Assembly (NCBI GenBank): GCA_000230955.3
Contig: CP007060.1
Span: forward strand, 1,798,001-1,862,000
From: Halobacterium sp. DL1
Lineage (GTDB): Archaea > Halobacteriota > Halobacteria > Halobacteriales > Halobacteriaceae
Length of the DNA stretch: 64,000 nucleotides
Reading direction: 5' to 3'
In this document: positions 1 to 64,000 of the stretch, piece by piece
Layout: every line of letters starts with the position of its first letter
Position numbering within the stretch: position 1 is the stretch's first letter
The notes under the pieces: model-generated
Database searches by the model: none
The model's input: the letters and a program-made list of their open reading frames with translations, nothing else
What the model was told of the DNA's origin: nothing
Position numbers and translations under genes: made by a program

Positions 1-1513
1 CGTCCTCCGGCAGGGATTTGTACTTCTCTTGCACGACTTTGAGAGTCTCTTCCATACCCTCTTGGCCGTAGTAGTAGTGCGTACTGTAGTCGGCCGATGA
101 CTGGATCGCGAGCGTCGCGCCATTAGTCCCGATGACGACGACGATGAGCGCGATTGTCGCCGCCGTTCGGCCGTCGACGGATACGCGGTCGGGTGCGCGG
201 CGTCGCAAGACGTGAACCGCGAAGAGAACGCCGATGAACAAGAGGGCATACGCGCCCACCGTCCTCGCCGTGTCGACGGTCACCGAGTGGAAGCCCGCCT
301 CGAACGGCGCGAGGAAGGGGTCACCGACGAGGACGGCGGACCCGACGGCGACGGCACCCACCGCGCCGACGAAGAGTCGGCGGTTGACGCACGCCTCGTG
401 GACACGATTCGACACCGCCAGCGCACCGAGTACCGCAAGCAGTGGCACCGCTGGCCCGACGTACTTCGGGAACCCGTACGGCATCTTCGCGAGGACCGCG
501 TACTGGAGTATCGTTGCCAACGCCACAGAGAGCAGGAGCGCGGACGCCGAGCGCTCGCGGACGCCGGCGACGATGCGGTTGGCCGACGGAAACGTCCGGC
601 GAACCGGTGACGGCACCAGCGCGAGCACGGCGAGCGCGACGAGGAACGGCGATACCCAGAGCAGTTCCGTGTACAGCGTCCACGCGGACAGCATCACGCG
701 CTTCGCCGTGGACGCGGCGTCGGCGTCGGACGCCTCAAAGAGCATACCGAAGTTGTGGGCGTACGGCGAGAGGAACGACAGTTCGAGCGCCGACGACACT
801 GCGTACCACGTCACCGAGAAGAGCGCGAAACCGCCAACCGCTGCGCCCAGTGTAACCGGCGCCAGCCGAGGCCCACGACGGACGACGAGATAACCGCCGA
901 CGCAGACGAGCAGTACGGGGAGCGGCCCGAACTTAACCCACGATATCGCGGCGAACCAGAGCAGTAGCCCAGCGGCGAGTTGGCCCGTCGACCATTCCTT
1001 GATTTCCGTCGCCCAGATCGTCCACAGCAGGAACGTTATCGTGGCGAGCGTGAGTAGTGACCCGTCGATGTCAATGAGCGTCGCGTCCTGCACGGCAATC
1101 GGCGACGCGACGAAGAGCAGTGCTGCAAGTCCGAGCAGCCTCGGAGACCCGGGCACCCCGTCCAACCGGTGTACGGCCCGGTGTAGGACGACGACGACCG
1201 GCACGACGAGCGCGGCGAGTAGCATCGTCGCGCCGCGTGTGACGACCACGTCGGCTCCCAGGGTATCAATCCATCCGCCTACGTAGTAGATGTATGTCGG
1301 CGGGTGCCAGAGGCCATACTGCCAGCCGGCCTGCTCGCTCTTGTAGTAGAACGGGACACCGCGGACCGCAACCGCCCGCATCCCTCGGACGAACACAGTC
1401 TCATCGATGATGTAGTTGTCTGAGAGGGAAGGGATGGCGGCGAGCACGAACGCGGCGACGGCCACCACCGACGTCGCGACTTCACGCCGGGACGGCAGGA
1501 GTCTCACGGACAT
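1..1513 (-). CDS. GT-C/GT39-like membrane glycosyltransferase (3' end cut by window)
   Basis: Open minus-strand frame from an ATG at 1513 to the left edge: 504 codons, no stop reached. It reads as a polytopic membrane protein with a hydrophobic helix at about residues 12-30, followed by an extracytoplasmic loop carrying D37-E38. An acidic pair at this place is typical of GT-C enzymes (ArnT/PMT-like), which move a sugar from a polyprenyl phosphate carrier to an acceptor outside the membrane. Alternating hydrophobic helices and short loops fill the rest. The ATG follows the TGA of the upstream SMR-like gene with no gap, so the two are probably co-translated. Sugar and acceptor cannot be read from the sequence. 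Confidence 0.75.
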   Translation of the reverse strand, partial: MSVRLLPSRREVATSVVAVAAFVLAAIPSLSDNYIIDETVFVRGMRAVAVRGVPFYYKSEQAGWQYGLWHPPTYIYYVGGWIDTLGADVVVTRGATMLLAALVVPVVVVLHRAVHRLDGVPGSPRLLGLAALLFVASPIAVQDATLIDIDGSLLTLATITFLLWTIWATEIKEWSTGQLAAGLLLWFAAISWVKFGPLPVLLVCVGGYLVVRRGPRLAPVTLGAAVGGFALFSVTWYAVSSALELSFLSPYAHNFGMLFEASDADAASTAKRVMLSAWTLYTELLWVSPFLVALAVLALVPSPVRRTFPSANRIVAGVRERSASALLLSVALATILQYAVLAKMPYGFPKYVGPAVPLLAVLGALAVSNRVHEACVNRRLFVGAVGAVAVGSAVLVGDPFLAPFEAGFHSVTVDTARTVGAYALLFIGVLFAVHVLRRRAPDRVSVDGRTAATIALIVVVIGTNGATLAIQSSADYSTHYYYGQEGMEETLKVVQEKYKSLPED

Positions 1514-1879
1514 TCACGCGCTCCCCCCGAGACCAATGAGGGTGATGCCCACGAACACCAGCAGCGTCCCGAAGATGGTTCGCGGACCGACCGACTCGCC
1601 GAGCACAGTCACGCTCAGGACGACGACAAGTACGTACGTCAGCCCCATAAACGGGTAGGCCAGCGAGAGCCGGGTGCGGGAGAGCGCGTTCACGTAGAGC
1701 GTGAAGCTCGACGCGTACAGCACGCCGCCGACGAGGAAGTACGGGTGGCCGAGTAAGCCGAGCGGGTTAGTAAAGAGGTCACCGAGCGAGCTCAACGCGT
1801 CGGAGCCGATCTTCAACGACAGCTGGCCCGCGGCATTCAGGACAGCAACGAGGACCAGTTGCAGGATGGTAGAACGCAT
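1514..1879 (-). CDS. Four-helix SMR/EamA-type membrane protein, possible lipid-sugar flippase
   Basis: 121 aa, almost entirely hydrophobic, with four predicted helices (about 3-22, 44-66, 72-91, 98-117). The N-terminal stretch ending in GQLSLKIG resembles small multidrug resistance/EamA half-transporters such as EmrE and the ArnE/ArnF pair, which flip undecaprenyl-phosphate-aminoarabinose. Its ATG directly follows the TAG of the DPM1-like GT2 gene, and its TGA directly precedes the GT-C gene. Wedged between a lipid-sugar synthase and a lipid-sugar transferase, it is inferred to flip that lipid carrier. A small-molecule exporter is the alternative. Confidence 0.7.
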   Translation of the reverse strand: MRSTILQLVLVAVLNAAGQLSLKIGSDALSSLGDLFTNPLGLLGHPYFLVGGVLYASSFTLYVNALSRTRLSLAYPFMGLTYVLVVVLSVTVLGESVGPRTIFGTLLVFVGITLIGLGGSA

Positions 1880-2593
1880 CTACTTGCGGTTCACCCATTC
1901 TTTCACAATGAACACGATCATCACAAGCCCGAGTTTGAAAGCGGGCAAGAACTCCCCGGTAATCTTCGACGTACCCTCCCGCGGCCGGTAGTTGACTGGA
2001 ATCTCGATCATCGACGTGTCACTACTCGCGACGCGGACTAGCATTTCGGGGGAGAAGTGCGAACCACCAACCGTCAACTCGTCACGAATGTCCTCGTAGG
2101 CGTCCGACGAAATAAGCCGGAACGTGCAGCCTACGTCCGTCAGCGACGACGTGTTATGTAGTACTTCAAGAATCTTTCCGACAAACCAGTTCCCCCACCG
2201 GAGGAATGGGTCCATGTTTGCGCCCTCCCAAATGAGCTCCCGGGCCGTGCGGGTCCCGACGACGAAGTCGAAGTCGTTGGAGTAAGCGAGCAGTTTCTCG
2301 ATGTCCCGGGCGGCGAACGTCCCGTCCGGTTCGACGAGGACGAGTAGGTCGCCCTGCTCGTTCGCTTCCGCGAGGGCGCGCCGGCAGGCGTACCCATAGC
2401 CTTGATTGGGTTCTCTGATAACGACCGCGCCGGCTTCCTCCGCGAGTTTAGCAGTCCCGTCGGTGGAGTTGTTGTCAACGACCACGACGTCATCGACCCA
2501 CTCCTGATTCAAGAACGACGTCACCGCAGTCGCGATGTTCGCCGATTCGTTGTACGCCGGCATCCCGACGACCACGGACTCGCCACAATACAT
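1880..2593 (-). CDS. DPM1-like family 2 glycosyltransferase (polyprenyl-phosphate sugar synthase)
   Basis: 237 aa from the ATG at 2593, chosen because the GT-A fold starts at once (VVVGMPAYNES at about 7-17) and because an upstream ATG at 2680 would overlap the preceding gene. GT2 features are VVVDNNSTDGT (about 37-47) and an acidic VEPDGTF motif (about 87-93) where DxD usually lies. The PREGTSKI segment near residue 204 and a single hydrophobic C-terminal segment (about 216-233) match DPM1/GtrB-type enzymes, which load a hexose onto dolichyl or polyprenyl phosphate on the cytoplasmic face. The gene butts against the SMR-like gene downstream. Confidence 0.8.
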   Translation of the reverse strand: MYCGESVVVGMPAYNESANIATAVTSFLNQEWVDDVVVVDNNSTDGTAKLAEEAGAVVIREPNQGYGYACRRALAEANEQGDLLVLVEPDGTFAARDIEKLLAYSNDFDFVVGTRTARELIWEGANMDPFLRWGNWFVGKILEVLHNTSSLTDVGCTFRLISSDAYEDIRDELTVGGSHFSPEMLVRVASSDTSMIEIPVNYRPREGTSKITGEFLPAFKLGLVMIVFIVKEWVNRK

Positions 2594-2619
2594 CGACTTC
2601 AACTCCCCAAACAGCAGAT

Positions 2620-3675
2620 TTAAAGGCTTCGTCTCGCCGTGGCGTACCGTTCGAAAATTCGTTCGGCGACGGTTGGCCACGTCTCCACCGCATCTAGGCT
2701 CGAGTCTCTACTACTCGACGCCGAGACGGCGGCGGCGACGGCCGACGGCGTGACATTCGCGACCCCCTCGACGCTCGCCTCACTCGTCCAATCCCGCAGC
2801 GCCGCGCACTTCCTGACGACGCACGGCGTTCCGGCGGTGAGTGCCTCCGCGACAGTCATCCCGAAAGACTCGAACGACGAGAGCGTAACGTACACATCAG
2901 CACCAGCGTAAAGTCCTAATAGCTGTTCGTCGTCAACGTGCCCTAAGAACTTCACGCGATTCTCAACGTCCGTCTCCCGAGCAACTCGCTCCAGTTCCCC
3001 ACGATACGGGCCACTTCCGGCAATCAACAGCTCGTACCCAGGGAGCTCCGTCAGCGCTCGAATCACATGCTGGACGCCTTTGTACTCCTCCAGCCGACCA
3101 ACACAGAGCAGATAAGGGCGCTCTCGCTCCTCGGGTTCTGCCTCCGCAAACCGCTCGACGTCAACGCCATTCGGAATCACGGTCGCGTCGATACCAAAGT
3201 CATCGTACAGCCGCTCTCGCTCCCACTCGCTAACTGCAATAACCTCGTCGGCCTTCTGCACAGCCCACCGACCGAGTGGGCGATACAGCGACAAGAGTCT
3301 ATCCCGGAGTCCGCTTGCACTCTCTCCATGGTAGTGGGTTGTTACGACGAACCGTTCGTCGGTGACACCAAGCGCCGCAAAGAATAACGGGAACGCGTGG
3401 TAGTTGTGGGCGTGGACGACGTCGGCGTCGGCACGACGAACTGCAAATACCATCTGCGGCGCGACGTAGAACGCCCCTCCCGGACTGAGCGACCTGAACC
3501 GTCGAACCCGAACTCCCTCATCCGAACTCTCGACTGGGATGTCTTCATCGGCGTCGGCACTGAACACAATAACGTTGTGTCCGCGGTCAACCAGGCGCTT
3601 CGCGATCTCTTGGACGTGCGTCTCAACGCCACCTGTGTGTGGTGGATACCGATGGGTGACTAGCACAATTCTCAT
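2620..3675 (-). CDS. Family 4 glycosyltransferase
   Basis: 351 aa, GT-B fold. The N-terminus carries the glycine-rich acceptor-side motif HRYPPHTGGVETH (about 8-20), and VGRLEEYKG (192-200) opens the donor domain. The E269-x7-E277 motif within SSFESFGMTVAEALTAGTP is the nucleotide-sugar binding signature of GT4 retaining enzymes. No membrane helix is evident, so it probably works at the inner membrane face on a lipid-linked glycan. Its ATG overlaps the TGA of the upstream membrane GT2 by 4 bases (ATGA), indicating one operon. The sugar specificity is not readable. Confidence 0.88.
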   Translation of the reverse strand: MRIVLVTHRYPPHTGGVETHVQEIAKRLVDRGHNVIVFSADADEDIPVESSDEGVRVRRFRSLSPGGAFYVAPQMVFAVRRADADVVHAHNYHAFPLFFAALGVTDERFVVTTHYHGESASGLRDRLLSLYRPLGRWAVQKADEVIAVSEWERERLYDDFGIDATVIPNGVDVERFAEAEPEERERPYLLCVGRLEEYKGVQHVIRALTELPGYELLIAGSGPYRGELERVARETDVENRVKFLGHVDDEQLLGLYAGADVYVTLSSFESFGMTVAEALTAGTPCVVRKCAALRDWTSEASVEGVANVTPSAVAAAVSASSSRDSSLDAVETWPTVAERIFERYATARRSL

Positions 3676-4814
3676 TCGAACGCCTCCCGCAGTTCCGCGT
3701 CAACGTCCCAAGTCCCGTCCGAATCACCAACCAGCAACTCGACGCTCGCCCGAAGCAACGAAACTTGCGTGTCGAAGATGGAGTAGAACGCCTGAAGCGG
3801 CCCGAGTAAATCCTTCTGTCCGAAGTACGCGAACGTCCCAACGGCAACAGGCAACAACAGGCCACCGAAGCCAAACTGCGACACGGTTGCAGCAGATCCG
3901 ACAACCAACGTCACAGCCAGTAACCACGGCGACACTAGCATGAACCACCAGTTGAACGGCAGCACCACGCGACCGTAGTTCCCGTACCGCCCGAGTGCGT
4001 CTCGGTGTTGCACCAGCAACCGAATCAACCCCATCCCACGTCTGTCCTTCTGCTTGCGGCGCTTCACGAAGTCCGAGAAACTGGCTTCCATGTACTTCAC
4101 AGCAGGGTCGAAAATTACCCGTCCGCCCTGACGTCGAATCTTTAGCGCCAACTCCGTGTCGTCGGCCAGAGAGTTCGGATCGATTGGCAGCAGGGCGTCG
4201 TTTTCGAACGCGGAGAATGGGCCGTGGAAGATCAGCGTCGAATCCAGATGCGACTCCAGTTGCTGGATATAATTCTGAACGCCGCGGTAGCCGGACTCCA
4301 CTTCGCTCCCGCCGAGGACCTCGACGTTCCGACCTGTTACTGCGGCTACCTCGTCGTCCGCGAGATTCGCTGCGGCCTCCCGGAGGACGTCCGACGGGAG
4401 TTTCGAGTCACAGTCGGTCTTCACGACCATCTCGTTTTCCGCTGCCTCGTAAGCGTCGTTAAGTGCCGGCGCCAGTCCGCGGCGCTCGTCCTCCTCCAGC
4501 AGGACTAACTCGGGCGCCGACCGCTCCGCAAAGTACTCCCGGATGAGTTTGCGGGTGTCGTCCGTCGAAGAGTCCACCACGACCAACTCCACTTTCTCCA
4601 TCGGGTAGTCGAGGTCGAGCAGGTCGTCGAGTTTCGTCTCCACTATCTTCTCCTCGTTGTACGTCGGCAGGACGATGCTCACCGTCGGCTCCGCTGGCTC
4701 CTTCTCCGCTGGCGAGCCCGCCGGTCGCACCCAGACGTAGAGCAGGAGATATCCGAGATATGGGAGGGCCGTCACCGACGCGAGTGCGACGGCAGCCACC
4801 ACGAGCAGGTTCAT
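3672..4814 (-). CDS. Membrane-bound family 2 glycosyltransferase
   Basis: 380 aa. An N-terminal helix (about 3-28) is followed by a GT-A domain with SIVLPTYNEE (46-55), VVVDSSTDDT (78-87), D134-C-D136 as the metal-binding DxD, an acidic DDTE (218-221) and a QKDRR motif at 255-259 like the QxxRW of processive GT2 synthases. At least two further helices lie after about residue 280. The architecture resembles hyaluronan/cellulose-synthase-type enzymes or other haloarchaeal surface-glycan transferases. It is the first gene of a five-gene minus-strand run and has a good TATA box 27 bases upstream of its ATG. Confidence 0.85.
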   Translation of the reverse strand: MNLLVVAAVALASVTALPYLGYLLLYVWVRPAGSPAEKEPAEPTVSIVLPTYNEEKIVETKLDDLLDLDYPMEKVELVVVDSSTDDTRKLIREYFAERSAPELVLLEEDERRGLAPALNDAYEAAENEMVVKTDCDSKLPSDVLREAAANLADDEVAAVTGRNVEVLGGSEVESGYRGVQNYIQQLESHLDSTLIFHGPFSAFENDALLPIDPNSLADDTELALKIRRQGGRVIFDPAVKYMEASFSDFVKRRKQKDRRGMGLIRLLVQHRDALGRYGNYGRVVLPFNWWFMLVSPWLLAVTLVVGSAATVSQFGFGGLLLPVAVGTFAYFGQKDLLGPLQAFYSIFDTQVSLLRASVELLVGDSDGTWDVDAELREAFE

Positions 4815-4837
4815 ACGGTGGGGTTGAACACCTCGGG

Positions 4838-4845
4838 ATAAAACC
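4838..4845 (-). promoter_or_regulatory. TATA box of the glycosyltransferase operon
   Basis: On the minus strand the sequence reads GGTTTTATCC, centred 27 bases upstream of the ATG at 4814. This spacing is that of a haloarchaeal leaderless promoter. It is the only clear promoter seen for the five genes between 4814 and the left edge, whose junctions otherwise overlap, abut, or are 26 bases apart. Confidence 0.6.
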
Positions 4846-4934
4846 TCTCCGCCCTACCGGCACGGAGGCGTCGGCTGGACTCAGCTCGGTTCTTCAAACT
4901 GGGAGAAGTCCGAACCACACGGTAGAACACTTGC

Positions 4935-6137
4935 TCAAAGGCCCGTGTCAGTATCCCGGGTCACCGCCTCTCCGAGCCCCGTCCTCGTCTCCTCACCTAA
5001 CTTCACGCCGGCGTTGATGCTAGTGTTGATCCCAGTCTTCGTCCCGTCCCCGACGACGACTCCAAGTTTCCGCCGGCCGGTGTCGACGGCTTCGCTCTTC
5101 ACCCGCATCTCGACGTTCTCGTCGTCGTGGCGGAGGTTCGCGACTTTCGTTCCTGCCCCCAAGTTCACGTTCTCACCGAGCACAGAGTCGCCTACGTACG
5201 AGAGGTGGCCGACGGCGGTGTCCGCCATCAGAATCGAGTTCTTCACCTCGACAGCGTTTCCGACGCGGACGTCCGGTCCAATCACGGTCGACCCCCTCAC
5301 GTACGCGTTCGGCCCGACATCCGCACCAGACTGAATGAGTACGGGTCCTTCGACGTACGCACCGGCTCGAACTCGCGCACCATCCTCGACGACGACTGGT
5401 CCGTGGATTGTTGCGCCGTCCTCGATAGTTCCACGACGGTCGTCCTCAAGGTCCGCGAGCAGCGTCTCGTTCGCCTCAAGGAGGTCCCACGGCCGGCCGA
5501 CGTCGAGCCACCGACCGTCGTACTCGACGGCGTCCACGCGTTCGCCGTCTGCGACCAGCGCCCCGAGCGAGTCGGTGATCTCGTACTCGCCGCGCTCGCT
5601 CAGTTCCGTCGCCTCGATGTAGTCGAATATCTCGGGTTCGAAGGCGTAGACACCGAGGTTGGCGAGATTAGTCGGCGGGTCCGCGGGCTTCTCGACGATG
5701 CCCGTGACGCGCCCGTCCCCAACGTTAACCACACCGAACGAGGACGGGTTCTCGACGCGCTTGACCGCCATCGCGTTCGCTGGCGTCTCTGCGAGCCCCG
5801 TCACCAGATTCTCGGTGAGCAGTACATCCCCGTTCAGCGCGAGGAACCGCTCGTCGACGTGGTCGGCCGCCTGCCCGATGGCGTGGGCGGTGCCGAGCTG
5901 TTCGCCCTGTTTCGTGTACGTCACGGGGTGACCAGCGTACTCGTCGCCGATTCGGTCGCGGACCTGGTCGCCGCGGTAGCCGACAACCAGCACGTAGCCG
6001 TCGACGAGATCCGCGCAGGCGTCCATGGCGTGTTCGACGATTGGACGCCCGGCGACTGGAAGCAGTGGTTTTGGGCGCTTCGCTGTCAGCGGCCGCATCC
6101 GGGTTCCCTCGCCGGCTGCGACGACGACCACTTTCAC
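4935..6137 (-). CDS. glmU: GlmU-like bifunctional sugar-1-phosphate nucleotidylyltransferase/acetyltransferase
   Basis: 400 aa from a GTG start at 6137. The N-terminal half is a nucleotidyltransferase with GEGTRMRPLTAKRPKPLLPV (9-28) and an LNGDVLL acidic motif near 98-104. The C-terminal half (about 235-395) is a left-handed beta-helix of hexapeptide repeats typical of acyltransferases, ending in the TGINTSINAGVKLG segment of GlmU/RmlA-fused archaeal enzymes. It probably makes UDP-GlcNAc or a related activated sugar for the neighbouring glycosyltransferases. A uridylyltransferase without acetylation is possible. It runs in the same direction as the GT operon, 120 bases upstream of it, and divergently from aglJ. 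Confidence 0.85.
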   Translation of the reverse strand: MKVVVVAAGEGTRMRPLTAKRPKPLLPVAGRPIVEHAMDACADLVDGYVLVVGYRGDQVRDRIGDEYAGHPVTYTKQGEQLGTAHAIGQAADHVDERFLALNGDVLLTENLVTGLAETPANAMAVKRVENPSSFGVVNVGDGRVTGIVEKPADPPTNLANLGVYAFEPEIFDYIEATELSERGEYEITDSLGALVADGERVDAVEYDGRWLDVGRPWDLLEANETLLADLEDDRRGTIEDGATIHGPVVVEDGARVRAGAYVEGPVLIQSGADVGPNAYVRGSTVIGPDVRVGNAVEVKNSILMADTAVGHLSYVGDSVLGENVNLGAGTKVANLRHDDENVEMRVKSEAVDTGRRKLGVVVGDGTKTGINTSINAGVKLGEETRTGLGEAVTRDTDTGL

Positions 6138-6352
6138 GAGCGAATCAGCCTCCAGATGCCGTTCTCGCCTGGCCGCGTGGATTCGGCAAGCTGTGGGTCT
6201 GCGGATCCCGCATCGCAGTCGGTATCGGAACCCACTCCGACGTCCCTCGAATGGAAGCGGCCGTAGGTACCTCCCGGCCCGATAGGCACATATTCCGACA
6301 TTTCCGTGTGGATGATACGTCGGAGGGGACGATTAAGCTGGCGGCGGTTACT

Positions 6353-6374
6353 CGAAAACGCAAAGCGTTTTTCG
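6353..6374 (+). promoter_or_regulatory. Near-palindrome over the aglJ promoter
   Basis: CGAAAACGC (6353-6361) and GCGTTTTTCG (6365-6374) form an inverted repeat with a 3-base loop and one extra T. The T-run sits about 27 bases upstream of the aglJ ATG at 6397, where the TATA box should be, so the palindrome could be promoter, operator or both. Confidence 0.35.
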
Positions 6375-6396
6375 CCCCCCTACCGAACTCAGGTCA

Positions 6397-7311
6397 ATGA
6401 CCGACTACGAGGACGTGTGCGCCCTCGTTCCTACCCGGAACGAAGCCAGGACCATCGGCGACGTCGTCGACGGCCTCCACGACGTCGGCATCGAGCACGT
6501 TCTCGTCGTCGACGGCCACTCGACGGACGACACCACGGAGATTGCCGAGGACCACGGCGCCCGCGTCATAGAACAGTCAGGTGCCGGCAAAGGCCAAGCC
6601 GTCCGCGAGGGCGTTGAGCACATCGAGCAAGAGTACGTCATCCTGCTCGACGGCGACGGGACGAACCCGCCCGAGCAGGCGCCACGCCTCCTCGACCCGC
6701 TCGTCGCCGGCGACGCAGACCACGTCATCGGCGACCGGACCGCGGACATGCAACCTGGCGCGATGAGCAGATTCAACCAGGTCGGTAACCACATCATCAA
6801 CGCCGCGTTCGGCCGCATCCACGGGGAGGATTACGGCGACATCCTCTCGGGCTACCGCGCGTTCACGCGGGACTCCTTCGAGCAGATGTTCCTCTCCGCG
6901 GAGGGGTTCGGCATCGAGACGGAGATGGCCGTCGAGTGCGCGCGCCACGATATCCCCGTCGCAGTCGTGCCCACGACGTACAAGGCGCGCCCCGAGGGGT
7001 CGGAGACGAACCTCCACCCCGTGGCGGACGGCGGACGCATCATCGTCACGCTGTACAGCCTCGCGAAGACGTCGAACCCGCTGTTCTACTTCGGCAGCAT
7101 CGGCACAGTTTTCGGCGCTATCGGCGCCGCCATCGCAACGTACGTCGCCTACGACTGGTTCGTCAACGGCATCTCCCACGAGGCGCTCACCATCGTCGGC
7201 GGCGTCAGCGTCCTGTTCGGCCTCCAGTTGCTGATGTTCGGGCTGCTGTCGGACCTCGTGGTGACGCTCCACCGCGAGCAGAGCCGCCGCCTCGAGGAGC
7301 TCCGCGACTAG
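6397..7311 (+). CDS. aglJ: AglJ-type dolichyl-phosphate hexosyltransferase (N-glycosylation)
   Basis: 304 aa. A cytoplasmic GT2 domain holds ALVPTRNEARTIGDVV (9-24), VVDGHSTDDT (37-46) and D85-G-D87 as the DxD motif, followed by two C-terminal helices (about 229-250 and 263-288). The order and the RNEARTIGDVV text match AglJ of haloarchaea, which adds the first hexose to dolichol phosphate for the S-layer N-glycan. The stop codon overlaps the stop of the convergent minus-strand gene through a shared CTAG. The oligosaccharyltransferase AglB is not in the window. Confidence 0.88.
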   Translation: MTDYEDVCALVPTRNEARTIGDVVDGLHDVGIEHVLVVDGHSTDDTTEIAEDHGARVIEQSGAGKGQAVREGVEHIEQEYVILLDGDGTNPPEQAPRLLDPLVAGDADHVIGDRTADMQPGAMSRFNQVGNHIINAAFGRIHGEDYGDILSGYRAFTRDSFEQMFLSAEGFGIETEMAVECARHDIPVAVVPTTYKARPEGSETNLHPVADGGRIIVTLYSLAKTSNPLFYFGSIGTVFGAIGAAIATYVAYDWFVNGISHEALTIVGGVSVLFGLQLLMFGLLSDLVVTLHREQSRRLEELRD

Positions 7312-7967
7312 AACATCGACCGCAGGCCGCGCAGCCACACCTCGGGCGCGCGGCGGCGCGCGCCGTCCACGGCCGTGCGCAACGCAGCCGTGCCGTTCTC
7401 CATGACGCCGTCGCCGTGACCCGCGAGGATTCGCTCCGGACTGAACTCCCGGAGCACGCGCGGCGGCATGACGCGCAGCATCGGGTGGACGCCGACCCGC
7501 TCGGGACCCGCGAGGAAGTAGTCGGCAGTGCCGACGAGGTCGGCGACGACGAGCGTCTCGCCGTCGTACAGCGCCGCCTCGTTCCAGCCCGGCCAGTCGA
7601 CGGTCTGGACGACCTGGAACTCCGAGTCGGGGAGCCTCCCGACGAGCTGTTCAGTCGGTGCGTCGACGTCGACGTTGACGAACGGCGGCACGTAAACGGG
7701 GACGTCGTAGCGGCGGGCGAACGTCGCTGCGTCCCGCGAGTGGCGATCCATCAGCACGACCACGCCGCGCACCTCGCCCAGGTCGGCGAGCAGGTCGTCG
7801 ATTCCCTCGGCGTCCACGGGGTCGACCAGCCAGACGTCGCCATCAACAGTCAGCGCGTGACTCGACCGACGCATCGCCTCCTCGGGGTAGGCGACCCACC
7901 CGACGCCGCCGTCGAAGCGGTCGACGACCTCGAGGTCGGTTGCGCGTCCGCTTCCTTTGAGAGCCAT
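7308..7967 (-). CDS. Degenerate metallo-beta-lactamase-fold-like protein
   Basis: 219 aa from the ATG at 7967. The general plan is that of an MBL-fold hydrolase: a strand segment VWLVDPVD, a segment VVLMDRHSRDA where HxHxDH would lie, and a late AGHGDGV. Only part of the metal-binding set is kept, so activity is doubtful. The frame is open much further upstream, but that extension is antisense to the VOC gene and unlikely to be translated. It converges on aglJ with overlapping stops. The true role is unknown. Confidence 0.6.
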   Translation of the reverse strand: MALKGSGRATDLEVVDRFDGGVGWVAYPEEAMRRSSHALTVDGDVWLVDPVDAEGIDDLLADLGEVRGVVVLMDRHSRDAATFARRYDVPVYVPPFVNVDVDAPTEQLVGRLPDSEFQVVQTVDWPGWNEAALYDGETLVVADLVGTADYFLAGPERVGVHPMLRVMPPRVLREFSPERILAGHGDGVMENGTAALRTAVDGARRRAPEVWLRGLRSMF

Positions 7968-8036
7968 ACCTCCCGGTACGGCCGGTACGCCCATAAAACG
8001 AGGTAGGACTATGGTGAACGCGAACGAACGACGGGT

Positions 8037-8720
8037 ATGCTCACGGCGCTCGACGAACTCGCGCTCGAGGTGCTCTTCGTCGACCGCGCGGCGTCGTTCT
8101 ACGAGACCCACCTCCGTCTCGACGGCACCCGGGGCGACCACGAGGCCCACTACGAGGTCGGGGATACGACCCTCGTCCTGCGCGAACCCTCGACGGTCCC
8201 CCGGGGTGGCGTCCACCTCCACTACGCGTTCTCGACGCCGCCGGACCGCTACGACGAGTGGTACGACCGCCTCGACGACGACTTCGACCTCGCGGAGTTC
8301 GACTTCGGCACCGCGCGCTCGCTGTACTTCGACGACCCGGACGGCCACTGCGTGGAGATTGGAACCGGCGGCAAGGGCGGCGAAACGGCGCTCACGGGCG
8401 TCTTCGAGGTCGTCCTCGAGGTCGAGGACCTCGACCGCTCGGAGGCGCTCTACCGCAACCTCGGTTTCGAGGTCGTCGACCGCGGCGACGAGCGGCGGCG
8501 CGTCCGACTCACCGGCCCCGTGGACCTCGAACTGTGGGAGCCACAGCGCGGCATCGCGGACGCACGCGGCGGCGTCCACGCGGACCTCACGTTTCTCGCT
8601 ATCAATCCGCAGTCCGCCGCGAGTGCGGTCGCCGACCGTGCGTGCCGCGTTGAGGACGTCGAACCGGGTGTTCGCGTCAGGGACCCCGACGGCCACTACC
8701 TCACGTTCGTTCCGGAGTGA
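8037..8720 (+). CDS. VOC-superfamily protein (tandem glyoxalase/dioxygenase modules)
   Basis: 227 aa with two halves of the vicinal oxygen chelate fold. The first has FYETHLRL (about 20-27) and YFDDPDGHCVEI (about 98-109). The second begins near VLEVEDLDRSEALYRNLGF and ends VRVRDPDGHYLTFVPE. The repeated DPDGH motif carries metal-ligand candidates. Members act as glyoxalases, ring-cleaving dioxygenases or fosfomycin/bleomycin resistance proteins, and the substrate cannot be assigned here. It starts divergently from the MBL-like gene. Confidence 0.8.
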   Translation: MLTALDELALEVLFVDRAASFYETHLRLDGTRGDHEAHYEVGDTTLVLREPSTVPRGGVHLHYAFSTPPDRYDEWYDRLDDDFDLAEFDFGTARSLYFDDPDGHCVEIGTGGKGGETALTGVFEVVLEVEDLDRSEALYRNLGFEVVDRGDERRRVRLTGPVDLELWEPQRGIADARGGVHADLTFLAINPQSAASAVADRACRVEDVEPGVRVRDPDGHYLTFVPE

Positions 8721-8774
8721 CACAGCCGGCAGCCTACCAGTGGGTGTTATGTTCCTCGCTGTCTGGGAGTGGGT

Positions 8775-9158
8775 ATGGACGTGGTCGGTATCGAGCAGGT
8801 CGGTCTGGAGCAGGTCGAGCTAATCGCGGTGGCTGTCGGGGCGGCAGTCCTGTTGCTCGCCCTCGTCGTGCTGTGGCGGCGCCGGTCGGCCGGCCGCCGC
8901 AAGTCGAAGCACGCCCACGAGTCGGCGCAGGAACGCGCCCCGCCGGTGGAACTGGGCGAGACCTACGAGTTCGGTGTCACGGAGTTCGCCGACCACCACT
9001 CGGGGAAGCGCGTCGCCGTCGGGAAGGTCGAGGGGTTCGTGGTGTTCGCCGAGGACGTCCCCGGCAGAGTCTCGGAAGGCGACGTGATTCGTGCACGGGT
9101 CCTGTCGTTCAACCGCGGGAAGACGTCCGCGGACGCGTCGTTCGTCGGGTCTGCCTGA
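8775..9158 (+). CDS. Membrane-anchored TRAM-domain protein
   Basis: 127 aa from the ATG at 8775 (a GTG lies two codons earlier). A single helix (about 12-33), then a basic stop-transfer stretch RRRSAGRRKSKH, then a C-terminal beta-barrel domain reading GETYEFGVTE ... GFVVFAEDVPGRVSEGD ... VLSFNRGKTSADA. That pattern is a TRAM domain, a small RNA-binding fold found in MiaB/RumA enzymes and in stand-alone archaeal RNA chaperones. A TRAM domain tethered to the membrane suggests RNA handling at the inner membrane surface (inference). Confidence 0.75.
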   Translation: MDVVGIEQVGLEQVELIAVAVGAAVLLLALVVLWRRRSAGRRKSKHAHESAQERAPPVELGETYEFGVTEFADHHSGKRVAVGKVEGFVVFAEDVPGRVSEGDVIRARVLSFNRGKTSADASFVGSA

Positions 9159-9246
9159 ACGCTCGGGCGTCCTCGGCTTCTGGCCCTGGGTGTGACGAAC
9201 GACATTTGTAGGGGTCGCTCGTACGGGTCGCTAAGGTGGAGCTCTC

Positions 9247-10527
9247 GTGAAACTCAGCATCGTCGGCAGCGGGTACGTCGGCACGACCATCGCGGCGTGT
9301 TTCGCGGACCTCGGGCACGACGTGGTGAACGTCGACATCGACGAGGACATCGTCGAAGCGATCAACGACGGCCGCGCGCCGATTCACGAACCCGGTCTCG
9401 AAGAGCGCATCGCCGAGCACGCCGGCGACCGACTGCGTGCGACCACGGACTACGACGCGGTGCTGGATACCGACGCCACGTTCCTCGCGCTCCCGACGCC
9501 GTCCCGCGAGGACGGCAGCATCGACACGTCCATCATGGAGGCCGGTGCGGAGTCCCTCGGCGAGGCACTCGCTGGCCGCGACGACCACCTCGTCGTCGTG
9601 AAGAGCACGGTCGTTCCCGGAACGACCGAGAACGTCGTGGAACCGGCGCTCGAACGCGGCGGGTTCGAGAACGCGACGATGGCGATGAATCCCGAGTTCC
9701 TGCGGATGGGGTCGGCCGTCGCCGACTTCCTCGACCCGGACAAGGCCGTCTTCGGCGCGCGCGACGACTCAACCTACGACGAACTCCGAGAGGTGTACGA
9801 ACCACTGCTCGCGGAGGCTCCGGACGCGGCCGTCGTGGAAACCGGCCTGCGGGAAGCGGAGATGATCAAGTACGCGAACAACGCGTTCCTCGCCTCGAAG
9901 GTCAGCCTCGTCAACGACCTCGGGAACATCTGCAAGGAGTTCGACGTCGACGCTTACGAGGTTTCCCACGCCATCGCGCACGACGACCGCATCAGCGGCC
10001 GGTTCCTCCGTTCCGGTGTCGGCTGGGGTGGGAGCTGTTTTCCCAAGGATGTCGCTGCTATCATCGCCGCCGCGAAACAGGAGGGGTACGACCCGGCAGT
10101 CCTAGAAGCCGCTGTCGAGGTGAACGACGGCCAGCCCGAACGACTGCTCGAGCTTCTCGACGACCACGTCGACGTGACCGACAAGCGAGTCGCCGTGCTC
10201 GGTCTCGCGTTCAAGCCGGGGACCGACGACATACGCGGCACGCGGGCGATTCCGGTCATCGACGGTCTGCAGGAGCGCGGCGCGAACGTGGTCGCCTACG
10301 ACCCTGTCGCGACTGAGAAGATGGCAGAGAAGCGCCCGGACGTCGAGTACGCCGACAGTGCCCGGGACGCGCTGGACGGAGCGAGTGGCGCGGTCGTCGT
10401 CACCGACTGGGACGAGTTCGCCGCGCTGGACGAAGAGTTCGACGCGATGGCCGAACCCGTCGTGGTGGACGGCCGCCGCATCGTGGAGCGGCGTGACGGT
10501 ATTACGTACGAAGGACTCACCTGGTAG
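9247..10527 (+). CDS. aglM: UDP-glucose/nucleotide-sugar 6-dehydrogenase (AglM-like)
   Basis: 426 aa from a GTG start with GGAG five bases upstream. The NAD-binding motif is GSGYVGTT (7-14). The middle domain holds the [15 protein letters not shown] signature (about 151-165) and the catalytic cysteine C264 in [12 protein letters not shown], and the C-terminal UDP-binding domain has [12 protein letters not shown]. The reaction is two-step NAD-dependent oxidation of UDP-glucose to UDP-glucuronate. AglM does this for the uronic acids of the haloarchaeal N-glycan. Oxidation of another nucleotide sugar is possible. Confidence 0.85.
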
Positions 10528-10544
10528 CCGGAAAACGAGACGCG

Positions 10545-10838
10545 TTACAGTCGGTCGGTGTCCACGCCGACGCCGGGCGGCGCGACGACGAGGAAGTCCC
10601 GGAAGTGCATCAGCGTGCCGCCGCCGTCCTTGACGTCGCCGGCGAAGCCGGCAGCGAGTTCGTTCAGGTCGCCGTCGACGGCGAGCAGGAGAACGTTGCC
10701 GTTGTCGATTTCGTCGAGCCACTCGGCGTCCGGCGTCGTGCCGTCGAGGACGCCGAGCATGACGTGGCCCTCGAACTCCTCCGGGAGGTCGATCTCCTCC
10801 TCGGCGTTCCGCAGGTCGAGATTGAAGCCGTCACCCAT
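10545..10838 (-). CDS. Small conserved haloarchaeal protein (DUF5779-like)
   Basis: 97 aa, acidic, soluble, no helix or metal motif. It reads as a compact alpha/beta protein (EFEGHVMLGVLDG, NVLLLAVDGDLNELA, FRDFLVVAPPG). I recall such proteins as a haloarchaea-only family, probably DUF5779, but could not check. It converges on aglM with a 17-base gap. Function is unknown. Confidence 0.6.
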   Translation of the reverse strand: MGDGFNLDLRNAEEEIDLPEEFEGHVMLGVLDGTTPDAEWLDEIDNGNVLLLAVDGDLNELAAGFAGDVKDGGGTLMHFRDFLVVAPPGVGVDTDRL

Positions 10839-10915
10839 AGACGACCAGTCAGCACCGCGGTGGCAAAAACCTTCCCGCCTGTGTGTTTATGCGGCCGGCT
10901 GCCGTTTCTCGAAGT

Positions 10916-11062
10916 ATGCCAGAGATCACGCTCAGCGAGGAGACGGTCGAGCGCCTCGACTCGCTCGCGGTCGACGACGAGTCCTACGACGAACTCGTCA
11001 CGGAGCTGTTGAACATCTACGAGGCCGAGGAGCTGACGATGTTCCGCTCCGGCGACGGTTAG
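10916..11062 (+). CDS. 48-aa conserved haloarchaeal protein (DUF7557-like)
   Basis: ATG at 10916 to TAG at 11062. It starts MPEITLSEETVERLDSL and ends FRSGDG, giving a helical, strongly acidic mini-protein with a SYDELVTELLNIYEAEEL core. The plan resembles the small DUF7557 family and the N-terminal parts of ribbon-helix-helix or antitoxin-like proteins, though no toxin gene is adjacent. A TATA-like tgtttat sits about 30 bases upstream, supporting leaderless transcription. Its stop overlaps the stop of the convergent DUF5799-like gene by three to four bases. Confidence 0.7.
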   Translation: MPEITLSEETVERLDSLAVDDESYDELVTELLNIYEAEELTMFRSGDG

Positions 11063-11502
11063 TAGTTCGCGGCGACCCGGCGGACCTCGTCCCACCGGTC
11101 CTCGCTCTCGAGGTGCGCCTGTAGCTGTTCGGCGTACTCCTGGGCGAGCTGCGCCGACTCCTCGGCGAGTTCTTCGTTGTCGTCGTCGCCGCCACCCAGC
11201 CCCAGCGCGTTCTTGATGTTCCCGACGACGCCGCCCCCGCTGCTGCCGCCCGCGGAGCCGCCGCCCATCGCGTTCATCTGTTCGTCGACGTTGGCCATCT
11301 CGGGGAGCACGTGCTGGAGTTTCGACGTGTCCGCGACCAAGGTCGCCGTTTCCGGGTCCTCGGGGTTCTCTATTTCGAACTCGACGGCGGTCATGACGAG
11401 CCCCCACTGGGAGCGCGAGAGCGACGACCCCCGGACGCGGTCGGCGAACTGCTGGTCAACGGTCATGCGTGCGCCGACGATCTGGTCCTGCCAGCCACTC
11501 AT
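11059..11502 (-). CDS. Conserved haloarchaeal protein (DUF5799-like)
   Basis: 147 aa. The N-terminal alpha/beta part (SGWQDQIVGARMTVDQQF ... SQWGLVMTAVEFEIENP) leads into a flexible Gly/Ser stretch (about 79-104) and a helical acidic tail (ELAEESAQLAQEYAEQLQAHL). I recall this text as DUF5799, a haloarchaeal family of unknown role. No catalytic motif is visible. It runs in the same direction as the OsmC gene 69 bases upstream, and they may be co-transcribed. Confidence 0.65.
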   Translation of the reverse strand: MSGWQDQIVGARMTVDQQFADRVRGSSLSRSQWGLVMTAVEFEIENPEDPETATLVADTSKLQHVLPEMANVDEQMNAMGGGSAGGSSGGGVVGNIKNALGLGGGDDDNEELAEESAQLAQEYAEQLQAHLESEDRWDEVRRVAANY

Positions 11503-11571
11503 GTGCGGGGCTACGCAGGCAGCCCGCTTGTATGCTACGACAAAAACGAGTGGTGAGTTCGGGAACTGCGT

Positions 11572-11967
11572 TCAGAACGCGCCGGTCTCGCCGGAGATCT
11601 CCGCGTGGAGACCGTCGCGGAGCGCGGTGTGGACGTGGCAGATGTCCTCGGCGCGCTCGGCGATGTCGTCGAACGTCTCGTCGTCGAGGTCGGCTTCCAC
11701 GAGAATGTGGAAGCGGATGGCTTCGAGGTCGTCGTCCTCGTTGACGTCGCCCTCGACGTCGATGTCGACGCGGCCGAGGTCCTCGTGGCCCTCCTTGTTG
11801 GCGCCGACGCGGAACGCCGGGATGAAACAGGACGCGTAGTTCGCGATGAAGACCGCGTTCGGTTCGGGGCCGTCCTCGCCGGTCGCGTCGACGGTGAGTT
11901 CGAAGTCCCCGACGCGGGACCGCGTGACGTAGCCTTCCTCTGACGTGCTGGTAACTTCGATTGTCAT
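11572..11967 (-). CDS. OsmC-family peroxiredoxin-like protein
   Basis: 131 aa, the usual OsmC/Ohr length. The two family cysteines are present: C47 in NYASCFIPAF and C110 in AEDICHVHTAL. In OsmC/Ohr proteins this pair reduces organic or lipid hydroperoxides using thiol or lipoyl donors. The fold is cytoplasmic and dimeric. The sequence suits the OsmC/YhfA side of the family, so a role other than peroxide removal is possible. Confidence 0.85.
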   Translation of the reverse strand: MTIEVTSTSEEGYVTRSRVGDFELTVDATGEDGPEPNAVFIANYASCFIPAFRVGANKEGHEDLGRVDIDVEGDVNEDDDLEAIRFHILVEADLDDETFDDIAERAEDICHVHTALRDGLHAEISGETGAF

Positions 11968-12066
11968 TACGGTCGAATAGTCCAGCGCCCGCCGTGTAAG
12001 CGTTGTTCTTTCGGAGGCGTTCGCCTGCGGAGGATGCCCCTGCGACTCGGGAAGCCGGGGCCGACC

Positions 12067-12789
12067 TCAGTAGCCTTCGGTGAGGTCGAACGTCTCGTCG
12101 CCGTCGAGGACGTGTACCTGGGCGTCGCTGCCGACCGCCTCGACCTCGCGCTCGAAGTCCTCGACGTCGATCTCGATCGGCGGGAACGTGTCGTAGTGCA
12201 TCGGGAACACCACGTCGGCGTCGATCCAGTCGACGGCGACGGCGGCCTGCCACGGCCCCATCGTGAAGTGGTCGCCGACGGGGACGGCGACGGCGTCGGG
12301 TTCGAGGTACGGCGCGACGACGTCCCGCATCTCGGTGTGGAGGCTGGTGTCGCCCGCGTGGTAGAAGGTCTCGCTCTCCTCGTCGGCGACCTGGGTCGGC
12401 TTAGTGTTCGAGATGACGAAGCCGGCGGGCATCCCCGCGGAGGTGCCGTAGTCGGTGTCGATGCCGTTGGAGTGGTCCGCGCGCACCATCGTCACGAACG
12501 CGTCGCCGAGTTCGACGGTGCCGCCGAGGTTCATCCCGGTGGCGTCGTCGATGCCGTGCTGGTCGCCGAGCCAGCCCGCGAGTTCGGGTGTGGCGACGAA
12601 GTGCGCGCCGCGGAAGCGGTCCACGTCCGCGATGTGGTCGGCGTGCCCGTGGGTCAGCAGGACGTGGTCCGGGTCGAGTTCCTCGGGGTCCGTGTCGGTG
12701 AACGGGTTGTCGAAGAACGGATCGATGAGCAGGCTCGTCTCCCCGACTTCTACGTGCCACGTCGAGTGACCGTACCAGGTGAGTTCCAT
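12067..12789 (-). CDS. UPF0173-type metal-dependent hydrolase (MBL fold)
   Basis: 240 aa from the ATG at 12789, chosen because the fold begins at once ([14 protein letters not shown]). The metal site H47-x-H49-x-D51-H52 ([10 protein letters not shown]) is complete, with later ligands in FYHAGDTSL and FPMHYDTFP. This is the pattern of the UPF0173/UlaG-like branch of the metallo-beta-lactamase superfamily, which includes lactonases, phosphodiesterases and N-acyl hydrolases. The physiological substrate is unknown. Confidence 0.85.
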
Positions 12790-12869
12790 AGCGTACTCAC
12801 ATTCGCCCGATTCACACATAAAACGTGACGGCCCGGTGGATTCTTCTCCCTCCCCGGAGACGCCCCGGC

Positions 12870-13094
12870 ATGGACGTGGACGCCGTCCGGGAGACAGAAC
12901 CTGCTCGAACGCACCCTGACCGCGTTCGCAACGCCCTCCTCGCCGCCGTGGTCTTCGAACTCGCCGTGGTCGCCGCTGGCACAGCGGACCTGGCTGGCGG
13001 CCTCGACGGCGCGTACGTCGTCGGTCTCGTCGTCACCACTCTGCTCGGCGTCTTCGGCTTCGTGGCGTTCCTCTACTACCTCGTGACGCTCTGA
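12870..13094 (+). CDS. Small two-helix membrane protein
   Basis: 74 aa from the ATG at 12870, ten residues of charge then two helices (about 22-41 and 49-72). An upstream in-frame ATG exists at 12825 but adds a poor Arg/Pro-rich leader. It is divergent from the UPF0173-type hydrolase. No family is recognised. Confidence 0.55.
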
Positions 13095-13183
13095 AGACGA
13101 CCGCCGACCCAGACGTGCGACTCGGCCAGTGAGCGATTGCCCCGGCCCAAATCCTTACGCACGGGCGGCGGGAATCCGCTGTC

Positions 13184-13912
13184 ATGCACCGAATGCGATT
13201 CCGCGACCCGGCGGGCGCCGTTCGAACCGGCGAATACGAGGACGGAACCGTCTCCTTCGGCGGACGGACCTACGACACGAGTGACGTAGACGTGCTGCCG
13301 CCCTGCGAGCCATCGAAGGTCGTCTGCATCGGCCGGAACTACGCCAAGCACGCCGAGGAGCGCGGCTCGGAGGTCCCCGACCGCCCGATGCTGTTCCTGA
13401 AACCGCCGAACGCGCTCGCCGGCCATGGCGACACAGTGACGCTGCCCGCCGGCAAGGAGATCGAACACGAGGCCGAACTCGCCGTCGTCGTCGGCGAACA
13501 GTGCCGGAACCTCGACGAGAGCGAGGCGATGGACGCCGTCGCGGGGTTCACCTGCGCGGACGACGTCTCGAACCGCACCGACCAGAGCGAGGAGCGCAAC
13601 TGGGTGCGCGGGAAGGCCTTCGACGGCGCCTGCCCGCTCGGCCCAGTGCTGGCGACACCCGAAGAACTTCCCGATGACGCGAGCGTGGAACTCCGCGTGA
13701 ACGGCGAGGTCAGGCAGTCCTCATCTATCGAGCGATTCATCTTCGACGTGCCGGAGCTGCTCGCGGAGATCACGGCGTACATGACGCTCGAACCCGGCGA
13801 CGTGGTCATCACGGGGACGCCAGCGGGCGTCGCCGAACTGACCGACGGCGACAGCGTCGAGGTCGAGGTGGAGGGTGTCGGCACGCTCGAACACGACGTC
13901 GAGCAGCCGTAG
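13184..13912 (+). CDS. Fumarylacetoacetate hydrolase-family enzyme
   Basis: 242 aa. The FAH catalytic domain begins at VVCIGRNYAKHAEE (about 46-59) and shows LFLKPPNALAGHGD, EIEHEAELAVVVGE, and GDVVITGTPAGVAELTDGD. The E-x-E pair and a downstream Asp coordinate a divalent metal in this family, which cleaves or decarboxylates 2-oxo/acylpyruvate compounds (acylpyruvase, oxaloacetate decarboxylase, aromatic meta-cleavage enzymes). The exact substrate is not evident. The ATG lies about 30 bases after an AT-rich stretch, consistent with a leaderless mRNA. Confidence 0.85.
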   Translation: MHRMRFRDPAGAVRTGEYEDGTVSFGGRTYDTSDVDVLPPCEPSKVVCIGRNYAKHAEERGSEVPDRPMLFLKPPNALAGHGDTVTLPAGKEIEHEAELAVVVGEQCRNLDESEAMDAVAGFTCADDVSNRTDQSEERNWVRGKAFDGACPLGPVLATPEELPDDASVELRVNGEVRQSSSIERFIFDVPELLAEITAYMTLEPGDVVITGTPAGVAELTDGDSVEVEVEGVGTLEHDVEQP

Positions 13913-13930
13913 CGGGAAGGAAGGCTCTTC

Positions 13931-15136
13931 TCAGACGCGGACCGTGACGTCCGAACTGTTGCCGGTCGCGCTCGCGTTCTCCACGAACGCCTCGTCGCCG
14001 GCGTAGACGACGACAGTCTCGTCGGTCACGGCCTCCGTGCGGAAGGCCACGCCGTTGCTGGCGTCGTAGTCGGCGAACGCCTCGCGGAACGCCGCGGCCT
14101 CGCTGGCGTCGTCCCAGCGCAGCACCCAGGCGTACGTGTTCGCGCCGTGGTCGCCGGAGACGTGCAGGAGCCGGTCCATCCCCCACCCCGCGGAGGCGTC
14201 GGCCGCGCGCTCCCAGCCGAGTTCCGTCGAGAGCGCGAGCCTGACGAACAGTTCGCCCTTCGTCGTCGCACGCATCCGAGAGAACTCGCTGTCCGTGGCC
14301 GCGAGGTCCACCGACAGCTCCTTCGCCGGTTCCGCCTCGGGGGCGTAGCCGTGGGCCACCTGTTCGGCTGTCCGGGGCGGGTCCTCGTAGACGTCCGTGA
14401 CCCCGCTGGCGTTCTGGAGTCGGAGTGCGAAGTACCGCGAGCCGTACTCGTAGGGCGCGAGGCGCCAGCGGACGTACGCCGAGGCGTTCTTCCACCTGGC
14501 GGTGATGGCCGTCTGGTTCCGCGTCTGGTTCTGGTAGCGGACGGCGTAGCGCTCCTGGACGTACTGCGCGGATCCCTCGGTCACCACGGACTTCAGGAAG
14601 CGGTGGTTGCGCCGCCTGTCGAGGTCGTCGACGCCCTCACGGGTGGGGAGGCGGGTCTGGTAGACGTGGACGAACTCGTGAGCGAGGACGTTCTCCTTCC
14701 ACGCGACGGAGGCGTTGGGGTGGTCGAACAGCGTCACCAGCGTCCCGCGGGCCACCGCGCCGACGCTGACGCCGCCACCTTCACCCGCGGACGGGAGCGG
14801 TTCGATGCCGACGAGGTTCGTGAAGCCGCTCGTCGACGCCGCGCCGAGAACGTCACCCTGTGGCGGTTCCTCGACGCCTACCACGGTTGTCGGGCGCTCC
14901 GCCTCCGGGACGCCGAGCATCCGACCCACGCGCTCGTAGATGGGGGTCACTCGGAACGGGAGTTCGTCGGTCACCCTGACGAGTTCGGTCTCCTCCGGCG
15001 CTGCCTGGGTCGTCCCGTCCGTCGTCGCCGTGGCGTTCTCCGGGGCGGCGGTCGCGCCCTGCTGGACTGGCGCCTGACAGCCCGCGGTGACGAACAGCAC
15101 CGCGAGCGCGACGGCGACCACCGGTCGCGTCTCCAT
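13931..15136 (-). CDS. Surface lipoprotein with HEFVH motif (Hvo_1808-like)
   Basis: 401 aa from the ATG at 15136, which begins a lipoprotein signal peptide with lipobox TAGC at C20. A Thr/Ala/Glu-rich linker (about 22-52) precedes an extracellular domain. H153-E-F-V-H157 is a zincin-type zinc motif, and acidic residues later could give the third ligand. The overall text resembles the haloarchaeal Hvo_1808 family of surface proteins, whose role is unproven. It may be a surface protease or a structural relic of one. It is convergent with the FAH-family gene. Confidence 0.7.
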   Translation of the reverse strand: METRPVVAVALAVLFVTAGCQAPVQQGATAAPENATATTDGTTQAAPEETELVRVTDELPFRVTPIYERVGRMLGVPEAERPTTVVGVEEPPQGDVLGAASTSGFTNLVGIEPLPSAGEGGGVSVGAVARGTLVTLFDHPNASVAWKENVLAHEFVHVYQTRLPTREGVDDLDRRRNHRFLKSVVTEGSAQYVQERYAVRYQNQTRNQTAITARWKNASAYVRWRLAPYEYGSRYFALRLQNASGVTDVYEDPPRTAEQVAHGYAPEAEPAKELSVDLAATDSEFSRMRATTKGELFVRLALSTELGWERAADASAGWGMDRLLHVSGDHGANTYAWVLRWDDASEAAAFREAFADYDASNGVAFRTEAVTDETVVVYAGDEAFVENASATGNSSDVTVRV

Positions 15137-15233
15137 GCCGCGTCCTTCGTTCGACCGCACGTAAATCCACGGTCGTCGCTCAGGGGCCGGGAAGCGCAAC
15201 CCTGAAGATTAGGCTGGCCTAAGACGTTCGCGA

Positions 15234-15752
15234 ATGGAGCTGACGCGACGCGACGTCATCGCCGCGCTCGCCGCCACCGGCGCAGCCGTCGGCGCGGGCG
15301 CGACCCTCATCGAGGAACCCGACGGCGACCCTGTCGGGGGCCACGAGGTGGAGACGCTCGTCGCCGTCGCGGGCGTCGTCTACCCCTCGGCCGTCGAGGG
15401 CGTCGAGTCGTTCGTCCGCCAGTACAGCGTCAACCGAGTCCGTGACCGACCAGAGTACGCAGCGGGCGTGGCGGACGCCGTCGCCGCGCTGGACGACTAC
15501 AGCCGTGAGTGGAACGGCGACGACTTCGCGGCGCTCGACCCGGACAGCCGAGAGAGCACCCTCGACGGAATGAGCGTCGACGTCGCCGACCCGGTGCCGG
15601 ACGGCACCGACCGCGAACGGGCGCGCTACTACCTCGTCAACGAGCTGCTGTACGCGCTGTTCACCACGCCGACCGGCGGCGAACTCGCGGGCATCGAGAA
15701 CCCGCAGGGCCACCCCGGCGGCACAACCTCCTACCAGCGAGGGCCGCGATGA
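15234..15752 (+). CDS. Gluconate 2-dehydrogenase subunit 3-like, Tat-targeted small subunit
   Basis: 172 aa. The N-terminus MELTRRDVIAALAATGAAVG carries a twin-arginine export signal. The rest matches the small (gamma) subunit of FAD-dependent sugar or polyol dehydrogenases, which carries the folded catalytic subunit through the Tat pore. Its TGA overlaps the ATG of the GMC catalytic subunit (ATGA), so the two are made together. An AT-rich gattaggctggcc stretch lies 20-30 bases upstream of the start. Confidence 0.8.
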   Translation: MELTRRDVIAALAATGAAVGAGATLIEEPDGDPVGGHEVETLVAVAGVVYPSAVEGVESFVRQYSVNRVRDRPEYAAGVADAVAALDDYSREWNGDDFAALDPDSRESTLDGMSVDVADPVPDGTDRERARYYLVNELLYALFTTPTGGELAGIENPQGHPGGTTSYQRGPR

Positions 15753-17338
15753 ATCGCGAGCCCTCGGACAGCGTCGACGTCTGCGTCGTCGGTGCTGGCC
15801 CTGCCGGCAGCCTGCTCGCGGACCGACTCGCTCGCGAAGGCTACGACGTCGTCGTTCTGGAGGCCGGCCCGCGCTTCGACGACGTGGACCGCGAGCGCCG
15901 CATGGAGCGGGACATCCGGCCCGCCCACGGCCCGGATTCTGTCTGGGAGATGGGGGGCCAACGGGACGCTTACTCCGCGTCGGGCGAACGGCACTACCCG
16001 CTGAACGCGGCCCGCGTGAAGGGCGTCGGCGGGTCGACGCTCCACTGGCAGGGGATGGTGATGCGCCTCCACGAGCAGGACTTCCGCCTCGAGAACGAGA
16101 TGGGGGTCGGCGCCGACTGGCCCATCTCCTACGACGACCTGCGGCCGTACTACGCGGCCGCGGAGGACGCGCTCGGCGTCGCGGGCGCCAGCGACAACCC
16201 GTTCGCGCCGCCCCGTGAGCAGCCACACCCGCTCCCCGCATTTCCGCCGAGCCACTCGGACTCGCTGTTCGCCGAGGCCTGCGAGGAACTCGGCATCGCG
16301 ACGCACTCCGTGCCGAACGCCAGACTCTCCGAATCTCGTGGGGGCCGGAGCGCCTGCGTCGGCTACGGCACCTGCCAGCCGGTCTGCCCGTCGGGCGCGA
16401 AGTACGACGCCACCGTCCACGTCGAGCGCGCCGAGAGCCAGGGAGTGCGCGTCGTCGACCGCGCGCCGGTCCAGCGCCTCGAACACGACGACGCAGGCGA
16501 GCGCGTCACCGCCGCGGTGTACGCGACGCCCGACGGCACCGAACACCGCCAGACCGCCAACGAGTTCGTGCTCGCGGCGGGCGGCGTCGAGATTCCCCGC
16601 CTCCTCCTGCTCTCCGAGTCACCGCAGTACCCGGACGGCCTCGCGAACGCCTCGGGTGCCGTCGGCCGCTACTTCACGGACCACCTGTTCGCGGGCGTGG
16701 GCGGCACGCTCGACGAACCGACGCGGCAGAACCACGTCGGCTTCAACACCACCGAGAGCCACCAGTTCTACGACCGAACCGACGACTCCCGGGGCGCCAT
16801 CAAACTGGAGTTCCTCAACTACGCCGGCCCGTCGCCCGTCAAGATGGCGCTCACGGGCGACGACTGGGGCGACGCGATGCTCGAGCGCATCCGCGAGGAC
16901 TACGGCACGCACGCCGCTGTGGGCGCGCTCGTCGAGCAGCGACCGCGGGCGGAGAACAGGGTCCGCCTCGACCCCGAGCGCACCGACGACCACGGCAACC
17001 CGGTGCCCGACGTCGTCTGGTCGCTCGACGACTACGAGCGCCGCACCATCGAGCGCGCGAACGAGATCCAGCGCGACATCCTCTACGAACTCGGCGCCGA
17101 CGTCGAGTGGACGGTCGGGCCAGAGACCACCGGGCCGGCGTTCCACCACATGGGCACCACACGGATGGGCGAGAACCCCAACGAGAGCGTCGTGAATGCC
17201 AAACTCAGGACGCACGACCTCGGGAATCTGACCATCGCGTCGTCCAGTGTGTTCCCGACCGGCGGCGCGATGAACCCGACGCTCACCATCGCCGCACTCG
17301 CGCTGAAGGCCGCCGGCCACGTGGCCGCCCGCCTGTAG
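15749..17338 (+). CDS. FAD-dependent GMC-family dehydrogenase catalytic subunit with Cys cluster
   Basis: 529 aa. The FAD-binding motif is VVGAGPAGSLLADRLA (13-28). The GMC signature region is VGGSTLHWQGM (93-103), and the active-site segment is FHHMGTTRMG followed by the C-terminal GGAMNPTLTIAALA. C203-x5-C209-x3-C213 has the same spacing as the [3Fe-4S] ligands of bacterial FAD-glucose dehydrogenase. It lacks its own signal and is probably exported with the Tat-bearing subunit upstream. No cytochrome c subunit follows, so the electron acceptor is different, possibly the adjacent Rieske protein or a membrane quinone. Confidence 0.85.
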   Translation: MNREPSDSVDVCVVGAGPAGSLLADRLAREGYDVVVLEAGPRFDDVDRERRMERDIRPAHGPDSVWEMGGQRDAYSASGERHYPLNAARVKGVGGSTLHWQGMVMRLHEQDFRLENEMGVGADWPISYDDLRPYYAAAEDALGVAGASDNPFAPPREQPHPLPAFPPSHSDSLFAEACEELGIATHSVPNARLSESRGGRSACVGYGTCQPVCPSGAKYDATVHVERAESQGVRVVDRAPVQRLEHDDAGERVTAAVYATPDGTEHRQTANEFVLAAGGVEIPRLLLLSESPQYPDGLANASGAVGRYFTDHLFAGVGGTLDEPTRQNHVGFNTTESHQFYDRTDDSRGAIKLEFLNYAGPSPVKMALTGDDWGDAMLERIREDYGTHAAVGALVEQRPRAENRVRLDPERTDDHGNPVPDVVWSLDDYERRTIERANEIQRDILYELGADVEWTVGPETTGPAFHHMGTTRMGENPNESVVNAKLRTHDLGNLTIASSSVFPTGGAMNPTLTIAALALKAAGHVAARL

Positions 17339-17339
17339 C

Positions 17340-17774
17340 TCAGAACTGGATGTGAGAGGTCGAATCCGGGCCGCCGTCGTCGCCGTCGTCGTTCTTCGTG
17401 CCTTCGTAGAGGAAGCGCACGTCCTCGTCCGTGAGGTACACCTGGCCGTTCTCGACCTCGACGTCGACGGAGGGGAGCGTGGTGTCCGCGGCGTCGCCGT
17501 TGTCGCAGTAGCCCGAGCAGTTGTCGAACATCGACCCGTGTTTCGGGCAGAGTATCTCGCCGTTTCGGACGACGGCGCCGACGCCCTCGCGGTAGAGGCG
17601 CTGGGACTCGTGCGTGCAGCGGTTCAGCCAGGCCTCCACGGCTGGCCGGTCGTCGCCCTCGCAGGGAACGAGGAAGAACTCCTCGTCGTCGCCGTGTTCG
17701 TCCCGGGCGGTGAACGCCCACGACCCCTGCTCGCGGACTGTGTCGACGCTCGTGAGCCGGTGCCGACTCGCCAT
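17340..17774 (-). CDS. Rieske [2Fe-2S] ferredoxin-like protein
   Basis: 144 aa. The cluster ligands are C53-T-H55 (NRCTHESQRL) and C76-P-K-H79 (LCPKHGSMFDNCSG). It is a stand-alone soluble Rieske protein of the kind that feeds dioxygenases or acts in other small electron-transfer chains. The Asp-rich C-terminus is typical of haloarchaeal proteins. Its stop lies one base from the stop of the convergent GMC dehydrogenase gene. Confidence 0.88.
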   Translation of the reverse strand: MASRHRLTSVDTVREQGSWAFTARDEHGDDEEFFLVPCEGDDRPAVEAWLNRCTHESQRLYREGVGAVVRNGEILCPKHGSMFDNCSGYCDNGDAADTTLPSVDVEVENGQVYLTDEDVRFLYEGTKNDDGDDGGPDSTSHIQF

Positions 17775-17845
17775 ACAGGGTGGCGGAGTGCCTCGCAGAT
17801 AGTTCTCCCGGTGAGGCTGGCCAACGGGAAAGAGTGAGCGGTACC

Positions 17846-18274
17846 TCAGATACCGCCGAGGAGCGCGCCGGCGTCCAGTAGGAGCAGGACCGAGAGCAGG
17901 GCCCCGCCGTACAGCAGGCCGGTGGCGTCCTCGCCGTCTTCGACTCTGCTGCCGGCTACCTCAACGACGCCCGCGAGGAGGAACCAGAGCACGACCATCG
18001 CGACGACGAGGAGGCCGCGGTCGGTGCCGGTGAGCGCGTCGCCCTCCGTGTAGCCCGCGAGCGTGAGCATGTAGCCGCCGGTGAGGAACAGGAGGAGCGC
18101 GCTCGCGCGGGAGACGTTCCGTAGGCGGCTGGCGACCGCGTCCCTGGCGGTCGCCGGGAGCTCACCCGAGAGCCCGGGCAGGGTGAGTGCAGCGAACAGG
18201 ACGCTCCCGGTCCAGAGGGCGGCGAACAGGAGGTGCGTGGCGTACACGACTGTCTCGGTGAGTGCCATGTCCAC
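17846..18274 (-). CDS. Four-helix membrane protein (CopD/DUF2269-like)
   Basis: 142 aa (a second ATG two codons on, at 18268, is equally plausible). Helices at about 9-30, 55-75, 85-106 and 120-140. The first helix contains a conserved-looking YATHLLFAALWTGSVLF, with His and Trp as in CopD-type copper-resistance and related heme/copper membrane domains. It could bind copper or heme. No partner gene is next to it. Confidence 0.6.
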   Translation of the reverse strand: MDMALTETVVYATHLLFAALWTGSVLFAALTLPGLSGELPATARDAVASRLRNVSRASALLLFLTGGYMLTLAGYTEGDALTGTDRGLLVVAMVVLWFLLAGVVEVAGSRVEDGEDATGLLYGGALLSVLLLLDAGALLGGI

Positions 18275-18325
18275 CCCTCCGGAGGGAGCCGCCGTAAAAC
18301 GCGGGGATTGCAGCGAGCGAGGGTG

Positions 18326-18685
18326 TCAGAGCCCGGGGACGCCGACGGCGCCGAAGCTGGATATCTCGAGGACGGCGAGGATGTAGAGGACGACGAGGGA
18401 GGCGAGCCACGCGATGAGCGCGATGGCGAACGCCCTCCCCCACCCGCCGGGGTATCGGCTGTTGATGACCCAGACGTAGGCCAGCAGCGTCAGTAGCGGC
18501 CCGAGGAACGGTATCCAGCCGATGAAGAAGCCGACGACCGCCCAGACGAGGGCGCCGATGAGCGCGGTGACGACGGCGTAGCCGAAGTCCTCCGTGTCGG
18601 CGATTGCGCGCGCACCGACGTAGATGCCGAAGGCGCCCACGAGCAGGCTGACCGCGAACACGACGAGTGACTCGATAAGTGCCAT
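18326..18685 (-). CDS. Multi-helix membrane protein, unknown
   Basis: 119 aa from the ATG at 18685. Almost wholly hydrophobic, with about four helices and a short polar turn NSRYPGGWGR near residue 75-84. No recognised family motif. It is transcribed in the same direction as the CopD-like gene and divergently from hisC. Confidence 0.55.
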   Translation of the reverse strand: MALIESLVVFAVSLLVGAFGIYVGARAIADTEDFGYAVVTALIGALVWAVVGFFIGWIPFLGPLLTLLAYVWVINSRYPGGWGRAFAIALIAWLASLVVLYILAVLEISSFGAVGVPGL

Positions 18686-18808
18686 GGCCGGCAGTTGGCC
18701 GGCGACGCCCTTTACAATGGTGTTCCTACGAGAGCGCCGCGCTGATAACCACCGGCTACCCGGCCGCGTGAAGGCACGCTTAAGGCCCGCCCCCATCTTC
18801 TCCCGGGC

Positions 18809-19882
18809 ATGCAACTCCGGGACCTCTCCGACCACGTGGAGTACCGGGCCGGTCGGGGTATCGAGGAGGTCGCTCGCGAACTCGGCCGCGAACCGGGCGA
18901 GTTCGTGAAACTCTCCTCGAACGAGAACCCCCACGGCCCGAGTCCGAAGGCCGCGAGCGCCATCCGCGAGAGCGCCGCGGAGGTCCACCGCTACCCGAAG
19001 GCCGTCCACGCCGACCTGACGGCCGCCGTCGCAGACCACTGGGACGTCACCGACGAGCAGGTGTGGCTGGCCAACGGTGGCGACGGCGCGCTCGACTACC
19101 TCGCGAGAGCGACCCTCGACCCCGGCGACATGGTGCTCGTCCCGTCGCCAGGATTCACCTACTACGGGATGAGCGCGCGCTTCCACCACGGCGACGTCGC
19201 GGAGTACAACGTGACCGAGGACGACGGCTTCGCGCTCACGGCCGACAGCGTCCTCGACGCCTACGACGGCGAGCGCGTCGTCTACCTCACGAGCCCCCAC
19301 AATCCGTCGGGCGGGCGGTTCTCCCTCGACGACGTCGAGCAGATCGCCGACGAGGTGGGCGAGGACGCACTCGTCGTCGTCGACGAGGCGTACGGCGAGT
19401 TCGCCGACGCGCCCTCCGCCGTCTCGCTGCTCGGCGAGCGCGACGACGTGGCGGTCCTCCGCACGTTCTCGAAAGCCTACGGGCTCGCCGGCGTTCGTCT
19501 CGGGTACGCCGTCGTCCCCCCGGAGTGGGCCGACGCCTACGCCCGCGTGCAGACGCCGTTCGCCGCGAGCGCCGTCGCCTGCAAGGCCGGCCTCGCGGCG
19601 ATGGACGACGACGAGCACGTCGAGAAGACCGTCGAGAGCGTCGAGTGGAGCCGGGAGTACATCCACGACGAACTGGACGCGGAGACCTACGAGAGCCACG
19701 GCAACTTCGTGCTCGCGAACGTCGGTGACGCGACCGAGGTCACCGACGCCGCGAAGCGCGAGGGCGTGCTGGTCCGGGACTGTTCGAGTTTCGGCCTCCC
19801 CGAGCACGTCCGCATCACCTGCGGGACCCGCGAGGAGACCGAGCGCGCCGTCGCGGTGCTGAACGAGGTGCTCGCGCGGTGA
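18809..19882 (+). CDS. hisC: Histidinol-phosphate aminotransferase
   Basis: 357 aa, fold-type I PLP enzyme. Motifs are KLSSNENPHGPSP (34-46), YLTSPHNPSGG (159-169), VVDEAYGEF (190-198) and the PLP lysine K222 in RTFSKAYGLAGVRLGY. It transaminates imidazole-acetol phosphate with glutamate in histidine synthesis. No other his gene is beside it, as is usual for dispersed archaeal his genes. A TATA-like cttaag lies 28 bases upstream. Its TGA overlaps the GTG start of the adenylate kinase 6 gene, starting a three-gene overlapping operon. Confidence 0.9.
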   Translation: MQLRDLSDHVEYRAGRGIEEVARELGREPGEFVKLSSNENPHGPSPKAASAIRESAAEVHRYPKAVHADLTAAVADHWDVTDEQVWLANGGDGALDYLARATLDPGDMVLVPSPGFTYYGMSARFHHGDVAEYNVTEDDGFALTADSVLDAYDGERVVYLTSPHNPSGGRFSLDDVEQIADEVGEDALVVVDEAYGEFADAPSAVSLLGERDDVAVLRTFSKAYGLAGVRLGYAVVPPEWADAYARVQTPFAASAVACKAGLAAMDDDEHVEKTVESVEWSREYIHDELDAETYESHGNFVLANVGDATEVTDAAKREGVLVRDCSSFGLPEHVRITCGTREETERAVAVLNEVLAR

Positions 19883-20385
19883 GAGTGGCGGTCACTGGGA
19901 CGCCCGGGACGGGCAAGACGAGCGCGACGGACCTCCTGAAGACGGACCTCGACGTGCTCCACCTGAACGACCTCATCGAGCGCGAGGGACTGTTCACGGA
20001 GGTCGACGAGGCCCGGGACAGCAAGGTCGCCGACCTCGAGGCCGTTCGGGACTGGCTCGAAGGCGAGGACGACGTACTGGTGGAGTCTCACCTCGCGCAC
20101 CTCCTGGACGTCGACCGCGTCGTCGTCCTCCGGTGTGCGCCCGAGGAACTGGAGCGCCGCCTGACCGAGCGCGGCGAGCCAGCGAAGAAAGCCGAAGAAA
20201 ATGCCGAGAGCGAGTCGCTCGACGTCATCCTCTCCGAGTCGGTTCGCATCCACGGCGAGGGCAATATCTACGAGATAGACACCACGGACCGCGACCCGGA
20301 AGCGGTGGCGGCGGCAATCGAGGCCGCGATTTCGGGCGACCGCGACCCCTCCGCGGGCGACGTGGACTTCACCGACTACCTATGA
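19879..20385 (+). CDS. Adenylate kinase 6 (Fap7-type)
   Basis: 168 aa from a GTG start overlapping the hisC stop. P-loop GTPGTGKTSATD (7-18), then HLNDLIEREGLFTE and VVESHLAHLL-like text (VLVESHLAHLLDVDRVVVLR) characteristic of AK6/Fap7, an NTPase and adenylate kinase that acts in small ribosomal subunit maturation. The length is that of archaeal AK6, shorter than classical Adk. It overlaps the next gene by ATGA. Confidence 0.88.
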   Translation: MRVAVTGTPGTGKTSATDLLKTDLDVLHLNDLIEREGLFTEVDEARDSKVADLEAVRDWLEGEDDVLVESHLAHLLDVDRVVVLRCAPEELERRLTERGEPAKKAEENAESESLDVILSESVRIHGEGNIYEIDTTDRDPEAVAAAIEAAISGDRDPSAGDVDFTDYL

Positions 20386-20981
20386 CGCTGGACCAACTCC
20401 GCCCCCTCGCGAACCGCGCGCTCCGGCCGTGGGTCCGCGGCGCGAAGGCGGTCGGCGCGACCCCGAACGGCGTCAGCGTCGTCGCGTTCGTGTTCGCGGT
20501 CGGCGCGGGTGCGGCGTTCTACGTCGCCACGCCGCTGGCGTACGCCGTCGGAGCGCTCCTCGTCTTCCTCAACGGCTGGCTCGACCTGCTCGACGGCGCG
20601 CTCGCGCGGGAGCTCGGCACCGACTCGCTGGCCGGCGACCTGCTCGACCACGTGCTCGACCGGTACGCCGACGTCATCGTGGTCGCGGGGCTCGCCGCCG
20701 GCATCGGGCGCTACGACCTCGGCCTCGCCGCCGTGACTGGCGTCCTGCTCACGTCCTACCTCGGGACACAGGCCCAGGCTGTCGGCCTCGACCGGGTGTA
20801 CGGCGGCCTGCTCGGGCGCGCGGACCGACTCGCGCTCGTCGGCTTCGTCGGGGGTTTCACCGTGTTCGTGCCGGCCGTAGGCGGATTCTCGCTGGTGGCC
20901 TGGCTGCTCGGTCTCTTCGCCGTCGTCGGCCACCTCACGGCGGTCCAGCGGTTCGTCTCCGCGTGGCGGCAACTCGCCTGA
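20382..20981 (+). CDS. CDP-alcohol phosphatidyltransferase
   Basis: 199 aa, several membrane helices. The complete family motif D-x2-D-G-x2-A-R-x8-G-x3-D-x3-D is present in WLDLLDGALARELG through GDLLDHVLD. These enzymes transfer a phosphatidyl (in archaea archaetidyl) group from a CDP-lipid to an alcohol such as inositol phosphate, glycerol phosphate or serine. Which alcohol is used here is not evident. Last gene of the hisC-AK6 overlapping run. Confidence 0.88.
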   Translation: MTLDQLRPLANRALRPWVRGAKAVGATPNGVSVVAFVFAVGAGAAFYVATPLAYAVGALLVFLNGWLDLLDGALARELGTDSLAGDLLDHVLDRYADVIVVAGLAAGIGRYDLGLAAVTGVLLTSYLGTQAQAVGLDRVYGGLLGRADRLALVGFVGGFTVFVPAVGGFSLVAWLLGLFAVVGHLTAVQRFVSAWRQLA

Positions 20982-21035
20982 GTCCGGTGACGGGCCGGGC
21001 GTGCCATTTAAACGTGCCCCCGGGCAAGTAGCGGT

Positions 21036-21566
21036 ATGGTTCAGTGCGAGATGTGTGGTGCTGACGTTCCGAACCCGAAGACCGTGAAGGTCGAGGGCGC
21101 GGAGTTGGACGTCTGCGACGACTGCGCAGACTTCGGCACTGAGGTCGAGCAACAGACCTCCAGCAGTACCAGCACGAAGTACTCGACGTCCTCGTCGTCT
21201 GGCGGTTCCTCCGGTTCGTCTGGCGGGTCCTCCGGCTCCTCTGGCGGCCGCCGCCGCAGGGACATGTTCGACGAGATGGATGAACTGGCCGGCGACTACG
21301 ACGACCGCATCCGGAACGCCCGCGAGGCGGAGGGACTCAGCCAGGAGGAACTCGCCAGCGAACTCAACGAGAAGGCGAGCGTCATCCGGAAACTCGAGCG
21401 CGGTGCCAGCCTCCCGAGCGACGACGTCAGGGAGAAAGTCGAGAAACACCTCGGCATCGTCCTCACGGAGTCCGGAGACACCAGCGACGAGGAGTGGTCC
21501 TCCGAGAGCGACAGCGCGGGGCTGACCCTCGGCGACAAGGTCCGGCGGAAGGGCGACGACAGCTAG
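21036..21566 (+). CDS. aMBF1-type transcription factor (Zn ribbon plus HTH)
   Basis: 176 aa. An N-terminal zinc ribbon CEMCGADVP ... CDDCADFG (4-33), a Ser/Gly-rich linker (about 41-72), and a C-terminal Cro/C1-type helix-turn-helix (about 89-146, [27 protein letters not shown] text). This is the architecture of archaeal multiprotein bridging factor 1, linked to transcription and to the ribosome. It lies 34 bases upstream of tpiA and has its own TATA-like atttaaac. Confidence 0.88.
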
Positions 21567-21600
21567 GAACTTTTTTCGACCGGGCGGACGGTTTTCCGGT

Positions 21601-22248
21601 ATGTTCGTACTCGTCAACCTGAAGGCCTACCCCTGCGACCCGGTCGCCGTCGCGACGGCCGCACGCGACGTCGCCGCGGAGACAGACACGACAATCGCCA
21701 TCGCGCCCCAGACCGCGGACCTCGCGCGGGTCGCGGAGACGGGCGCGACGACCTACGCCCAGCACGTCGGCCCCGTCGAGCACGGCAGCCACACCGGGAG
21801 CGTGCTCGCCGAGTCAGTCGCGGACAACGGCGCGACCGGGACGCTGCTCAACCACTCCGAGCACCGCCGCAAACTCGCGGACATCGACGGCAGCCTCGAC
21901 GCCGCCGAGCGCGTCGACCTCCACACCGTGGTCTGCGCGAACAACCCCGAGCAGGTCGCGGCCGCCGCGACCCTCGGCCCGGACGCCGTGGCCGTCGAAC
22001 CGCCCGAACTCATCGGCACCGGGACGCCCGTCTCGCAGGCCGACCCGGACATCGTGGAGGACGCCGTCGCCGCCGCCGAGGCGGTCGACCCGGGCGTCGA
22101 CGTCTACTGCGGCGCGGGCATCAGCACGGGCGACGACCTCGCCGCGGCGCGCGACCTGGGCGCGAGCGGCGTGCTGCTCGCGAGCGGCGTCGCCAAGGCC
22201 GACGACCCGCGGGCCGCCCTGGAGGACCTCGTCGAACCGCTCGCCTGA
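21601..22248 (+). CDS. tpiA: Triosephosphate isomerase
   Basis: 215 aa, the shorter archaeal form. Catalytic residues are in VNLKAY (lysine K8), LLNHSEHR (electrophilic histidine) and [10 protein letters not shown] (general-base glutamate), with a phosphate-binding CGAGIS near the end. It interconverts dihydroxyacetone phosphate and glyceraldehyde 3-phosphate. Confidence 0.95.
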
Positions 22249-22293
22249 GTACCGCCAGCACACACTTTTCTCGGGCGGCGCCGAAGGACGCGC

Positions 22294-22998
22294 ATGGACA
22301 CAGAGCACGTCGCGATCGTGACAGCCGCGGGTCGGGGAATCGGAGAGGCCTGCGCGCGCCGGCTGGCCGAGGACGGCTACACGCCGGTACTGCTGTCGAA
22401 GTCAGGCGCCGCCGTGGACGTCGCCGAGGACCTCGGCGGCGTCGGCTTCGAGGGGTCGGTGACCGACAGTGACGACCTCGCAGCGCTCGTCGACGCCGCC
22501 CACGAGCGCTACGGTCGCATCGACGCCGTCGTGAACAACACCGGCCACCCCGCGACCGGCGACCTGCTCGGCATCACGGACGACGAGTGGCACGACGGTC
22601 TCGACCTCGTGCTGTTGAACGTCGTGCGGATGGCCCGTCTCGTGACGCCCATCATGCGCGAACAGGGCGGCGGTTCCATCGTGAACCTCTCGACGTTCTC
22701 GGCCTACGAGCCGAGCGCGGAGTTTCCCGTCTCATCGGTGCTCCGGGCGGGTCTCGGGAGTTTCACGAAGCTCTACGCCGATCGGTACGCCGCCGACGCC
22801 GTCCGCATGAACAACGTGCTCCCGGGCTTCACGGACAGCTGGGACGTCGACGACGAGACGGCCGCCGAGATTCCGATGGGTCGGCCCGCGGAGACCGCGG
22901 AGATAGCTGACGCCGTCGCCTACCTCGTCTCGTCGGACGCCAGCTACGTTACGGGGCAGAATCTGCGCGTCGACGGCGGCCTCACGGACTCCGTGTAG
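22294..22998 (+). CDS. SDR-fold oxidoreductase with altered catalytic Tyr and Lys
   Basis: 234 aa. Rossmann motif TAAGRGIGEA (10-19), NNTGH (81-85) and a normal C-terminal NVLPGF ... VTGQNLRVDGG. The Ser of the catalytic triad is S133, but the YxxxK positions are S147 and R151 (PVSSVLRAGL). The family normally needs Tyr and Lys for hydride transfer. The rest is well kept, so it is not a decayed gene. I recall related bacterial proteins with the same SxxxR pattern. It may use another general acid or bind a nucleotide without redox turnover. Confidence 0.8.
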   Translation: MDTEHVAIVTAAGRGIGEACARRLAEDGYTPVLLSKSGAAVDVAEDLGGVGFEGSVTDSDDLAALVDAAHERYGRIDAVVNNTGHPATGDLLGITDDEWHDGLDLVLLNVVRMARLVTPIMREQGGGSIVNLSTFSAYEPSAEFPVSSVLRAGLGSFTKLYADRYAADAVRMNNVLPGFTDSWDVDDETAAEIPMGRPAETAEIADAVAYLVSSDASYVTGQNLRVDGGLTDSV

Positions 22999-23013
22999 CG
23001 ACGGCAGAGTCGG

Positions 23014-23286
23014 TCACGCCGACTCGATGACGTAGCCGCCGTCGTGCTCCCGCAGTACGCTCTCCTCTCGCATCTTCACGATGGAGCCAGTCGGCTGGCT
23101 CTGGCGTTCGTGGTCGGCGTCCGTGCGGAGGAGGTGGCCGACGACCTGCGCCGAGGGTGGGGCCTGGGCGGCGCCGCAGTCGTAGATGGTGAGGAGCTGA
23201 CCGCCGTCCTCGGCGTCGTAGACGACGACGTGGGCGTGCCGGGCGAGTCGCCACGTCCCCTCCTCGACCTGCGGGAGTTTGTTCAC
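23014..23286 (-). CDS. Conserved-looking small protein, function unknown
   Basis: 90 aa, soluble, no membrane segment. It reads as a small beta-rich domain (RLARHAHVVVYDAEDGGQ, LTIYDCG) with a mixed charge tail. One Cys only. I do not recognise the family. It is convergent with the atypical SDR, 15 bases apart, and sits just downstream of dinB on the same strand. Confidence 0.55.
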   Translation of the reverse strand: MNKLPQVEEGTWRLARHAHVVVYDAEDGGQLLTIYDCGAAQAPPSAQVVGHLLRTDADHERQSQPTGSIVKMREESVLREHDGGYVIESA

Positions 23287-23316
23287 ACGCGCCGTAGGTG
23301 GAGCCGGGCCAAAAAC

Positions 23317-24561
23317 CTACTCGAAGTCGCCGAGTGACACCTGTCCGTCGCGGTCCGACTGGTCGGACTCCCGGTCCCGCTCGTAGCTCCCCCGGTCCAG
23401 AGTGCCGTCGTCGCCAGCGGCCGCGTCGGCGAAGCCGTCGAGGTTCGCCTGCTCGCGCTCGGAGAAGTCGAGGTTCGAGACGCGGACCCCGACCTTCCGG
23501 ACGCGCTCGTCGGCGAACTCGTCGAGGAGGTCCTGGGTGACGTCCTCCACCAACTCGGAATCGTCGACCGGGCCGGGCAGGGACTCGGCGCGCGTGTGCA
23601 CGTCGTACGGCGGCGTCACGACCTTGATGCCGATGGTGCGGTAGAAGGCGTCCTTCCGGGTGGCGCGGTCGGCGACCGCCTCCCCGAGCGTCCGGGCCTG
23701 CTCGCGGACGCGCTCGAAGATGTCGGTCGCGCCGTCGAAGGAGGACTCCCGGGAGAGACTCTTCGGTTTGCCCCGGGGTTCGACGGGCCGGTTGTCGACG
23801 CCCCGGGCGCGCTGGTGGAGTTCGCGGCCGCGCTCACCAAAGCGCTCGACGAGTTTGTACGGGTCGGCGGCAGCCAGGTCGCCCGCGGTGTCGATGCCCA
23901 TCTCGCGGAGTTCCCGCGCCCGAACCGGGCCGACGCCGTGGACGTCGTCGATCTCGATGGGTGCGAGGAACGACTGGACCTCGTCCGGCTGGACGACGAC
24001 GAGTCCGTCGGGTTTGTCGTGGTCGCTGGCGAGTTTCGCGGTGCTCATGTCGGGGGCGACGCCGACGCTCGCGGGGACGCCGACCTCGCGCTGGATGCGC
24101 TGTTTGACGTGGCGGCCGAACCCCTCGGCGACGTCCCAGGCGGTGCGCTCGGTGACGTCGAGGTACGCCTCGTCGATGCTCACCTCGCGGACAGTGTCCC
24201 CCAGTTCGTACAGAATCTCCTTGACCTCGCCACCCACTTCCTGGTAGAAGTCCATGTCGACGGGTCGGTAGTAGCCCGCGTCCGGGTTGTCGGGTTCCTC
24301 GGCCGTCCGCGGGAGGTTATCGAGGGCGGCGCCGATGGCCTGGGCGCTCTCGACGCCGTACTCCCGAGCCTCGTAGCTCGAGGTGGCGACGGCGCCGATA
24401 GTCTCGCCGGCCTCGTAGCCCATCCCGACGACGAGTGGCTCGCCCTCGAGTTCGGGTTCGCGCAGGCGCTCGCAGGAGGCGTAGAAGCAGTCCATGTCCA
24501 CGTGGAGGACGATGCGCTCCGCGCGGTCCGGCGCCCCGGGCAGTCGCTCGCCTGCGGGCAT
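23317..24561 (-). CDS. dinB: DNA polymerase IV (Y family)
   Basis: 414 aa from the ATG at 24561 (a GTG one codon upstream is possible). Catalytic motifs VDMDCFYASCE (21-31) and VSIDEAYLDV (127-136), helix-hairpin-helix text GVGPVRARELREMGI, and a little-finger domain after about 260. The last residues QVSLGDFE resemble a PCNA-interacting PIP box. It copies damaged DNA with low fidelity. No SOS-type operator is expected in Archaea and none was seen. Confidence 0.93.
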   Translation of the reverse strand: MPAGERLPGAPDRAERIVLHVDMDCFYASCERLREPELEGEPLVVGMGYEAGETIGAVATSSYEAREYGVESAQAIGAALDNLPRTAEEPDNPDAGYYRPVDMDFYQEVGGEVKEILYELGDTVREVSIDEAYLDVTERTAWDVAEGFGRHVKQRIQREVGVPASVGVAPDMSTAKLASDHDKPDGLVVVQPDEVQSFLAPIEIDDVHGVGPVRARELREMGIDTAGDLAAADPYKLVERFGERGRELHQRARGVDNRPVEPRGKPKSLSRESSFDGATDIFERVREQARTLGEAVADRATRKDAFYRTIGIKVVTPPYDVHTRAESLPGPVDDSELVEDVTQDLLDEFADERVRKVGVRVSNLDFSEREQANLDGFADAAAGDDGTLDRGSYERDRESDQSDRDGQVSLGDFE

Positions 24562-24622
24562 CACTCGCGGGTGAGAGCCCCGCCCAGATAAACGACCGGG
24601 TGCCGGCCTTTCGGCGTCGCGC

Positions 24623-24925
24623 TCACCGCAGTGTCACCCACGAGAGCGCGACGACGGCGACGAACTGCAGCGCGCGTAGCACGAGCACCGCCGTCTGGAC
24701 GCTCGGGTCACCGGAGTAGAGCATCTGGGTGCTGAAGAAGTAGTAGAGCGCGACACCGTTCTCCAGGGCGAGCACGGCGCTGAACGCCACCAGTCCCAGA
24801 ACGAGCGGCGTCCGGAACTCGAAGTAGTTGCGGACCCACACCGACGCGAGGACCGCGAGCAACACGAGGTTGACCGCCGCCAGCGCGCTCGCTGCCAGCA
24901 GTTCGGTTCCCATCGCCATTGTCAC
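24623..24925 (-). CDS. Three-helix membrane protein, paired with HTH regulator
   Basis: 100 aa from a GTG overlapping the stop of the upstream HTH gene (ATGs at 24919 and 24913 are alternatives). Helices at about 8-29, 37-62 and 78-98. No signature motif. The overlap with the winged-helix gene suggests the two form a regulator-membrane protein unit, a common haloarchaeal pairing of unknown output. Confidence 0.6.
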   Translation of the reverse strand: MTMAMGTELLAASALAAVNLVLLAVLASVWVRNYFEFRTPLVLGLVAFSAVLALENGVALYYFFSTQMLYSGDPSVQTAVLVLRALQFVAVVALSWVTLR

Positions 24926-25197
24926 TCCAGGTGTTCCGCGACGTCCTCGAAAGCGTCGCGGTGGGCCTCGAATCGGTCGGTGAGGAAGTACAGTTCGCCG
25001 TAGTCCTCGCCACCCGCCTCCACGACGTCGTGGTCAGCGAGTTTGTCGAGGTGGTAGCGGACGGTGTTGTAGTCTACGTCGAGCATGTCACTCAGTTCGT
25101 TCGCGTTGCGCGGGCGCTCGTCGAGCGCGCGGACGAGGCGCGCCCGGTTCGCGCCGCCCCTCGTCCCCACGAACAGGTACCACAGCGCTTTCTCCAT
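24922..25197 (-). CDS. Winged-helix (ArsR-like) transcriptional regulator
   Basis: 91 aa. A winged helix-turn-helix spans about 15-75, with RARLVRALDERPRNANEL and VDYNTVRYHLDKL as the recognition helix. It lacks an obvious metal-binding cluster. It resembles the many short haloarchaeal HTH proteins that sit upstream of a small membrane protein. Its target is probably its own promoter. Confidence 0.75.
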   Translation of the reverse strand: MEKALWYLFVGTRGGANRARLVRALDERPRNANELSDMLDVDYNTVRYHLDKLADHDVVEAGGEDYGELYFLTDRFEAHRDAFEDVAEHLE

Positions 25198-25324
25198 GCT
25201 TCGGTGGCGTTATCGGTCGTCGCATTCGTCCAGGCTCACGTCCGACGGTGGGCAGCGTACACAGTTCACAGTTTCTCAAAGTCTCTCTAGAGTTGTCCGA
25301 AGACGCCAGCCCACGGCGATAAAA

Positions 25325-26092
25325 CTACCGCCCGGCCAGAATCTCGACGGCGGACTGCTCCTCGCGGGCGTCCTCGAGGGCGTGTTTCGCGCCCATCCCC
25401 GCGTCGTGGGGGGAGACTCCGTGGCCGACGCCGACGCGGAGGTCCACACCCGCGGCCTCGCGGACGTGGTCGATGGCGTCGGCGTAGTCGGCCTCGGTCA
25501 GCGCCGGACAGACCGCGATGATGTTGTCCCCGCCCACGAAGAACGACAGCGAGTCGTGGGCGTCGTGCATGTACTTCATCAGTTCCGCGTACCCCTGCTC
25601 GATGTGGATGAACGAGGAGAACGCGTCGAGTTCGTCGGTGTACTTCCCGGTGGCGTCGACGACGTCGAAGTGAGCGATCTGGACGTCCTCGTCCGTGCGC
25701 TCGGACTCCTCGATGGGCTGGCCGAGCAGCGCCTCCGTGCGCTCGGCGTCCTGTGCGCTCCCCTGGTCCTGGAGCGCCGCGGTGGCGTCCACGAGACCCT
25801 TTGCGGGGGAGGCCCCGGTGCCGATGGAGAGGCTGACGGTGACCGGGTAGCGGTTGCGGATCGACTCCTGGATTCGCGCGTGGTCCTCGAGGTCGAGGCC
25901 GTTGGTCACCGCGAGCATGTTGTCGAAGCGCGTGAAGAAGACGTAGCCGTCGCGCATGCCGAACGCCTGCGAGAGGTCGGCGTAGAGGCGCGACTGGAGC
26001 GTCTGGAGGTCCACTTCCCGGCGCGGCGTCGGCGTCACGGTCCACGGGCCGTAGTTGTCGAGCTGGACGAGAGTGACCTGCGTGTTCGTCAC
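25325..26092 (-). CDS. GTP cyclohydrolase III
   Basis: 255 aa from a GTG start with a TATA-like box about 30 bases upstream. The text VTLVQLDNYGPWTVTPTPRRE (first 25 residues), SLSIGTGASPAKG and FFVGGDNIIAVCP is characteristic of the archaeal GCH III family, related to nucleotide cyclase domains. It opens GTP to a formamidopyrimidine ribose phosphate (FAPy), the first step toward riboflavin/F420 deazaflavin cofactors in archaea. No other cofactor gene is adjacent. Confidence 0.9.
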   Translation of the reverse strand: MTNTQVTLVQLDNYGPWTVTPTPRREVDLQTLQSRLYADLSQAFGMRDGYVFFTRFDNMLAVTNGLDLEDHARIQESIRNRYPVTVSLSIGTGASPAKGLVDATAALQDQGSAQDAERTEALLGQPIEESERTDEDVQIAHFDVVDATGKYTDELDAFSSFIHIEQGYAELMKYMHDAHDSLSFFVGGDNIIAVCPALTEADYADAIDHVREAAGVDLRVGVGHGVSPHDAGMGAKHALEDAREEQSAVEILAGR

Positions 26093-26458
26093 GGGTACCG
26101 GGAGTCAGTGCGGCGGGGGTATATCGGTTTTGGATTGCGTTCCAGATGTGTTCGGCGTTCGGGGGTAGAACGGAGGGGCTGGCTCAGTGCGTGTGCGAGA
26201 TGGAGACGTCGCCGCTCGAGTCGGAGCGCTACGTGCCTCGACGCCCTTGAAGAAGCCCCGAATGGCCATCTAGTGGCTCGTCAGGTCGCCGGGACGCAGG
26301 CCCCACACGTACGCGCCGTCCCGGTAGCCGTCCTCAGTTCCGTCACCCACCTCCGCGTCGCGACCGTGTCAAACACTAACAGTCTGGAGGGCGTACCGTC
26401 CGTATGCAGTACTGGTCCTCGAACGGCCGACAACAGCCCGCGCCAGCGGGGTCGGTGG
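26093..26458. other. Intergenic gap of 366 bases
   Basis: It holds the promoter of the GTP cyclohydrolase III gene (tatatcgg at 26120-26127, minus strand) and the leader of the PQQ-type dehydrogenase. On the minus strand a short reading frame near 26270 starts MAIRGFFKGVEARS, but it has no convincing continuation. I see no complete gene, RNA or repeat here. Confidence 0.5.
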
Positions 26459-27847
26459 ATGACTGACCGTCGGCTCTCCCGCCGCGCGGTTCTCGAAGCG
26501 GGCGCGGCACTCGGCCTCGCCGGCGTCCTCTCTGGCTGTCTCGGCGAGACGGGCGGGAACGCCGCCCAGCCGACGACCACCGCCGACACGGCGACCGGGG
26601 ACGGCACGACCAGCGATACAGGTCTCCCGGAGAGCGTCGGCACCGAGTTCGTCGCGGGCGGGTTCGCCGCCCCAATCGACGTGGAGTTCGGTCCCGGTGA
26701 CTCCGGTCGGACGTTCGTCGCCGACCAGGTCGGTGTCGCCTACGTGGTGGCATCGGGCGGCGTCCGCGACGAGCCGTTCCTCGACGTCCGCGACCGGATG
26801 GTCGAACTCAGCGGTTACGAGGAGCGGGGGCTGCTCGGACTCGCTCTGCACCCGGATTTCCAGTCCAACGGCCGCGTCTTCGTGCGGTACAGCGCGCCAC
26901 GGACCAGCGAGACGCCCGACGGCTACGACCACACGTTCGTCCTCTCGGAGTTCCAGGCCGGCGAGGACCTGACCGTCGACCCGGCCACCGAGCGGCGCCT
27001 GCTCGAGATACCCCAGCCCCAGTCGAACCACAACGCCGGCAGCGTGCTCTTCGGCCCCGACGGCTACCTCTACGTCGGCGTGGGCGACGGCGGTGCCGCG
27101 AACGACGCGGGCCTCGGCCACGTCTCGGACTGGTACGAGGACAACGACGGCGGCAACGGACAGGACGTGACGTCGAACCTGCTCGGCAGCGTCCTCCGCA
27201 TCGACGTCGACGAGACGGGCGACGGGATGCCGTACGCGATTCCAGAGGACAACCCGCTCGTCGGCGAACCGGGGCCCGACGAGCAGTACGCGTGGGGATT
27301 CCGGAACCCCTGGCGGATGTCGTTCGCGGGCCAGACGCTGTTCGTCGCGGACGTCGGCCAGAACCGCTACGAGGAGGTGAGCGTCGTCGAGCGCGGCGGC
27401 AACTACGGCTGGAACGTCAAGGAGGGGACCCACTGCTTCAGCGCGAACTCCCCGGGTTCGCCCCCCGAGAACTGTCCGTCGGAGACGCCGGACGGCGACC
27501 CGCTCCGGAACCCTGTCATCGAGTACTCCCACTCGAGTGGCGACATCGACGGCGTCTCCGTCATCGGCGGCTACCGCTACTCGGGGAGCGCCATCCCGGG
27601 GCTCGAGGGACGGTACGTCTTCGGCGACTGGCAGTCCGGCGGCGACGTCTACGTCGCGACGCCCGCCGAGGAGGGGCTCTGGCCGATCGAGCGCGTCTCG
27701 CTCGGGCACGCCGGGGAGAACCCGCCGGGCCAGTACCTGCTCGCGTTCGGGCGGGACCAGGACGACGAACTGTACGTCGCGACGACCGGGTCGGCAGCGC
27801 CGAGGGGCGAGAGCGGCGCGGTCCACCGACTCGTCCCCACCGAGTAG
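26459..27847 (+). CDS. Secreted PQQ-dependent sugar dehydrogenase-like lipoprotein
   Basis: 462 aa from the ATG at 26459. A Tat lipoprotein signal (RRLSRRAVLEAGAAL, lipobox LSGC) is followed by a Thr-rich linker and a six-bladed beta-propeller of the soluble glucose/aldose sugar dehydrogenase family. Family text includes ERGLLGLALHPDF, NHNAGSVLFGPDGYLYVGVGDGG, QYAWGFRNPWRMSF and NRYEEVSVVERGGNYGWNV. Such proteins oxidise sugars outside the cell with PQQ, but many homologues have no proven cofactor. The frame stays open far upstream because of GC bias, and that extension is antisense to GCH III. Confidence 0.85.
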   Translation: MTDRRLSRRAVLEAGAALGLAGVLSGCLGETGGNAAQPTTTADTATGDGTTSDTGLPESVGTEFVAGGFAAPIDVEFGPGDSGRTFVADQVGVAYVVASGGVRDEPFLDVRDRMVELSGYEERGLLGLALHPDFQSNGRVFVRYSAPRTSETPDGYDHTFVLSEFQAGEDLTVDPATERRLLEIPQPQSNHNAGSVLFGPDGYLYVGVGDGGAANDAGLGHVSDWYEDNDGGNGQDVTSNLLGSVLRIDVDETGDGMPYAIPEDNPLVGEPGPDEQYAWGFRNPWRMSFAGQTLFVADVGQNRYEEVSVVERGGNYGWNVKEGTHCFSANSPGSPPENCPSETPDGDPLRNPVIEYSHSSGDIDGVSVIGGYRYSGSAIPGLEGRYVFGDWQSGGDVYVATPAEEGLWPIERVSLGHAGENPPGQYLLAFGRDQDDELYVATTGSAAPRGESGAVHRLVPTE

Positions 27848-28066
27848 CGCGGGTGCGGCGCGGTCCGCGAGGCGCTCCGGACGACACTGATTTTCTGATA
27901 CCTGTTCCACCGTCACCCCTGTCGTCGCGGTGCATTCCACGTACCGTACTTTGCCGGCTAGTTACATACCAGATGATTTCAATTCGCCCCAGTAAGCCCC
28001 GCTTACTCCCGATAACGTCAGTCTACTGTGATAGGACGTTAAGTCAGTCAGGTCCAATGGCGGACC

Positions 28067-29332
28067 ATGCACCGCCGCCAGTTCCTGGGCCGGGGCGCCG
28101 CAGTAGGCGGTGCTTTACTTGGGCGTAGGTCCGTCCTGTTCGCCCAGCGGAACCTGGGTCTGGGCGGGGAGACGGCCCGCTCGGGCGGTAGCCTACCGCC
28201 GCGTGACGAGGACATCTCCGGTGAGGTGACTCGCGTCGCGGGCACGGACGTGGCGGTGGAGGTTACCTGCCACGAACCGCGGTCCGGGTTCGAGGTCGTC
28301 GTAGTCCGCCGGGAGTATCCGACCGGAGCAGTTCTGGGCCGCGGGGTCAGCGAGGGGCTGCAAGCGCCGGTGGGCGGTCGGTCGGCGACGGTCGACGTCG
28401 CGGTCCCGCGCGAAAACCGCGACCCTGGAGCCTGGTTCTACGAGGTGTACGTCAGGCCCGCTGGAGAGGACGAGGTCGCGGCCTACCTCTGCGAGTCCGC
28501 GCCGTTCCAGTGGGCGGACGCGACCGGAAGCGAGGTCGTCCCTGCGGACCGGGTGACTGACGCGCACCCTGCTGTCCGGGGGACGCGGTTCGAGCGTCGG
28601 CTCTCGGGCAACGACTACGCGCTGACGTACCGGTGGCAGAACGAGGACGGCGACGTCTGGGCCGTGGATTACCGGCTCCGTCGGTCCACCCACGAGGCCG
28701 CGGTTGCCGCCGAGCGCGGCTACACGACCACCTACGAGGGGTCGCTGTCGAGTCCGGTCGCGAGGGATTTCGCCGCGACGCTGGCGCAGGACGCACGGTG
28801 TATCTCCAGGGAGGCGAGCGGCGAGGACGAAGAGGACGAGTTCTCGTTGGCCGACCTCGACGCGGGGAAACGCTTCGACGTGGTCGTGCGGTTCGTGCAG
28901 GGGCTTCGCTACGCACGGGACGCCGAGTCGCTGGACACGTACGACTACCACCGCACCGTCGAGGAGACGCTCGTGGCGGGCGTCGGCGACTGCAAGGACT
29001 TGACCTACCTGCTGGCCGGACTGCTGTCGGCGGCGTTCGACTGCGAGACCGCGCTGCTGTTCCAGGCGGGCCACCTGATTCTCGGCGTCGAATCCGACGA
29101 CGTGCCGTCGGTACCCTACAGCGTGGACACGCTCGCTCTGGGTGGCCGCGAGTTCCTCGTCGTGGACCCGTCGCTGCGCGGCCCCATCGACTTCTACCCA
29201 GACGACCCGTTCGTCGCGGCCTACGGCGACGGCGAGTGGTTCTACACCGACCCAACCGCGATGGGAGCGGGAGTGGACGACGTGATCCGCGACTGGCTGG
29301 AGAAGACGGACGTGACGCCACACGTATTCTGA
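28067..29332 (+). CDS. Tat-exported transglutaminase-like protein
   Basis: 421 aa. The N-terminus MHRRQFLGRGAAVGGALLG is a twin-arginine signal. A beta-rich middle domain is followed by a transglutaminase-like core with the Cys-His-Asp triad C309 (GVGDCKDLTYLLAGLL), H336 (AGHLILGV) and D367 (LVVDPSLRG). Such proteins act as extracellular proteases or cross-linking enzymes, or process peptides. The 219-base gap upstream is AT-richer than the coding DNA and holds only its promoter. Confidence 0.8.
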   Translation: MHRRQFLGRGAAVGGALLGRRSVLFAQRNLGLGGETARSGGSLPPRDEDISGEVTRVAGTDVAVEVTCHEPRSGFEVVVVRREYPTGAVLGRGVSEGLQAPVGGRSATVDVAVPRENRDPGAWFYEVYVRPAGEDEVAAYLCESAPFQWADATGSEVVPADRVTDAHPAVRGTRFERRLSGNDYALTYRWQNEDGDVWAVDYRLRRSTHEAAVAAERGYTTTYEGSLSSPVARDFAATLAQDARCISREASGEDEEDEFSLADLDAGKRFDVVVRFVQGLRYARDAESLDTYDYHRTVEETLVAGVGDCKDLTYLLAGLLSAAFDCETALLFQAGHLILGVESDDVPSVPYSVDTLALGGREFLVVDPSLRGPIDFYPDDPFVAAYGDGEWFYTDPTAMGAGVDDVIRDWLEKTDVTPHVF

Positions 29333-29507
29333 GTCCACCGTGGCGCTGCCCATCGCTCGCCGTTCTCTACGTAGCGAGCGAGAACGACGCCGAGAGCAGC
29401 GTCAACAGCGTCGACATGGCGATTTCTTCGGTGGTCGAGAACTCCGCATTTCACTGCTCGTCTAAATAATCGTTTCGTTTTCGTAATCATCGCGTCCCGA
29501 CGGTCCG

Positions 29508-30584
29508 TTACAGCGTCTCTTCGCCGTCGATAATCCGCATGGCGCGCTCCGCGAGGTCCGGGACGCGGTGTTCCATCACCGGGTAGAGCGGGTCGTCGCT
29601 GTTCCCCTCGAGGTGCCGGCGGAAGAACATCTCGCCCAGTCCCGCGAGCTTGTACACCGCCAGCGTTCGGTAGAACCGGTCGTGCTCGAGATTCACGCCC
29701 GTCCGCTGCTCGTAGCGGTCGACGAGTTCGGCGCGGGTCGCGTAGCCGGGGCGCTCGGTGATCGTCGTTTGGAGTTCGGGGACCGAAGGCTCGGGGTCGC
29801 CGTCGTCCCGCCAGAACGCAAGCAACCACCCGAGGTCCGTCAGCGGGTCGCCGAGGGTCGCCAGCTCCCAGTCGAGGACACCGACGACCGCTGGCGGCGT
29901 GCCCGGGGCGTACATCACGTTGTCGAGCTTGTAGTCGCCGTGGACGAGCGCGGCGTCCGTCTGCTCTGGGACGTTCGCCGAGAGCCAGTCGCCGACCGTC
30001 TCCAGGCGGGGAATCTCGCGGACCTCCCCGGTGACCTCGAAGGCCCAGTCGAGCTGTTTCGTCCACCGCTCGACCTGGCGCTCCGTGAACCCGTCCGGGT
30101 GACCGAAGTCGCCGAGACCGACCGCCTCGTGGTCCACCTCGTGGATGGCCGCGAGCGTGTCCACGAGTTCCTCGCCGAGCGTCCGGCGGTGGTCCGCCGT
30201 GCCGAACCGTTCGGGTTCCGTCTCCCGGATGACGTCGCCCGCCATTCGCGTCGTGAGGTAGAAGTCGCTCCCGATGATGGAGTGGTCGTCGGAGGCCAGC
30301 ACCGTCTCCGGGAGAGGGACGTCCGTCGACTGGAGCGCTGACAGCACCTCGTACTCCCGGAGGACGTCGTGTGCTTTCTCCGCCGTCTCTCCGGGCGGAG
30401 GTCGGCGCAGCACCAGGTCGCGGTCACCCCACGTCAGGAACAGCGTCTCGTTGGAGTGGCCGGCCTGGTGAACCTCGATGTCGAACGTCTCGGTCTCCCC
30501 GAGGTTCGCCCGCAGGTACGCCTCGAGCGCGTCCTCGTCGACGAGTCGGTCGAAGTACGTGTCGTCCGAATCACCAGTGGTCAT
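29508..30584 (-). CDS. APH-type phosphotransferase (ACAD10/11 kinase-domain-like)
   Basis: 358 aa from the ATG at 30584, chosen over an upstream ATG at 30626 with an Arg-rich leader. Kinase-like fold with the Brenner motif H215-GDYKLD-N222 and D238-WE as the metal-binding DxE-type element. The text GHSNETLFL, EYEVLSAL and LTDLGWLLAFW matches the N-terminal kinase-like domain of human ACAD10/11 and of LvaA. In those systems it phosphorylates the 4-hydroxyl of 4-hydroxyacyl-CoA. It is divergent from an acyl-CoA dehydrogenase, the partner expected for that chemistry. Confidence 0.85.
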   Translation of the reverse strand: MTTGDSDDTYFDRLVDEDALEAYLRANLGETETFDIEVHQAGHSNETLFLTWGDRDLVLRRPPPGETAEKAHDVLREYEVLSALQSTDVPLPETVLASDDHSIIGSDFYLTTRMAGDVIRETEPERFGTADHRRTLGEELVDTLAAIHEVDHEAVGLGDFGHPDGFTERQVERWTKQLDWAFEVTGEVREIPRLETVGDWLSANVPEQTDAALVHGDYKLDNVMYAPGTPPAVVGVLDWELATLGDPLTDLGWLLAFWRDDGDPEPSVPELQTTITERPGYATRAELVDRYEQRTGVNLEHDRFYRTLAVYKLAGLGEMFFRRHLEGNSDDPLYPVMEHRVPDLAERAMRIIDGEETL

Positions 30585-30721
30585 AGTAGAGGGACGAGCA
30601 CGGCGGCCAGACCGCCGCGCGTTCACTGTTCGTACGTGCGACGGGTTCCCACGAATAAGTTCCGGTCACCCCAGTCGGCGTCCGGAACAACACTTAGGCC
30701 GGTCCGCTCGGAACGGGACGT

Positions 30722-31951
30722 ATGGAGTACGGTGACTCGGACCAGGCGAAGGAGGTAGCCGAACGGACCCGGAAGTTCGTGGACGAGGTCGTCGTCCCGG
30801 TCGAGCGGGAGCTGCTCGGGGGCGAGCCGGCCACGGAGACTCAGGTCGCGGCGCTCCGCGAGGAGGCCAGGGAGTGGGACGTCTACGCCCCACAGCTCTC
30901 GACCGAGTACGGCGGCATGGGACTGGACTTCCGGGACATGCTCCCCGTCTTCGAGCAGGCCGGCCGGAGTCTCGTCGCGATGGACGCGATGCGGGTCGCG
31001 GCGCCCGACGAGGGCAACATGCACCTCCTCGAACTCGTCGGAACCGACGAACAGAAAGACCGGTGGCTGGAACCGCTCGCGGCGGGCGACATCCGGTCGG
31101 GGTTCTGCATGACGGAGCCGCTGGACGGTGCGGGCTCCGACCCGAAGATGATCCGGACGACCGCCCGGAAGGACGGCGACGAGTGGGTCATCGACGGCCA
31201 CAAGTGGTGGACGACGCAGGGCACCGAGGCCGACGTCCTCATCGTGTTCGCCCGGTCCGACCCAGACGCCCACCCCTACGAGGGCTGCTCGACGTTCCTC
31301 GTCCCGAAGGACACCGACGGCGTCGACGTCGTTCGTGACATCCCGCACGTCGGCGGCAGCGTCGCCGGCGTGAGCCACGCGGAGATAACATTCGACGGCG
31401 TCCGGGTCCCCGAGGAGAACCTGCTCGGCGACCTGCACGAGGGCTTCCAGAACGTCCAGTTGCGTCTCGGCCCCGCTCGGCTCACCCACTGCATGCGGTA
31501 CACGGGGATGGGCCAGCGGTCCCTGGACATCGCGAAAGCGTACGCGTCCGAACGGCAGGCCTTCGACGGGCCGCTCTCGGAGAAACAGGACCTCCGCTAC
31601 CGGGTCGCCGACGCGGAGACGCGCCTCCACGCCGTCCGCACGATGGTCCGGCACGCCGCCGAACGCATCGCCGAGGGCGAACAGGCCCGCGTCCCGGTGT
31701 CGATGTGCAAGGTGTTCGCCGCGAACACCGTCCAGGACGCCATCGACCTGTCGCTGCAGGTCTGTGGCGGCAACGGCATCGGGAAGGACCTCCCCATCGC
31801 GGACTTCTACGAGAACGTCCGGCAGTTCCGCATCATCGACGGCGCCGACGAGGTCCACAAGCGCGTCATCGCCAGGGACGCCTTCGACGATGTCGATTCG
31901 TGGGAGCTAGAGGGCGTCACGCGGTACGGCGACCCGGTGACACGGCGGTAG
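30722..31951 (+). CDS. Acyl-CoA dehydrogenase (ACAD10/11 type)
   Basis: 409 aa. Family motifs GFCMTEPLDGAGSDP, IDGHKWWTTQGTEADVLIVF and QVCGGNGIGKDLPIADFYENVR, with C-terminal RIIDGADEVHKRVIARD. This text fits the ACAD10/11 group rather than classical short/medium-chain enzymes. In that group the enzyme processes 4-phosphoacyl-CoA from the kinase partner into an enoyl-CoA. The phosphotransferase lies on the other side of a 137-base divergent promoter region. Confidence 0.88.
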   Translation: MEYGDSDQAKEVAERTRKFVDEVVVPVERELLGGEPATETQVAALREEAREWDVYAPQLSTEYGGMGLDFRDMLPVFEQAGRSLVAMDAMRVAAPDEGNMHLLELVGTDEQKDRWLEPLAAGDIRSGFCMTEPLDGAGSDPKMIRTTARKDGDEWVIDGHKWWTTQGTEADVLIVFARSDPDAHPYEGCSTFLVPKDTDGVDVVRDIPHVGGSVAGVSHAEITFDGVRVPEENLLGDLHEGFQNVQLRLGPARLTHCMRYTGMGQRSLDIAKAYASERQAFDGPLSEKQDLRYRVADAETRLHAVRTMVRHAAERIAEGEQARVPVSMCKVFAANTVQDAIDLSLQVCGGNGIGKDLPIADFYENVRQFRIIDGADEVHKRVIARDAFDDVDSWELEGVTRYGDPVTRR

Positions 31952-31954
31952 CCG

Positions 31955-33358
31955 CTACAGTCGCGAGACGAGGACGTCGGCGTCCTCGATGGCCTCGATG
32001 ACGTACTCGGCGAACTGTGCGGCGGTGACGCCGTCGACGAGGCGGTGGTCAAAGGAGAGGGTCAGCGGCAACACCTTCCTGACCTCCATCTCGGTGTCGT
32101 CGACGGCGACGGGCTTGTTCTGGATGCGACTCATCCCCAGGATGGCCACCTCGGGGTGGCGGATGATTGGCGTGCCGAACGTCCCGTGTTCGCTGTGACT
32201 ACCCGTGTTCGTGACGGTGAACGTCCCCCCACGGAGGTCGCTGGCGTCCACCGAGCGCTCGCGGGTCCGTTCGGCCAGGTCGCCGAGTTCGGTGCTCAGT
32301 TCCGCTACCGACTTCCGGTCGACGTCGTGGACGACGGGCACCATGAGGCCGTCGTCGGTGTGGGTCGCGACGCCGAGGTTGTAGTAGCGCTTCTCGACGA
32401 TCTCCCCGGCCTCGTCGTCGATAGTGGCGTTCAGCGTCGGGAACTCCTGGAGCGCGGGGACGACGGCCTTCATCACGAGCGCGGTGTAGGAGACAGGTGC
32501 GTCCAGTTTCTCGTCGAGGCGCTCCTTCAGCGCGACGAGTTCGGTGGCGTCCGCCTCGAAGCCGGAGGTGACGTGGGGAATCGTCTGCTTGGACTCCACC
32601 ATGTTCTCCGCGATGGTCTCCCGGAGACCGCTCAGCGGCCGCCGGACGACCTCACCGTGCGCGTCGGCGTCCTCGCCCTCGGCCTCGCTCGCTGCTGCTC
32701 CGCTCGACGGGGGCGCGGGCTGGCCGGCCTCACTGCCCGTCTCCGTGGTCGCGGCCTGCTGGCTGTGCGCGTCCACGTCCGCCCGGAGGACGCGGCCGCC
32801 CGGGCCGGACCCATCGACGGCGGCGAGGTCGACGCCTTCTTCGCGGGCGTACCGCCGCGTGCTCGGCGCCGCGAACACGCGCTCGTCGCTGGTCTGCGTG
32901 GCTGTCGACTCGCCCGACGACGACGCACCGGTGTCCGCCGCATCCGCCGTTTCGCTTGCCTCTGCGGCGTCGTCGACCGGCGAGACGGCCGACTCGACGT
33001 TCTCGGCGTCCTCGGTCGATTCTTCGGACTCTCCGCCCGCGTCGGCAGTCGCGTCCGCCTCCGAGTCCGCCCCCTTCCCGACGGCGACCTGGTCGCTCGG
33101 CGGGTTCTCCGTCTCGAAGACGGCGATGACGTCGCCGACGGCGACGACGTCACCGGGTTCGGCGCGGAGTTCCAGCACCGTCCCCGCGACCGGGACGGGT
33201 ATCTCCACGATGGCCTTGTCCGTCTCCACCTCGCAGAGCACGTCCGCCTCGTCGACGGCGTCGCCCTCCGCGACCAGCCACGTCTCTATCTCCGCTTCTG
33301 TCAGCCCCTCGCCGGGGTCGGGCATCCGGAACTCGAACTGTTGGTGTTCAGAACTCAT
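31955..33358 (-). CDS. Dihydrolipoamide acyltransferase E2 of a 2-oxoacid dehydrogenase complex
   Basis: 467 aa. One lipoyl domain with the lipoylated lysine K48 ([14 protein letters not shown]), a very long Ala/Glu/Ser/Asp linker (about 85-158), a peripheral-subunit-binding domain (about 161-197, [15 protein letters not shown]), a second linker, and the catalytic acyltransferase core from about 237 with the DHRLVDG active-site motif. It moves the acyl group from E1 to CoA. It overlaps the E1 beta gene by 11 bases. No E3 (dihydrolipoamide dehydrogenase) follows. The acyl specificity is uncertain. Confidence 0.92.
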
Positions 33359-34352
33359 AGCTCATCACCGCCTCGATGGCGTACTCTGCACGCTGTGCGT
33401 CCGGCAGGTACTCGTCCTCGATCTGGTTGCTCGGGAAGTGGACGTCGTAGCCGGTGGCGCGCTGGACCGGTGCGTGCAGCCGGTCGAACGCGTACTCGTT
33501 GATGACCGCGGTCAGTTCGGCGCCGAGGCCGAGCGTCCGCCGGGCCTCGTGGAACACCACGCAGCGCCCGGTCTTCTTCACGGAGTCGAGCACCGTCTCG
33601 ACGTCGAGCGGACTCAGCGTCCGCAGGTCGACGATTTCCACGTCGGCGTCGACGCGGTCGGCGGCCACCTCGGCCTGGCGCACCATCGCGCCCCACGTGA
33701 TGACCGTGAGGTCCTCGCCCTCGCGGGCGATGCGCGCCTCGTCCAGCGGCAGCGTGTACTCCTCGTCGGGGACGGGTTCGCGGTGGGTCCGGTAGAGCTT
33801 CTTGTGCTCCATGAACACCACGGGGTCGTCGTGGCGAACGCTCGCGGTGAGCAGCCCCTTCGCCTCCCGTGGCCCGCTCGGATAGACCACGCGGACCCCG
33901 GGCGTGTGGACGAGGTAGCTCTCCGTCGACTCGGAGTGGTACTCGCTGGACTTCACGCCGCCGCCACAGACCATCCGCACCGTCAGCGGGACGTCGATGG
34001 CGCCGCCGGAGCGCTCGTGCATCTTCGCCAGCGTGTACATGAACTGCCCGAACGCGGGGTAGAAGAACCCCATGAACTGTATCTCGGGAATCACGCGCTC
34101 GCCGCGCATCGCCATGCCGACGGCGGTCCCGAGAAGACCGTTCTCGGACAGCGGCGTGTCGATGACCCGGGCGTCGCCGAACTCGTCGATGAGGTCCTTG
34201 GTCGTCCGGTAGACGCCGCCGATGGGGCCGATGTCGTAGCCCAGCAGGCGGACGGAGTCGTCGTTGTGCATCTCCGCGGCGAGCGTCTCGTTGATGGTCT
34301 CCACGAGGTTGCGCTCGCTCGTCTCGCCGTCGACGTCCGCTGCGTCGCTCAC
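33348..34352 (-). CDS. 2-oxoacid dehydrogenase E1 beta subunit
   Basis: 334 aa from a GTG overlapping the E1 alpha stop (GTGA). Text [69 protein letters not shown] and [19 protein letters not shown] is that of branched-chain/pyruvate-type E1 beta chains. With E1 alpha it decarboxylates a 2-oxoacid and reductively acylates the E2 lipoyl arm. Confidence 0.92.
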
Positions 34353-35485
34353 TGGAACCCCTCCCCCGTCCAGTCGGTGAACGGGTTCTCGCCCTCGAGT
34401 TCGCGCTCGAGTTCGGCGCGCTGGTGGGACTGCTTCCAGGACTCTCCACGCAGGTGGTTGTCGAACATCCGCTGGGGGTCGGATTCGGGCACCTCGCGGG
34501 CAGCCTCGATGGCCGACGCGACCTCCTCGTCGGCCTCCGACTCGACGTCCTCGACGTCCGCCTCGGTGAGGACGCCCTCGTCGAGGAGGAAGGTCTCGAA
34601 GCGGTCGATGGGGTCGCGCTCTAACCAGTAGTCGCGCTGTTCCTCGTCCCGGTAGACGCTCGGTTCGTCCGCGGTGTTGTGTTCGACGATGCGGTAGGTG
34701 ACGCACTCGATGAACGTCGGGCCGCCGCCGTTGCGGGCGCGCTCGACTGCGTTCCTGGCCGCCTCGTACACCGCGAAGATGTCGTTGCCGTCGACGCGCT
34801 CGTGGGGGACGCCGTACGCGTCGCCCTTCTGGGCGAACGTCTCGGAGGCCGTCTGGCGGTGTGCGGGCACCGAGATGGCCCACTGGTTGTTCTGGCAGAT
34901 GAACACCGCTGGCACCTCGAAGACGCCCGCGAAATTGAGCGCGTCGTGGAAGTCGCCCTGGCTGGTCGACCCGTCGCCGACGAACGTTAGCGATACCGTG
35001 TCGCGGTCGTTGAGTTTGTCGGCGAGCGCGGAGCCGACGGTGTTCGGGAGGTTCGCGCCGAGGGGCACGTAGCCCGGCGAGAAGTTCACCGGCGGTTCCC
35101 TGGCGTCGTCCATCGGGAGGTGCTCGTCGATGGTCTCGGGTTCCGCGCCCATCAGGTTGGCTAGCTGCCGGTCGAGCGGGACGCCCCAGTAGACGAGCCC
35201 GGAGCGCTGTCGGTACAGCGGGAAACACCAGTCGCCGGGGGAGAGCGCTGCCGCCGCGCCGAGCGGCGTCGCCTCCTCGCCCCGACACCGGGAGATGATG
35301 CTCAGTTCACCGCTCCGCTGGAGGCGGAGCGCCCTGTCCTCGAAGGCGCGCGTGAGCTTCATCGCCCAGTAGAGCTCCTTGAGCGCGTCGTCGTCGAGGT
35401 CTGGCGGGTCGCCGACGAGCGTCCCGTCGGGTGCCAGTACCCGGTGGAAATCTTCGGACGGCTGTTCTTCGGACCAGAGTGCCAT
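34349..35485 (-). CDS. 2-oxoacid dehydrogenase E1 alpha subunit
   Basis: 378 aa from the ATG at 35485 (the frame stays open upstream, but the family N-terminus fits this start). The thiamine diphosphate motif runs from G170-D-G172 to N199-N200 (GDGSTSQGDFHDALNFAG ... ICQNNQWAISVP). SRCRGEEATPLGAAAAL and RDEEQRDYWLERDPI are typical of BCKDH-type alpha chains. It heads the E1a-E1b-E2 operon. Upstream, cttaaaaata (35503-35522) gives a plausible TATA box about 28 bases from the ATG. Confidence 0.92.
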   Translation of the reverse strand: MALWSEEQPSEDFHRVLAPDGTLVGDPPDLDDDALKELYWAMKLTRAFEDRALRLQRSGELSIISRCRGEEATPLGAAAALSPGDWCFPLYRQRSGLVYWGVPLDRQLANLMGAEPETIDEHLPMDDAREPPVNFSPGYVPLGANLPNTVGSALADKLNDRDTVSLTFVGDGSTSQGDFHDALNFAGVFEVPAVFICQNNQWAISVPAHRQTASETFAQKGDAYGVPHERVDGNDIFAVYEAARNAVERARNGGGPTFIECVTYRIVEHNTADEPSVYRDEEQRDYWLERDPIDRFETFLLDEGVLTEADVEDVESEADEEVASAIEAAREVPESDPQRMFDNHLRGESWKQSHQRAELERELEGENPFTDWTGEGFQ

Positions 35486-35700
35486 GTCAAACCAACACAG
35501 TTCACCTGTCGCCTTAAAAATATGCAAGCCGGGGAAATTCGAACGGTACACACGCTGTCTGCCCGGCGGTCAGAGACCACTCGACTCCAGCAGGGCGCCA
35601 CGACCTCTGGAAACGTGCGTCGTCCTGCTGGCGACCGAACGTGTCGTCCGCTCGCCACGCCGCCACAGCTATTTAGCCTCGTTCCGAGAACAGGACCCCC

Positions 35701-36672
35701 ATGGAAGACGTCGAAGACCTGCCCGAGCTATCGTTCGCGGGCGTACAGACGTTCCTGAAGGCCGAACAGGCGACGGTCGAGGACATCGACGACGGGGCCG
35801 ACGTCGGCGTGCTCGGCGTGCCGTTCGACGGCGCCGTCTCCCGGCAACCTGGCGCCCGCTTCGGACCGGCAGCGATCCGGGAAGCCAGCGCCTGGTACGC
35901 GTATCTCGGCGGCTACAAGGGCGGTGTGTTGAACGTCGAGACCGGCCAGACCGTCGACTACGGGGATATCGAGATTCGGGACTGCGGGGACGTGCCGACG
36001 GTGCCGACGAGCATCGAACGGACTCGCCCCCAGATCGAGGCGGCCGTGGAACTGGTAGCCGAGCAGACGTTCCCGCTCGTGCTCGGCGGCGACCACTACG
36101 TGACGTACCCATCCTTCCTCGGGTACGCGCGGAGCGTCGACGGCCCCGTCGGCGTCGTCCAGATCGACGCGCACAGCGACACCGTCGCGTCGAGCACGCT
36201 GTACGGCGAGCACTTCCACGGGTCACCGATGGCGCGCATCGACGAGACCGACTACGGCTCCTACGAGACCCACTCGATGGTTGGAATCCGGGGGTACGAG
36301 GGGCCGGAGTTCGCCGACCTCGTGGACGACCGCGACATCGACGTCCGGACCGCCCCGGAGGTCCACGAACGCGGCATCGAGGAGTGCGTCAGGGACGCCG
36401 TCGAGCACGCGACCGACGGCACGGACAGCGTCTACCTCACCGTCGACATCGACGGTGTGGACCCCGCCTACGCCCCCGGCACCGGGACGCCGGAGCCGGG
36501 CGGGCTGACGAGCGCGGACCTCCTCGAGGCGATGGACGTTCTGGGGGAGTACGACGAGATCGGCGCGATGGACCTGATGGAGGTCGCGCCGAAACTCGAC
36601 CCGACGGAGTCCACGCAGCGACTCGCTGCGAACGCTATCGTCAGATTCCTCGAGGCGAGGTTCCTCGGCTGA
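35701..36672 (+). CDS. Ureohydrolase (agmatinase/guanidino-acid hydrolase family)
   Basis: 323 aa. Binuclear manganese-site motifs GGDHY, DAHSDT and DIDGVDPAYAPGTG are all present. The family releases urea from agmatine, arginine, guanidinobutyrate, guanidinopropionate or guanidine, or acts as formimidoylglutamase. The substrate cannot be assigned. In this island a guanidino or amidino compound is possible. A TATA-like ctatttag lies about 30 bases upstream of the ATG. Confidence 0.88.
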   Translation: MEDVEDLPELSFAGVQTFLKAEQATVEDIDDGADVGVLGVPFDGAVSRQPGARFGPAAIREASAWYAYLGGYKGGVLNVETGQTVDYGDIEIRDCGDVPTVPTSIERTRPQIEAAVELVAEQTFPLVLGGDHYVTYPSFLGYARSVDGPVGVVQIDAHSDTVASSTLYGEHFHGSPMARIDETDYGSYETHSMVGIRGYEGPEFADLVDDRDIDVRTAPEVHERGIEECVRDAVEHATDGTDSVYLTVDIDGVDPAYAPGTGTPEPGGLTSADLLEAMDVLGEYDEIGAMDLMEVAPKLDPTESTQRLAANAIVRFLEARFLG

Positions 36673-36846
36673 CCACCCGCCGCTGACCGCTTACCCTAGT
36701 TGTGTTCGAGAGAATGTGAGAATTGTTGTCGTCAAACGCATTGATAGCCCCACGGGCGATATCAGGTAGTTCGTTACGTACATACGTCTGTAATAGAAGG
36801 CAGGATAGCTGGTGAAATCGCCACCAGTATTTGACCAGAGCAAATC

Positions 36847-37641
36847 CTACATGGAGATGTCCCCAGTCTGCAGGTTCACCTCGATGATGTTGACGTACTC
36901 CTTGACGACGCGGGGGAGATCCTCCGTGAACCGCTCGTCCTGGAGTCGGCTCGTCGGCGCCGAGAGGCTGAGAGCCCCCAGTACGTCGCCGCTGGGACCG
37001 AGAATCGGGCTGCCGACCGCGCGGATGCCGAGCAGGTCCTCCTCGTCGTTCGCGGCGTACCCGCGTTCACGGACCGTCTCCAGTTCGGCTTTGAACTCCC
37101 CGAGGTCGGTGATGCTGTAGGGGGTGTGCTGGGGGAGGCCGTGCTGGTCGATGACTGCGTCGACGTCGTCCTCGTCGAACTCCGAGAGGATGGACTTCCC
37201 GGCGGCGGAGTAGTGGAGGTGTCGGTCCGTCTCCTCCCGGTTCTTCATGAAGAACTCTCTGCCGACGGCGCGGTCCCCGAAGGACTCGTAGAGGATCGAC
37301 TCGAGGCCGTTCTCCTCGGTGATGAGGTGGACACACTCCCCTGACTCCACGGCGAGTTCGTCCACCTCGCCCTTCGCCGCGCGGTAGAGCGGGACGCTGT
37401 TCCGGACGTACTCCCCGAACGTGAGGAACGCGGGACCGAGCGCGTAGCTGTCCCCCCGGTGTTCCACGAAGCCGTGGTCGCGCAGCGTCGCGAGGTGGGT
37501 GTGGAGCGCGCCCTTCGAGAGGTCGATCTCCCCGGCCAACTCCGCGAGCGTCGCCCCGCCCATACTCCGGAGCGCTTCGAGAATCTGGAGCGCCTTGTCT
37601 ACGGAGGCGATGGTCCGCTTCCCCCCGTCGTCTGTTGCCAT
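36847..37641 (-). CDS. IclR-family transcriptional regulator
   Basis: 264 aa. N-terminal winged helix-turn-helix (about 10-75, ASVDKALQILEALRSMGGAT and LSKGALHTHLATLRDHGF) and a C-terminal effector domain (GREFFMKNREETDRHLHYSAAGKSILS, AVGSPILGPSGDVLGALSLSAPT). It is divergent from the class III aminotransferase and has its own TATA-like acctattt 27 bases upstream. It is the only dedicated regulator in the island, so it probably controls the neighbouring catabolic promoters (inference). Confidence 0.92.
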   Translation of the reverse strand: MATDDGGKRTIASVDKALQILEALRSMGGATLAELAGEIDLSKGALHTHLATLRDHGFVEHRGDSYALGPAFLTFGEYVRNSVPLYRAAKGEVDELAVESGECVHLITEENGLESILYESFGDRAVGREFFMKNREETDRHLHYSAAGKSILSEFDEDDVDAVIDQHGLPQHTPYSITDLGEFKAELETVRERGYAANDEEDLLGIRAVGSPILGPSGDVLGALSLSAPTSRLQDERFTEDLPRVVKEYVNIIEVNLQTGDISM

Positions 37642-37767
37642 GCTGCCCTATTCGTGCCGGCGCCCAAATAGGTTTTGACCATCACAAATTCCGTTCCTTC
37701 CCCAGGGCATAATCACTTACTGACTACCGAGAACAAGACTTAAGACCTATTTAGACAAATTCCGTGT
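37642..37767. promoter_or_regulatory. Divergent iclR/aminotransferase regulatory region
   Basis: Contains two exact copies of ACAAATTCCGT (37684-37694 and 37755-37765), a perfect inverted pair AAATAGGT/ACCTATTT (37666-37673 and 37745-37752), and CTGACTACCGAGAACA (37720-37735), which is shared with two other promoters of the island. The left AAATAGGT doubles as the iclR TATA box. These are good candidates for IclR operators. Confidence 0.55.
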
Positions 37768-39096
37768 ATGAACAGGGAGACGGCCGAGCCCACAGCCGAC
37801 CAGCGCTCCGGCGACGCGTCGGAAGCCTGGGTCGCAGCACACCAGGACGTCGCGGCCCCCAGCGAGTACTCACACGAGTTCGTCTGGGACGTCACCGGCG
37901 ACGCCGAGGGGCCGTTCGTGACTGACCTCGACGGCAACGTCCTGATGGACTTCACGTGCCACATCGGCGCCGCGCCGCTCGGGTACAACAACCCCAAGGT
38001 TCTGGACAAACTCAGCGAGTTCGACCTCGTCGACCCGCTGAAGATCGCGGGCCAGGACTTCTACTTCGGCAGCGGCACCGTCGACGACCCGGAGTTCCCC
38101 GGGTCGACCCAGCTGATGCAGGAGCTCACCGAGCGGTCCAGCCAGTACGGCATGGACACGGTGTTCCTCTCGAACTCCGGCGCGGAGGCCATCGAGAACG
38201 CGATGAAGGTGGCCTACGACTACTGCGACGCCCCCAAGTACGGCATCACGTTCACGGGGGCGTTCCACGGTCGGACCTTTGGCGCGCTGTCGCTGACGAG
38301 AGCCAAGAGCGTCTACACGCGAAAGTTCCCGGAGCTGTCGGGCATCCGGGAGGTGCCGTTCTGCGCCTGCGAGGGCGACTGCACGTGCGGGTTCTGGGCG
38401 GGCGGCCAGTCGCGACTGGAGACCCTCCTCGGGCCGGGCGGCCACGTCGACCCGAACGAGGTCGCGTTCCTCGTGATCGAACCGATCCAGGGCGTCGGCG
38501 GCTACCGGTTCCCGAGCGACGAGTTCGCGCGCGAGGTCGGCCGCGTCTCCGAGACGTACGACATCCCGCTCATCGTGGACGAGATTCAGACCGGCGTCGG
38601 TCGCTCCGGGTCGATGTGGGCCTCGGACCACTACCCGTTCGAACCAGACATCATCGCGGCCGGGAAGGCGCTGCGCGTCGGCGCGACCGTCGGCCGCTCG
38701 GAGCTGTTCCCCGACGAGAAGAACCGCCTCGGCTCCACGTGGGGCGGCGGCGACGTCATCGCCTCGATGCAGGGCGCGTTCACGCTCGAAGCCATCGACG
38801 AACACGACCTGCTGGCGAACGCGGAGACCCGCGGCGCAGCGCTCGTCGACTCGCTCGACACCCACCACGACTGCGTCGAGGACAGCCGTAACCTCGGGCT
38901 GCTCGCGGCGGTCGACTACGATACGAAGGAACGGCGCGACGCCGTCGTGGCGGCGGCACTGGACCGCGGTCTGCTCACGCTGGGCTGTGGTACCCGGACG
39001 CTGCGCCTGCTCCCGCCACTGGACGTCACCGAGCGCGAGGTCGACCTCGGGACCTCGCTGCTGAACGACGCCGTCGCGGAGGTCGCCGATGACTGA
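37768..39096 (+). CDS. Class III aminotransferase with CxCx3CxC insert
   Basis: 442 aa, fold-type I PLP enzyme of the GABA/ornithine aminotransferase class. SNSGAEAIENAMKVA (134-148), D271 in LIVDEIQTGVGR and the probable PLP lysine K300 (AAGKALRVGA) are present. C199, C201, C205 and C207 (FCACEGDCTCGF) form a tight Cys cluster not needed for catalysis, perhaps a metal or redox site. The 3' end overlaps the next gene by 8 bases. A GABA-, DABA- or beta-amino-acid aminotransferase are all possible. Confidence 0.85.
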   Translation: MNRETAEPTADQRSGDASEAWVAAHQDVAAPSEYSHEFVWDVTGDAEGPFVTDLDGNVLMDFTCHIGAAPLGYNNPKVLDKLSEFDLVDPLKIAGQDFYFGSGTVDDPEFPGSTQLMQELTERSSQYGMDTVFLSNSGAEAIENAMKVAYDYCDAPKYGITFTGAFHGRTFGALSLTRAKSVYTRKFPELSGIREVPFCACEGDCTCGFWAGGQSRLETLLGPGGHVDPNEVAFLVIEPIQGVGGYRFPSDEFAREVGRVSETYDIPLIVDEIQTGVGRSGSMWASDHYPFEPDIIAAGKALRVGATVGRSELFPDEKNRLGSTWGGGDVIASMQGAFTLEAIDEHDLLANAETRGAALVDSLDTHHDCVEDSRNLGLLAAVDYDTKERRDAVVAAALDRGLLTLGCGTRTLRLLPPLDVTEREVDLGTSLLNDAVAEVADD

Positions 39097-40051
39097 CGCA
39101 CCCGACGTCGTCGTCCTCCGCGAGGGGACGGAGGGCCTGGACATGGCCGACTACGCGGACGCCATCCGCGAGCGCCTGCCGGACGCCGACGTCCGCCACG
39201 CCCGCACCCCTCACGAGGAGCGCGAACTCGTCCAGCACGCGCCGGTCGTCACCGGCGTGGGCATCGACGAGGACCTGCTCGACGCCGCCGAGGAACTGGA
39301 ACTGTTCGCGTGTGCGTTCGCCGGCACCGGCCACCTCCCGACTGACGAACTCGAGGCCCGCGGGGTCACCGTCACGAACGCCGGCGGCATCCACGCGCCC
39401 GGCATCGCCGAGCAGGCTATCGGGAACATCCTGACGTTCTCCCGCCGCCTCCACGAGGGGTGGCGGCGCAAGCAGAACCGCGAGTGGCGGCACTTCCAGT
39501 CGTTCGAACTGACCGACTCGACGGTCACCATCGTCGGCCTGGGGTCCATCGGCCAGGCAGTCGCCCAGCGCCTCGAGGGGTTCGAGGTCGACACCATCGG
39601 AGTCCGGTACACGCCGGAGAAGGGCGGCCCGACGGACGAGGTCATCGGCTTCGGCGAGCGCGAGTTCCACGACGCGCTCGCCCGGACGGACTACCTCGTC
39701 GTCGCGTGCCCGCTCACGGACCTCACCCGGGGACTGGTCGGCGACGCCGAACTCGCCACGCTGCCGCCGCACGCCGTCGTCGTCAACACCGCGCGCGGCC
39801 CGATTCTGGACACGGACGCCGTCGTCGGAGCGCTCCAGACGGAGAGCCTGCGCGGCGTCGCGCTGGACGTCACCGACCCCGAGCCGCTCCCCGAGGACCA
39901 CGTGCTCTGGACGCTGGAGAACGCACTCATCACGCCCCACACGGGTGGCCACACCCCCAAGCACTGGGACCGACTCGCGGACATCCTCGCGCACAACTAC
40001 GACGCCCGCGACTCTGGCGAAGAACTACAGAACGTCGTCATCGCCGGCTGA
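39089..40051 (+). CDS. D-2-hydroxyacid dehydrogenase
   Basis: 320 aa. NAD-binding motif VGLGSIGQAVAQRL (about 149-162), the LTDLTRGLVGDAELATL and VNTARGPILDTDAV segments, and a catalytic His in TPHTGGHTPKHWD. It reduces 2-oxoacids or oxidises D-2-hydroxyacids with NAD(H). It overlaps the class III aminotransferase, suggesting that it acts on the oxoacid produced there. Confidence 0.88.
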   Translation: MTDAPDVVVLREGTEGLDMADYADAIRERLPDADVRHARTPHEERELVQHAPVVTGVGIDEDLLDAAEELELFACAFAGTGHLPTDELEARGVTVTNAGGIHAPGIAEQAIGNILTFSRRLHEGWRRKQNREWRHFQSFELTDSTVTIVGLGSIGQAVAQRLEGFEVDTIGVRYTPEKGGPTDEVIGFGEREFHDALARTDYLVVACPLTDLTRGLVGDAELATLPPHAVVVNTARGPILDTDAVVGALQTESLRGVALDVTDPEPLPEDHVLWTLENALITPHTGGHTPKHWDRLADILAHNYDARDSGEELQNVVIAG

Positions 40052-40070
40052 ATACGGAAAGTCGGCTCGC

Positions 40071-41249
40071 CTACACGACGAAGAGGTCGCGGTCGAAGTC
40101 CGCCAGCGTCTCCGCGCCGTTCTTCGTGACCCGGAACGTCTCGCTGATCTCGACGCCGAAGTCGTCGAACCAGATGCCCGGAATCATGTGGAAGGCCATG
40201 TCCTCCTCGAGCACCGTCTCGTCGCCGGGCCGGAGGCTGGCGGTGTGTTCGCCCCAGTCCGGCGGGTAGCCGATGCCCGTCGAGTAGCCGAGGCGGGAGT
40301 CCTTCTCGATGCCGTGTTTCGCGATACTCTCGCTCCAGACAGCCTCGACCTCCTCGGCGGTGACGCCGGGTTCGACGGCGTCGAGAGCGTCCTGGAGTCC
40401 GCCCCTGACGACCTCGGCGGTTTCGGCCATCTCGGGGTCTGGTTCGCCGACGCTGAGCGTGCGCGCCATCGGGCAGTGGTAGCGGTGCTTGCAGCCCGCG
40501 AGTTCGACGATGACGGGGTCACCGTTCTCGAACTCGCGGTCGGACCACGAGAGGTGCGGGGTGCCGGTGTAGTCCCCCGAGGGCATCAGCGGGACGATGG
40601 CCGGGTAGTCGCCGCCGAACTCCTCGGTGCCGCCGATGAGGCCCTCGTAGATGGCGGCCGCGGCGTCGGACTCGCGGACGCCCTCGCCGATGGTGTCGAC
40701 GGCAGCCTGCATCCCCGTCTCGGCCAGCTGTGCGGCCTGCTCCATGTACGCTATCTCCGCGTCGGTCTTCTTCAGCCGGACCCAGTTCACCAGCAGCGTG
40801 GCGTCCTCCGTGTCGGCCTCGGGCAGCTGGTCGGTGAGGCGCGCGTGGGACTTCGCGGTGTAGTAGTAGGCGTCCATCTCCACGCCGAGCGTTCGGTCGT
40901 CGTAGCCGAACTCCTCGACCACCGTCGCGACGTAGTCCATGGGGTGTTTGTCGTGTGGGGACTGGACGTAGTCGTCCGTGTAGGAGAGGACGTGGTCGTC
41001 GTCCATCCACGTCGTCACCTCCGCGGACTTGGCGTCCATCTCGCGGCCGACCCACACGGGGTCGTGGTCGAGCGTGAGCAGCACGCCCTGGTGGACGTAG
41101 AACGACCAGGACTCGTAGCCCGTGAGGTAGTTCATGTTCGCGGGGTCGGTGACGAGCAGGGCGTCGAGGCCGGCCTCGCGCATCCGTTCGCGCGTCCGGT
41201 CGACCCGCCGTTCGTACTCACTACTCCGGAAGGGGACGAGTTCACTCAT
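40071..41249 (-). CDS. doeA: DoeA/EutD-like ectoine hydrolase (M24 pita-bread fold)
   Basis: 392 aa, creatinase/prolidase fold. From memory the text is very close to ectoine hydrolases: GYESWSFYVHQGVL (44-57), VGVEMDAYYYTAKSH, LVNWVRLKK, EFGGDYPAIVPLMPSG (210-225), VELAGCKHRYHCPMARTL (248-265), DSRLGYSTGIGYPPDWGE and IPGIWFDDFGVEISE. The usual five metal ligands of M24 peptidases are missing, as in DoeA. E249 lies where I would place the nucleophilic Glu reported for EutD. The predicted reaction is ectoine to N-acetyl-diaminobutyrate. Divergent from a diaminobutyrate-type aminotransferase. It has a TATA box (ggtttatg) 30 bases upstream. Confidence 0.8.
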   Translation of the reverse strand: MSELVPFRSSEYERRVDRTRERMREAGLDALLVTDPANMNYLTGYESWSFYVHQGVLLTLDHDPVWVGREMDAKSAEVTTWMDDDHVLSYTDDYVQSPHDKHPMDYVATVVEEFGYDDRTLGVEMDAYYYTAKSHARLTDQLPEADTEDATLLVNWVRLKKTDAEIAYMEQAAQLAETGMQAAVDTIGEGVRESDAAAAIYEGLIGGTEEFGGDYPAIVPLMPSGDYTGTPHLSWSDREFENGDPVIVELAGCKHRYHCPMARTLSVGEPDPEMAETAEVVRGGLQDALDAVEPGVTAEEVEAVWSESIAKHGIEKDSRLGYSTGIGYPPDWGEHTASLRPGDETVLEEDMAFHMIPGIWFDDFGVEISETFRVTKNGAETLADFDRDLFVV

Positions 41250-41303
41250 TCACTCGGACCCTCGTGGAGTGTTCGCATAAACCTTGCGCGAGACGGTCAG
41301 TTT

Positions 41304-41318
41304 CTGACTACGGAAACA
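41304..41318 (+). promoter_or_regulatory. Shared promoter element, site 2 (divergent doeA/aminotransferase)
   Basis: CTGACTACGGAAACA begins exactly 64 bases upstream of the aminotransferase ATG at 41368. A TATA-like ctatttgt (41337-41344) follows. Flanking TTT makes it an imperfect palindrome (TTTCTG...CGGAAA). The same element appears upstream of two other units in the island. Confidence 0.5.
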
Positions 41319-41367
41319 CTGGTTCCTGTGAACAATCTATTTGTGGGCGTGCCACCTGGGTGGTCGT

Positions 41368-42732
41368 ATGGCCGGACCACCGATTCACGAACTCCACTAC
41401 GCAGAGGCACCCTCGGTCGACTCAGTGCCCGGGCCGAACTCCGACCGCCTCCTGAAGAAACAGGCCGAAGTCGACAGCAGCGCCGTCGCCTACCCAAACA
41501 ACATCCCGCTCGCCTTCGAGGAGGGGAAGGGCGCGACGCTCAAGGACGTCGACGGAAACGTCTTCCTGGACTTCTTCGCGGGCATCGGCGTCTACAACGT
41601 CGGGCACGCCAACCCCTACGTCAACGAGGGCGTCCACGAGCAGATCGACAAGCTCACGCACACCGTCGACTTCCCGACCCAGCCCCGACTCGACCTCATC
41701 GAGAAGCTCGACGAGATTGCGCCCGGCAGCCTCTCGGGCAACAGCCGCGTCGTCTTCGGCGGCCCGACTGGGAGCGACGCCATCGAGGCCTGCATCAAGC
41801 TCGCGAAGTACAACACGGGCGGCAACGGCCTCCTCGCGTTCCGGAACTCCTACCACGGCGCCACCTCGGGCGCGATGAGCATCACGTCGAACAAGAAGTT
41901 CAAGAAACCGTACGCGCCGCTGCTGTCGGACGTCGTCCACGCGCCGTTCCCCTACCCGTTCCAGGAGGGTCGTGACCCCGAGGAGTCCGTCGAGCACGCA
42001 CTCGCGGAGGTGCGTTCCATCGTCGAAGAGCCGTACGGCGGCATGGCTGACCCCGCAGGCATCTTCGCCGAACCCATCCAGGGCGAGGGCGGCGTCATCG
42101 TCCCGCCGGAGGGGTTCTTGCAGGGGCTCCGCGACATCGCCGACGAGAACGACCTCCCGCTCGTCTTCGACGAGATCCAGGTCGGTCTGGGCCGCACCGG
42201 CGAGTGGTGGGCCTCGGACCACTACGACGTGACGCCGGACGCCATGGCGATGGCGAAGGCCCTCGGTGGGAACGGCCAGCCGCTGTCCGGGACGCTCTAC
42301 AGCGAGGAACTCGACACGTGGGGGCCCGGCGACCACGCCGGCACCTACCGGGGGCACGTCCCCGCGATGGTCGGCGGTTTGCGCGCCATCGAGTACATCG
42401 AGTCCCACGACCTGCTCGACCACGCCACCCAGGTAGGCGAGCAGATCCGGAGCCGGCTCCGGGACGCCGCGCAGAACGACCCGGGGCTCGGCCAGGTGCG
42501 CGGGAAGGGGCTGTTTGTCGGCGCGGAGTTCGTCGACGACGAGGGGAACCCGGACGACGACCGTGTGGACGCCATCCAGCAGTACTGCTACGAGCACGGC
42601 GTCCTCGTCTGGACGGCCGGCCAGTACAGCAACGTCCTCCGCTTGCTCCCGCCGCTGGTGCTCACCGAGGAGCAGGCCGAGGTCGGCACGGAGATCATCG
42701 CGGACGCCATCGAAGCGACGGCCGCCAACTAG
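41368..42732 (+). CDS. Diaminobutyrate-type class III aminotransferase (DoeD/EctB-like candidate)
   Basis: 454 aa. It has FGGPTGSDAIEACIKLAKY (130-148), RNSYHGATSGAMSIT, EPIQGEGGVIVPP, D268 in LVFDEIQVGLGRTGEWWA and the PLP lysine K297 (AMAKALGG). The gene text is that of diaminobutyrate--2-oxoglutarate aminotransferases. In ectoine breakdown DoeD converts diaminobutyrate to aspartate semialdehyde. It is divergent from the ectoine hydrolase-like gene and two bases upstream of the M20 gene. Synthesis of diaminobutyrate for export is less likely since no ectA/ectC is present. Confidence 0.82.
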   Translation: MAGPPIHELHYAEAPSVDSVPGPNSDRLLKKQAEVDSSAVAYPNNIPLAFEEGKGATLKDVDGNVFLDFFAGIGVYNVGHANPYVNEGVHEQIDKLTHTVDFPTQPRLDLIEKLDEIAPGSLSGNSRVVFGGPTGSDAIEACIKLAKYNTGGNGLLAFRNSYHGATSGAMSITSNKKFKKPYAPLLSDVVHAPFPYPFQEGRDPEESVEHALAEVRSIVEEPYGGMADPAGIFAEPIQGEGGVIVPPEGFLQGLRDIADENDLPLVFDEIQVGLGRTGEWWASDHYDVTPDAMAMAKALGGNGQPLSGTLYSEELDTWGPGDHAGTYRGHVPAMVGGLRAIEYIESHDLLDHATQVGEQIRSRLRDAAQNDPGLGQVRGKGLFVGAEFVDDEGNPDDDRVDAIQQYCYEHGVLVWTAGQYSNVLRLLPPLVLTEEQAEVGTEIIADAIEATAAN

Positions 42733-42733
42733 T

Positions 42734-44008
42734 ATGCCCGACACCGAGCGATTGCGAACGCTGCGGCGGGAACTCCACCGGTTCCCCGAACCGGCGTGGC
42801 GGGAGTTCCGCACGACCTGTCGGCTGGTCGCGGAACTGGAGTCGGTCGGCGTCGACGAACTGCACGTGGGGCGCGCGGCGATGGACCCCGACGAGCGGAT
42901 GGCCGTCCCCGAGGACGACGAACTCGGCGAGTGGTACGAGCGCGCCGCCGCGGCGGGCGTCGACGACTCCGTGCTCTCCCAATTAGACGGTGGCTACACC
43001 GGCGTCGTCGCGCGGATAGCCTCCGGGGACGGCCCCCACGTCGGCCTGCGGGTCGACATCGACGGGCTGCTCGTCGAGGAGTCCGAGGACGACGCCCACG
43101 CGCCCGAGCGGGAGGGGTTCCGCTCGGAGTACGTCGAGTCGATGCACGCCTGCGGCCACGACGGCCACATGACCATCGGGGTCGGCGTCATCGAGGCCAT
43201 CAAGGACAGCGACTTCGAGGGCGCCCTGACCGTCTTCTTCCAGCCGGCGGAGGAGGCCTCCGGGGGCGGGAAGCCGATGGCCGAGAGCGAGCACGTCGAC
43301 GGCATCGACTACCTTTTCGCGGTCCACCTCGGCCTCGGCCACCCGACCGGCGAGGTGGTCGGCGGCATCGAGAAACCGCTCGCGATGTGCCACGTCGAGG
43401 CGACGTTCCACGGCGAATCAGCACACGCCGGCGTCGCCCCCAACGAGGGGCGGAACGCGATACAGGCGCTGACGACGGCCGTCCAGAACACGTACGGCAT
43501 CCCGCGCCACGCCGACGGCATGACGCGCGTGAACGTCGGGAAGATCGGCGGCGGCACCGCGAGCAACATCATCGCGGAGCGGGCCCACGTGCTCGCGGAG
43601 GCCCGCGGCGAGACGACCGAACTGATGGCGTACGCCCGCGACGAGATGCGCCGCGTCTTCGAGTCCGCAGCGGAGATGCACGACTGCACGGTCGACTTCG
43701 ACGTCGTCAGCGAGTCGCCGCGCGCGGACAGCGACCCCCAACTCGCGGCACTCGTCGCCGACGTGGCCGACCACGACGACCGGGTCGACAGCGTGCTCCA
43801 GCACGCCGACTTCGGCGCGAGCGAGGACGCGACCTTCCTGATGGAGGCCGTCCAGGAGCAGGGCGGTGCCGCCACGTACGCCATCGTCGGCACGGACCAC
43901 CCGACCGCCCACCACACGCCCACCTTCGACGTCGACGAGCGCTCGCTACCGGTGGCGGTCGACGTGCTCGCGGCGTCCATCGAGCGGGTCGCCGCCGACG
44001 GCGTGTAG
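42734..44008 (+). CDS. M20-family amidohydrolase (AbgA-like), candidate N-acetyl-diaminobutyrate deacetylase
   Basis: 424 aa. Binuclear-metal motifs of M20D enzymes are clear: GLRVDIDGL, MHACGHDGHMTIG, FQPAEEAS, ESAHAG and a final TAHH. The long N-terminal region (RELHRFPEPAWREFRTTC ... WYERAAAAGV) matches AbgA, which splits aminobenzoyl-glutamate. Here the gene begins one base after the diaminobutyrate aminotransferase stop, so deacetylation of N-acetyl-diaminobutyrate is the simplest role. That step is normally done by the unrelated AstE/AspA-family DoeB. Confidence 0.85.
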   Translation: MPDTERLRTLRRELHRFPEPAWREFRTTCRLVAELESVGVDELHVGRAAMDPDERMAVPEDDELGEWYERAAAAGVDDSVLSQLDGGYTGVVARIASGDGPHVGLRVDIDGLLVEESEDDAHAPEREGFRSEYVESMHACGHDGHMTIGVGVIEAIKDSDFEGALTVFFQPAEEASGGGKPMAESEHVDGIDYLFAVHLGLGHPTGEVVGGIEKPLAMCHVEATFHGESAHAGVAPNEGRNAIQALTTAVQNTYGIPRHADGMTRVNVGKIGGGTASNIIAERAHVLAEARGETTELMAYARDEMRRVFESAAEMHDCTVDFDVVSESPRADSDPQLAALVADVADHDDRVDSVLQHADFGASEDATFLMEAVQEQGGAATYAIVGTDHPTAHHTPTFDVDERSLPVAVDVLAASIERVAADGV

Positions 44009-44067
44009 ACGGCCCCGCCGGGGCCACGCGAGCGAACGTTTATCCCCTCTCCTGCGGTCGTTCCGGT

Positions 44068-45555
44068 ATGCGAAACGCGGACCACGTCCGTACCGTTGGC
44101 GAACTTCTCGGGTGCTCCCTCGACAGCAGCGACGTGGACGACTGGCGCGACGTCCCGGACGAGTACGACGCACTCGGAATGGCGGACGGCGAGTCCGCGC
44201 CGACGCCCACCGACGTGACGGTCGACCCGGACCTCTCCGCGGACGAGTTCAACGCCTTCGTCTCCACGTTCGCGCTCGTCGGCGACGGCGGGCCGCTCGG
44301 GGACCTGGACCTCGCGGTGAAGGACAACGTCGCCGTCGCGGGCGTCCCGCTCACGGCGGGGGTCCGCGCGTTCGAGGACGCGACGCCCGAACGGCACGCG
44401 CCCGTCGTCTCGCGACTGCTGGACGCCGGTGCGACGCTCGTGGGGAAGACGAACATGGACGAACTCGCCTACGGGCCGACCGGTGAGACGGGCGGGTTCG
44501 GGCCGACGCGGAACCCTCGCCACTCCGCGCACGTCGCCGGCGGGTCCTCGGCGGGCAGTGGTGCCGCCGTCGCCGCCGGCCTGGTGGACGCCGCGCTCGG
44601 CACCGACACCGGCGGTAGCGTCCGGATTCCCGCGTCGTTCTGTGGCGTCGTCGGCTACAAGCCGTCGGCCGGGGCCGTGCCGCGCGCCGGCGTCGTTCCG
44701 CTCGCGCCCTCCCTCGACCAGGTCGGCGTGCTCGCGGACTCGGTGCGGGACGCCGCCCGCGTCGCCGACGTGCTAGCCGGCCCACACCGCAGTGACCGGG
44801 CGACGCTGGGCAGGTCCGTCGGTCGCCTCGCTGCAGGCGCCGGCGACTCGCCCGCAGTCGCGGACTGCTCGTTCGGGCTCCCCGACGAGTTCCTTGGGCC
44901 CCACGTCGACCCGGCGGTGCGTGGCCACGTCGAGCGCGCAGTCAACACGCTCGAAGCGGCCGGCGCGTCCGTCGAACACTGCTCCATGCCGCGGTTCGAC
45001 GAGACGGCCCCCGCGTGGGACGCCCTCGCCAACGTCGAGTTCGCCGCCGCACTGTTCGCCGGGCTCACGCCCCTCGACGGCGTCGGCGTCGACGCCGCGT
45101 GGCACTCGGACGTCGCGAGCGTTCTCGGGTCCGACCCCCGCCACCGGTTCTGCGACCGGGTGGTGGAGAACGCTCTCGACGGCGCGGCGCTGCTCTCGGA
45201 GAGCGGTGGCGAAGTCTACGACCGGGCGCTCGCGGAGTGCGAGCGCTTCGCGGTCGGCTACCGGGACGCCCTCGAGGGGCACGACGCGCTGCTCGCGCCC
45301 ACGATGCCAATCACGGCACCGGCCGTCGGGGAGTGGCCACTGTCGGGGTCCGAGCGGGCGGCAGACGGCGTCGAGGACCGGCCGCCGCTGTCGGTGAACG
45401 TCCGCCAGGCGAACCTCCTGGGGGCGCCCGCGCTCTCGCTCCCGTGCGGCCGCGAGAGCGGCCTCCCGGTGGGCCTCCAGTTGCTCGGCGCGCCCGGCGA
45501 GGACGCCGCGCTAGTCGCGGCTGCGAGCGCCGTCGAGGCCGCACTGTCGGCGTGA
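44068..45555 (+). CDS. Amidase (amidase-signature family)
   Basis: 495 aa from the ATG at 44068, about 27 bases after a tttatccc box. The Ser-cisSer-Lys triad fits the family spacing exactly: K85 (LAVKDN), S160 (AGGSSAGSG) and S184 (GTDTGGSVRIP). It hydrolyses a carboxamide or acts on a cyclic amide. It is not GatA, because gatB/gatC are absent and the sequence departs from GatA at both ends. It follows the M20 gene on the same strand, suggesting a shared pathway for an amide substrate. Confidence 0.88.
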   Translation: MRNADHVRTVGELLGCSLDSSDVDDWRDVPDEYDALGMADGESAPTPTDVTVDPDLSADEFNAFVSTFALVGDGGPLGDLDLAVKDNVAVAGVPLTAGVRAFEDATPERHAPVVSRLLDAGATLVGKTNMDELAYGPTGETGGFGPTRNPRHSAHVAGGSSAGSGAAVAAGLVDAALGTDTGGSVRIPASFCGVVGYKPSAGAVPRAGVVPLAPSLDQVGVLADSVRDAARVADVLAGPHRSDRATLGRSVGRLAAGAGDSPAVADCSFGLPDEFLGPHVDPAVRGHVERAVNTLEAAGASVEHCSMPRFDETAPAWDALANVEFAAALFAGLTPLDGVGVDAAWHSDVASVLGSDPRHRFCDRVVENALDGAALLSESGGEVYDRALAECERFAVGYRDALEGHDALLAPTMPITAPAVGEWPLSGSERAADGVEDRPPLSVNVRQANLLGAPALSLPCGRESGLPVGLQLLGAPGEDAALVAAASAVEAALSA

Positions 45556-45558
45556 CGG

Positions 45559-45720
45559 TTACGAGGAGAGGGAGACGATTGTCGTCCCGACAACGACGAC
45601 GGCGGCCGCCGCGACGAGGCGGGGGGTGACACGCTCCAGGCGACGCGGGAGCAGGGCGGCCGAGAACACGAGCACGAGCAGTGGTGCGGTCTGGAAGATG
45701 GGGACGACTCCGTCTACCGG
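45559..45720 (-). pseudogene. Remnant of an EamA/DMT-family transporter (C-terminal helices only)
   Basis: On the minus strand, ending at a stop at 45559, about 53 codons read VVPIFQTAPLLVLVFSAALL then PRRLERVTPRLVAAAAVVVV and GTTIVSLSS. This is the last two helices of an EamA (DMT) transporter half. The homology stops near 45720, and further upstream the frame is antisense to the creatininase gene, so the first eight helices are gone. A decayed or recombined exporter/importer gene is the best reading. Confidence 0.6.
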
Positions 45721-45729
45721 CTCGCGGAC

Positions 45730-46500
45730 ATGACCTGGCAAGAGGTCGAGGCGGCCATCGAGGAGACCCAGACGATGCTGTTGCCGGTCGGGAGCACCGA
45801 ACAGCACGGCCACCACATGCCCCTCGGCGTAGACGTCTACATGCCGGAGGCGATCGCCGAGCGCGTCGCGGAGCGGACTGGCTGTCTGCTCGCACCGCCC
45901 GTCTGGTACGGCGTCAGCCCCCACCACACGTTCAAGCCGGGGACGTTCACCGTCGAGAGCGAGACGTTCCAGCACTACGTCCGGGACGTCTGCACCTCCG
46001 CCGCGGAGTGGGGCGTCGAGAACGTCCTCCTCGTGAACGGCCACTACCTCGTGCAGGACCCGGAACTCGACGTGGTGGTCCGCGAACTGACGACCGAACA
46101 CGGGATGCGCGCGTTCCACGTCCCGCTCATTTCGGTGTTCCAGGACGCCGCCACGGCCGTTCGTACGAGCGACGTCTCCTTCCACGCCTCCGAGTTCGAG
46201 ACGAGCCTGATGCTGGCACTGTTCCCGGACCTCGTGCAGATGGACCGCGCGGAGGCCGTCGACGTCCCCGACGACGCGCTCCCGCTCACGGAGTACGACG
46301 CCTACGGCGACAACCGCGTGGGCTGGGCGCTGTCCGCCGAGCGCATGAACGCCCTGACCCACACGGGGAACCTCGGCGACCCGACGGTCGCGACCCGCGA
46401 GAAGGGCGCCGAGATGGTCGAGGACGCCGTCACGAACGTCACGAACCTCGTCGACGCACTCGCCGGTCTCGACGCTCCAGAGTCGGGAGACGAGGAGTGA
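45730..46500 (+). CDS. Creatininase-family amidohydrolase
   Basis: 256 aa. Metal-binding N-terminal motif LLPVGSTEQHGHHMPLGVD (17-35), then VNGHY (usually NGHGGN) and SFHASEFETSLML. The family includes creatininase, mycofactocin MftE and FAPy deformylase ArfB. ArfB would follow GTP cyclohydrolase III, but that gene is 19 kb away. Here, inside a catabolic island, a cyclic-amide hydrolase is more natural. Substrate unknown. Confidence 0.85.
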   Translation: MTWQEVEAAIEETQTMLLPVGSTEQHGHHMPLGVDVYMPEAIAERVAERTGCLLAPPVWYGVSPHHTFKPGTFTVESETFQHYVRDVCTSAAEWGVENVLLVNGHYLVQDPELDVVVRELTTEHGMRAFHVPLISVFQDAATAVRTSDVSFHASEFETSLMLALFPDLVQMDRAEAVDVPDDALPLTEYDAYGDNRVGWALSAERMNALTHTGNLGDPTVATREKGAEMVEDAVTNVTNLVDALAGLDAPESGDEE

Positions 46501-46533
46501 GGAGCGGCGGCGAGCACCGACCGGGGAGAACGC

Positions 46534-47478
46534 TCAAACGACGCGGTTCTTCAGTGCGTCCCCCGCGTCGAGTCGCGAGAGGTTCTCGCCGACGAGCGTG
46601 GCGATATCCCGGTAGAACGCCTGGTTGGCGGCGGCAGCGTGGGGCGTGACGACGACGTCGTCGAAGTCCCACAGCGGCGAGTCCTCTGGGAGGGGTTCCG
46701 TCTCGAAGACGTCCAGTGCGGCCCCGGCAATGGTCTCCTCGCGGAGCGCGTCGACGAGCGCGTCCTGGTCGACGACTTCGCCGCGAGCGACGTTCACGAG
46801 GTAGGCGTCCTCGCGCATCGTCTCGAACTCGGACTCCCCGAGGAGTCCCTCCGTCTCGTCGGTCAGCGGGACGCAGAGCACGACGAACCGCGCGTCCTCG
46901 ATTGCGTCGTCGAGGTTCTCGGGGTGGAAGAGTTCGTCCACGCCCTCGACGGACTCCTCGGAGCGCTGGACGCCAGTCACCTCCATGCCGAGGGCGCTGC
47001 AGCGCGCCGCGACGGTGCCACCGATGGTCCCGAGGCCGACGACGCAGACGCGTTCGCCGGGCAGCGTGAACGGGGCGTCCCATTCCGGGAACTCCCAGTG
47101 GTGGTCCTGCTGGTTCGCGACGTAGTCGTGGAGGCGCCGCGCCAGCGCCAACATCATCCCGAGTGCGGTGTCGCCGACGCTGTCTCCGTGGAGACCCGTG
47201 CTGTTCGTCAGCGCGATGCCCCGCCGCTCGTACTCCTCGACCGGGAACGATTCGACGCCCGCGAACGTCGTGTGGATCCACTCCGGGTCGACGTCGAGGA
47301 GCCGTGGCTGGTGGGTGAACGTCACGAAGGCGTCGCAGGTCTCCGGGTCGGCGCCCTCGTCGTCCGCGTCCCGTATCGAGACGACGTCGGCGTCGACGCC
47401 CGCGAGTTCGTCCCGCAGCGCCTCGTACGGGAAGTCTATCGCTGTCGACTCGTGGACGCCGATGCGCTCGACTGCCAT
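46534..47478 (-). CDS. D-2-hydroxyacid dehydrogenase (second copy)
   Basis: 314 aa from the ATG at 47478. NAD motif VGLGTIGGTVAARC, VNVARGEVVDQDAL, and catalytic His in VTPHAAAANQAFYRD. It is only distantly alike to the copy at 39.1 kb, so not a recent duplication. It is convergent with the creatininase gene and divergent from an SDR. Confidence 0.87.
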   Translation of the reverse strand: MAVERIGVHESTAIDFPYEALRDELAGVDADVVSIRDADDEGADPETCDAFVTFTHQPRLLDVDPEWIHTTFAGVESFPVEEYERRGIALTNSTGLHGDSVGDTALGMMLALARRLHDYVANQQDHHWEFPEWDAPFTLPGERVCVVGLGTIGGTVAARCSALGMEVTGVQRSEESVEGVDELFHPENLDDAIEDARFVVLCVPLTDETEGLLGESEFETMREDAYLVNVARGEVVDQDALVDALREETIAGAALDVFETEPLPEDSPLWDFDDVVVTPHAAAANQAFYRDIATLVGENLSRLDAGDALKNRVV

Positions 47479-47629
47479 GCCAGAGGGGACCACGGGCCGC
47501 CGCATCAATGTTTGCCTCGGCGCAGTCGTCGGGGGGAGACGCTACGAGCAATGCGGCGCTGTGCGAGCGTCGAGCGGTCGACAATCGGCCGGGACTAGAA
47601 CTAATATCCGACAGTCCGAGTCTCGGCCC

Positions 47630-48436
47630 ATGAACGGAGATCTCAGCGGAGAGACCGCCATCGTCACGGGGTCGAGCAGCGGGCTCGGTCGCGCCATCGC
47701 AGAGGGGTTCGCCGAGGCGGGGGCGAACGTGGTCACCAACTCGCGGGCCCAGGAACGCGCCGACGACACCGCCGACGCCATCCGCGACGCCGGCGGAACG
47801 GCCGTCGCTGCGGAGGCTGACGTTAGCGAGAAGGAGGACGTGGAGGCGCTCGTCCAGGCCGCCGTCGACGAGTTCGGGAGCCTCGACATCATGGTGAACA
47901 ACGCCGGGACGACCGTCGAGAAACAGCTCTTCGACCAGACGCCCGAGGACTGGCAGCACGTCCTCGACGTGAACCTCACCGGGACGTTCTACGGTTCGCA
48001 GGTCGCCGGCGAACAGATGGCCGAGCAGGGCGACGGTGGCCAGATCATCAACATGTCCAGCATCTACGGGAGCGTCGGCGTGCAGGGCCGCGCGCCGTAC
48101 AACGCCACGAAAGGCGGCATCGAGAATCTGACGCGGTGTCTCGCGGTGGAACTCGCGGAGTACGACGTCCACGTGAACGCGCTCGCGCCGGGCTACATCA
48201 AGACGGCCCTCGCGGAGGCGCCGTGGGGCGAGGAGATAACAGAGGACCACGACTGGCCGTACTACGGCTACACGGAGGAACACATCACGAACCGCACTCC
48301 ACTCGACCGCTTTGGCACGTTCGAGGAGGTGAGCAACTGCGCGACGTTCCTCGCGGCCGGCGACCACTACATGACCGGCGAAGTGATGCACATGGACGGC
48401 GGGTGGCTGGCGTTCGGCTGGGGAAGCAAAGCGTAG
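47630..48436 (+). CDS. Canonical short-chain dehydrogenase (SDR)
   Basis: 268 aa from the ATG at 47630 (leader upstream is non-coding). Rossmann motif TGSSSGLGRAIAEG (14-27), NNAGT, catalytic Ser in INMSSIYG and intact Y-x3-K in APYNATKGGIENL. Typical of NAD(P)-dependent alcohol or 3-oxoacyl reductases, glucose 1-dehydrogenase-like. A TATA-like aactaata lies about 28 bases upstream. Confidence 0.88.
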   Translation: MNGDLSGETAIVTGSSSGLGRAIAEGFAEAGANVVTNSRAQERADDTADAIRDAGGTAVAAEADVSEKEDVEALVQAAVDEFGSLDIMVNNAGTTVEKQLFDQTPEDWQHVLDVNLTGTFYGSQVAGEQMAEQGDGGQIINMSSIYGSVGVQGRAPYNATKGGIENLTRCLAVELAEYDVHVNALAPGYIKTALAEAPWGEEITEDHDWPYYGYTEEHITNRTPLDRFGTFEEVSNCATFLAAGDHYMTGEVMHMDGGWLAFGWGSKA

Positions 48437-48471
48437 CGGACGCGGTCGCGGGCGAGGCGTGCGTAGCGTCC

Positions 48472-49284
48472 CTACACCGACCGGACGACGCCGCCGTCGA
48501 CGAGCAGCGCCGTCCCGTTGACGTAACTCGCGCCCGGCCCGGAGAGGAACGCCACGACGTCGCCGAGTTCCGAGGGCTGGGCCACGTCCCCCGTGGGGAT
48601 GTCGTCCGGCCAGTAGCTCTCCAGGCCCTCCTCGTAGGAGTCGTACTCGCCGCGCTCGACGGCATCCTCGACGATGTTCCGGAGCGCGGGCGTCTCCACC
48701 GCCCCCGGGAGTACGGCGTTCGCGCGGACCTCGGGAGCGAACTCCCGCGAGAGCGTCTTCACGAGGCCGATGACGCCCATGCGGACGGTGCTGGAGAGCA
48801 CGAGCGACGGGACGGGCTGGCGGACCGTGATGGACGCGATAGCCACGATGGAGCCACCGCCGTCGCGGAGGTGCGGGCCGGCCTCCCGCGTCAGCCAGAC
48901 GGCGCTCATCACGAGCAGGTCGAACGCCTCGTACCAGTCGTCATCGGTCACGTCGTAGAGGCCACCGCTGGCCGGGTCGCCCGTGTTGAGGACGAGGTGG
49001 TCGATGCCACCGAACGTCTCGACGGTCGCTTCGACCAGGCCGGCGACGGCGTCCGCGTCCGTCAAGTCCGCAGCGTGCCCGACGACGTCACCGGGTCCGG
49101 CGGCGTCCACGTCGGCGACTGCGTCGTCGAGTCGGTCCTCGTCGCGGCCGTTGAGGACCACGTTCGCTCCCGCCTCGGCCAGCGACGTCGCGGCGGCCTT
49201 CCCGAGGCCGCTGCTCGACGCGGCGACGAGCGCGGTGTTCCCGTCGAGGTTCGGCGTTCCAGATGGGTTGTCGACTGTTGGCAC
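48472..49284 (-). CDS. BKR-like SDR lacking the catalytic Tyr/Lys pair
   Basis: 270 aa from a GTG at 49284, chosen because a ATTTAAG box lies about 28 bases upstream (an earlier GTG at 49305 sits too near that box). Rossmann motif AASSSGLGKAAATSL (21-35). S151 is kept, but Y-x3-K is replaced by S164 and R168 (LVLSSTVRMGVIGL). This is the pattern of the BKR_like_SDR_like subgroup, in which the tetrad is incomplete. It is convergent with the canonical SDR. Confidence 0.82.
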   Translation of the reverse strand: MPTVDNPSGTPNLDGNTALVAASSSGLGKAAATSLAEAGANVVLNGRDEDRLDDAVADVDAAGPGDVVGHAADLTDADAVAGLVEATVETFGGIDHLVLNTGDPASGGLYDVTDDDWYEAFDLLVMSAVWLTREAGPHLRDGGGSIVAIASITVRQPVPSLVLSSTVRMGVIGLVKTLSREFAPEVRANAVLPGAVETPALRNIVEDAVERGEYDSYEEGLESYWPDDIPTGDVAQPSELGDVVAFLSGPGASYVNGTALLVDGGVVRSV

Positions 49285-49367
49285 ACCGGCCCTGTTCGTC
49301 GTCACCCCGCTTAAATGGAGGAGCACCGCGGATTCGGTCCGCCGTGTTGGGAATCCACCAGCAATTT

Positions 49368-49382
49368 CTGACCACAGGGACA
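49368..49382 (+). promoter_or_regulatory. Shared promoter element, site 3 (aldehyde dehydrogenase)
   Basis: CTGACCACAGGGACA begins exactly 64 bases upstream of the ATG at 49432, the same distance as site 2 from its gene. A TATA-like tattcaatag follows at about -30. It differs from site 2 only by same-class (purine or pyrimidine) changes over 15 bases. Confidence 0.5.
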
Positions 49383-49431
49383 AGGTATATTCAGCTCCGT
49401 ATTCAATAGCCGTTGAGACGGAACTTTAGCC

Positions 49432-50793
49432 ATGGACGTAATCAACCCTGCCACCGGCGAACAGGTCGACTCATTCGCGGAACACTCGGCGGGTGACGTC
49501 GAGGACGCCCTCGAGCGCGCTGAAGACGCCTACCAGGACTGGCGCGAACAGCCGATGCGCGAGCGCGAGGAGCTGCTCGCGAACGCCGCGGACGTCCTCC
49601 GCGAGAACAAGCGGAAGTACGCGGAGACGATGACCCAGGAGATGGGGAAACCGATCAGCCAGGCCATCGGCGAGGTCGAGAAGTGCGCGTGGCTCTGCGA
49701 CCACTACGCCGAGAACGCGAGCGCCTACCTCGGCGACGAGCACCACCCGAGCCCGGCGGGCACGGACGTCAAGACGGTCCACCAGCCCCTGGGCGCGGTG
49801 CTGGCCGTGATGCCGTGGAACTTCCCGTTCTGGCAGGTGTTCCGGTTCGCCGCGCCGTACCTGACGGCCGGTAACGTCGGCCTCCTGAAACACGCCTCGA
49901 ACGTTCCCGGGTGCGCCGTCGCCATCGAGGAAGTGTTCCGAGAGGCGGGCTACCCCGAGGACGTCTTCCAGACGCTGCTCATCCCCTCGGACCTCGTCGA
50001 CGACGTCATCGCCGACGAGCGCGTGAAGGCAGCGACCCTGACCGGGAGCGGCCCAGCGGGTCGCGCAGTCGCGTCCTCCGCGGGCGAGAACCTCAAGAAG
50101 ACAGTCCTCGAACTCGGCGGGAGCGACCCGTTCGTCGTCCTCGACGACGCGGACGTCGAGGCGGCCGCGGAGACCGGTGCGTGGGCGCGCAACCAGAACG
50201 GCGGGCAGTCCTGCATCGCTGGCAAGCGCTTCGTCGTCCACACCGACGTCTACGACGAGTTCGTCGACCGGTTCGTCGACGAGTTCGAGTCGCTGACCGT
50301 CGGCGACCCGATGGACGAGGAGACGGACGTCGGCCCGCAGTCGCGGCCGGACCTCCTCGAGGAGCTCGACGAACAGGTCCAGGAGAGCATCGAAGCGGGC
50401 GCCACCGTCCTCACGGGCGGCGAGCCGATGGACCGCGAGGGCTCGTACTATCCGCCGACCATCCTGGCCGACGTCCCCCACGGCTGTCCGGTCGACGCCG
50501 AGGAGACGTTCGGCCCCGTCGCCGCGGTGTACGAGGTCGAGGACGAGGAGGCCGCCATCGAACTCGCGAACGACACGGAGTTCGGCCTCGGTGGGAGCGT
50601 CTGGACCGAGGACCGCGAGCGCGGCGAGCGCGTCGCCAAGCGCATCGAGGCTGGCTGCGTCTACGTCAACCAGCTAGTCAAGTCCGACCCCCGCGTGCCG
50701 TTCGGCGGCATCGGTGAGTCCGGCTACGGCCGCGAGCTCTCCGGGGTGGGCATCAGGGAGTTCGTCAACAAGAAAACAGTCTGGATCGAGTGA
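49432..50793 (+). CDS. Succinate/aspartate-semialdehyde-type aldehyde dehydrogenase (DoeC candidate)
   Basis: 453 aa. N130 in MPWNFPFW, E227 in VLELGGSDPF and the catalytic C261 in NGGQSCIAGKRF are in place. C-terminal VPFGGIGESGYGRELSGVG is normal. The text is that of the NAD(P)-dependent SSADH group. In the ectoine pathway DoeC oxidises aspartate semialdehyde to aspartate. The shared promoter element supports co-regulation with the diaminobutyrate aminotransferase. Succinate semialdehyde from a GABA-type transaminase is an alternative substrate. Confidence 0.85.
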   Translation: MDVINPATGEQVDSFAEHSAGDVEDALERAEDAYQDWREQPMREREELLANAADVLRENKRKYAETMTQEMGKPISQAIGEVEKCAWLCDHYAENASAYLGDEHHPSPAGTDVKTVHQPLGAVLAVMPWNFPFWQVFRFAAPYLTAGNVGLLKHASNVPGCAVAIEEVFREAGYPEDVFQTLLIPSDLVDDVIADERVKAATLTGSGPAGRAVASSAGENLKKTVLELGGSDPFVVLDDADVEAAAETGAWARNQNGGQSCIAGKRFVVHTDVYDEFVDRFVDEFESLTVGDPMDEETDVGPQSRPDLLEELDEQVQESIEAGATVLTGGEPMDREGSYYPPTILADVPHGCPVDAEETFGPVAAVYEVEDEEAAIELANDTEFGLGGSVWTEDRERGERVAKRIEAGCVYVNQLVKSDPRVPFGGIGESGYGRELSGVGIREFVNKKTVWIE

Positions 50794-50891
50794 CGGAGCA
50801 GTCCGTCGGGCCCGCGTCGGCTGTCGAACGGTAGCGGGAACGGTTCCTACTCAGATTTTACCCGGACGGTAAGCGGTGTCGCCTCCGCTCC

Positions 50892-52031
50892 TCAGTTCGA
50901 GCGCGATTCGTACACAGCCTCGCCGAGCGTGTCCCTGTGGCCTTCGTTCGGACCGCCAGCAATTGTCAACAGCCGCGCGTCCCGGAGGTAGCGCTCGACG
51001 TGCTTCTCGGTCGTGTAGCCGATGCCGCCGTGCAACTGCATCGCGGTGTTCGCGTTCTCGACGGCCGCTTCGGTGGCGTGCACCTTCGCCATGCTGTACG
51101 CCCTCGAGGACTTTGCTCCCCGGTCGGCCGTCGCGGCGGCGCGGAGCGTGAGCAGTCTGGCCGCGTCGACGTTCGTCGCCATCTCGCCGACCTCCCAGGT
51201 GACCCCCTGGAACTCCGCGATGGGGTGGTCGAACTGCTCGCGCTCTGCCGTGTACGCCACCGTGTCGTCGAGCGCCGCCCGCGCGATGCCGACGGCGCGG
51301 GCGGGGACGTTCAAGCCGGTCGCGAGGTCGCCACGCTGGACGTACCCCTCGCCCACCGGCCCGACGCGCTGGTCGTCGGGGACGCGGACGTCAGAGAGCG
51401 TCGCCTTCGGCGACTTCACGGGGTTGGCGCCGAGCGTGTCCCAGACTGTCTCGACGTCGAACTCCCCGGCGGGAACGAGGAACGCGGTGACGTTCCGCGG
51501 CGCGTCCGCCTCGGGCCCCGTCTTCGCGTAGGTGAGGACGTAGTCGGCGTGGCGCAGATTCGTCACCCAGCGCTTGTGACCGTTCAGCAGCCACTCGTCG
51601 CCCTCCCGTTCGGCCGTCGTCTCCATCGCGAGTTTGTCGCTCCCGGCGCCCTCCTCGCTCAGGCCGAGCGCGCCCACGGTGTCGTAGGACGCCATCTCGG
51701 GGAGGAACCGCTCGCGCTGGGCGTCGGAGCCGAACCGCTCGACGACCTCCGCGACGCCGAGGTGCAGCGCCAGCGCACTCGCGACGGGCATCAGCGCCGC
51801 TGACAGCTCTTCGACGACGACGGCGAGTTCAGTCATTCCCTCGCCCATGCCGCCGTACGCCTCTGGGATCGTCAGTCCGCCGTACCCCATCTCCGCCAGG
51901 TCGTCGAGAATCTCGGTGGGGTACGTCTCGCTCTGGTCCAGGTCGATGGCTCTCGGTCTGATAGTCTCCTGGGCGTACTGCCGGGCCTCCGCTCGGAGCG
52001 CCTGCTGGGACTCGGATAGCTGGCTCGTCAC
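50892..52031 (-). CDS. Acyl-CoA dehydrogenase (second copy)
   Basis: 379 aa from a GTG at 52031, since no in-frame ATG fits the family start. Motifs GALGLSEEGAGSD, LNGHKRWVTNLRHADYVL and AMQLHGGIGYTTEKHVERYLRDAR. The segment AGGPNEGHRDTLGE lacks Glu at the place used as base in medium-chain enzymes, so the base may lie elsewhere, as in isovaleryl-CoA dehydrogenase. It lies at the end of the catabolic island. Confidence 0.87.
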   Translation of the reverse strand: MTSQLSESQQALRAEARQYAQETIRPRAIDLDQSETYPTEILDDLAEMGYGGLTIPEAYGGMGEGMTELAVVVEELSAALMPVASALALHLGVAEVVERFGSDAQRERFLPEMASYDTVGALGLSEEGAGSDKLAMETTAEREGDEWLLNGHKRWVTNLRHADYVLTYAKTGPEADAPRNVTAFLVPAGEFDVETVWDTLGANPVKSPKATLSDVRVPDDQRVGPVGEGYVQRGDLATGLNVPARAVGIARAALDDTVAYTAEREQFDHPIAEFQGVTWEVGEMATNVDAARLLTLRAAATADRGAKSSRAYSMAKVHATEAAVENANTAMQLHGGIGYTTEKHVERYLRDARLLTIAGGPNEGHRDTLGEAVYESRSN

Positions 52032-52265
52032 GACACGACACCTCCGAATGCGAAACGGCGGACTCCGGACTGGCGGGGTCGGTCGGCGGTGCTAGCGGCG
52101 GACGGTTGGACGCCCCGTGAGGCGACCGACGGCCCACAGGCGGCTCGCGTGGGGGACTCGGAACGACAGTACATAGCCACCCTGACAGTTGTTCGAGGGA
52201 GAGGTAAATCCTTGCGCTGGACGACCTGGGAACGTAGTGATGAAGGCTCTGCTACCGACGAGGAA

Positions 52266-52637
52266 TCAGGCCGGTGACCCCTCCGGGAGCCCGCGTTCCA
52301 TGCTCTCGTGGATGAACGCGACGAGCTGGCGGGCCGCCTCGGGGTCGAGGCCGACGAGAATCCCCGACCGTGGCTCCCGTCGGAAGTTGAGGACGACGGC
52401 GTGCTTGCGTACGCTCAGTGTCGCGTAGGCCTTCCCGAACGTCTCGTCGCCGATCTCCGCGGCGGGTTGTCCCACGATGCTCTCGTGGATGTTCGAGACA
52501 CGGGCCCTGAACGCGTCCCCGTCCAGTCCGTCCCGCACGTAGACGACGTCGAACCCCGAACCGTCGTAGCGCACCACGCCCCGCAGATGGCCACCGGCAC
52601 GGTCCTGGAGGTACTCGACGAGGGACTCGACAGTCAT
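52266..52637 (-). CDS. Conserved haloarchaeal protein (DUF7522-like)
   Basis: 123 aa from the ATG at 52637. Starts TVESLVEYLQDRAGGHLRGV and contains VVRYDGSGFDVVYVRDGLDG, an alpha-beta domain I recall as DUF7522. Single-domain, soluble, no catalytic motif. Function unknown. It marks the return to ordinary haloarchaeal genes after the catabolic island. Confidence 0.65.
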   Translation of the reverse strand: MTVESLVEYLQDRAGGHLRGVVRYDGSGFDVVYVRDGLDGDAFRARVSNIHESIVGQPAAEIGDETFGKAYATLSVRKHAVVLNFRREPRSGILVGLDPEAARQLVAFIHESMERGLPEGSPA

Positions 52638-53106
52638 AGGCCACCTATCACTCCAATGTAGAAAAAGCATTATTGTACCGGGGATGCCCGCTTATTCAGC
52701 ATCACCCAATGCGGATTGAAAGGAGCTCGTTCCAGTCATATCGCCAGAGGAATTCGGAGATAATGCGAAAAAATTATGATTCGGGGGCGCGTTGGACCAG
52801 GACGTAAACCAGGCTAATCATTCCTCCGGTAGCAAGCTCTAGAGGACGTTCTTACCCTACGTAGCAGGGTACCGAGTGAGAGTCGTCCTCCGGGACTTCG
52901 GGGTGATTGTGCCCTCGTTGAACTCAAAATCCATCGGAATCATCAATTTTTCATTTTGAATCTTCATCTGGTACGTCATGAGCGACGGCCACTACCAGTG
53001 CATCCCTCACCTTGCCTGGTTTCGTTTGCAGGATACGGCCGCTCCCGTCCCCGAAGTGGGGGATTCTCGCGTGACCTAAACAGGACGACACTATCGGAAC
53101 GGCGGA

Positions 53107-53145
53107 GTTGCTACTGTCTCGCGGTTTTGGTGTTCAGGTAGCAAC
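53107..53145. repeat. Inverted repeat GTTGCTAC/GTAGCAAC
   Basis: Perfect 8-bp arms (53107-53114, 53138-53145) around a 23-base loop. Flanking ACTGT/ACAGT letters extend partial symmetry. No gene uses it as an obvious terminator. Confidence 0.4.
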
Positions 53146-53192
53146 AGTGCGGTGGAGGAGTTGTGAACCGATGTCGCTTCGCTATCGCTCGC

Positions 53193-53218
53193 GACTGGGT
53201 TCAGATCCCGTCCCAGTC
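53193..53218. repeat. Inverted repeat GACTGGG/CCCAGTC with T-arm-like loop
   Basis: Perfect 7-bp arms around the loop TTCAGATCCCGT. The loop text resembles a tRNA T-arm, but no D-arm or anticodon arm can be built upstream. Confidence 0.4.
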
Positions 53219-53232
53219 ACTCGAACAAGCGA

Positions 53233-53258
53233 CGTGAGCGACACAACAGTCGCTCACG
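53233..53258 (-). terminator. 10-bp hairpin just downstream of tRNA-Trp
   Basis: CGTGAGCGAC (53233-53242) pairs perfectly with GTCGCTCACG (53249-53258) around ACAACA. On the minus strand it lies 20 bases past the tRNA 3' end. It may help end transcription or processing. No T-run follows, so the terminator role is only a guess. Confidence 0.35.
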
Positions 53259-53277
53259 GTCGCGGTAATCTAAGAAG

Positions 53278-53454
53278 TGGGGCCGGAGGGATTTGAACCC
53301 CCGATCGACTGATATCTCCGGTGCGCCTCGGAACTCCAGAGGGTCGTCGTCGCGAACCGATGATCAGTCGGCCGCTCGGTATACCAGTCTGGAATCTCGT
53401 CCCGGGCGCGTGACCTCTGGAGTCAGTCGCCATTCCTGGCTTGGCCACAGCCCC
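53278..53454 (-). tRNA. tRNA-Trp (CCA) with a 103-nt intron
   Basis: Minus strand. The 5' acceptor GGGGCTG pairs with 3' CGGCCCC (one G-U), discriminator A at 53278. Exon 1 is 53417-53454 and ends at position 37 after anticodon CCA (53418-53420). Exon 2 is 53278-53313, starting with A38 and the 3' anticodon stem TCAGT. The T-arm is GGGGG-TTCAAAT-CCCTC. Exons sum to 74 nt. The intron (53314-53416) sits at the canonical 37/38 position, as in other haloarchaeal tRNA-Trp genes, where it doubles as a box C/D guide for methylation of the same tRNA. CCA is not encoded. Confidence 0.95.
53314..53416 (-). ncRNA. tRNA-Trp intron, probable box C/D methylation guide
   Basis: 103 nt between tRNA halves. 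Its ends are complementary (CCAGAGG near the start, CCTCTGG near the end), as needed for the bulge-helix-bulge cut by the splicing endonuclease. A CTGATCATC block in the middle gives a D-like CTGA box and a C-like TGAT core. In Haloferax the equivalent intron guides 2'-O-methylation of C34 and U39. I could not verify guide pairing base by base. Confidence 0.6.
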
Positions 53455-53555
53455 GCGCGTTCGCTGGTACGATGATTTTCCGTAAGTGCGTTTCGATTCG
53501 CGCGGCGGTAGCGCCGCAACACAGATTCTTGGCGCGGGACCGCGTAGCGTGACTC

Positions 53556-53768
53556 ATGCGCGAGTACCCGATAGTCGTCCGGGAGATCGGCGGGGAGCAC
53601 AGACTCGGCGTGGAGGACGCCGAGGAGTTCGACGGGGACCTGCGGGACGTCGTCACGGAGGGGTACGGTCGCATCGACGTCGCGGAACGTGAGGACGGAG
53701 AACAGGTCGGTACGGTAGTCGCGAGCGAGACGGCCCCGGAGGTAGAGACGGTGCGCTGGCGGGACTAG
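53556..53768 (+). CDS. Small acidic protein, unknown
   Basis: 70 aa, no Cys, no helix. Starts MREYPIVVREIGGEHRLGVED and ends VETVRWRD. Codon use is typical of haloarchaeal coding DNA. Its stop overlaps the stop of the convergent DUF5795-like gene. I do not recognise a family. Confidence 0.5.
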   Translation: MREYPIVVREIGGEHRLGVEDAEEFDGDLRDVVTEGYGRIDVAEREDGEQVGTVVASETAPEVETVRWRD

Positions 53769-53989
53769 CTCTCGCGCTCGCTCCAGTCGCAGTCCTGGCA
53801 CTTGTAACCGGTGACGAACTCGGTGACCGAAGGCATGTAGCCCACCGAGAGCACGTCGCCGCCACAGTCGGGGCAGTTGCGGTCGGCCTCCTCGATGGGT
53901 TCGGCGTCCATGACGGACTCTCCCTCGACGAGTTCCGCGAGCTTCTTCGGCGTGACCATGCGACCCTGCACGACACGGTTGTCGGCCAT
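53765..53989 (-). CDS. Small zinc-ribbon protein (DUF5795-like)
   Basis: 74 aa. Two CxxC knuckles, CPDCGGD (39-45) and CQDCDWSE (64-71), form a zinc ribbon. The text MVTPKKLAELVEGESVMDAEP before it is one I recall from DUF5795 of haloarchaea. Probably a nucleic-acid or protein-binding small ribbon. It lies 53 bases downstream of the DUF5794-like membrane gene on the same strand. Confidence 0.7.
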   Translation of the reverse strand: MADNRVVQGRMVTPKKLAELVEGESVMDAEPIEEADRNCPDCGGDVLSVGYMPSVTEFVTGYKCQDCDWSERES

Positions 53990-54042
53990 ACGTGAGCGAG
54001 GAGGGCGCTACGGTAAAGAGTTCTGTCGGGCGGTCGGCCGAC

Positions 54043-54957
54043 TCAGAGCCACGGCGCGCGTTCCTCGGCGCCGTTCTCCCCGGGGTAGCCGTACGCCGGC
54101 TCCTCGTCGTCGGTGTCGCTGGCGTCGCTGCCGCCGTCGGGGGTCGCCGCGGGGCTCGACGGGGTGGGGCGGTCCGGGCCGTCGTCGGCGTCCGGGACCG
54201 ACTGGGGCTCGTCGTCGCCCGCATCGTCGGGCGCTGCCTCGGGGTTGAACGCGAGGAGGCCGGCGACGCCGAAGACGACCAGCGGCGCTTGGGACGGCAC
54301 GAGCTGGAAGATGGAGAGCGCGAGCGTGCCGAGCGCGACGGCGCTCCCGAACCGGAAGCGGTCGATGTCGACGACGCGCCGGAGGTACGGCCGGAGCGCG
54401 ACGACGGCCAGCGCGAACGCGACGGCGACGCCGCCGGCCGCGGCCGCGCTGAACAGCAGCATCGGGTCGTAGTCAGGGACGAACTTGAACGAGCCGGGCT
54501 GGAAGCTCGCGATGAAGCCGAGTCCGATGATGATGCCGGGCGACGGGAGGTAGTCCCCGATGGTGGAACTGGCCGTCTTCGCGGCGATGGCGAGGATGAC
54601 GAGCGCGGCGAACCGCTCGAAGGTAGGGACGTCGACGAGCGTCGCGATGGTCGGCGCGAGTGCCGCCTCGACGGCCGCGATGAGAATCAGCGGCACGCCG
54701 ACGACGAGGACGCTGGTCACCTGCTCCCAGGGGTCGTCGTCCATCTCTGCGAGGATGACCGCGAGCGTGGCGCTGCCGCCGAAGACGAGCAGGCCGATCT
54801 GGGTGATACCCGCCCACGTCTCGAGTTCGCCCGCCAGCACGAGCGCTGCGAAGATGCCGTCGGCCAGCGGGAGCAACATCACCGTGGCGAGCAGGCGCGT
54901 GGCGCCGCCCACCCGTTGCTCGAGGCGGAGGGCGACAGGGTGGCGTGAGCTACTCAT
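54043..54957 (-). CDS. Polytopic membrane protein (DUF5794-like)
   Basis: 304 aa. About seven helices between residues 18 and 240, then a cytoplasmic or extracellular acidic tail rich in Asp, Pro and Ser. The text RLEQRVGGATRLLATVMLLPLADGIFAAL near the start is one I recall from DUF5794 of haloarchaea. Function unknown. It is next to the DUF5795-like zinc ribbon, an arrangement I believe is conserved. Confidence 0.7.
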   Translation of the reverse strand: MSSSRHPVALRLEQRVGGATRLLATVMLLPLADGIFAALVLAGELETWAGITQIGLLVFGGSATLAVILAEMDDDPWEQVTSVLVVGVPLILIAAVEAALAPTIATLVDVPTFERFAALVILAIAAKTASSTIGDYLPSPGIIIGLGFIASFQPGSFKFVPDYDPMLLFSAAAAGGVAVAFALAVVALRPYLRRVVDIDRFRFGSAVALGTLALSIFQLVPSQAPLVVFGVAGLLAFNPEAAPDDAGDDEPQSVPDADDGPDRPTPSSPAATPDGGSDASDTDDEEPAYGYPGENGAEERAPWL

Positions 54958-54958
54958 G

Positions 54959-55132
54959 CTACGGGCTCAACTCGGGCCTGGACGGCGTGCGTCCGGATTC
55001 GCGGTGCGTGGCGGCGTGCGCCGAGCGTCCGAATCCGAGTGTGTCCACCAGTTTCCCGAAAAATGTGAAGACGCCGGAGACGTCGCTGTTGTTACCGGCG
55101 ATGCGGATCACATCGGGACTGGTGGAGTCCAT
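54959..55132 (-). CDS. 57-aa leaderless small protein, unknown
   Basis: ATG at 55132, stop at 54959. It reads MDSTSPDVIRIAGNNSDVSG, then VFTFFGKLVDTLGFGRS and a basic/Pro tail. A CTTTATG box (55157-55163, minus strand) is centred 28 bases upstream, the standard spacing for a leaderless haloarchaeal transcript. The stop precedes the DUF5794-like ATG by one base, so it could also be a leader of that gene. Family unknown. Confidence 0.5.
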   Translation of the reverse strand: MDSTSPDVIRIAGNNSDVSGVFTFFGKLVDTLGFGRSAHAATHRESGRTPSRPELSP

Positions 55133-55438
55133 ACACCACAACACTGGGGTTAGTAGCATAAAGATTGCGTGACACGCGACCACAAATGGTGTGGGACCGA
55201 AACCGCCATTTAAGTACCCGACTACGGAGTGACGGCGTTTTTCCGATTTGGGAAGAGATATCGTCCCCGGAGGTGGATTATCTTCACGTTCGTTCCATAG
55301 AGACTCCGCGACTGGACAGTCGTCGAGTGCCGCCGGCCCGATACACGTCCGTGCCCCAAACGGCCCGCGTGGCTGTGCACTATTCGCACGTTCGGCCAAT
55401 CTCGCAACGCTTTTGCCGTGGGCGCCGCGACGGTTTAC
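55133..55438. promoter_or_regulatory. 306-base divergent promoter region upstream of guaB
   Basis: Holds the TATA box of the small minus-strand gene at 55157-55163 and, for guaB, a gcttttgcc box at about -28 from the ATG at 55439. A second TATA-like catttaag near 55206 on the plus strand has no start codon at the right distance. No hairpin or riboswitch-like fold was evident. Confidence 0.45.
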
Positions 55439-56938
55439 ATGGCGCACGACTCCTCGAACGACGGCCGATTCTCCGAAAAACTCCGCGTACCAGAGGCGCT
55501 CACCTTCGACGACGTCCTGCTCCGCCCCAGCGAGAGCCGCGTCGAGCCCGACGACGCCGACGTCTCCACGCGCGTCTCGACGAACGTCACGCTGAACGTC
55601 CCCATCCTCTCGGCGGCGATGGACACCGTCACCGAGTCCGACCTCGCAATCGCGATGGCCCGGGAGGGCGGCCTGGGCGTTCTCCACCGCAACATGGACG
55701 TCGCGGACACCGCCGCGGAAGTCGAGCGCGTCAAGCGCGCCGACGAGCTCGTCATCCAGCGCGAGAACGTCGTCACCGCCGAGCCCGAACAGACCGTCAG
55801 CGACGTCGACGAGATGATGAACCGCGAAGGCGTCTCCGGCGCCCCGGTCGTCGACGACGACGACACCGTCCTCGGCATCATCTCCGGGACCGACATCCGT
55901 CCGTACCTCGAGGTCGGCGAGTCGGACTCCGTCCGTGAGGCGATGACCGACGAGGTCATCACGGCCCCCGAAGAGGTCACCGCGCGCGACGCCCTCGAAC
56001 TGATGTACGAGCACAAGATCGAGCGCGTCCCGCTCGTGGACGACGACGAGCGCCTTGTCGGCCTCGTCACGATGCAGGGCATCCTCAACCGGCGCGAGCA
56101 CGAGGACGCGGCCCGTGACGAGAACGGCCGCCTCCGCGTCGGTGTGGCCGTCGGTCCCTTCGAGACGGACCGCGCGACCGCCGCCGACGGGGCGGACGCC
56201 GACGTGCTGTTCATCGACTGCGCGCACGCCCACAACGAGAACGTCATCGACGCCGCCCGCGAGATAGCCCAGACCGTCGAGGCCGACGTCGTCGTCGGCA
56301 ACGTCGGCACCCGCGAGGCCGCCGAGGCTGTCGTCGACTTCGCGGACGGCGTGAAGGTCGGCATCGGGCCGGGCTCCATCTGTACGACGCGGGTCGTCAC
56401 GGGCGCCGGAATGCCCCAGATTTCGGCCGTCTCGCAGGTCGCCGACGTGGCGAGCGAGCAGGACGTCCCTGTCATCGCGGACGGCGGCATCCGGTACTCC
56501 GGCGACGCCGCGAAGGCCATCGCCGCGGGCGCCGACGCAGTGATGCTCGGCTCCTACTTCGCGGGCACCGACGAGGCCCCGGGCCGCGTCATCACGATGA
56601 ACGGCAAGAAGTACAAGCAGTACCGCGGCATGGGGTCGGTCGGCGCGATGCAGTCCGGCGGCGGCGACCGCTACCTGAAAGACGACGAGGAGGACGAGGA
56701 GTTCGTCCCCGAGGGCGTCGAAGCGGCGACGCCGTACAAGGGGCCGCTCTCCCAGGAGCTCCACCAGCTCGTCGGCGGCATCCAGTCCGGGATGGGCTAC
56801 GTCGGCGCACCCACGATTCCCGCTTTCAAGCAGGAAGCGCGCTTCGTGCGGGTGTCCTCGGCGGGCCAGACCGAGGGCCACCCCCACGACGTGATGATCA
56901 CGGACGAGGCGCCGAACTACAGCCCCCACGAGAGCTGA
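55439..56938 (+). CDS. guaB: IMP dehydrogenase
   Basis: 499 aa from the ATG at 55439. A TIM barrel split by two CBS domains (about 105-215). Catalytic C315 in GIGPGSICTTR, the flap GMGSVGAMQSGGGDRY, and IADGGIRYSGD for phosphate binding. It oxidises IMP to XMP with NAD in guanine nucleotide synthesis. An unusual acidic DDEEDEEF stretch follows the flap, common in haloarchaeal forms. Confidence 0.95.
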   Translation: MAHDSSNDGRFSEKLRVPEALTFDDVLLRPSESRVEPDDADVSTRVSTNVTLNVPILSAAMDTVTESDLAIAMAREGGLGVLHRNMDVADTAAEVERVKRADELVIQRENVVTAEPEQTVSDVDEMMNREGVSGAPVVDDDDTVLGIISGTDIRPYLEVGESDSVREAMTDEVITAPEEVTARDALELMYEHKIERVPLVDDDERLVGLVTMQGILNRREHEDAARDENGRLRVGVAVGPFETDRATAADGADADVLFIDCAHAHNENVIDAAREIAQTVEADVVVGNVGTREAAEAVVDFADGVKVGIGPGSICTTRVVTGAGMPQISAVSQVADVASEQDVPVIADGGIRYSGDAAKAIAAGADAVMLGSYFAGTDEAPGRVITMNGKKYKQYRGMGSVGAMQSGGGDRYLKDDEEDEEFVPEGVEAATPYKGPLSQELHQLVGGIQSGMGYVGAPTIPAFKQEARFVRVSSAGQTEGHPHDVMITDEAPNYSPHES

Positions 56939-56996
56939 GAACGCTGACGGCGGTACGACCGAACCGTATACAACGCGGCCCCACGTCACTGGGGCC

Positions 56997-57275
56997 ATGA
57001 CGAAGACGGTCGACGACCTCCGGAACGAGATCCGGGAGGCAGTGGGGCGCTACGAGCGAATCGAGTCGACGGCGTTCACGAAGGAGGCGCTCGCAGCGGT
57101 CTGCGACGCCGTGGGCGCCGACGTCGACACCAGCGGGCGGCCGTCGAAACCCGAGATGCGGGCGGGCATCCGCGAGCAGGTCGACGGCCTCGCGGCCCCC
57201 GACGACGAGAACACGTCTCGCGCCTTCCGGAAGGCGGACCTCGAGACCATCGCGGCGGCGCTCCGCGACGAGTAG
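56997..57275 (+). CDS. Small helical protein, unknown
   Basis: 92 aa, soluble, mostly helical (TVDDLRNEIREAVGRYERIE; FTKEALAAVCDAVGADVDTS). One or two helix-hairpin-like repeats around a DTSGRPSKPEMRAGI turn give a SAP- or Rho-N-like look, but I cannot assign it. Convergent with the four-helix gene. Confidence 0.55.
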   Translation: MTKTVDDLRNEIREAVGRYERIESTAFTKEALAAVCDAVGADVDTSGRPSKPEMRAGIREQVDGLAAPDDENTSRAFRKADLETIAAALRDE

Positions 57276-57277
57276 CC

Positions 57278-57706
57278 TCAGACCTGGACTCCACCGACGA
57301 CGAAGACGACCAGCGGCACGGCTACCAGCAGGTGGTAGAGGAGGAGGACGCCCTGGCCCACGAGGGTGACACCCATCTCCGGCGTCAAGAGAAGCAACGG
57401 GCCGAGCATGAAGACGAAGACGGCGACAGCGAGCGCGACGAAGTACCGGGCCGGCCGGTCGGTGAGTTTGACCAGGACGGCGTACGCGACAGCGGCGCCG
57501 ACGCCGGCGACGATGGTCGTCCCCACGAGTGGGACTGCCGAGAACGGACTCGTCGCGCCGGTTGCGCCGACGTCGACACCGACTGCGTCGACGAGCACCT
57601 GCGCCACCAGGAGCGACAGGACGGCTACAGTGACGCCGATGGTCGTGCGGCGCGCGAGAGCGCCGGCGGTTCTCGGGACGGGATACCGCGATTTTGCGTG
57701 TGCCAT
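57278..57706 (-). CDS. Four-helix membrane protein (DUF6069-like)
   Basis: 142 aa from the ATG at 57706. Helices at about 22-42, 55-78, 88-107 and 115-139. The order and ALARRTTIGVTVAVLSLLVA start resemble DUF6069. No charged residue within the helices suggests a transport path. Function unknown. Confidence 0.6.
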   Translation of the reverse strand: MAHAKSRYPVPRTAGALARRTTIGVTVAVLSLLVAQVLVDAVGVDVGATGATSPFSAVPLVGTTIVAGVGAAVAYAVLVKLTDRPARYFVALAVAVFVFMLGPLLLLTPEMGVTLVGQGVLLLYHLLVAVPLVVFVVGGVQV

Positions 57707-57770
57707 ACGTCCTCCACGTCGTCTATCCCCAAAGTACGACGTGCTGGATTGGGACTCCGACGGCACGCGC

Positions 57771-58337
57771 TCAGTAGCCGCGGAGGCGTCGCTCGATGGC
57801 CGCGCCGAACATCGGCGCCGTGTGCGGGCCGTCGTAGCGGACGCCGTCGACGTAGAACGAGGGCGTGCCGTTGACGCCGCTTCGGGCACCGCTGAGGAAG
57901 TCCGCCTGCACGCGCTGGTCGACCGTCTCGCTCGCCAGGTCGGCGCGGAACCGGTCCATCTCCAGGCCCAGGGTCTCGGCGCACTCCAGAATTGCGTCGT
58001 CGTCGAGCGGGCCCTGGTGTTCGTACAGCAGGTCGTGCATTGCCCAGAACGCGCGCTCGTCCTGCAGGGCAGCGGCCTCGCTCGCCATCGCCGCCTGCCG
58101 CGCGTGGGGGTGCATCGACTTCATCGGGAAGTGGCGGAACACCACGCGGAGTTGCGGGCCGTACCGGTCCTGGAGTTCCCGCACGACCGAGTAGGCCGCC
58201 TTGCAGAACGGGCACTCGAAGTCGCCGTACTGGACGAGCGTCACCGGGGCGTCCCGCGGGCCCTGGACGTGGTCGTCGTCGCCGACCGGGACTGTCAGTT
58301 GTGACACCCGCGAGCGCATCGGGGTACCGCCGTTCAT
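57771..58337 (-). CDS. DsbA-family thiol oxidoreductase
   Basis: 188 aa, thioredoxin fold with inserted helical domain. Redox motif C42-P-F-C45 (YGDFECPFCKAAY), and the cis-Pro in NGTPSFYVDG. No signal peptide, so it acts in the cytoplasm. The ATG overlaps the stop of the upstream peroxiredoxin gene (ATGA), making a co-translated redox pair. It could reduce the peroxiredoxin, which has no second Cys. Confidence 0.88.
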   Translation of the reverse strand: MNGGTPMRSRVSQLTVPVGDDDHVQGPRDAPVTLVQYGDFECPFCKAAYSVVRELQDRYGPQLRVVFRHFPMKSMHPHARQAAMASEAAALQDERAFWAMHDLLYEHQGPLDDDAILECAETLGLEMDRFRADLASETVDQRVQADFLSGARSGVNGTPSFYVDGVRYDGPHTAPMFGAAIERRLRGY

Positions 58338-58852
58338 TCCTCGGAATCAGCGTCGAGCGCTTCGAGCGCCTCGAGGATGCCGTCGGCGCCGGGGTTGATG
58401 CCGACCGGCGAGACGTAGGACCACTGGATGACGCCGTCGCCGTCGACGACGAACAGCGCGCGCTCGCTGCTGCCGACCTCCGGACGGTAGACGCCGTAGG
58501 CTCTCGCCACCTCGCCCTTCGGGTGGAAGTCCGAGAGCAGCGGGAACGAGATGTTGCGGGCGTCGGAGAACGCCTGGTGGCTCCACGGGCCGTCGACGGA
58601 GATGGCCAGCACCTGCGCGCCGTACTGCTTGAACTCGTCGACGAGTTCGTTGTACAGCGCTATCTGGTCGCCACAGACCGGGCTCCAGTCCGCCGGGTAG
58701 AACACCAGGACGACCGGCTGGCCGCGGAACTCGTGGAGCGAGACGGTCTGGTCGGCGGTCGTCGGGAGCGTGAAGTCGGGTGCCTCCGTCCCCTCGGGGA
58801 GCGGTCCGGTGTCGACCGTCGCCTCCGGGAGGTCGTAGTGGGCGTCTGCCAT
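58334..58852 (-). CDS. Peroxiredoxin (AhpC/TSA family, 1-Cys)
   Basis: 172 aa. Peroxidatic C60 in FYPADWSPVCGDQ, with the Pro/Thr-position changed to Ser-Pro-Val. It is the only cysteine, so there is no resolving Cys in the chain. The catalytic Arg lies in YGVYRPEVGSSERALFVVDGDG text. It reduces peroxides with an outside thiol donor. The overlapping DsbA-family gene is the natural partner. Confidence 0.88.
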   Translation of the reverse strand: MADAHYDLPEATVDTGPLPEGTEAPDFTLPTTADQTVSLHEFRGQPVVLVFYPADWSPVCGDQIALYNELVDEFKQYGAQVLAISVDGPWSHQAFSDARNISFPLLSDFHPKGEVARAYGVYRPEVGSSERALFVVDGDGVIQWSYVSPVGINPGADGILEALEALDADSEE

Positions 58853-59005
58853 ACACCAAAGAGGCCGGCCTGATAGAAAGAATCTCGGTTGGTGACAGTC
58901 GCCGTCGGCCGTGTACTGGGTTCCGACGAGCTCGCTGTCGGCGTTGCCCGTTCCGACGATGCCGACGTATAGACGTCAGTCGTAGACTGAGGGCCCTTGA
59001 AATCG

Positions 59006-59371
59006 CTACCCGTCCGCGAGCGACTCGACGGCCTCGGCGGCGCTCGTCTCGTCCGCGAGCCACTCGTCCGCCCAGGACTCGATGGCGTCGAAGACAGGGA
59101 ACAGCGACTCGCCCTTCGGCGTCAGCGAGTAGTAGGTTGCGACCGGCGACTCCTCCTCGAGGCGGCGGTCGACGAACCCCATCTCCTGGAGGTCGTCGAG
59201 CACGCGGGAGAGCGTGCGGGAGCTCGCGTCCGTCGAGCGCTTCAGTTCGTTGAACCGCTTCTCGCCGTCCTGCAGGTCGTGGAGCACGATGAGCCGCCAC
59301 TGGGAGCCGATCTGCTCCAGCGAGTCGATGACGTGGCACGCCTCCTCGCTGTACCGGTCGTCCTTGGTCAT
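59006..59371 (-). CDS. HxlR-family transcriptional regulator
   Basis: 121 aa from the ATG at 59371 (an ATG at 59395 is possible). Winged helix with C12 (SEEACHVIDSL), SQWRLIVLHDLQDGEKRFNEL and SRTLSRVLDDLQEMGFV. Position and chemistry of the N-terminal Cys fit HxlR/QorR/YodB regulators that sense quinones or aldehydes by thiol change. It is divergent from the dioxygenase-hydrolase pair, which it probably controls. Confidence 0.85.
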   Translation of the reverse strand: MTKDDRYSEEACHVIDSLEQIGSQWRLIVLHDLQDGEKRFNELKRSTDASSRTLSRVLDDLQEMGFVDRRLEEESPVATYYSLTPKGESLFPVFDAIESWADEWLADETSAAEAVESLADG

Positions 59372-59513
59372 GTGGGGACGTAGGCCCGCCCTCGCCATAG
59401 TGGTTCCGGAACGCACCAAGTATCACACCGACACCTCAGGTGACGTGCGTGTCACCGGGTGGCCGGGTGGTTAGCTGAGAGGTTTACGTGCGGACTGCCT
59501 ACCCGGTAGCACA

Positions 59514-60458
59514 ATGACCACATCCGACGCCCCGGAGACGGCGGGTCTCCACCACGTCACCGCGGTGGCCGGCGACCCCCGGGAGAACGTCCGGTTCTAC
59601 CGGGAGGAACTCGGCCTCCGCCTCGTCAAGCGCACGGTGAACTTCGACGACCCGACGACGTACCACCTCTACTACGGCGACGAGGTCGGGACACCGGGCA
59701 CCATCTTGACGTTCTTCCCCTTCGAGAACGGGCGCTCCGGGACGCCGGGGCGGGGCCAGACCACCGCGACGGCGTTCGTCGTCCCCGAGGGCAGCCTCGG
59801 ATTCTGGACCGAACGCTTCGAGGAGCGCGGCGTCGACCACGGTGACCCCGAGGAGCGTTTCGGCGCCCGCGTCCTGCCGTTCCAGGACGGCGACGGCCAG
59901 CCACTCGAACTGGTGGAGGGAGAGAGCGACGTCGAACCGTGGAGCGACAGCCCCATCCCCGAGGAGCACGCGATTCGCGGCTTCCACGGCGTCACGCTCC
60001 ACCCCACCCAGCCCGAGTCGACCGGCACGGTGCTCGAGACGCTCGGCTACGAGCGCACCGAGGAGGCGAGCGAGCGCGTCCGCTACGTCGCCGGCGAGCG
60101 CGCGAGCGTCGTGGACGTGCTGACGAGCGGCGGCTCGTGGGGTCAGCCCGGGGTCGGCACGGTCCACCACGTCGCGTTCCGCGCGGCCGACGACGACGCG
60201 CAAGCCGCGCTCGGCGACGCCGTCAGCGAGGTTGGGATGTCCACGACGCCACAGAAGGACCGCCAGTACTTCCGCTCCATCTACTTCCGGGAACCCGGCG
60301 GCGTCCTCTTTGAGGTGGCAACCGACGAACCAGGCTTCGCCACCGACGAGGACGTCTCGGAGCTCGGCTCGTCGCTCAAGCTGCCGCCGTGGCTCGAGGA
60401 CGACCGCGCGGAAATCGAGTCCGAACTGCCGCCGCTCGAACTGGAGGGACCGGCGTGA
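59514..60458 (+). CDS. Ring-cleaving dioxygenase of the VOC family (MhqO-like)
   Basis: 314 aa, two VOC modules. First module GLHHVTAVAGDPRENVRFYREELGL-like text (11-35 region), second module FHGVTLHPTQP ... HHVAFRAADD and FREPGGVLFEVATDEPGF. Metal ligands are the His of HHV, the second HHV and the Glu of FEVA. The closest named relatives are the MhqO/YfiE extradiol-type dioxygenases acting on hydroquinones. It overlaps the hydrolase gene. Confidence 0.85.
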   Translation: MTTSDAPETAGLHHVTAVAGDPRENVRFYREELGLRLVKRTVNFDDPTTYHLYYGDEVGTPGTILTFFPFENGRSGTPGRGQTTATAFVVPEGSLGFWTERFEERGVDHGDPEERFGARVLPFQDGDGQPLELVEGESDVEPWSDSPIPEEHAIRGFHGVTLHPTQPESTGTVLETLGYERTEEASERVRYVAGERASVVDVLTSGGSWGQPGVGTVHHVAFRAADDDAQAALGDAVSEVGMSTTPQKDRQYFRSIYFREPGGVLFEVATDEPGFATDEDVSELGSSLKLPPWLEDDRAEIESELPPLELEGPA

Positions 60459-61090
60459 GCGACGCGAACCCGCACGCCGGCCAGCCGGTCGAGCACCGCG
60501 GGACAGCCCTCGAAGACGCCGAACGCGCCGTCGTGCTGCTCCACGGACGGGGTGCCCGAGCCACGGGGATGCTCCAGTTCGCCGAGGACCTCCCGAGCGA
60601 GGACACGGCGTTCGTCGCGCCGCAGGCCACCCGCGCGACCTGGTACCCGAACAGCTTCCTCGAACCCACGACGGAGAACGAGCCGTGGTTCTCCTCGGCG
60701 CTCTCGCTCGTCGGCGACGTCTTCGACGACGTCACCGAGCACGTGCCCGCCGACCGCGTCCTCGTCCTCGGGTTCTCCCAGGGCGCCTGCCTGGGCAGCG
60801 AGTTTGTCGCGCGCAACCCCCAGCGCTTCGGCGGTTTCGTCGCGTTCTCCGGCGGCCTCCACGGGCCCGAGGGGACGTCCTACGACTACGACGGCAGCCT
60901 CGACGGGACGCCCGTCTTCCTCGGCTGCAGCGACCGCGACCCCCACATCCCCGAGTCCCGCGTCCACGAGACGAAGGCGGTGTTCGAGTCGATGGACGCC
61001 GACGTCACCGAGCGCATCTACGAGGGGATGGGGCACGGCGTCAACGAGGACGAACTCGAGTTCGCGGCGGGGATGGTCGACAGGCTGTAG
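60455..61090 (+). CDS. Carboxylesterase/phospholipase-type alpha/beta hydrolase (MhqD-like)
   Basis: 211 aa from a GTG overlapping the dioxygenase stop (GTGA). Nucleophile elbow GFSQGACLG, oxyanion text LLHGRGARATG, catalytic His in GMGHGVNEDEL and Asp in CSDRDPHIPESR. It matches the YodD/MhqD group that works with MhqO in hydroquinone detoxification. Confidence 0.86.
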   Translation: MSDANPHAGQPVEHRGTALEDAERAVVLLHGRGARATGMLQFAEDLPSEDTAFVAPQATRATWYPNSFLEPTTENEPWFSSALSLVGDVFDDVTEHVPADRVLVLGFSQGACLGSEFVARNPQRFGGFVAFSGGLHGPEGTSYDYDGSLDGTPVFLGCSDRDPHIPESRVHETKAVFESMDADVTERIYEGMGHGVNEDELEFAAGMVDRL

Positions 61091-61140
61091 GGCAGAATCA
61101 GTTATCCGTTATCGAGCAGCGTCAGTAGAATCCGACAGCT

Positions 61141-61463
61141 CCTTCTCGAAAGCCCCGGGCGGCTACGCTCGCGCGACTCGCTGTCGTTCGAAAGACGGCG
61201 CAGCCGTCTTTCGTGATGACGAGAGAGCCTAGCTCTCTCGAACCACGCTCCTCGGCCTTCGGCCTGCGGTGCTTACGTCGTCGTGCTTCCCGTAGCCGTC
61301 CGCCCCTTTCAGTCCCGCCCAGGCTGGTTGGTCAGCCGCCGCGATGGGATTGAAAGGGGCCGCTGGGTCGACGAACCCGGGCGACGTAAGCACCACAGCG
61401 AACGTAGTGAGCGAGGAGCGCAGCGAGCCCTGGGAGTCGACCCAGCGGGGGCTTTCGAGGAGG
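61141..61463. repeat. 323-bp element of nested inverted repeats
   Basis: Outer arms of 16 bases with one mismatch (61141-61156 and 61448-61463, core CTCGAAAGCCCC). Inside are perfect hairpins CGAAAGACGGC/GCCGTCTTTCG (about 61189-61213) and CGAGAGAGC/GCTCTCTCG (about 61221-61241). Further pairs are GGTGCTTACGTCG with its complement (61268 and 61380), CCCCTTTCAGTCCC with GGGATTGAAAGGGG (61303-61316, 61346-61359), and GCTGGGTCGAC/GTCGACCCAGC (61362-61372, 61436-61446). No coding frame uses haloarchaeal codon bias. It fills the gap between the hydrolase and msrB. Confidence 0.65.
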
Positions 61464-61540
61464 CGTCAACGGATCGAGCACTCCCGAACCCCAAGTTGGC
61501 CAACCTGTACGCTTACCTGCGGTCGGCACCTAAACGCGGT

Positions 61541-61936
61541 ATGTCGAACACACCCGAGAGTGAGACCGACTGGCGCGAGAAACTCACCGAGGAGGAGTAC
61601 CGCGTGCTCCGCGAGCAGGGCACCGAGCGCCCGTACTCCGGCGGCCACGTCGACCGCGACGAGGAGGGGACGTACACGTGCGCCGGCTGCGGCGCCGTCC
61701 TCTTCGACGCGGAGACGAAGTTCGACGCGCACTGCGGCTGGCCGAGCTTCTGGGACGCCGCCGACAGCGAGGCCGTCGAGCGCCGACCCGACCACAGCCA
61801 GGGGATGGAGCGCACCGAGGTCGTCTGCGCGAACTGCGGCGGCCACCTCGGCCACGTCTTCGAGGACGGGCCCGAGCCGACGGGCGAGCGGTTCTGCATC
61901 AACTCCGTCTCCCTCGACTTCGAACCCGACGAGTAG
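61541..61936 (+). CDS. msrB: Peptide-methionine (R)-S-oxide reductase
   Basis: 131 aa from the ATG at 61541. Zinc knuckles C47-AG-C50 and C96-AN-C99, substrate text HCGWPSFW (64-71), catalytic C119 in RFCINSVSL. It repairs methionine R-sulfoxide in proteins. The frame is open upstream into the repeat element, but codon bias and family start support this ATG. Confidence 0.95.
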   Translation: MSNTPESETDWREKLTEEEYRVLREQGTERPYSGGHVDRDEEGTYTCAGCGAVLFDAETKFDAHCGWPSFWDAADSEAVERRPDHSQGMERTEVVCANCGGHLGHVFEDGPEPTGERFCINSVSLDFEPDE

Positions 61937-62170
61937 CTACCAGTCGATGAGCCTGGTCGCGAACCAGTAGAGGCCGTAGAGGCAGGCGGCGAGGACCACG
62001 ACGACGGTTGCCATGCCGGCTGTCTGCCGGGAGAAGCCCAGCGACATCAGCCCTTCTGTACCGTACGCGAGACTGTACCCCACGACCATGATCAGCCCGA
62101 ACGCGCCGACGCCGAGCGCGGCCTGTCCGAGGAGTGCGCTCGGAACGAGGTCGATTACTTTTCTGAACAC
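61937..62170 (-). CDS. Two-helix membrane protein, unknown
   Basis: 77 aa from a GTG at 62170, chosen because a TTATTATTG box lies about 26 bases upstream, giving a leaderless mRNA (a TTG at 62194 is the alternative). Helices at about 10-30 and 50-70. Its stop touches the msrB stop. No family is recognised. Confidence 0.5.
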   Translation of the reverse strand: MFRKVIDLVPSALLGQAALGVGAFGLIMVVGYSLAYGTEGLMSLGFSRQTAGMATVVVVLAACLYGLYWFATRLIDW

Positions 62171-62246
62171 ACCCCCACCCTGACTACCAATCAATAATAA
62201 ACCCCTACGGTAGCTGTAAGCTGTGCGACTACTCGTCGTGCTCGGG

Positions 62247-62393
62247 CTACCGCTTCGTCTGCACGTTCGTGCTCCCGCAGTCCGGGCACTGCGTCATCGT
62301 CCCGAGCGTCGGGTGCGTCGCGGTTTCCCAGTCGTCTCGGGCCTCGGAACGCCCGCAGCTGGCACACCGGAGTGTCGGCATTGATTTGGCCAT
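62247..62393 (-). CDS. 48-aa zinc-ribbon mini-protein
   Basis: ATG at 62393, TAG at 62247. Two CxxC knuckles, CASCG (10-14) and CPDCGSTN (36-43), and a basic end VQTKR. Size and motif match the many small zinc-finger proteins of haloarchaea, some of which affect biofilm and metabolism in Haloferax. Target unknown. It is divergent from the helicase. Confidence 0.65.
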   Translation of the reverse strand: MAKSMPTLRCASCGRSEARDDWETATHPTLGTMTQCPDCGSTNVQTKR

Positions 62394-62511
62394 GTGTGCC
62401 ACTTCGTCACACGCGGCAAAATAGTTCCCGGCGGACAGACCCGGTGGCGAGCGCGAACCGACGCCGACGAAAGCCGTAACCCGTTTTCCCGCTCGCGCCC
62501 TACGCCGGGTA

Positions 62512-64000
62512 GTGACCGACATCTCGAAGGAGGCGTTCCACGACGCCCTCGAATCCGTGGGGCGCCCAGTCGCCACCGCCGCACAGGTCGCGCGGGAACT
62601 GGGGTGCACGCAGGCCGAGGCCGCCGATGCGCTGGAGGAACTCGCGGAGCGCGGCGACGTCGAGCGGGCGGGCGTGGAGTCCGACCCCGTGGTGTGGTAT
62701 CCGCGGGACTGGCTCGAACTGACCGACCGCGAGCGCGTCGTCCCGTTCCCGGGGCGCCGGGAGATCATCGTCGACCAGCCGGCGCAGTTCACGCGCGCCC
62801 AGCTCTCCCGGTTCGCGCACCTCGAGGACACGACGCGAACGGGAAGCTACCGCTACGTGGTCCGCGAGGAGGACGTGTGGGCGGCGCCGTTCGAGTCCCT
62901 GGAAGCCCTCCTGGATGCGATGCGCCGCGTGCTCCCGCGGGAGGTGCCCGGCCTCGAGGACTGGGTCGAGGAGCAGTGGACGCGCGCGACCAGGTTCCGC
63001 CTGCGAACCCACGACGACGGCTACGTCGTGCTCGAGGCCAAGAGCGAGAGTCTTCTCGGGAACGTCGCCGAGCAGAAACTCGCGGACGACGTGCTCCGCG
63101 CGAAGATCTCGGACACCGAGGCGTGGGTCGCCGAGGAGAAGGTCGCGGAACTGAAGCGCACGCTGTACGAGGCGGGCTACCCTGTGCGCGACGACCGCGA
63201 CCTCGAAACGGGCGACCCCCTCGACGTCACCCTGAACCTCGAACTCCGTGACTACCAGGCCGACTGGGTCGAGCGATTCGTCGACGCCAACTCCGGCGTG
63301 CTCGTCGGACCGCCGGGTGCGGGGAAGACGGTCGCCGCGATGGGCGCGCTGGAGGCCGTCGGCGGCGAGACGCTTGTGCTGGTCCCGAGTCGCGAACTCG
63401 CCGCGCAGTGGCGCGACGAACTGCTCGCGCACACCTCGCTCACCCCCGACCAGGTGGGCGAGTACCACGGCGGCAGCAAGGAGGTCCGGCCCGTCACCAT
63501 CGCCACGTACCAGACCGCGGGGATGGACCGCCATCGCCACGTCTTCGACGACCGGGAGTGGGGGCTCATCGTCTACGACGAGGCCCACCACATCCCGAGC
63601 GAGGTGTTCCGGCGCTCGGCGGACCTCCAGAGCAAACACCGCCTGGGGCTGTCGGCGACACCAGTACGGGAGGACGACAAGGAGATGGACATCTACACGC
63701 TCATCGGGCCGCCCATCGGCACCGACTGGGACGCGCTGTTCGACGCGGGCTACGTCGCGGAACCGGAGGTCGAGATACGCTACGTGCCGTGGCTGGACGA
63801 CGACGCGCGCTACGAGTACGCCAGCGAGAGCGGCCACACGCGCCGCCGGCTCGCCGCAGAGAACCCCGCGAAAGACGAGGAGGCGCGACACCTCCTGGGC
63901 CAGCATCCCGACAAGCAGGCGCTCGTGTTCGTCGACTACCTCGAACAGGGCCGGCGCCTCGCGGAGGCACTCGACGCGCCGTTCGTGAGCGGGGAGACCC
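62512..64000 (+). CDS. XPB/Rad25-type DNA repair helicase (3' end cut by window)
   Basis: 496 codons in the window from a GTG at 62512 to the right edge, with no stop. An N-terminal winged-helix-like part (about 1-70, VARELGCTQAEAADALEELAERGDVERAGVE text) and a damage-recognition-like region precede helicase domain 1. Walker A is GPPGAGKT (266-273), DEAH box D356-E-A-H359 in YDEAHHIPS, motif III GLSATPVRED. The start of domain 2 (ALVFVDYLEQGRRLAEAL) is just reached. It is an SF2 helicase linked to nucleotide excision repair or transcription in archaea. Confidence 0.88.
   Translation, partial: MTDISKEAFHDALESVGRPVATAAQVARELGCTQAEAADALEELAERGDVERAGVESDPVVWYPRDWLELTDRERVVPFPGRREIIVDQPAQFTRAQLSRFAHLEDTTRTGSYRYVVREEDVWAAPFESLEALLDAMRRVLPREVPGLEDWVEEQWTRATRFRLRTHDDGYVVLEAKSESLLGNVAEQKLADDVLRAKISDTEAWVAEEKVAELKRTLYEAGYPVRDDRDLETGDPLDVTLNLELRDYQADWVERFVDANSGVLVGPPGAGKTVAAMGALEAVGGETLVLVPSRELAAQWRDELLAHTSLTPDQVGEYHGGSKEVRPVTIATYQTAGMDRHRHVFDDREWGLIVYDEAHHIPSEVFRRSADLQSKHRLGLSATPVREDDKEMDIYTLIGPPIGTDWDALFDAGYVAEPEVEIRYVPWLDDDARYEYASESGHTRRRLAAENPAKDEEARHLLGQHPDKQALVFVDYLEQGRRLAEALDAPFVSGET

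Follow-up and report, generated by a model that had tools for sequence, protein, structure and literature searches.

Short similar elements stand in front of genes that lie kilobases apart in the window, which is the whole 64-kb stretch of DNA analysed, and the question is whether they belong to one operator system and which protein would read it. Going by sequence comparison, the elements are rather probably arms of operators of a predicted ectoine-catabolism regulon found across Halobacteria, with a 215-aa protein designated fam9 as its most likely regulator. The genes concerned are as follows.

36847..37641, minus strand: IclR-family regulator gene (Pfam IclR_C, E 1e-27, also HTH_IclR), divergent from AT1
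37768..39096, plus strand: AT1, class III aminotransferase (NCBIfam), conserved in the cluster of relatives
39089..40051, plus strand: D-2-hydroxyacid dehydrogenase (NCBIfam), conserved in the cluster
40071..41249, minus strand: doeA, ectoine hydrolase-like M24 protein (TIGR02993 ectoine_eutD, E 2e-134)
41368..42732, plus strand: AT2, class III aminotransferase (doeD-like), conserved in the cluster of relatives
42734..44008, plus strand: M20 peptidase/deacetylase, candidate for the doeB role (Pfam M20, E 1e-24)
44005..45555, plus strand: amidase (Pfam, E 6e-96)
49432..50793, plus strand: aldehyde dehydrogenase (ALDH) of SSADH type, doeC-like (Pfam Aldedh, E 6e-141)

The doeA product reaches 448 bits against TIGR02993, which is under the equivalog cut-off of 613 and by far its best family. 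The M20 protein, the class III aminotransferases and the SSADH-type ALDH were recognized by family matches that leave their substrates unfixed. Together these genes (DoeA-like hydrolase, two aminotransferases, M20, and ALDH) are predicted to form an ectoine-catabolism cluster, with ectoine as the presumed substrate. Putative haloarchaeal ectoine clusters are termed provisional in the relevant passages of PMC13188858 (2026).

The elements named in the original prediction are CTGACTACGGAAACA at 41304-41318 and CTGACCACAGGGACA at 49368-49382. The first base of each is exactly 64 bases upstream of a start codon (ATG 41368 and ATG 49432), as claimed, and there are 4 differences between them over 15 positions, each a transition, again as claimed. 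The related third copy, CTGACTACCGAGAACA, is present at 37720-37735, though 48 and not 64 bases upstream of the AT1 gene start (37768). The pattern CTGACYACNNRRACA, itself built from the 41304 and 49368 elements, matches perfectly at exactly these two places on both strands of the 3.16-Mb genome. With up to two mismatches there are 341 matches genome-wide, compared to 226 for the reversed control, and the 37720 element, two mismatches away, is one among the 341. These genome-wide tests were run with patterns, and matrix scanning covered the 64-kb window. One good match to the pattern, at 315403 close to the end of replicon C2, was set aside, as no doe gene is nearby.

The exact 64-base spacing is not supported as a common promoter geometry, with the AT1 site at 48 bases and the ALDH and AT2 sites of relatives varying from -72 to -79. 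The 41304 site aligns with the sites of relatives at -76 of AT2, which is probably leaderless, whereas in the ALDH promoter a better TATA-like stretch, GTATATTCA, would imply a short leader.

Motif discovery was run on these cluster promoters in about 60 haloarchaeal genomes, holding out the Halobacterium-like clade to which the window strain belongs, and returned TGTACACRGAATCYGTGTACA, an operator of the form TACACRG-N3-CYGTGTA. Its log-likelihood was 848, versus 31-39 in shuffled sequences, and about 113 sites were found in 133 promoters. Judged by these sequences, TGTACACRG-AAT-CYGTGTACA, a palindrome of 21 bp, is the general operator. It is present at -18 in 28 of 32 AT1 genes, versus one site above 12 in 300 kb of coding sequence of the same genes. 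When six genomes were scanned whole, 10 of the 11 exact palindromes were in the doe region. In relatives, one common operator is carried by both aminotransferase genes, doeA, M20, the hydroxyacid dehydrogenase, and the cluster-linked ALDH. Two placements were recognized: -18 to +3, over the transcription/translation start of leaderless genes (AT1, fam9), and about -50 to -80, upstream of the TATA region (doeA, M20, AT2, ALDH). The operators are often paired, 22 or 42 bp apart.

The sites in the window are the following.

37679..37699, plus strand: additional weak site towards iclR, CCATCACAAATTCCGTTCCTT (rank 5, score 8.9)
37708..37728, plus strand: upstream AT1 operator between iclR and AT1, CATAATCACTTACTGACTACC, with the 37720 element as right arm
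37750..37770, plus strand: main AT1 operator, TTTAGACAAATTCCGTGTATG, covering the start codon and scoring highest of all sites in the 64-kb window
41292..41312, plus strand: AT2 operator (also facing doeA), GACGGTCAGTTTCTGACTACG, with a perfect 13-bp dyad at 41296-41308, holding the first half of the 41304 element
41314..41334, plus strand: second AT2 site, AAACACTGGTTCCTGTGAACA, 22 bp downstream of the first (low window score, 1.8)
49356..49376, plus strand: weak ALDH upstream site, CACCAGCAATTTCTGACCACA, with the 49368 element as right arm only
49398..49418, plus strand: ALDH operator candidate, CGTATTCAATAGCCGTTGAGA, overlapping the TATA-like stretch (rank 4, score 11.6)

With the held-out matrix, four of the top five sites of the window fall in the cluster. 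The score of the main AT1 operator, 23.1, was reached by none of 2000 promoter shuffles, and the upstream AT1 operator is third in the window with 12.7; at its position, G393 has a perfect dyad, AGTAGACAGTTACTGTCTACT. The first AT2 site is in the same register (-76) as the operators of relatives' AT2 genes and has a low score of -0.2 with the general matrix, because its arms read GTCAG/CTGAC and not CACAG/CTGTG. Its conserved core is the dyad GTCAG-TTT-CTGAC (41296-41308) plus TACG, unchanged in two relatives: GTCAGTTTCTGACTACG is identical in G001 and G393, and is deleted in G010. The 3' part of the 41304 element (GGAAACA) is not conserved in relatives. The second AT2 site is conserved as CTGGTTCCTGTGAACAA in G001 and G393, and AT2 genes of relatives have a second operator at -54/-57. 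The 41304 and 37720 elements are right arms of palindromes, and the 49368 element is without a matching left arm. The proposal of a single regulon was largely right, with related operator-like sites at 37.7 and 41.3 kb and a weaker case at 49.4 kb.

It is quite conceivable, if somewhat doubtful, that the 49368 element and its equal spacing are a coincidence and that the real sites are only those at 37.7 and 41.3 kb. The site at 49356..49376 has a score of 1.5 and is 51st in the window with the general matrix and 35th with the clade matrix, and near relatives have no orthologous ALDH promoter for comparison. In 30 window promoters at equal offsets, a 15-mer pair as good as the predicted one (score 13.0) was found in 88 of 300 shuffles, no better than chance, and the 15-mer was rejected as the unit. 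Against coincidence, the pair of the 21-mer extension CARTTTCTGACYACRGRRACA was reached in just 1 of 300 shuffles. Also, a better site, 49398..49418 (score reached by 45 of 2000 shuffles of the ALDH promoter), is 42 bp downstream, a spacing equal to that in AT1, and the cluster-linked ALDH genes of G046, G380, and G009 have strong operators. An 84% ALDH paralogue (G000:C1:1640422) is without the operator and, as a comparison, neither confirms nor explains the 49.4-kb site.

Regarding the reader of the operator, the original prediction named the IclR protein. As a general reader, IclR was rejected by its distribution: dozens of genomes have the operator and the cluster without an orthologue of 60% or more, and a different protein, fam9, tracks the operator. 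Such orthologues exist in only five genomes, that of the window strain, G001, G010, G393, and G046. It seems unlikely, too, that in this strain the sites are bound and the cluster is controlled by IclR (36847-37641), with fam9 merely another pathway gene. This would agree with the position of its gene, divergent from AT1 with two sites in between, and with its close orthologues adjoining the doe cluster in 5/5 genomes that have them. Known haloarchaeal IclR regulators (XacR, RhcR, GacR, and MscR) are local activators of nearby catabolic genes (PMC11519228), conservation of the CTGAC-type palindromes is limited to part of the window clade, and the window strain is without fam9. Against it, besides the many operator-bearing genomes without this orthologue, IclR similarity shows hardly any link to doeA (58/144 doeA-positive genomes versus 66/247 others), and G010 has IclR, yet the 41304 palindrome is missing there.

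The preferred candidate, fam9, is haloarchaeal and has a conserved segment that is strongly basic. It matched no Pfam or NCBIfam family, its profile had no significant relative among solved structures (PDB), and a search of viral contigs gave no additional fam9 sequences. Its structure model, built from a single sequence, has mean pLDDT of 43 and is too poor for a fold search. In plain counts uncorrected for phylogeny, fam9 is present in 134/144 doeA-positive and 0/247 doeA-negative genomes, and in 108 of the 134 its gene lies no more than 30 kb from doeA. In most genomes, the start codon of fam9 itself is covered by an operator with a score of 18-31, and these are the strongest operators. All four genomes with a lost AT1 operator are without fam9 (chance 4e-4 by count, uncorrected for phylogeny), and full clusters without fam9 have fewer operators (p 2e-4, likewise uncorrected). 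In genus g28, G052 with fam9 has 11 sites, and G053 and G256 without it have one and none, respectively. Paralogues of fam9, in the window's own genus and in other families, carry a different element, of the ATAATC..GATTAT type, which stands at -18 and -61 of the genes that encode them. Counting against fam9, G191 (a fragmented assembly) has strong operators yet no fam9, and the window strain and G010 retain the AT1 start-site operator without it. By its presence, autogenous operators, operator decay, and the paralogue element, fam9 would fit as the operator's reader better than IclR; its binding to DNA and its mode of control are inferred.

The window genome has no fam9. In G001, the gene is on a segment of about 11 kb, containing an ABC transporter and fam9, that is missing here at about 45.71 kb, where a scar was found.

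45555..45720, minus strand: scar in which the C-terminal part of an EamA transporter gene remains, marking where about 10.9 kb is deleted relative to G001

In blastn, positions 61-429 and 11301-13115 of L323 are joined in the window strain, which appears to have lost fam9 via this deletion. No regulator of the cluster other than IclR was found in this strain, and IclR may therefore have taken over the operators.

In the proposed mechanism, fam9 would control the cluster as well as the gene that encodes it. Since transcription would be blocked by a site over the start, the simplest mode would be repression that a signal derived from ectoine relieves; operators upstream of TATA could permit activation. 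The operators of the window strain, retained in part and in part altered from CTGTG to CTGAC, would now be relics or be read by the neighbouring IclR protein. Still less probable than control by IclR is that the upstream sites in the window no longer function and are left over from fam9 operators, with no present regulator, as the absence of fam9, the traceable missing segment, and the poor fit of the AT2 and ALDH sites to the general matrix would suggest, against which stand the AT1 start-site operator still at 23.1 and an AT2 dyad unchanged in three species, with fam9 retained in two of them.

There is about as much for as against a broader reading, in which fam9 founds a new haloarchaeal regulator family without a recognized DNA-binding domain. 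Its doe branch would read TACACRG-N3-CYGTGTA and control ectoine catabolism, sister branches would read other dyads (ATAATC..GATTAT) and control themselves, and the window strain would be a natural example of a lost regulator whose operators survive and may have been taken over by IclR. Should fam9 bind the palindrome, a haloarchaeal protein family that is widespread and unnamed would be a new regulator family. The analysis provides a precisely defined operator, a short list of target genes, and a regulator candidate, all testable in culturable haloarchaea, and the window strain, G010, and G053/G256 are natural regulator-loss cases for the fate of orphaned operators.

Among known systems, the EnuR (MocR/GabR) regulon of bacterial ectoine catabolism is alike in its local regulator, paired operators at the cluster promoter, and the doeA/eutD core enzyme. 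Its operator is ATTGT-N6-ACAAT (PMC8739950), in contrast to the archaeal TACACRG-N3-CYGTGTA, and EnuR is a large PLP-binding GntR-type regulator, whereas fam9 has 215 aa and no recognized domain. The regulators found for the present clusters are IclR and fam9, neither a MocR/GabR protein, and the operator is not of the EnuR type. As with XacR, RhcR, GacR, and MscR, an IclR gene is beside a catabolic cluster in a haloarchaeon; unlike in those systems, operator and cluster occur mostly without an orthologue of this IclR, and no link of IclR to the palindrome was found. For ectoine catabolism in archaea, only predicted gene clusters are known, and the sources consulted describe no archaeal regulator of it. 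The relevant passages of PMC13188858 name no regulator or operator for these clusters; both are proposed here. The clusters described there are otherwise alike, being from Halobacteria and having a DoeA/EutD homologue, aminotransferases, a peptidase, and a BCCT transporter.

The host genome belongs to the Halobacterium group, with H. bonnevillei as the closest named relative (DoeA identity 93%). The cluster contains iclR, two class III aminotransferase genes (AT1 and AT2), and genes for a hydroxyacid dehydrogenase, a DoeA/EutD-like hydrolase, M20, an amidase, a creatininase, two SDR proteins, and an SSADH-type aldehyde dehydrogenase (ALDH). DoeA-like genes occur in 144 of the 391 genomes of the class Halobacteria, and AT1, AT2, M20, and the hydroxyacid dehydrogenase are conserved near them. 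An ELFV dehydrogenase and a large FAD/FeS oxidase (8092-9420 and 4903-8043 of locus L177) frequently belong to the doe clusters of haloarchaea as well (21-23 loci). Ectoine is the likely but unproven substrate, since the DoeA match of the window scores under the curated cut-off and a 2026 paper terms archaeal clusters of this type provisional (PMC13188858).

When promoters of the cluster genes were searched for palindromic motifs, leaving out those of the window and its close relatives, the motif TGTACACRGAATCYGTGTACA emerged, carried by about 113 of the 133 promoters; its log-likelihood was 848 vs. 31-39 for shuffled controls. The operator is nearly absent from coding regions, and 10 of the 11 exact palindromes found genome-wide in six other genomes are within the doe region. 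Of 32 AT1 genes, 28 carry it across the start codon, at -18; in M20, doeA, and AT2 it is mostly at -50 to -80. BCCT transporter, threonine dehydratase-like, and cluster-linked ALDH genes carry it as well. In the window, the following features were located, ranks over 64 kb being those of the matrix built without the window and its near relatives:

6353-6373, second-ranked match (score 15.3, CGAAAACGCAAAGCGTTTTTC), directly 5' of an ORF at 6397, outside the cluster
37655-37690, iclR promoter; TTTTGAC beside the TATA-like stretch of iclR does not vary among four species; a CAAA/GAA stretch follows a few bases on
37679, fifth-ranked match
37708, third-ranked match; its right arm is the element at 37720
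37750, first-ranked match
37768, start of AT1
41304, element forming the right arm of GTCAG-TTT-CTGAC
41368, start of AT2
49368, element with one good arm only, low rank
49398, fourth-ranked match
49432-50793, ALDH gene; an 84% paralogue at G000:C1:1640422-1641780 of the same genome has a promoter without the operator

The original prediction took the three CTGAC-type copies at 41304, 49368, and 37720 for one promoter element. Sequences and coordinates are correct, as are the 64-base offsets of the first two; the third copy stands 48 bases from its gene. The pair of 15-mers was equalled in 88 of 300 shuffles (30 window promoters, equal offsets), but the pair lengthened by 6 bases upstream, CARTTTCTGACYACRGRRACA, in only 1 of 300 on the same promoters; the signal is thus real, but its unit differs from the one named. 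The pattern CTGACYACNNRRACA, derived from the same two sites, has two perfect matches in the 3.16-Mb genome, both in the cluster. At AT2, CTGTG has changed to CTGAC in both dyad arms, which is why the general matrix fails to pick up the site; its register is that of the AT2 operators of relatives, it is identical in genomes G001 and G393, and G010 has a clean gap there. The better ALDH site at 49398 is 42 bp downstream of the weak one, the spacing of the AT1 pair, but as 45 of 2000 shuffles of its own promoter equal its score, it is only suggestive as the ALDH operator. The TTTTGAC of the iclR promoter is possibly a separate IclR site.

The family fam9 (215 aa), made up of unnamed proteins, came to light through its start codon, over which the strongest operators lie. 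It has no Pfam or NCBIfam match, and its structure model is of poor quality. Of the 144 genomes with a DoeA-like gene, 134 have fam9, vs. 0 of 247 without (E 1e-50; raw genome counts, kinship ignored); in 108 of these 134 the distance to doeA is no more than 30 kb. Full clusters have 0-1 operators without fam9 vs. a median near 5 with it, kinship again ignored; in genus g28, G052 with fam9 has 11 sites, while G053 and G256 without it have 1 and 0. All four AT1 genes without operator are in genomes lacking fam9; the window genome and G010 are the two such genomes retaining the AT1 operator. The loss of an ordinary pathway gene would not be expected to remove operators of other genes. Three strong operators are on contig C91 of G191 (L320 2517, 4854, 9360); fam9 was not found in G191, but with an assembly of about 180 contigs it may fall in a gap. 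Distant paralogues (about 35%; loci L286, L287, L288, L291, and L293) have a recurrent ATAATC..GATTAT element, differing from the doe operator, at positions -18 and -61 relative to their own start codons, on either side of the TATA region (90 bases upstream of start codons examined), a geometry as would be expected for a self-controlled regulator family.

The adjacent IclR, proposed originally as the reader of these elements, adjoins the cluster wherever it has orthologues (at least 60%), namely in G001, G010, G393, and G046 besides the window genome. Confined to these five genomes, the window-type IclR cannot be the operator reader elsewhere, and fam9 fits much better as the operator's candidate regulator.

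A search of the window genome found no fam9. Between amidase and creatininase, G001 (contig C58) carries about 10.9 kb more than the window, including genes for fam9, an ABC transporter, an ELFV-type dehydrogenase, and an arginase-family protein. In the window the two sides meet at about 45,705-45,720, and the remnant of a truncated EamA transporter gene (45555-45720) is left at the junction. The apparent deletion could be an assembly join, but the assembly of the window genome consists of two contigs and has a completeness of 99.8%. G010 also lacks fam9 yet retains the transporter-side genes, suggesting separate losses.

Most likely, from site position and co-occurrence, the system is one of repression by a small regulator, with fam9 as candidate, which would bind the dyad at the AT1 and fam9 starts and block transcription. 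It would most likely bind the upstream sites of the remaining genes too, and a pathway intermediate would relieve the block. In the window strain, the sites may be relics or may be read by IclR. Among known systems, the bacterial EnuR, a MocR/GabR protein, has the operator ATTGT-N6-ACAAT (PMC8739950), and haloarchaeal IclR activators act locally (PMC11519228); the distribution of the haloarchaeal doe operator matches neither of them.

Follow-up and report, generated by a model that had tools for sequence, protein, structure and literature searches.

Which enzyme removes the acetyl group from the product of ectoine opening in the haloarchaea is the question raised by a gene cluster in a stretch of 64,000 nucleotides, referred to here as the window (C1:1798001-1862000 of a 3.16-Mb haloarchaeal genome). 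Ectoine is a common salt-stress protectant, and the initial annotation of the window took as its premise that in known degraders the deacetylation belongs to DoeB/EutE of the AstE/AspA family. It pointed to an AbgA-like M20D amidohydrolase starting one base after a diaminobutyrate (DABA) aminotransferase, and it suggested a non-orthologous replacement of DoeB. The premise is incomplete, as NCBIfam also holds an M20-type family, DoeB2 (NF038260), and Bacillota clusters without eutE are reported in excerpts of PMC13188858. Taken together, gene content and order, conservation, phylogeny, intact catalytic residues and the absence of a DoeB orthologue make it probable, in our judgement, that DoeB/EutE has been replaced, here and in related haloarchaea, by the M20D protein, and that this protein belongs to the AbgA branch, probably as a copy of a resident AbgA-like amidohydrolase that was recruited separately from the M20s of the Bacillota.

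The protein itself is readily classified. The stop codon of the upstream aminotransferase gene, AT2 (TAG, 42730-42732), is followed by a single T and then by the ATG of a 424-residue reading frame, so the arrangement described in the initial annotation is confirmed. The product scores 253.1 bits against TIGR01891 (M20D; cut-off 153.75) with its metal and catalytic residues kept, and a domain profile search finds the M20 peptidase and dimerisation domains (PF01546, 88.0 bits; PF07687, 48.1). The closest solved protein is 3io1, an AbgA-type "aminobenzoyl-glutamate utilization protein" (264 bits), which is also the top Foldseek and best PDB match of a confident AF2 model (pLDDT 89.5). Every M20 metal and catalytic residue is present in the window protein; across all 128 M20s aligned from the DoeA regions, C140, H142, E173, E174, H198, H231, N278 and R291 never vary and H394 is kept in 126, residues that we take to bind metal or substrate. 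Other residues (E115, S277, A281, R330, D332, A358, F360 and A362) are specific to the clade of DoeA-linked M20s, D332 and S277 being found not only in the main linked proteins but also in a clade of second-copy M20s described below. We propose that this protein is an N-alpha-acetyl-DABA deacetylase standing in for DoeB.

Table 1. Features of the proposed ectoine cluster, in window coordinates
Feature	Coordinates	Strand	Remarks
IclR-family regulator	36847..37641	-	profile matches; divergent from AT1
Second class III aminotransferase (AT1)	37768..39096	+	profile matches; 8-base overlap with HADH1
D-2-hydroxyacid dehydrogenase (HADH1)	39089..40051	+	profile matches; usually adjoins M20 in relatives
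DoeA/EutD-like ectoine hydrolase, M24 fold	40071..41249	-	divergent from AT2-M20
Intergenic stretch between the divergent DoeA and AT2-M20 transcripts	41250..41367		coordinates
Class III aminotransferase (AT2), proposed DABA transaminase	41341..42732	+	ends one base before M20
M20D amidohydrolase, AbgA type; proposed deacetylase	42734..44008	+	ATG start
Succinate-semialdehyde-type aldehyde dehydrogenase	49432..50793	+	profile matches; candidate last (DoeC) step

The case for ectoine as the starting compound depends on the M24-fold neighbour that is transcribed away from AT2 and M20 (Table 1). Its score against the DoeA family TIGR02993 is 448.5 bits, short of the cut-off of 613, which is exceeded in none of the 391 genomes of the class. 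Among solved M24 proteins it is closest to the proven DoeA of H. elongata, 6twk (375.7 bits, the next family reaching 111.7), and it is 48% identical over its full length (388 residues) to the annotated DoeA of Caballeronia. Because of this structural match and this identity, opening of ectoine by the DoeA-like protein is the likely first step. The DoeA of Halobacterium bonnevillei is 93% identical to it, and the control genome named Haloferax volcanii also yields a DoeA-like match.

The other members of the cluster are assigned less firmly. That AT2 is a class III aminotransferase is borne out, and its naming as a DABA enzyme in the initial annotation was a further step: its top family matches are of the acetylornithine type (410 bits) and the DABA type (385 bits), neither of which reaches its own cut-off, so that AT2 may be the DABA transaminase. 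The mechanical call starts AT2 at TTG 41341, an ATG at 41368 being the likelier start, and the stretch upstream of that ATG could serve as a common control region for DoeA and AT2-M20. The IclR-family protein is a possible local regulator, and the aldehyde dehydrogenase may belong to the pathway. Identity to the Caballeronia counterparts is low, 27% for AT2 and 31% for the aldehyde dehydrogenase, and more than the deacetylase may therefore differ from the proteobacterial route. An IlvA/EutB-like gene and a BCCT carrier, both frequent in related clusters (see below), are absent from the window; no BCCT carrier was found anywhere in the genome, and its nearest IlvA/EutB relative lies 700 kb off at 48% identity. 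These absences, which bear on ectoine uptake, count against the proposed replacement. Directly 3' of M20, and outside the conserved cluster, 44068-46500 encodes an amidase (PF01425) and a creatininase-family protein (PF02633). On the other side and close by, 33348-36672 carries 2-oxoacid dehydrogenase E1-type genes (E1 being assigned from sequence) and encodes a ureohydrolase of the arginase family.

No DoeB-like sequence was detected in the window by tblastn with the Caballeronia DoeB (best E 0.80), and the earlier remark that no AstE/AspA protein is visible there holds. DoeB and the M20 protein do not align significantly (blastp E 2.1), and the latter has no match to the DoeB/EutE family TIGR02994. 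The initial annotation also proposed looking for a DoeB homologue elsewhere in the genome. PF04952 was not found there, and the search turned up three AstE/AspA-like proteins outside the window, which align to DoeB at 26-27% identity and score 88-95.5 bits against the TIGR02994 cut-off of 402.7, a cut-off exceeded in none of the 391 haloarchaeal genomes. Proteins of this kind, typically two to five per genome, occur in 390 of the 391 genomes with or without DoeA, which itself was found in 144. On these scores and this distribution, we reject the existence of a DoeB orthologue elsewhere in the genome.

The association of M20 with DoeA is not peculiar to the window genome and runs through the haloarchaea. 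Neighbourhoods were counted in 123 of the 143 other DoeA-bearing genomes, the window's own genome being left out of the count; these genomes are related, and the counts are therefore not independent. In 113 of the 123 an AbgA-like M20 gene is found no more than 12 kb from DoeA (median gap 4.6 kb), conservation that rejects a chance neighbourhood; DoeA is accompanied by a D-2-hydroxyacid dehydrogenase in 114 and by AT1 in 75. As an internal control, an AstE/AspA-like stretch appears in only three of the 123 regions (502, 96 and 46 bits). In one genome (L124) DoeA and M20 stand alone together, encoded on the same strand. In a conserved-neighbour count of 26 of 47 haloarchaeal loci, the partners include an IlvA/EutB-like dehydratase (20/26), a BCCT carrier (16/26), glutamate dehydrogenase and an FAD/Fe-S D-2-hydroxyacid oxidase-like protein (10/26 each) and a Rid protein (8/26). 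In Haladaptatus (L273, 14202-16747) M20 ends within the first bases of a threonine ammonia-lyase gene of the IlvA/EutB-like type, and this 4-base overlap suggests that the two are translated jointly. The linked M20 of Natrialba chahannaoensis is split into two ORFs (L040, about 18.4-19.9 kb; L217, about 1.0-2.3 kb), perhaps through a frameshift or a sequencing error.

The ten genomes without M20 inside the 12-kb limit were counted against replacement and are of several kinds. The M20 gene lies just beyond the limit in G208, and in G325 DoeA and M20 are at opposite ends of a contig and may be neighbours if that contig is circular. High-scoring M20s are present elsewhere in G016, G060, G097 and G310, and G308 and G347 also have a high-scoring M20 in the genome. 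The best M20 matches of G249 and G255 reach only 7e-153 and 7e-152, within the range of genomes lacking DoeA. In these last two (L127, L128) DoeA adjoins genes for a BCCT carrier, a cystathionine gamma-synthase-like protein and a threonine-dehydrogenase-like protein, with neither M20 nor the usual partners, and this arrangement possibly reflects a different use of DoeA. The phylogenetic profile, counted by hand and with a cut-off (E<=1e-165) chosen after the data were seen, places an M20 of the linked type in 136 of 144 DoeA genomes versus 1 of 247 without DoeA. An uncorrected Fisher test, which disregards kinship among the genomes, serves as no more than an illustration. The single case (G303:C67:13386-14639; 2.4e-172) comes from a draft that is 90% complete, so its DoeA may be missing from the assembly.

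To ask where the haloarchaeal M20s came from, a tree was built from 115 of 213 M20 rows, comprising a random subsample and all special rows, with four duplicates dropped; rows with stops or shorter than 330 residues were left out, and with them the split M20 of N. chahannaoensis. The tree was inferred quickly and drew long-branch warnings, which leave its exact root open. In it, the M20s of the haloarchaeal DoeA regions fall together (support 97), next to a set of 13 paralogues (support 100) spread across the genus in genomes with or without DoeA. The paralogue in the window's own genome, at C1:955821, is 60% identical to the window M20, and E. coli AbgA joins the linked M20s and the paralogues with support 85. 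Bacterial M20s adjacent to DoeA, nearly all from Bacillota, make up a separate group (support 100), and their identity to the window protein is about 24-30%, a contrast with the 60% figure that does not depend on the root. The haloarchaeal linked M20s are thus nearer in the tree to AbgA and the unlinked archaeal paralogues than to the Bacillota group, and a single M20 lineage for all DoeA clusters is rejected, since the two sets of DoeA-linked proteins fall in separate groups. This phylogeny points to a haloarchaeal M20 that was recruited separately, out of the AbgA branch, with a resident archaeal paralogue as its probable source. Eleven regions (L142, L143, L145, L146, L150, L196, L210, L233, L236, L241 and L246) have a second M20; these second copies make up a clade of their own (support 100) inside the linked group, and several adjoin AT2.

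In the pathway that we infer, DoeA would convert ectoine to N-alpha-acetyl-2,4-diaminobutyrate, from which the zinc-dependent M20D enzyme would remove the acetyl group, the co-encoded aminotransferase would turn diaminobutyrate into aspartate semialdehyde, and an aldehyde dehydrogenase would oxidise the latter to aspartate; the substrate and reaction of the M20 protein, the co-regulation of the genes and the later steps are its conjectural parts. The substrate could also be a hydroxyectoine intermediate, given the IlvA/EutB-like gene next to M20 in many relatives, and a branch in which the enzyme acts chiefly on hydroxy-N-alpha-acetyl-DABA and feeds the dehydratase so often encoded next to it would account for the 20 of 26 loci and for the Haladaptatus overlap. 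We think such a restriction improbable, as the window lacks the dehydratase gene, whose closest relative in the genome is distant in both position and sequence, and still keeps M20 beside AT2 and DoeA. EutE is thought, according to extracts from PMC8739950, to act on both the ectoine- and the hydroxyectoine-derived forms, so that this reading and the replacement of DoeB overlap. A deacetylase acting in trans is about equally improbable: one of the three AstE/AspA-like proteins would do the work and M20 would handle another intermediate of the cluster. All three do fall in the DoeB family with the identities given above, and G310 encodes an AstE/AspA protein about 3 kb from DoeA, but their scores are far below the cut-off, their relatives occur in nearly every genome of the class although DoeA does not, and they lie near DoeA in very few regions.

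A slightly less probable reading still is that the cluster does not serve ectoine at all, the DoeA-like M24 protein opening or cleaving a related compound whose product M20 would hydrolyse. It draws on the failure of DoeA to reach its equivalog cut-off here and throughout the 391 genomes, on a cluster without a proven transporter and on the word provisional, which PMC13188858 applies to the archaeal clusters. Set against these points are the full-length identity to annotated DoeA, the solved ectoine hydrolase as by far the best structural relative, and the BCCT carriers, RidA and EutB-like genes of related clusters, which fit the use of an osmolyte. That M20 is an ordinary p-aminobenzoyl-glutamate hydrolase (AbgA) present by accident would explain its grouping with the E. 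coli enzyme and its nearest structure, and is nonetheless very improbable in view of its tight linkage to DoeA and of a genome in which neither an AbgB subunit nor an AbgT over the cut-off was found. Most likely, then, an AbgA-type M20D enzyme has replaced DoeB across the haloarchaea, a conserved substitution that we predict to be functional. The non-orthologous replacement suggested in the initial annotation has accordingly passed its genomic tests (no DoeB orthologue, linkage of M20 to DoeA, no AbgB or AbgT), the role as deacetylase being putative. More speculatively, and with the balance somewhat against it, haloarchaeal ectoine catabolism might be a mosaic in which a DoeA close to the Bacillota form is combined with an M20D deacetylase recruited independently from the archaea's own AbgA-like enzymes and with transaminases, a D-2-hydroxyacid dehydrogenase and an IlvA/EutB-like dehydratase, making the steps after DoeA partly unlike the proteobacterial route.

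If the replacement is real, one reaction of ectoine breakdown is filled by two unrelated enzyme families, and M20D enzymes have been recruited for the DoeB step at least twice, from different branches. The failure of automatic annotation to recognise ectoine use in haloarchaea would also be explained, because the plasmid records examined name these proteins "M24 family metallopeptidase" and "amidohydrolase", and there would be a pathway, open to testing, for archaea that share their brines with bacteria producing ectoine.

Among known systems, DoeB/EutE (TIGR02994; PDB 6twl, 6twm) shares with the window M20 the proposed reaction and the place beside DoeA, and belongs to an unrelated family. 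A methanotroph doeB mutant accumulates N-alpha-acetyl-DABA, and its DoeB is 22% identical to that of H. elongata (excerpts of PMC7192451). AbgA (p-aminobenzoyl-glutamate hydrolase subunit; E. coli b1338; PDB 3io1) is of the same M20D branch and 36% (35.7%) identical to the window protein; in the window genome only M20 paralogues match its partner AbgB (34 and 27 bits). The precedent for an M20 enzyme in this role is DoeB2, an M20D family to which NCBI curators give the function of DoeB and for which our literature search found no paper under "doeB2". The window protein is encoded with an ectoine hydrolase, a criterion of context that is ours and not part of NCBI's text, and we reject it as a DoeB2 member at 108.8 bits against a cut-off of 550; ten Bacillota M20s near DoeA (212-336 bits) are likewise below it. 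Among 71 bacterial DoeA loci, 58 have an M20 and none has a DoeB match at E<=1e-4. Two Shinella plasmids (L270, 7992-10353; L279, 5992-8353) carry an annotated EutA-like gene, an M24 gene and an M20 gene in a row, the last two overlapping by 14 bases, followed by arginase and ornithine cyclodeaminase genes.

The open-access literature yielded no paper that assigns the haloarchaeal deacetylase. In PMC3102087 ectoine appears solely in the title of a reference, and on archaeal catabolism PMC13188858 (2026) alone is relevant. Its available passages describe more than 100 EutD hits from archaea; their clusters, called provisional, also contain aminopeptidase, aminotransferase and BCCT genes and apparently are the DoeA-M20 clusters described here, with the deacetylase step left without assignment in those passages. 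They also describe putative EutD clusters of Bacillota, again provisional, that lack eutE and contain an amidohydrolase named abgB whose function is left open. These Bacillota proteins are like the window M20 in being M20D enzymes that adjoin DoeA without EutE, and differ from it in sequence and in clade. With an M20-type DoeB2 in NCBIfam and these bacterial and archaeal clusters on record, the substitution of an M20 for DoeB is not new as an idea and its kind is known; the haloarchaeal variant appears to be new, and so does its origin in a recruitment of its own out of the AbgA branch.
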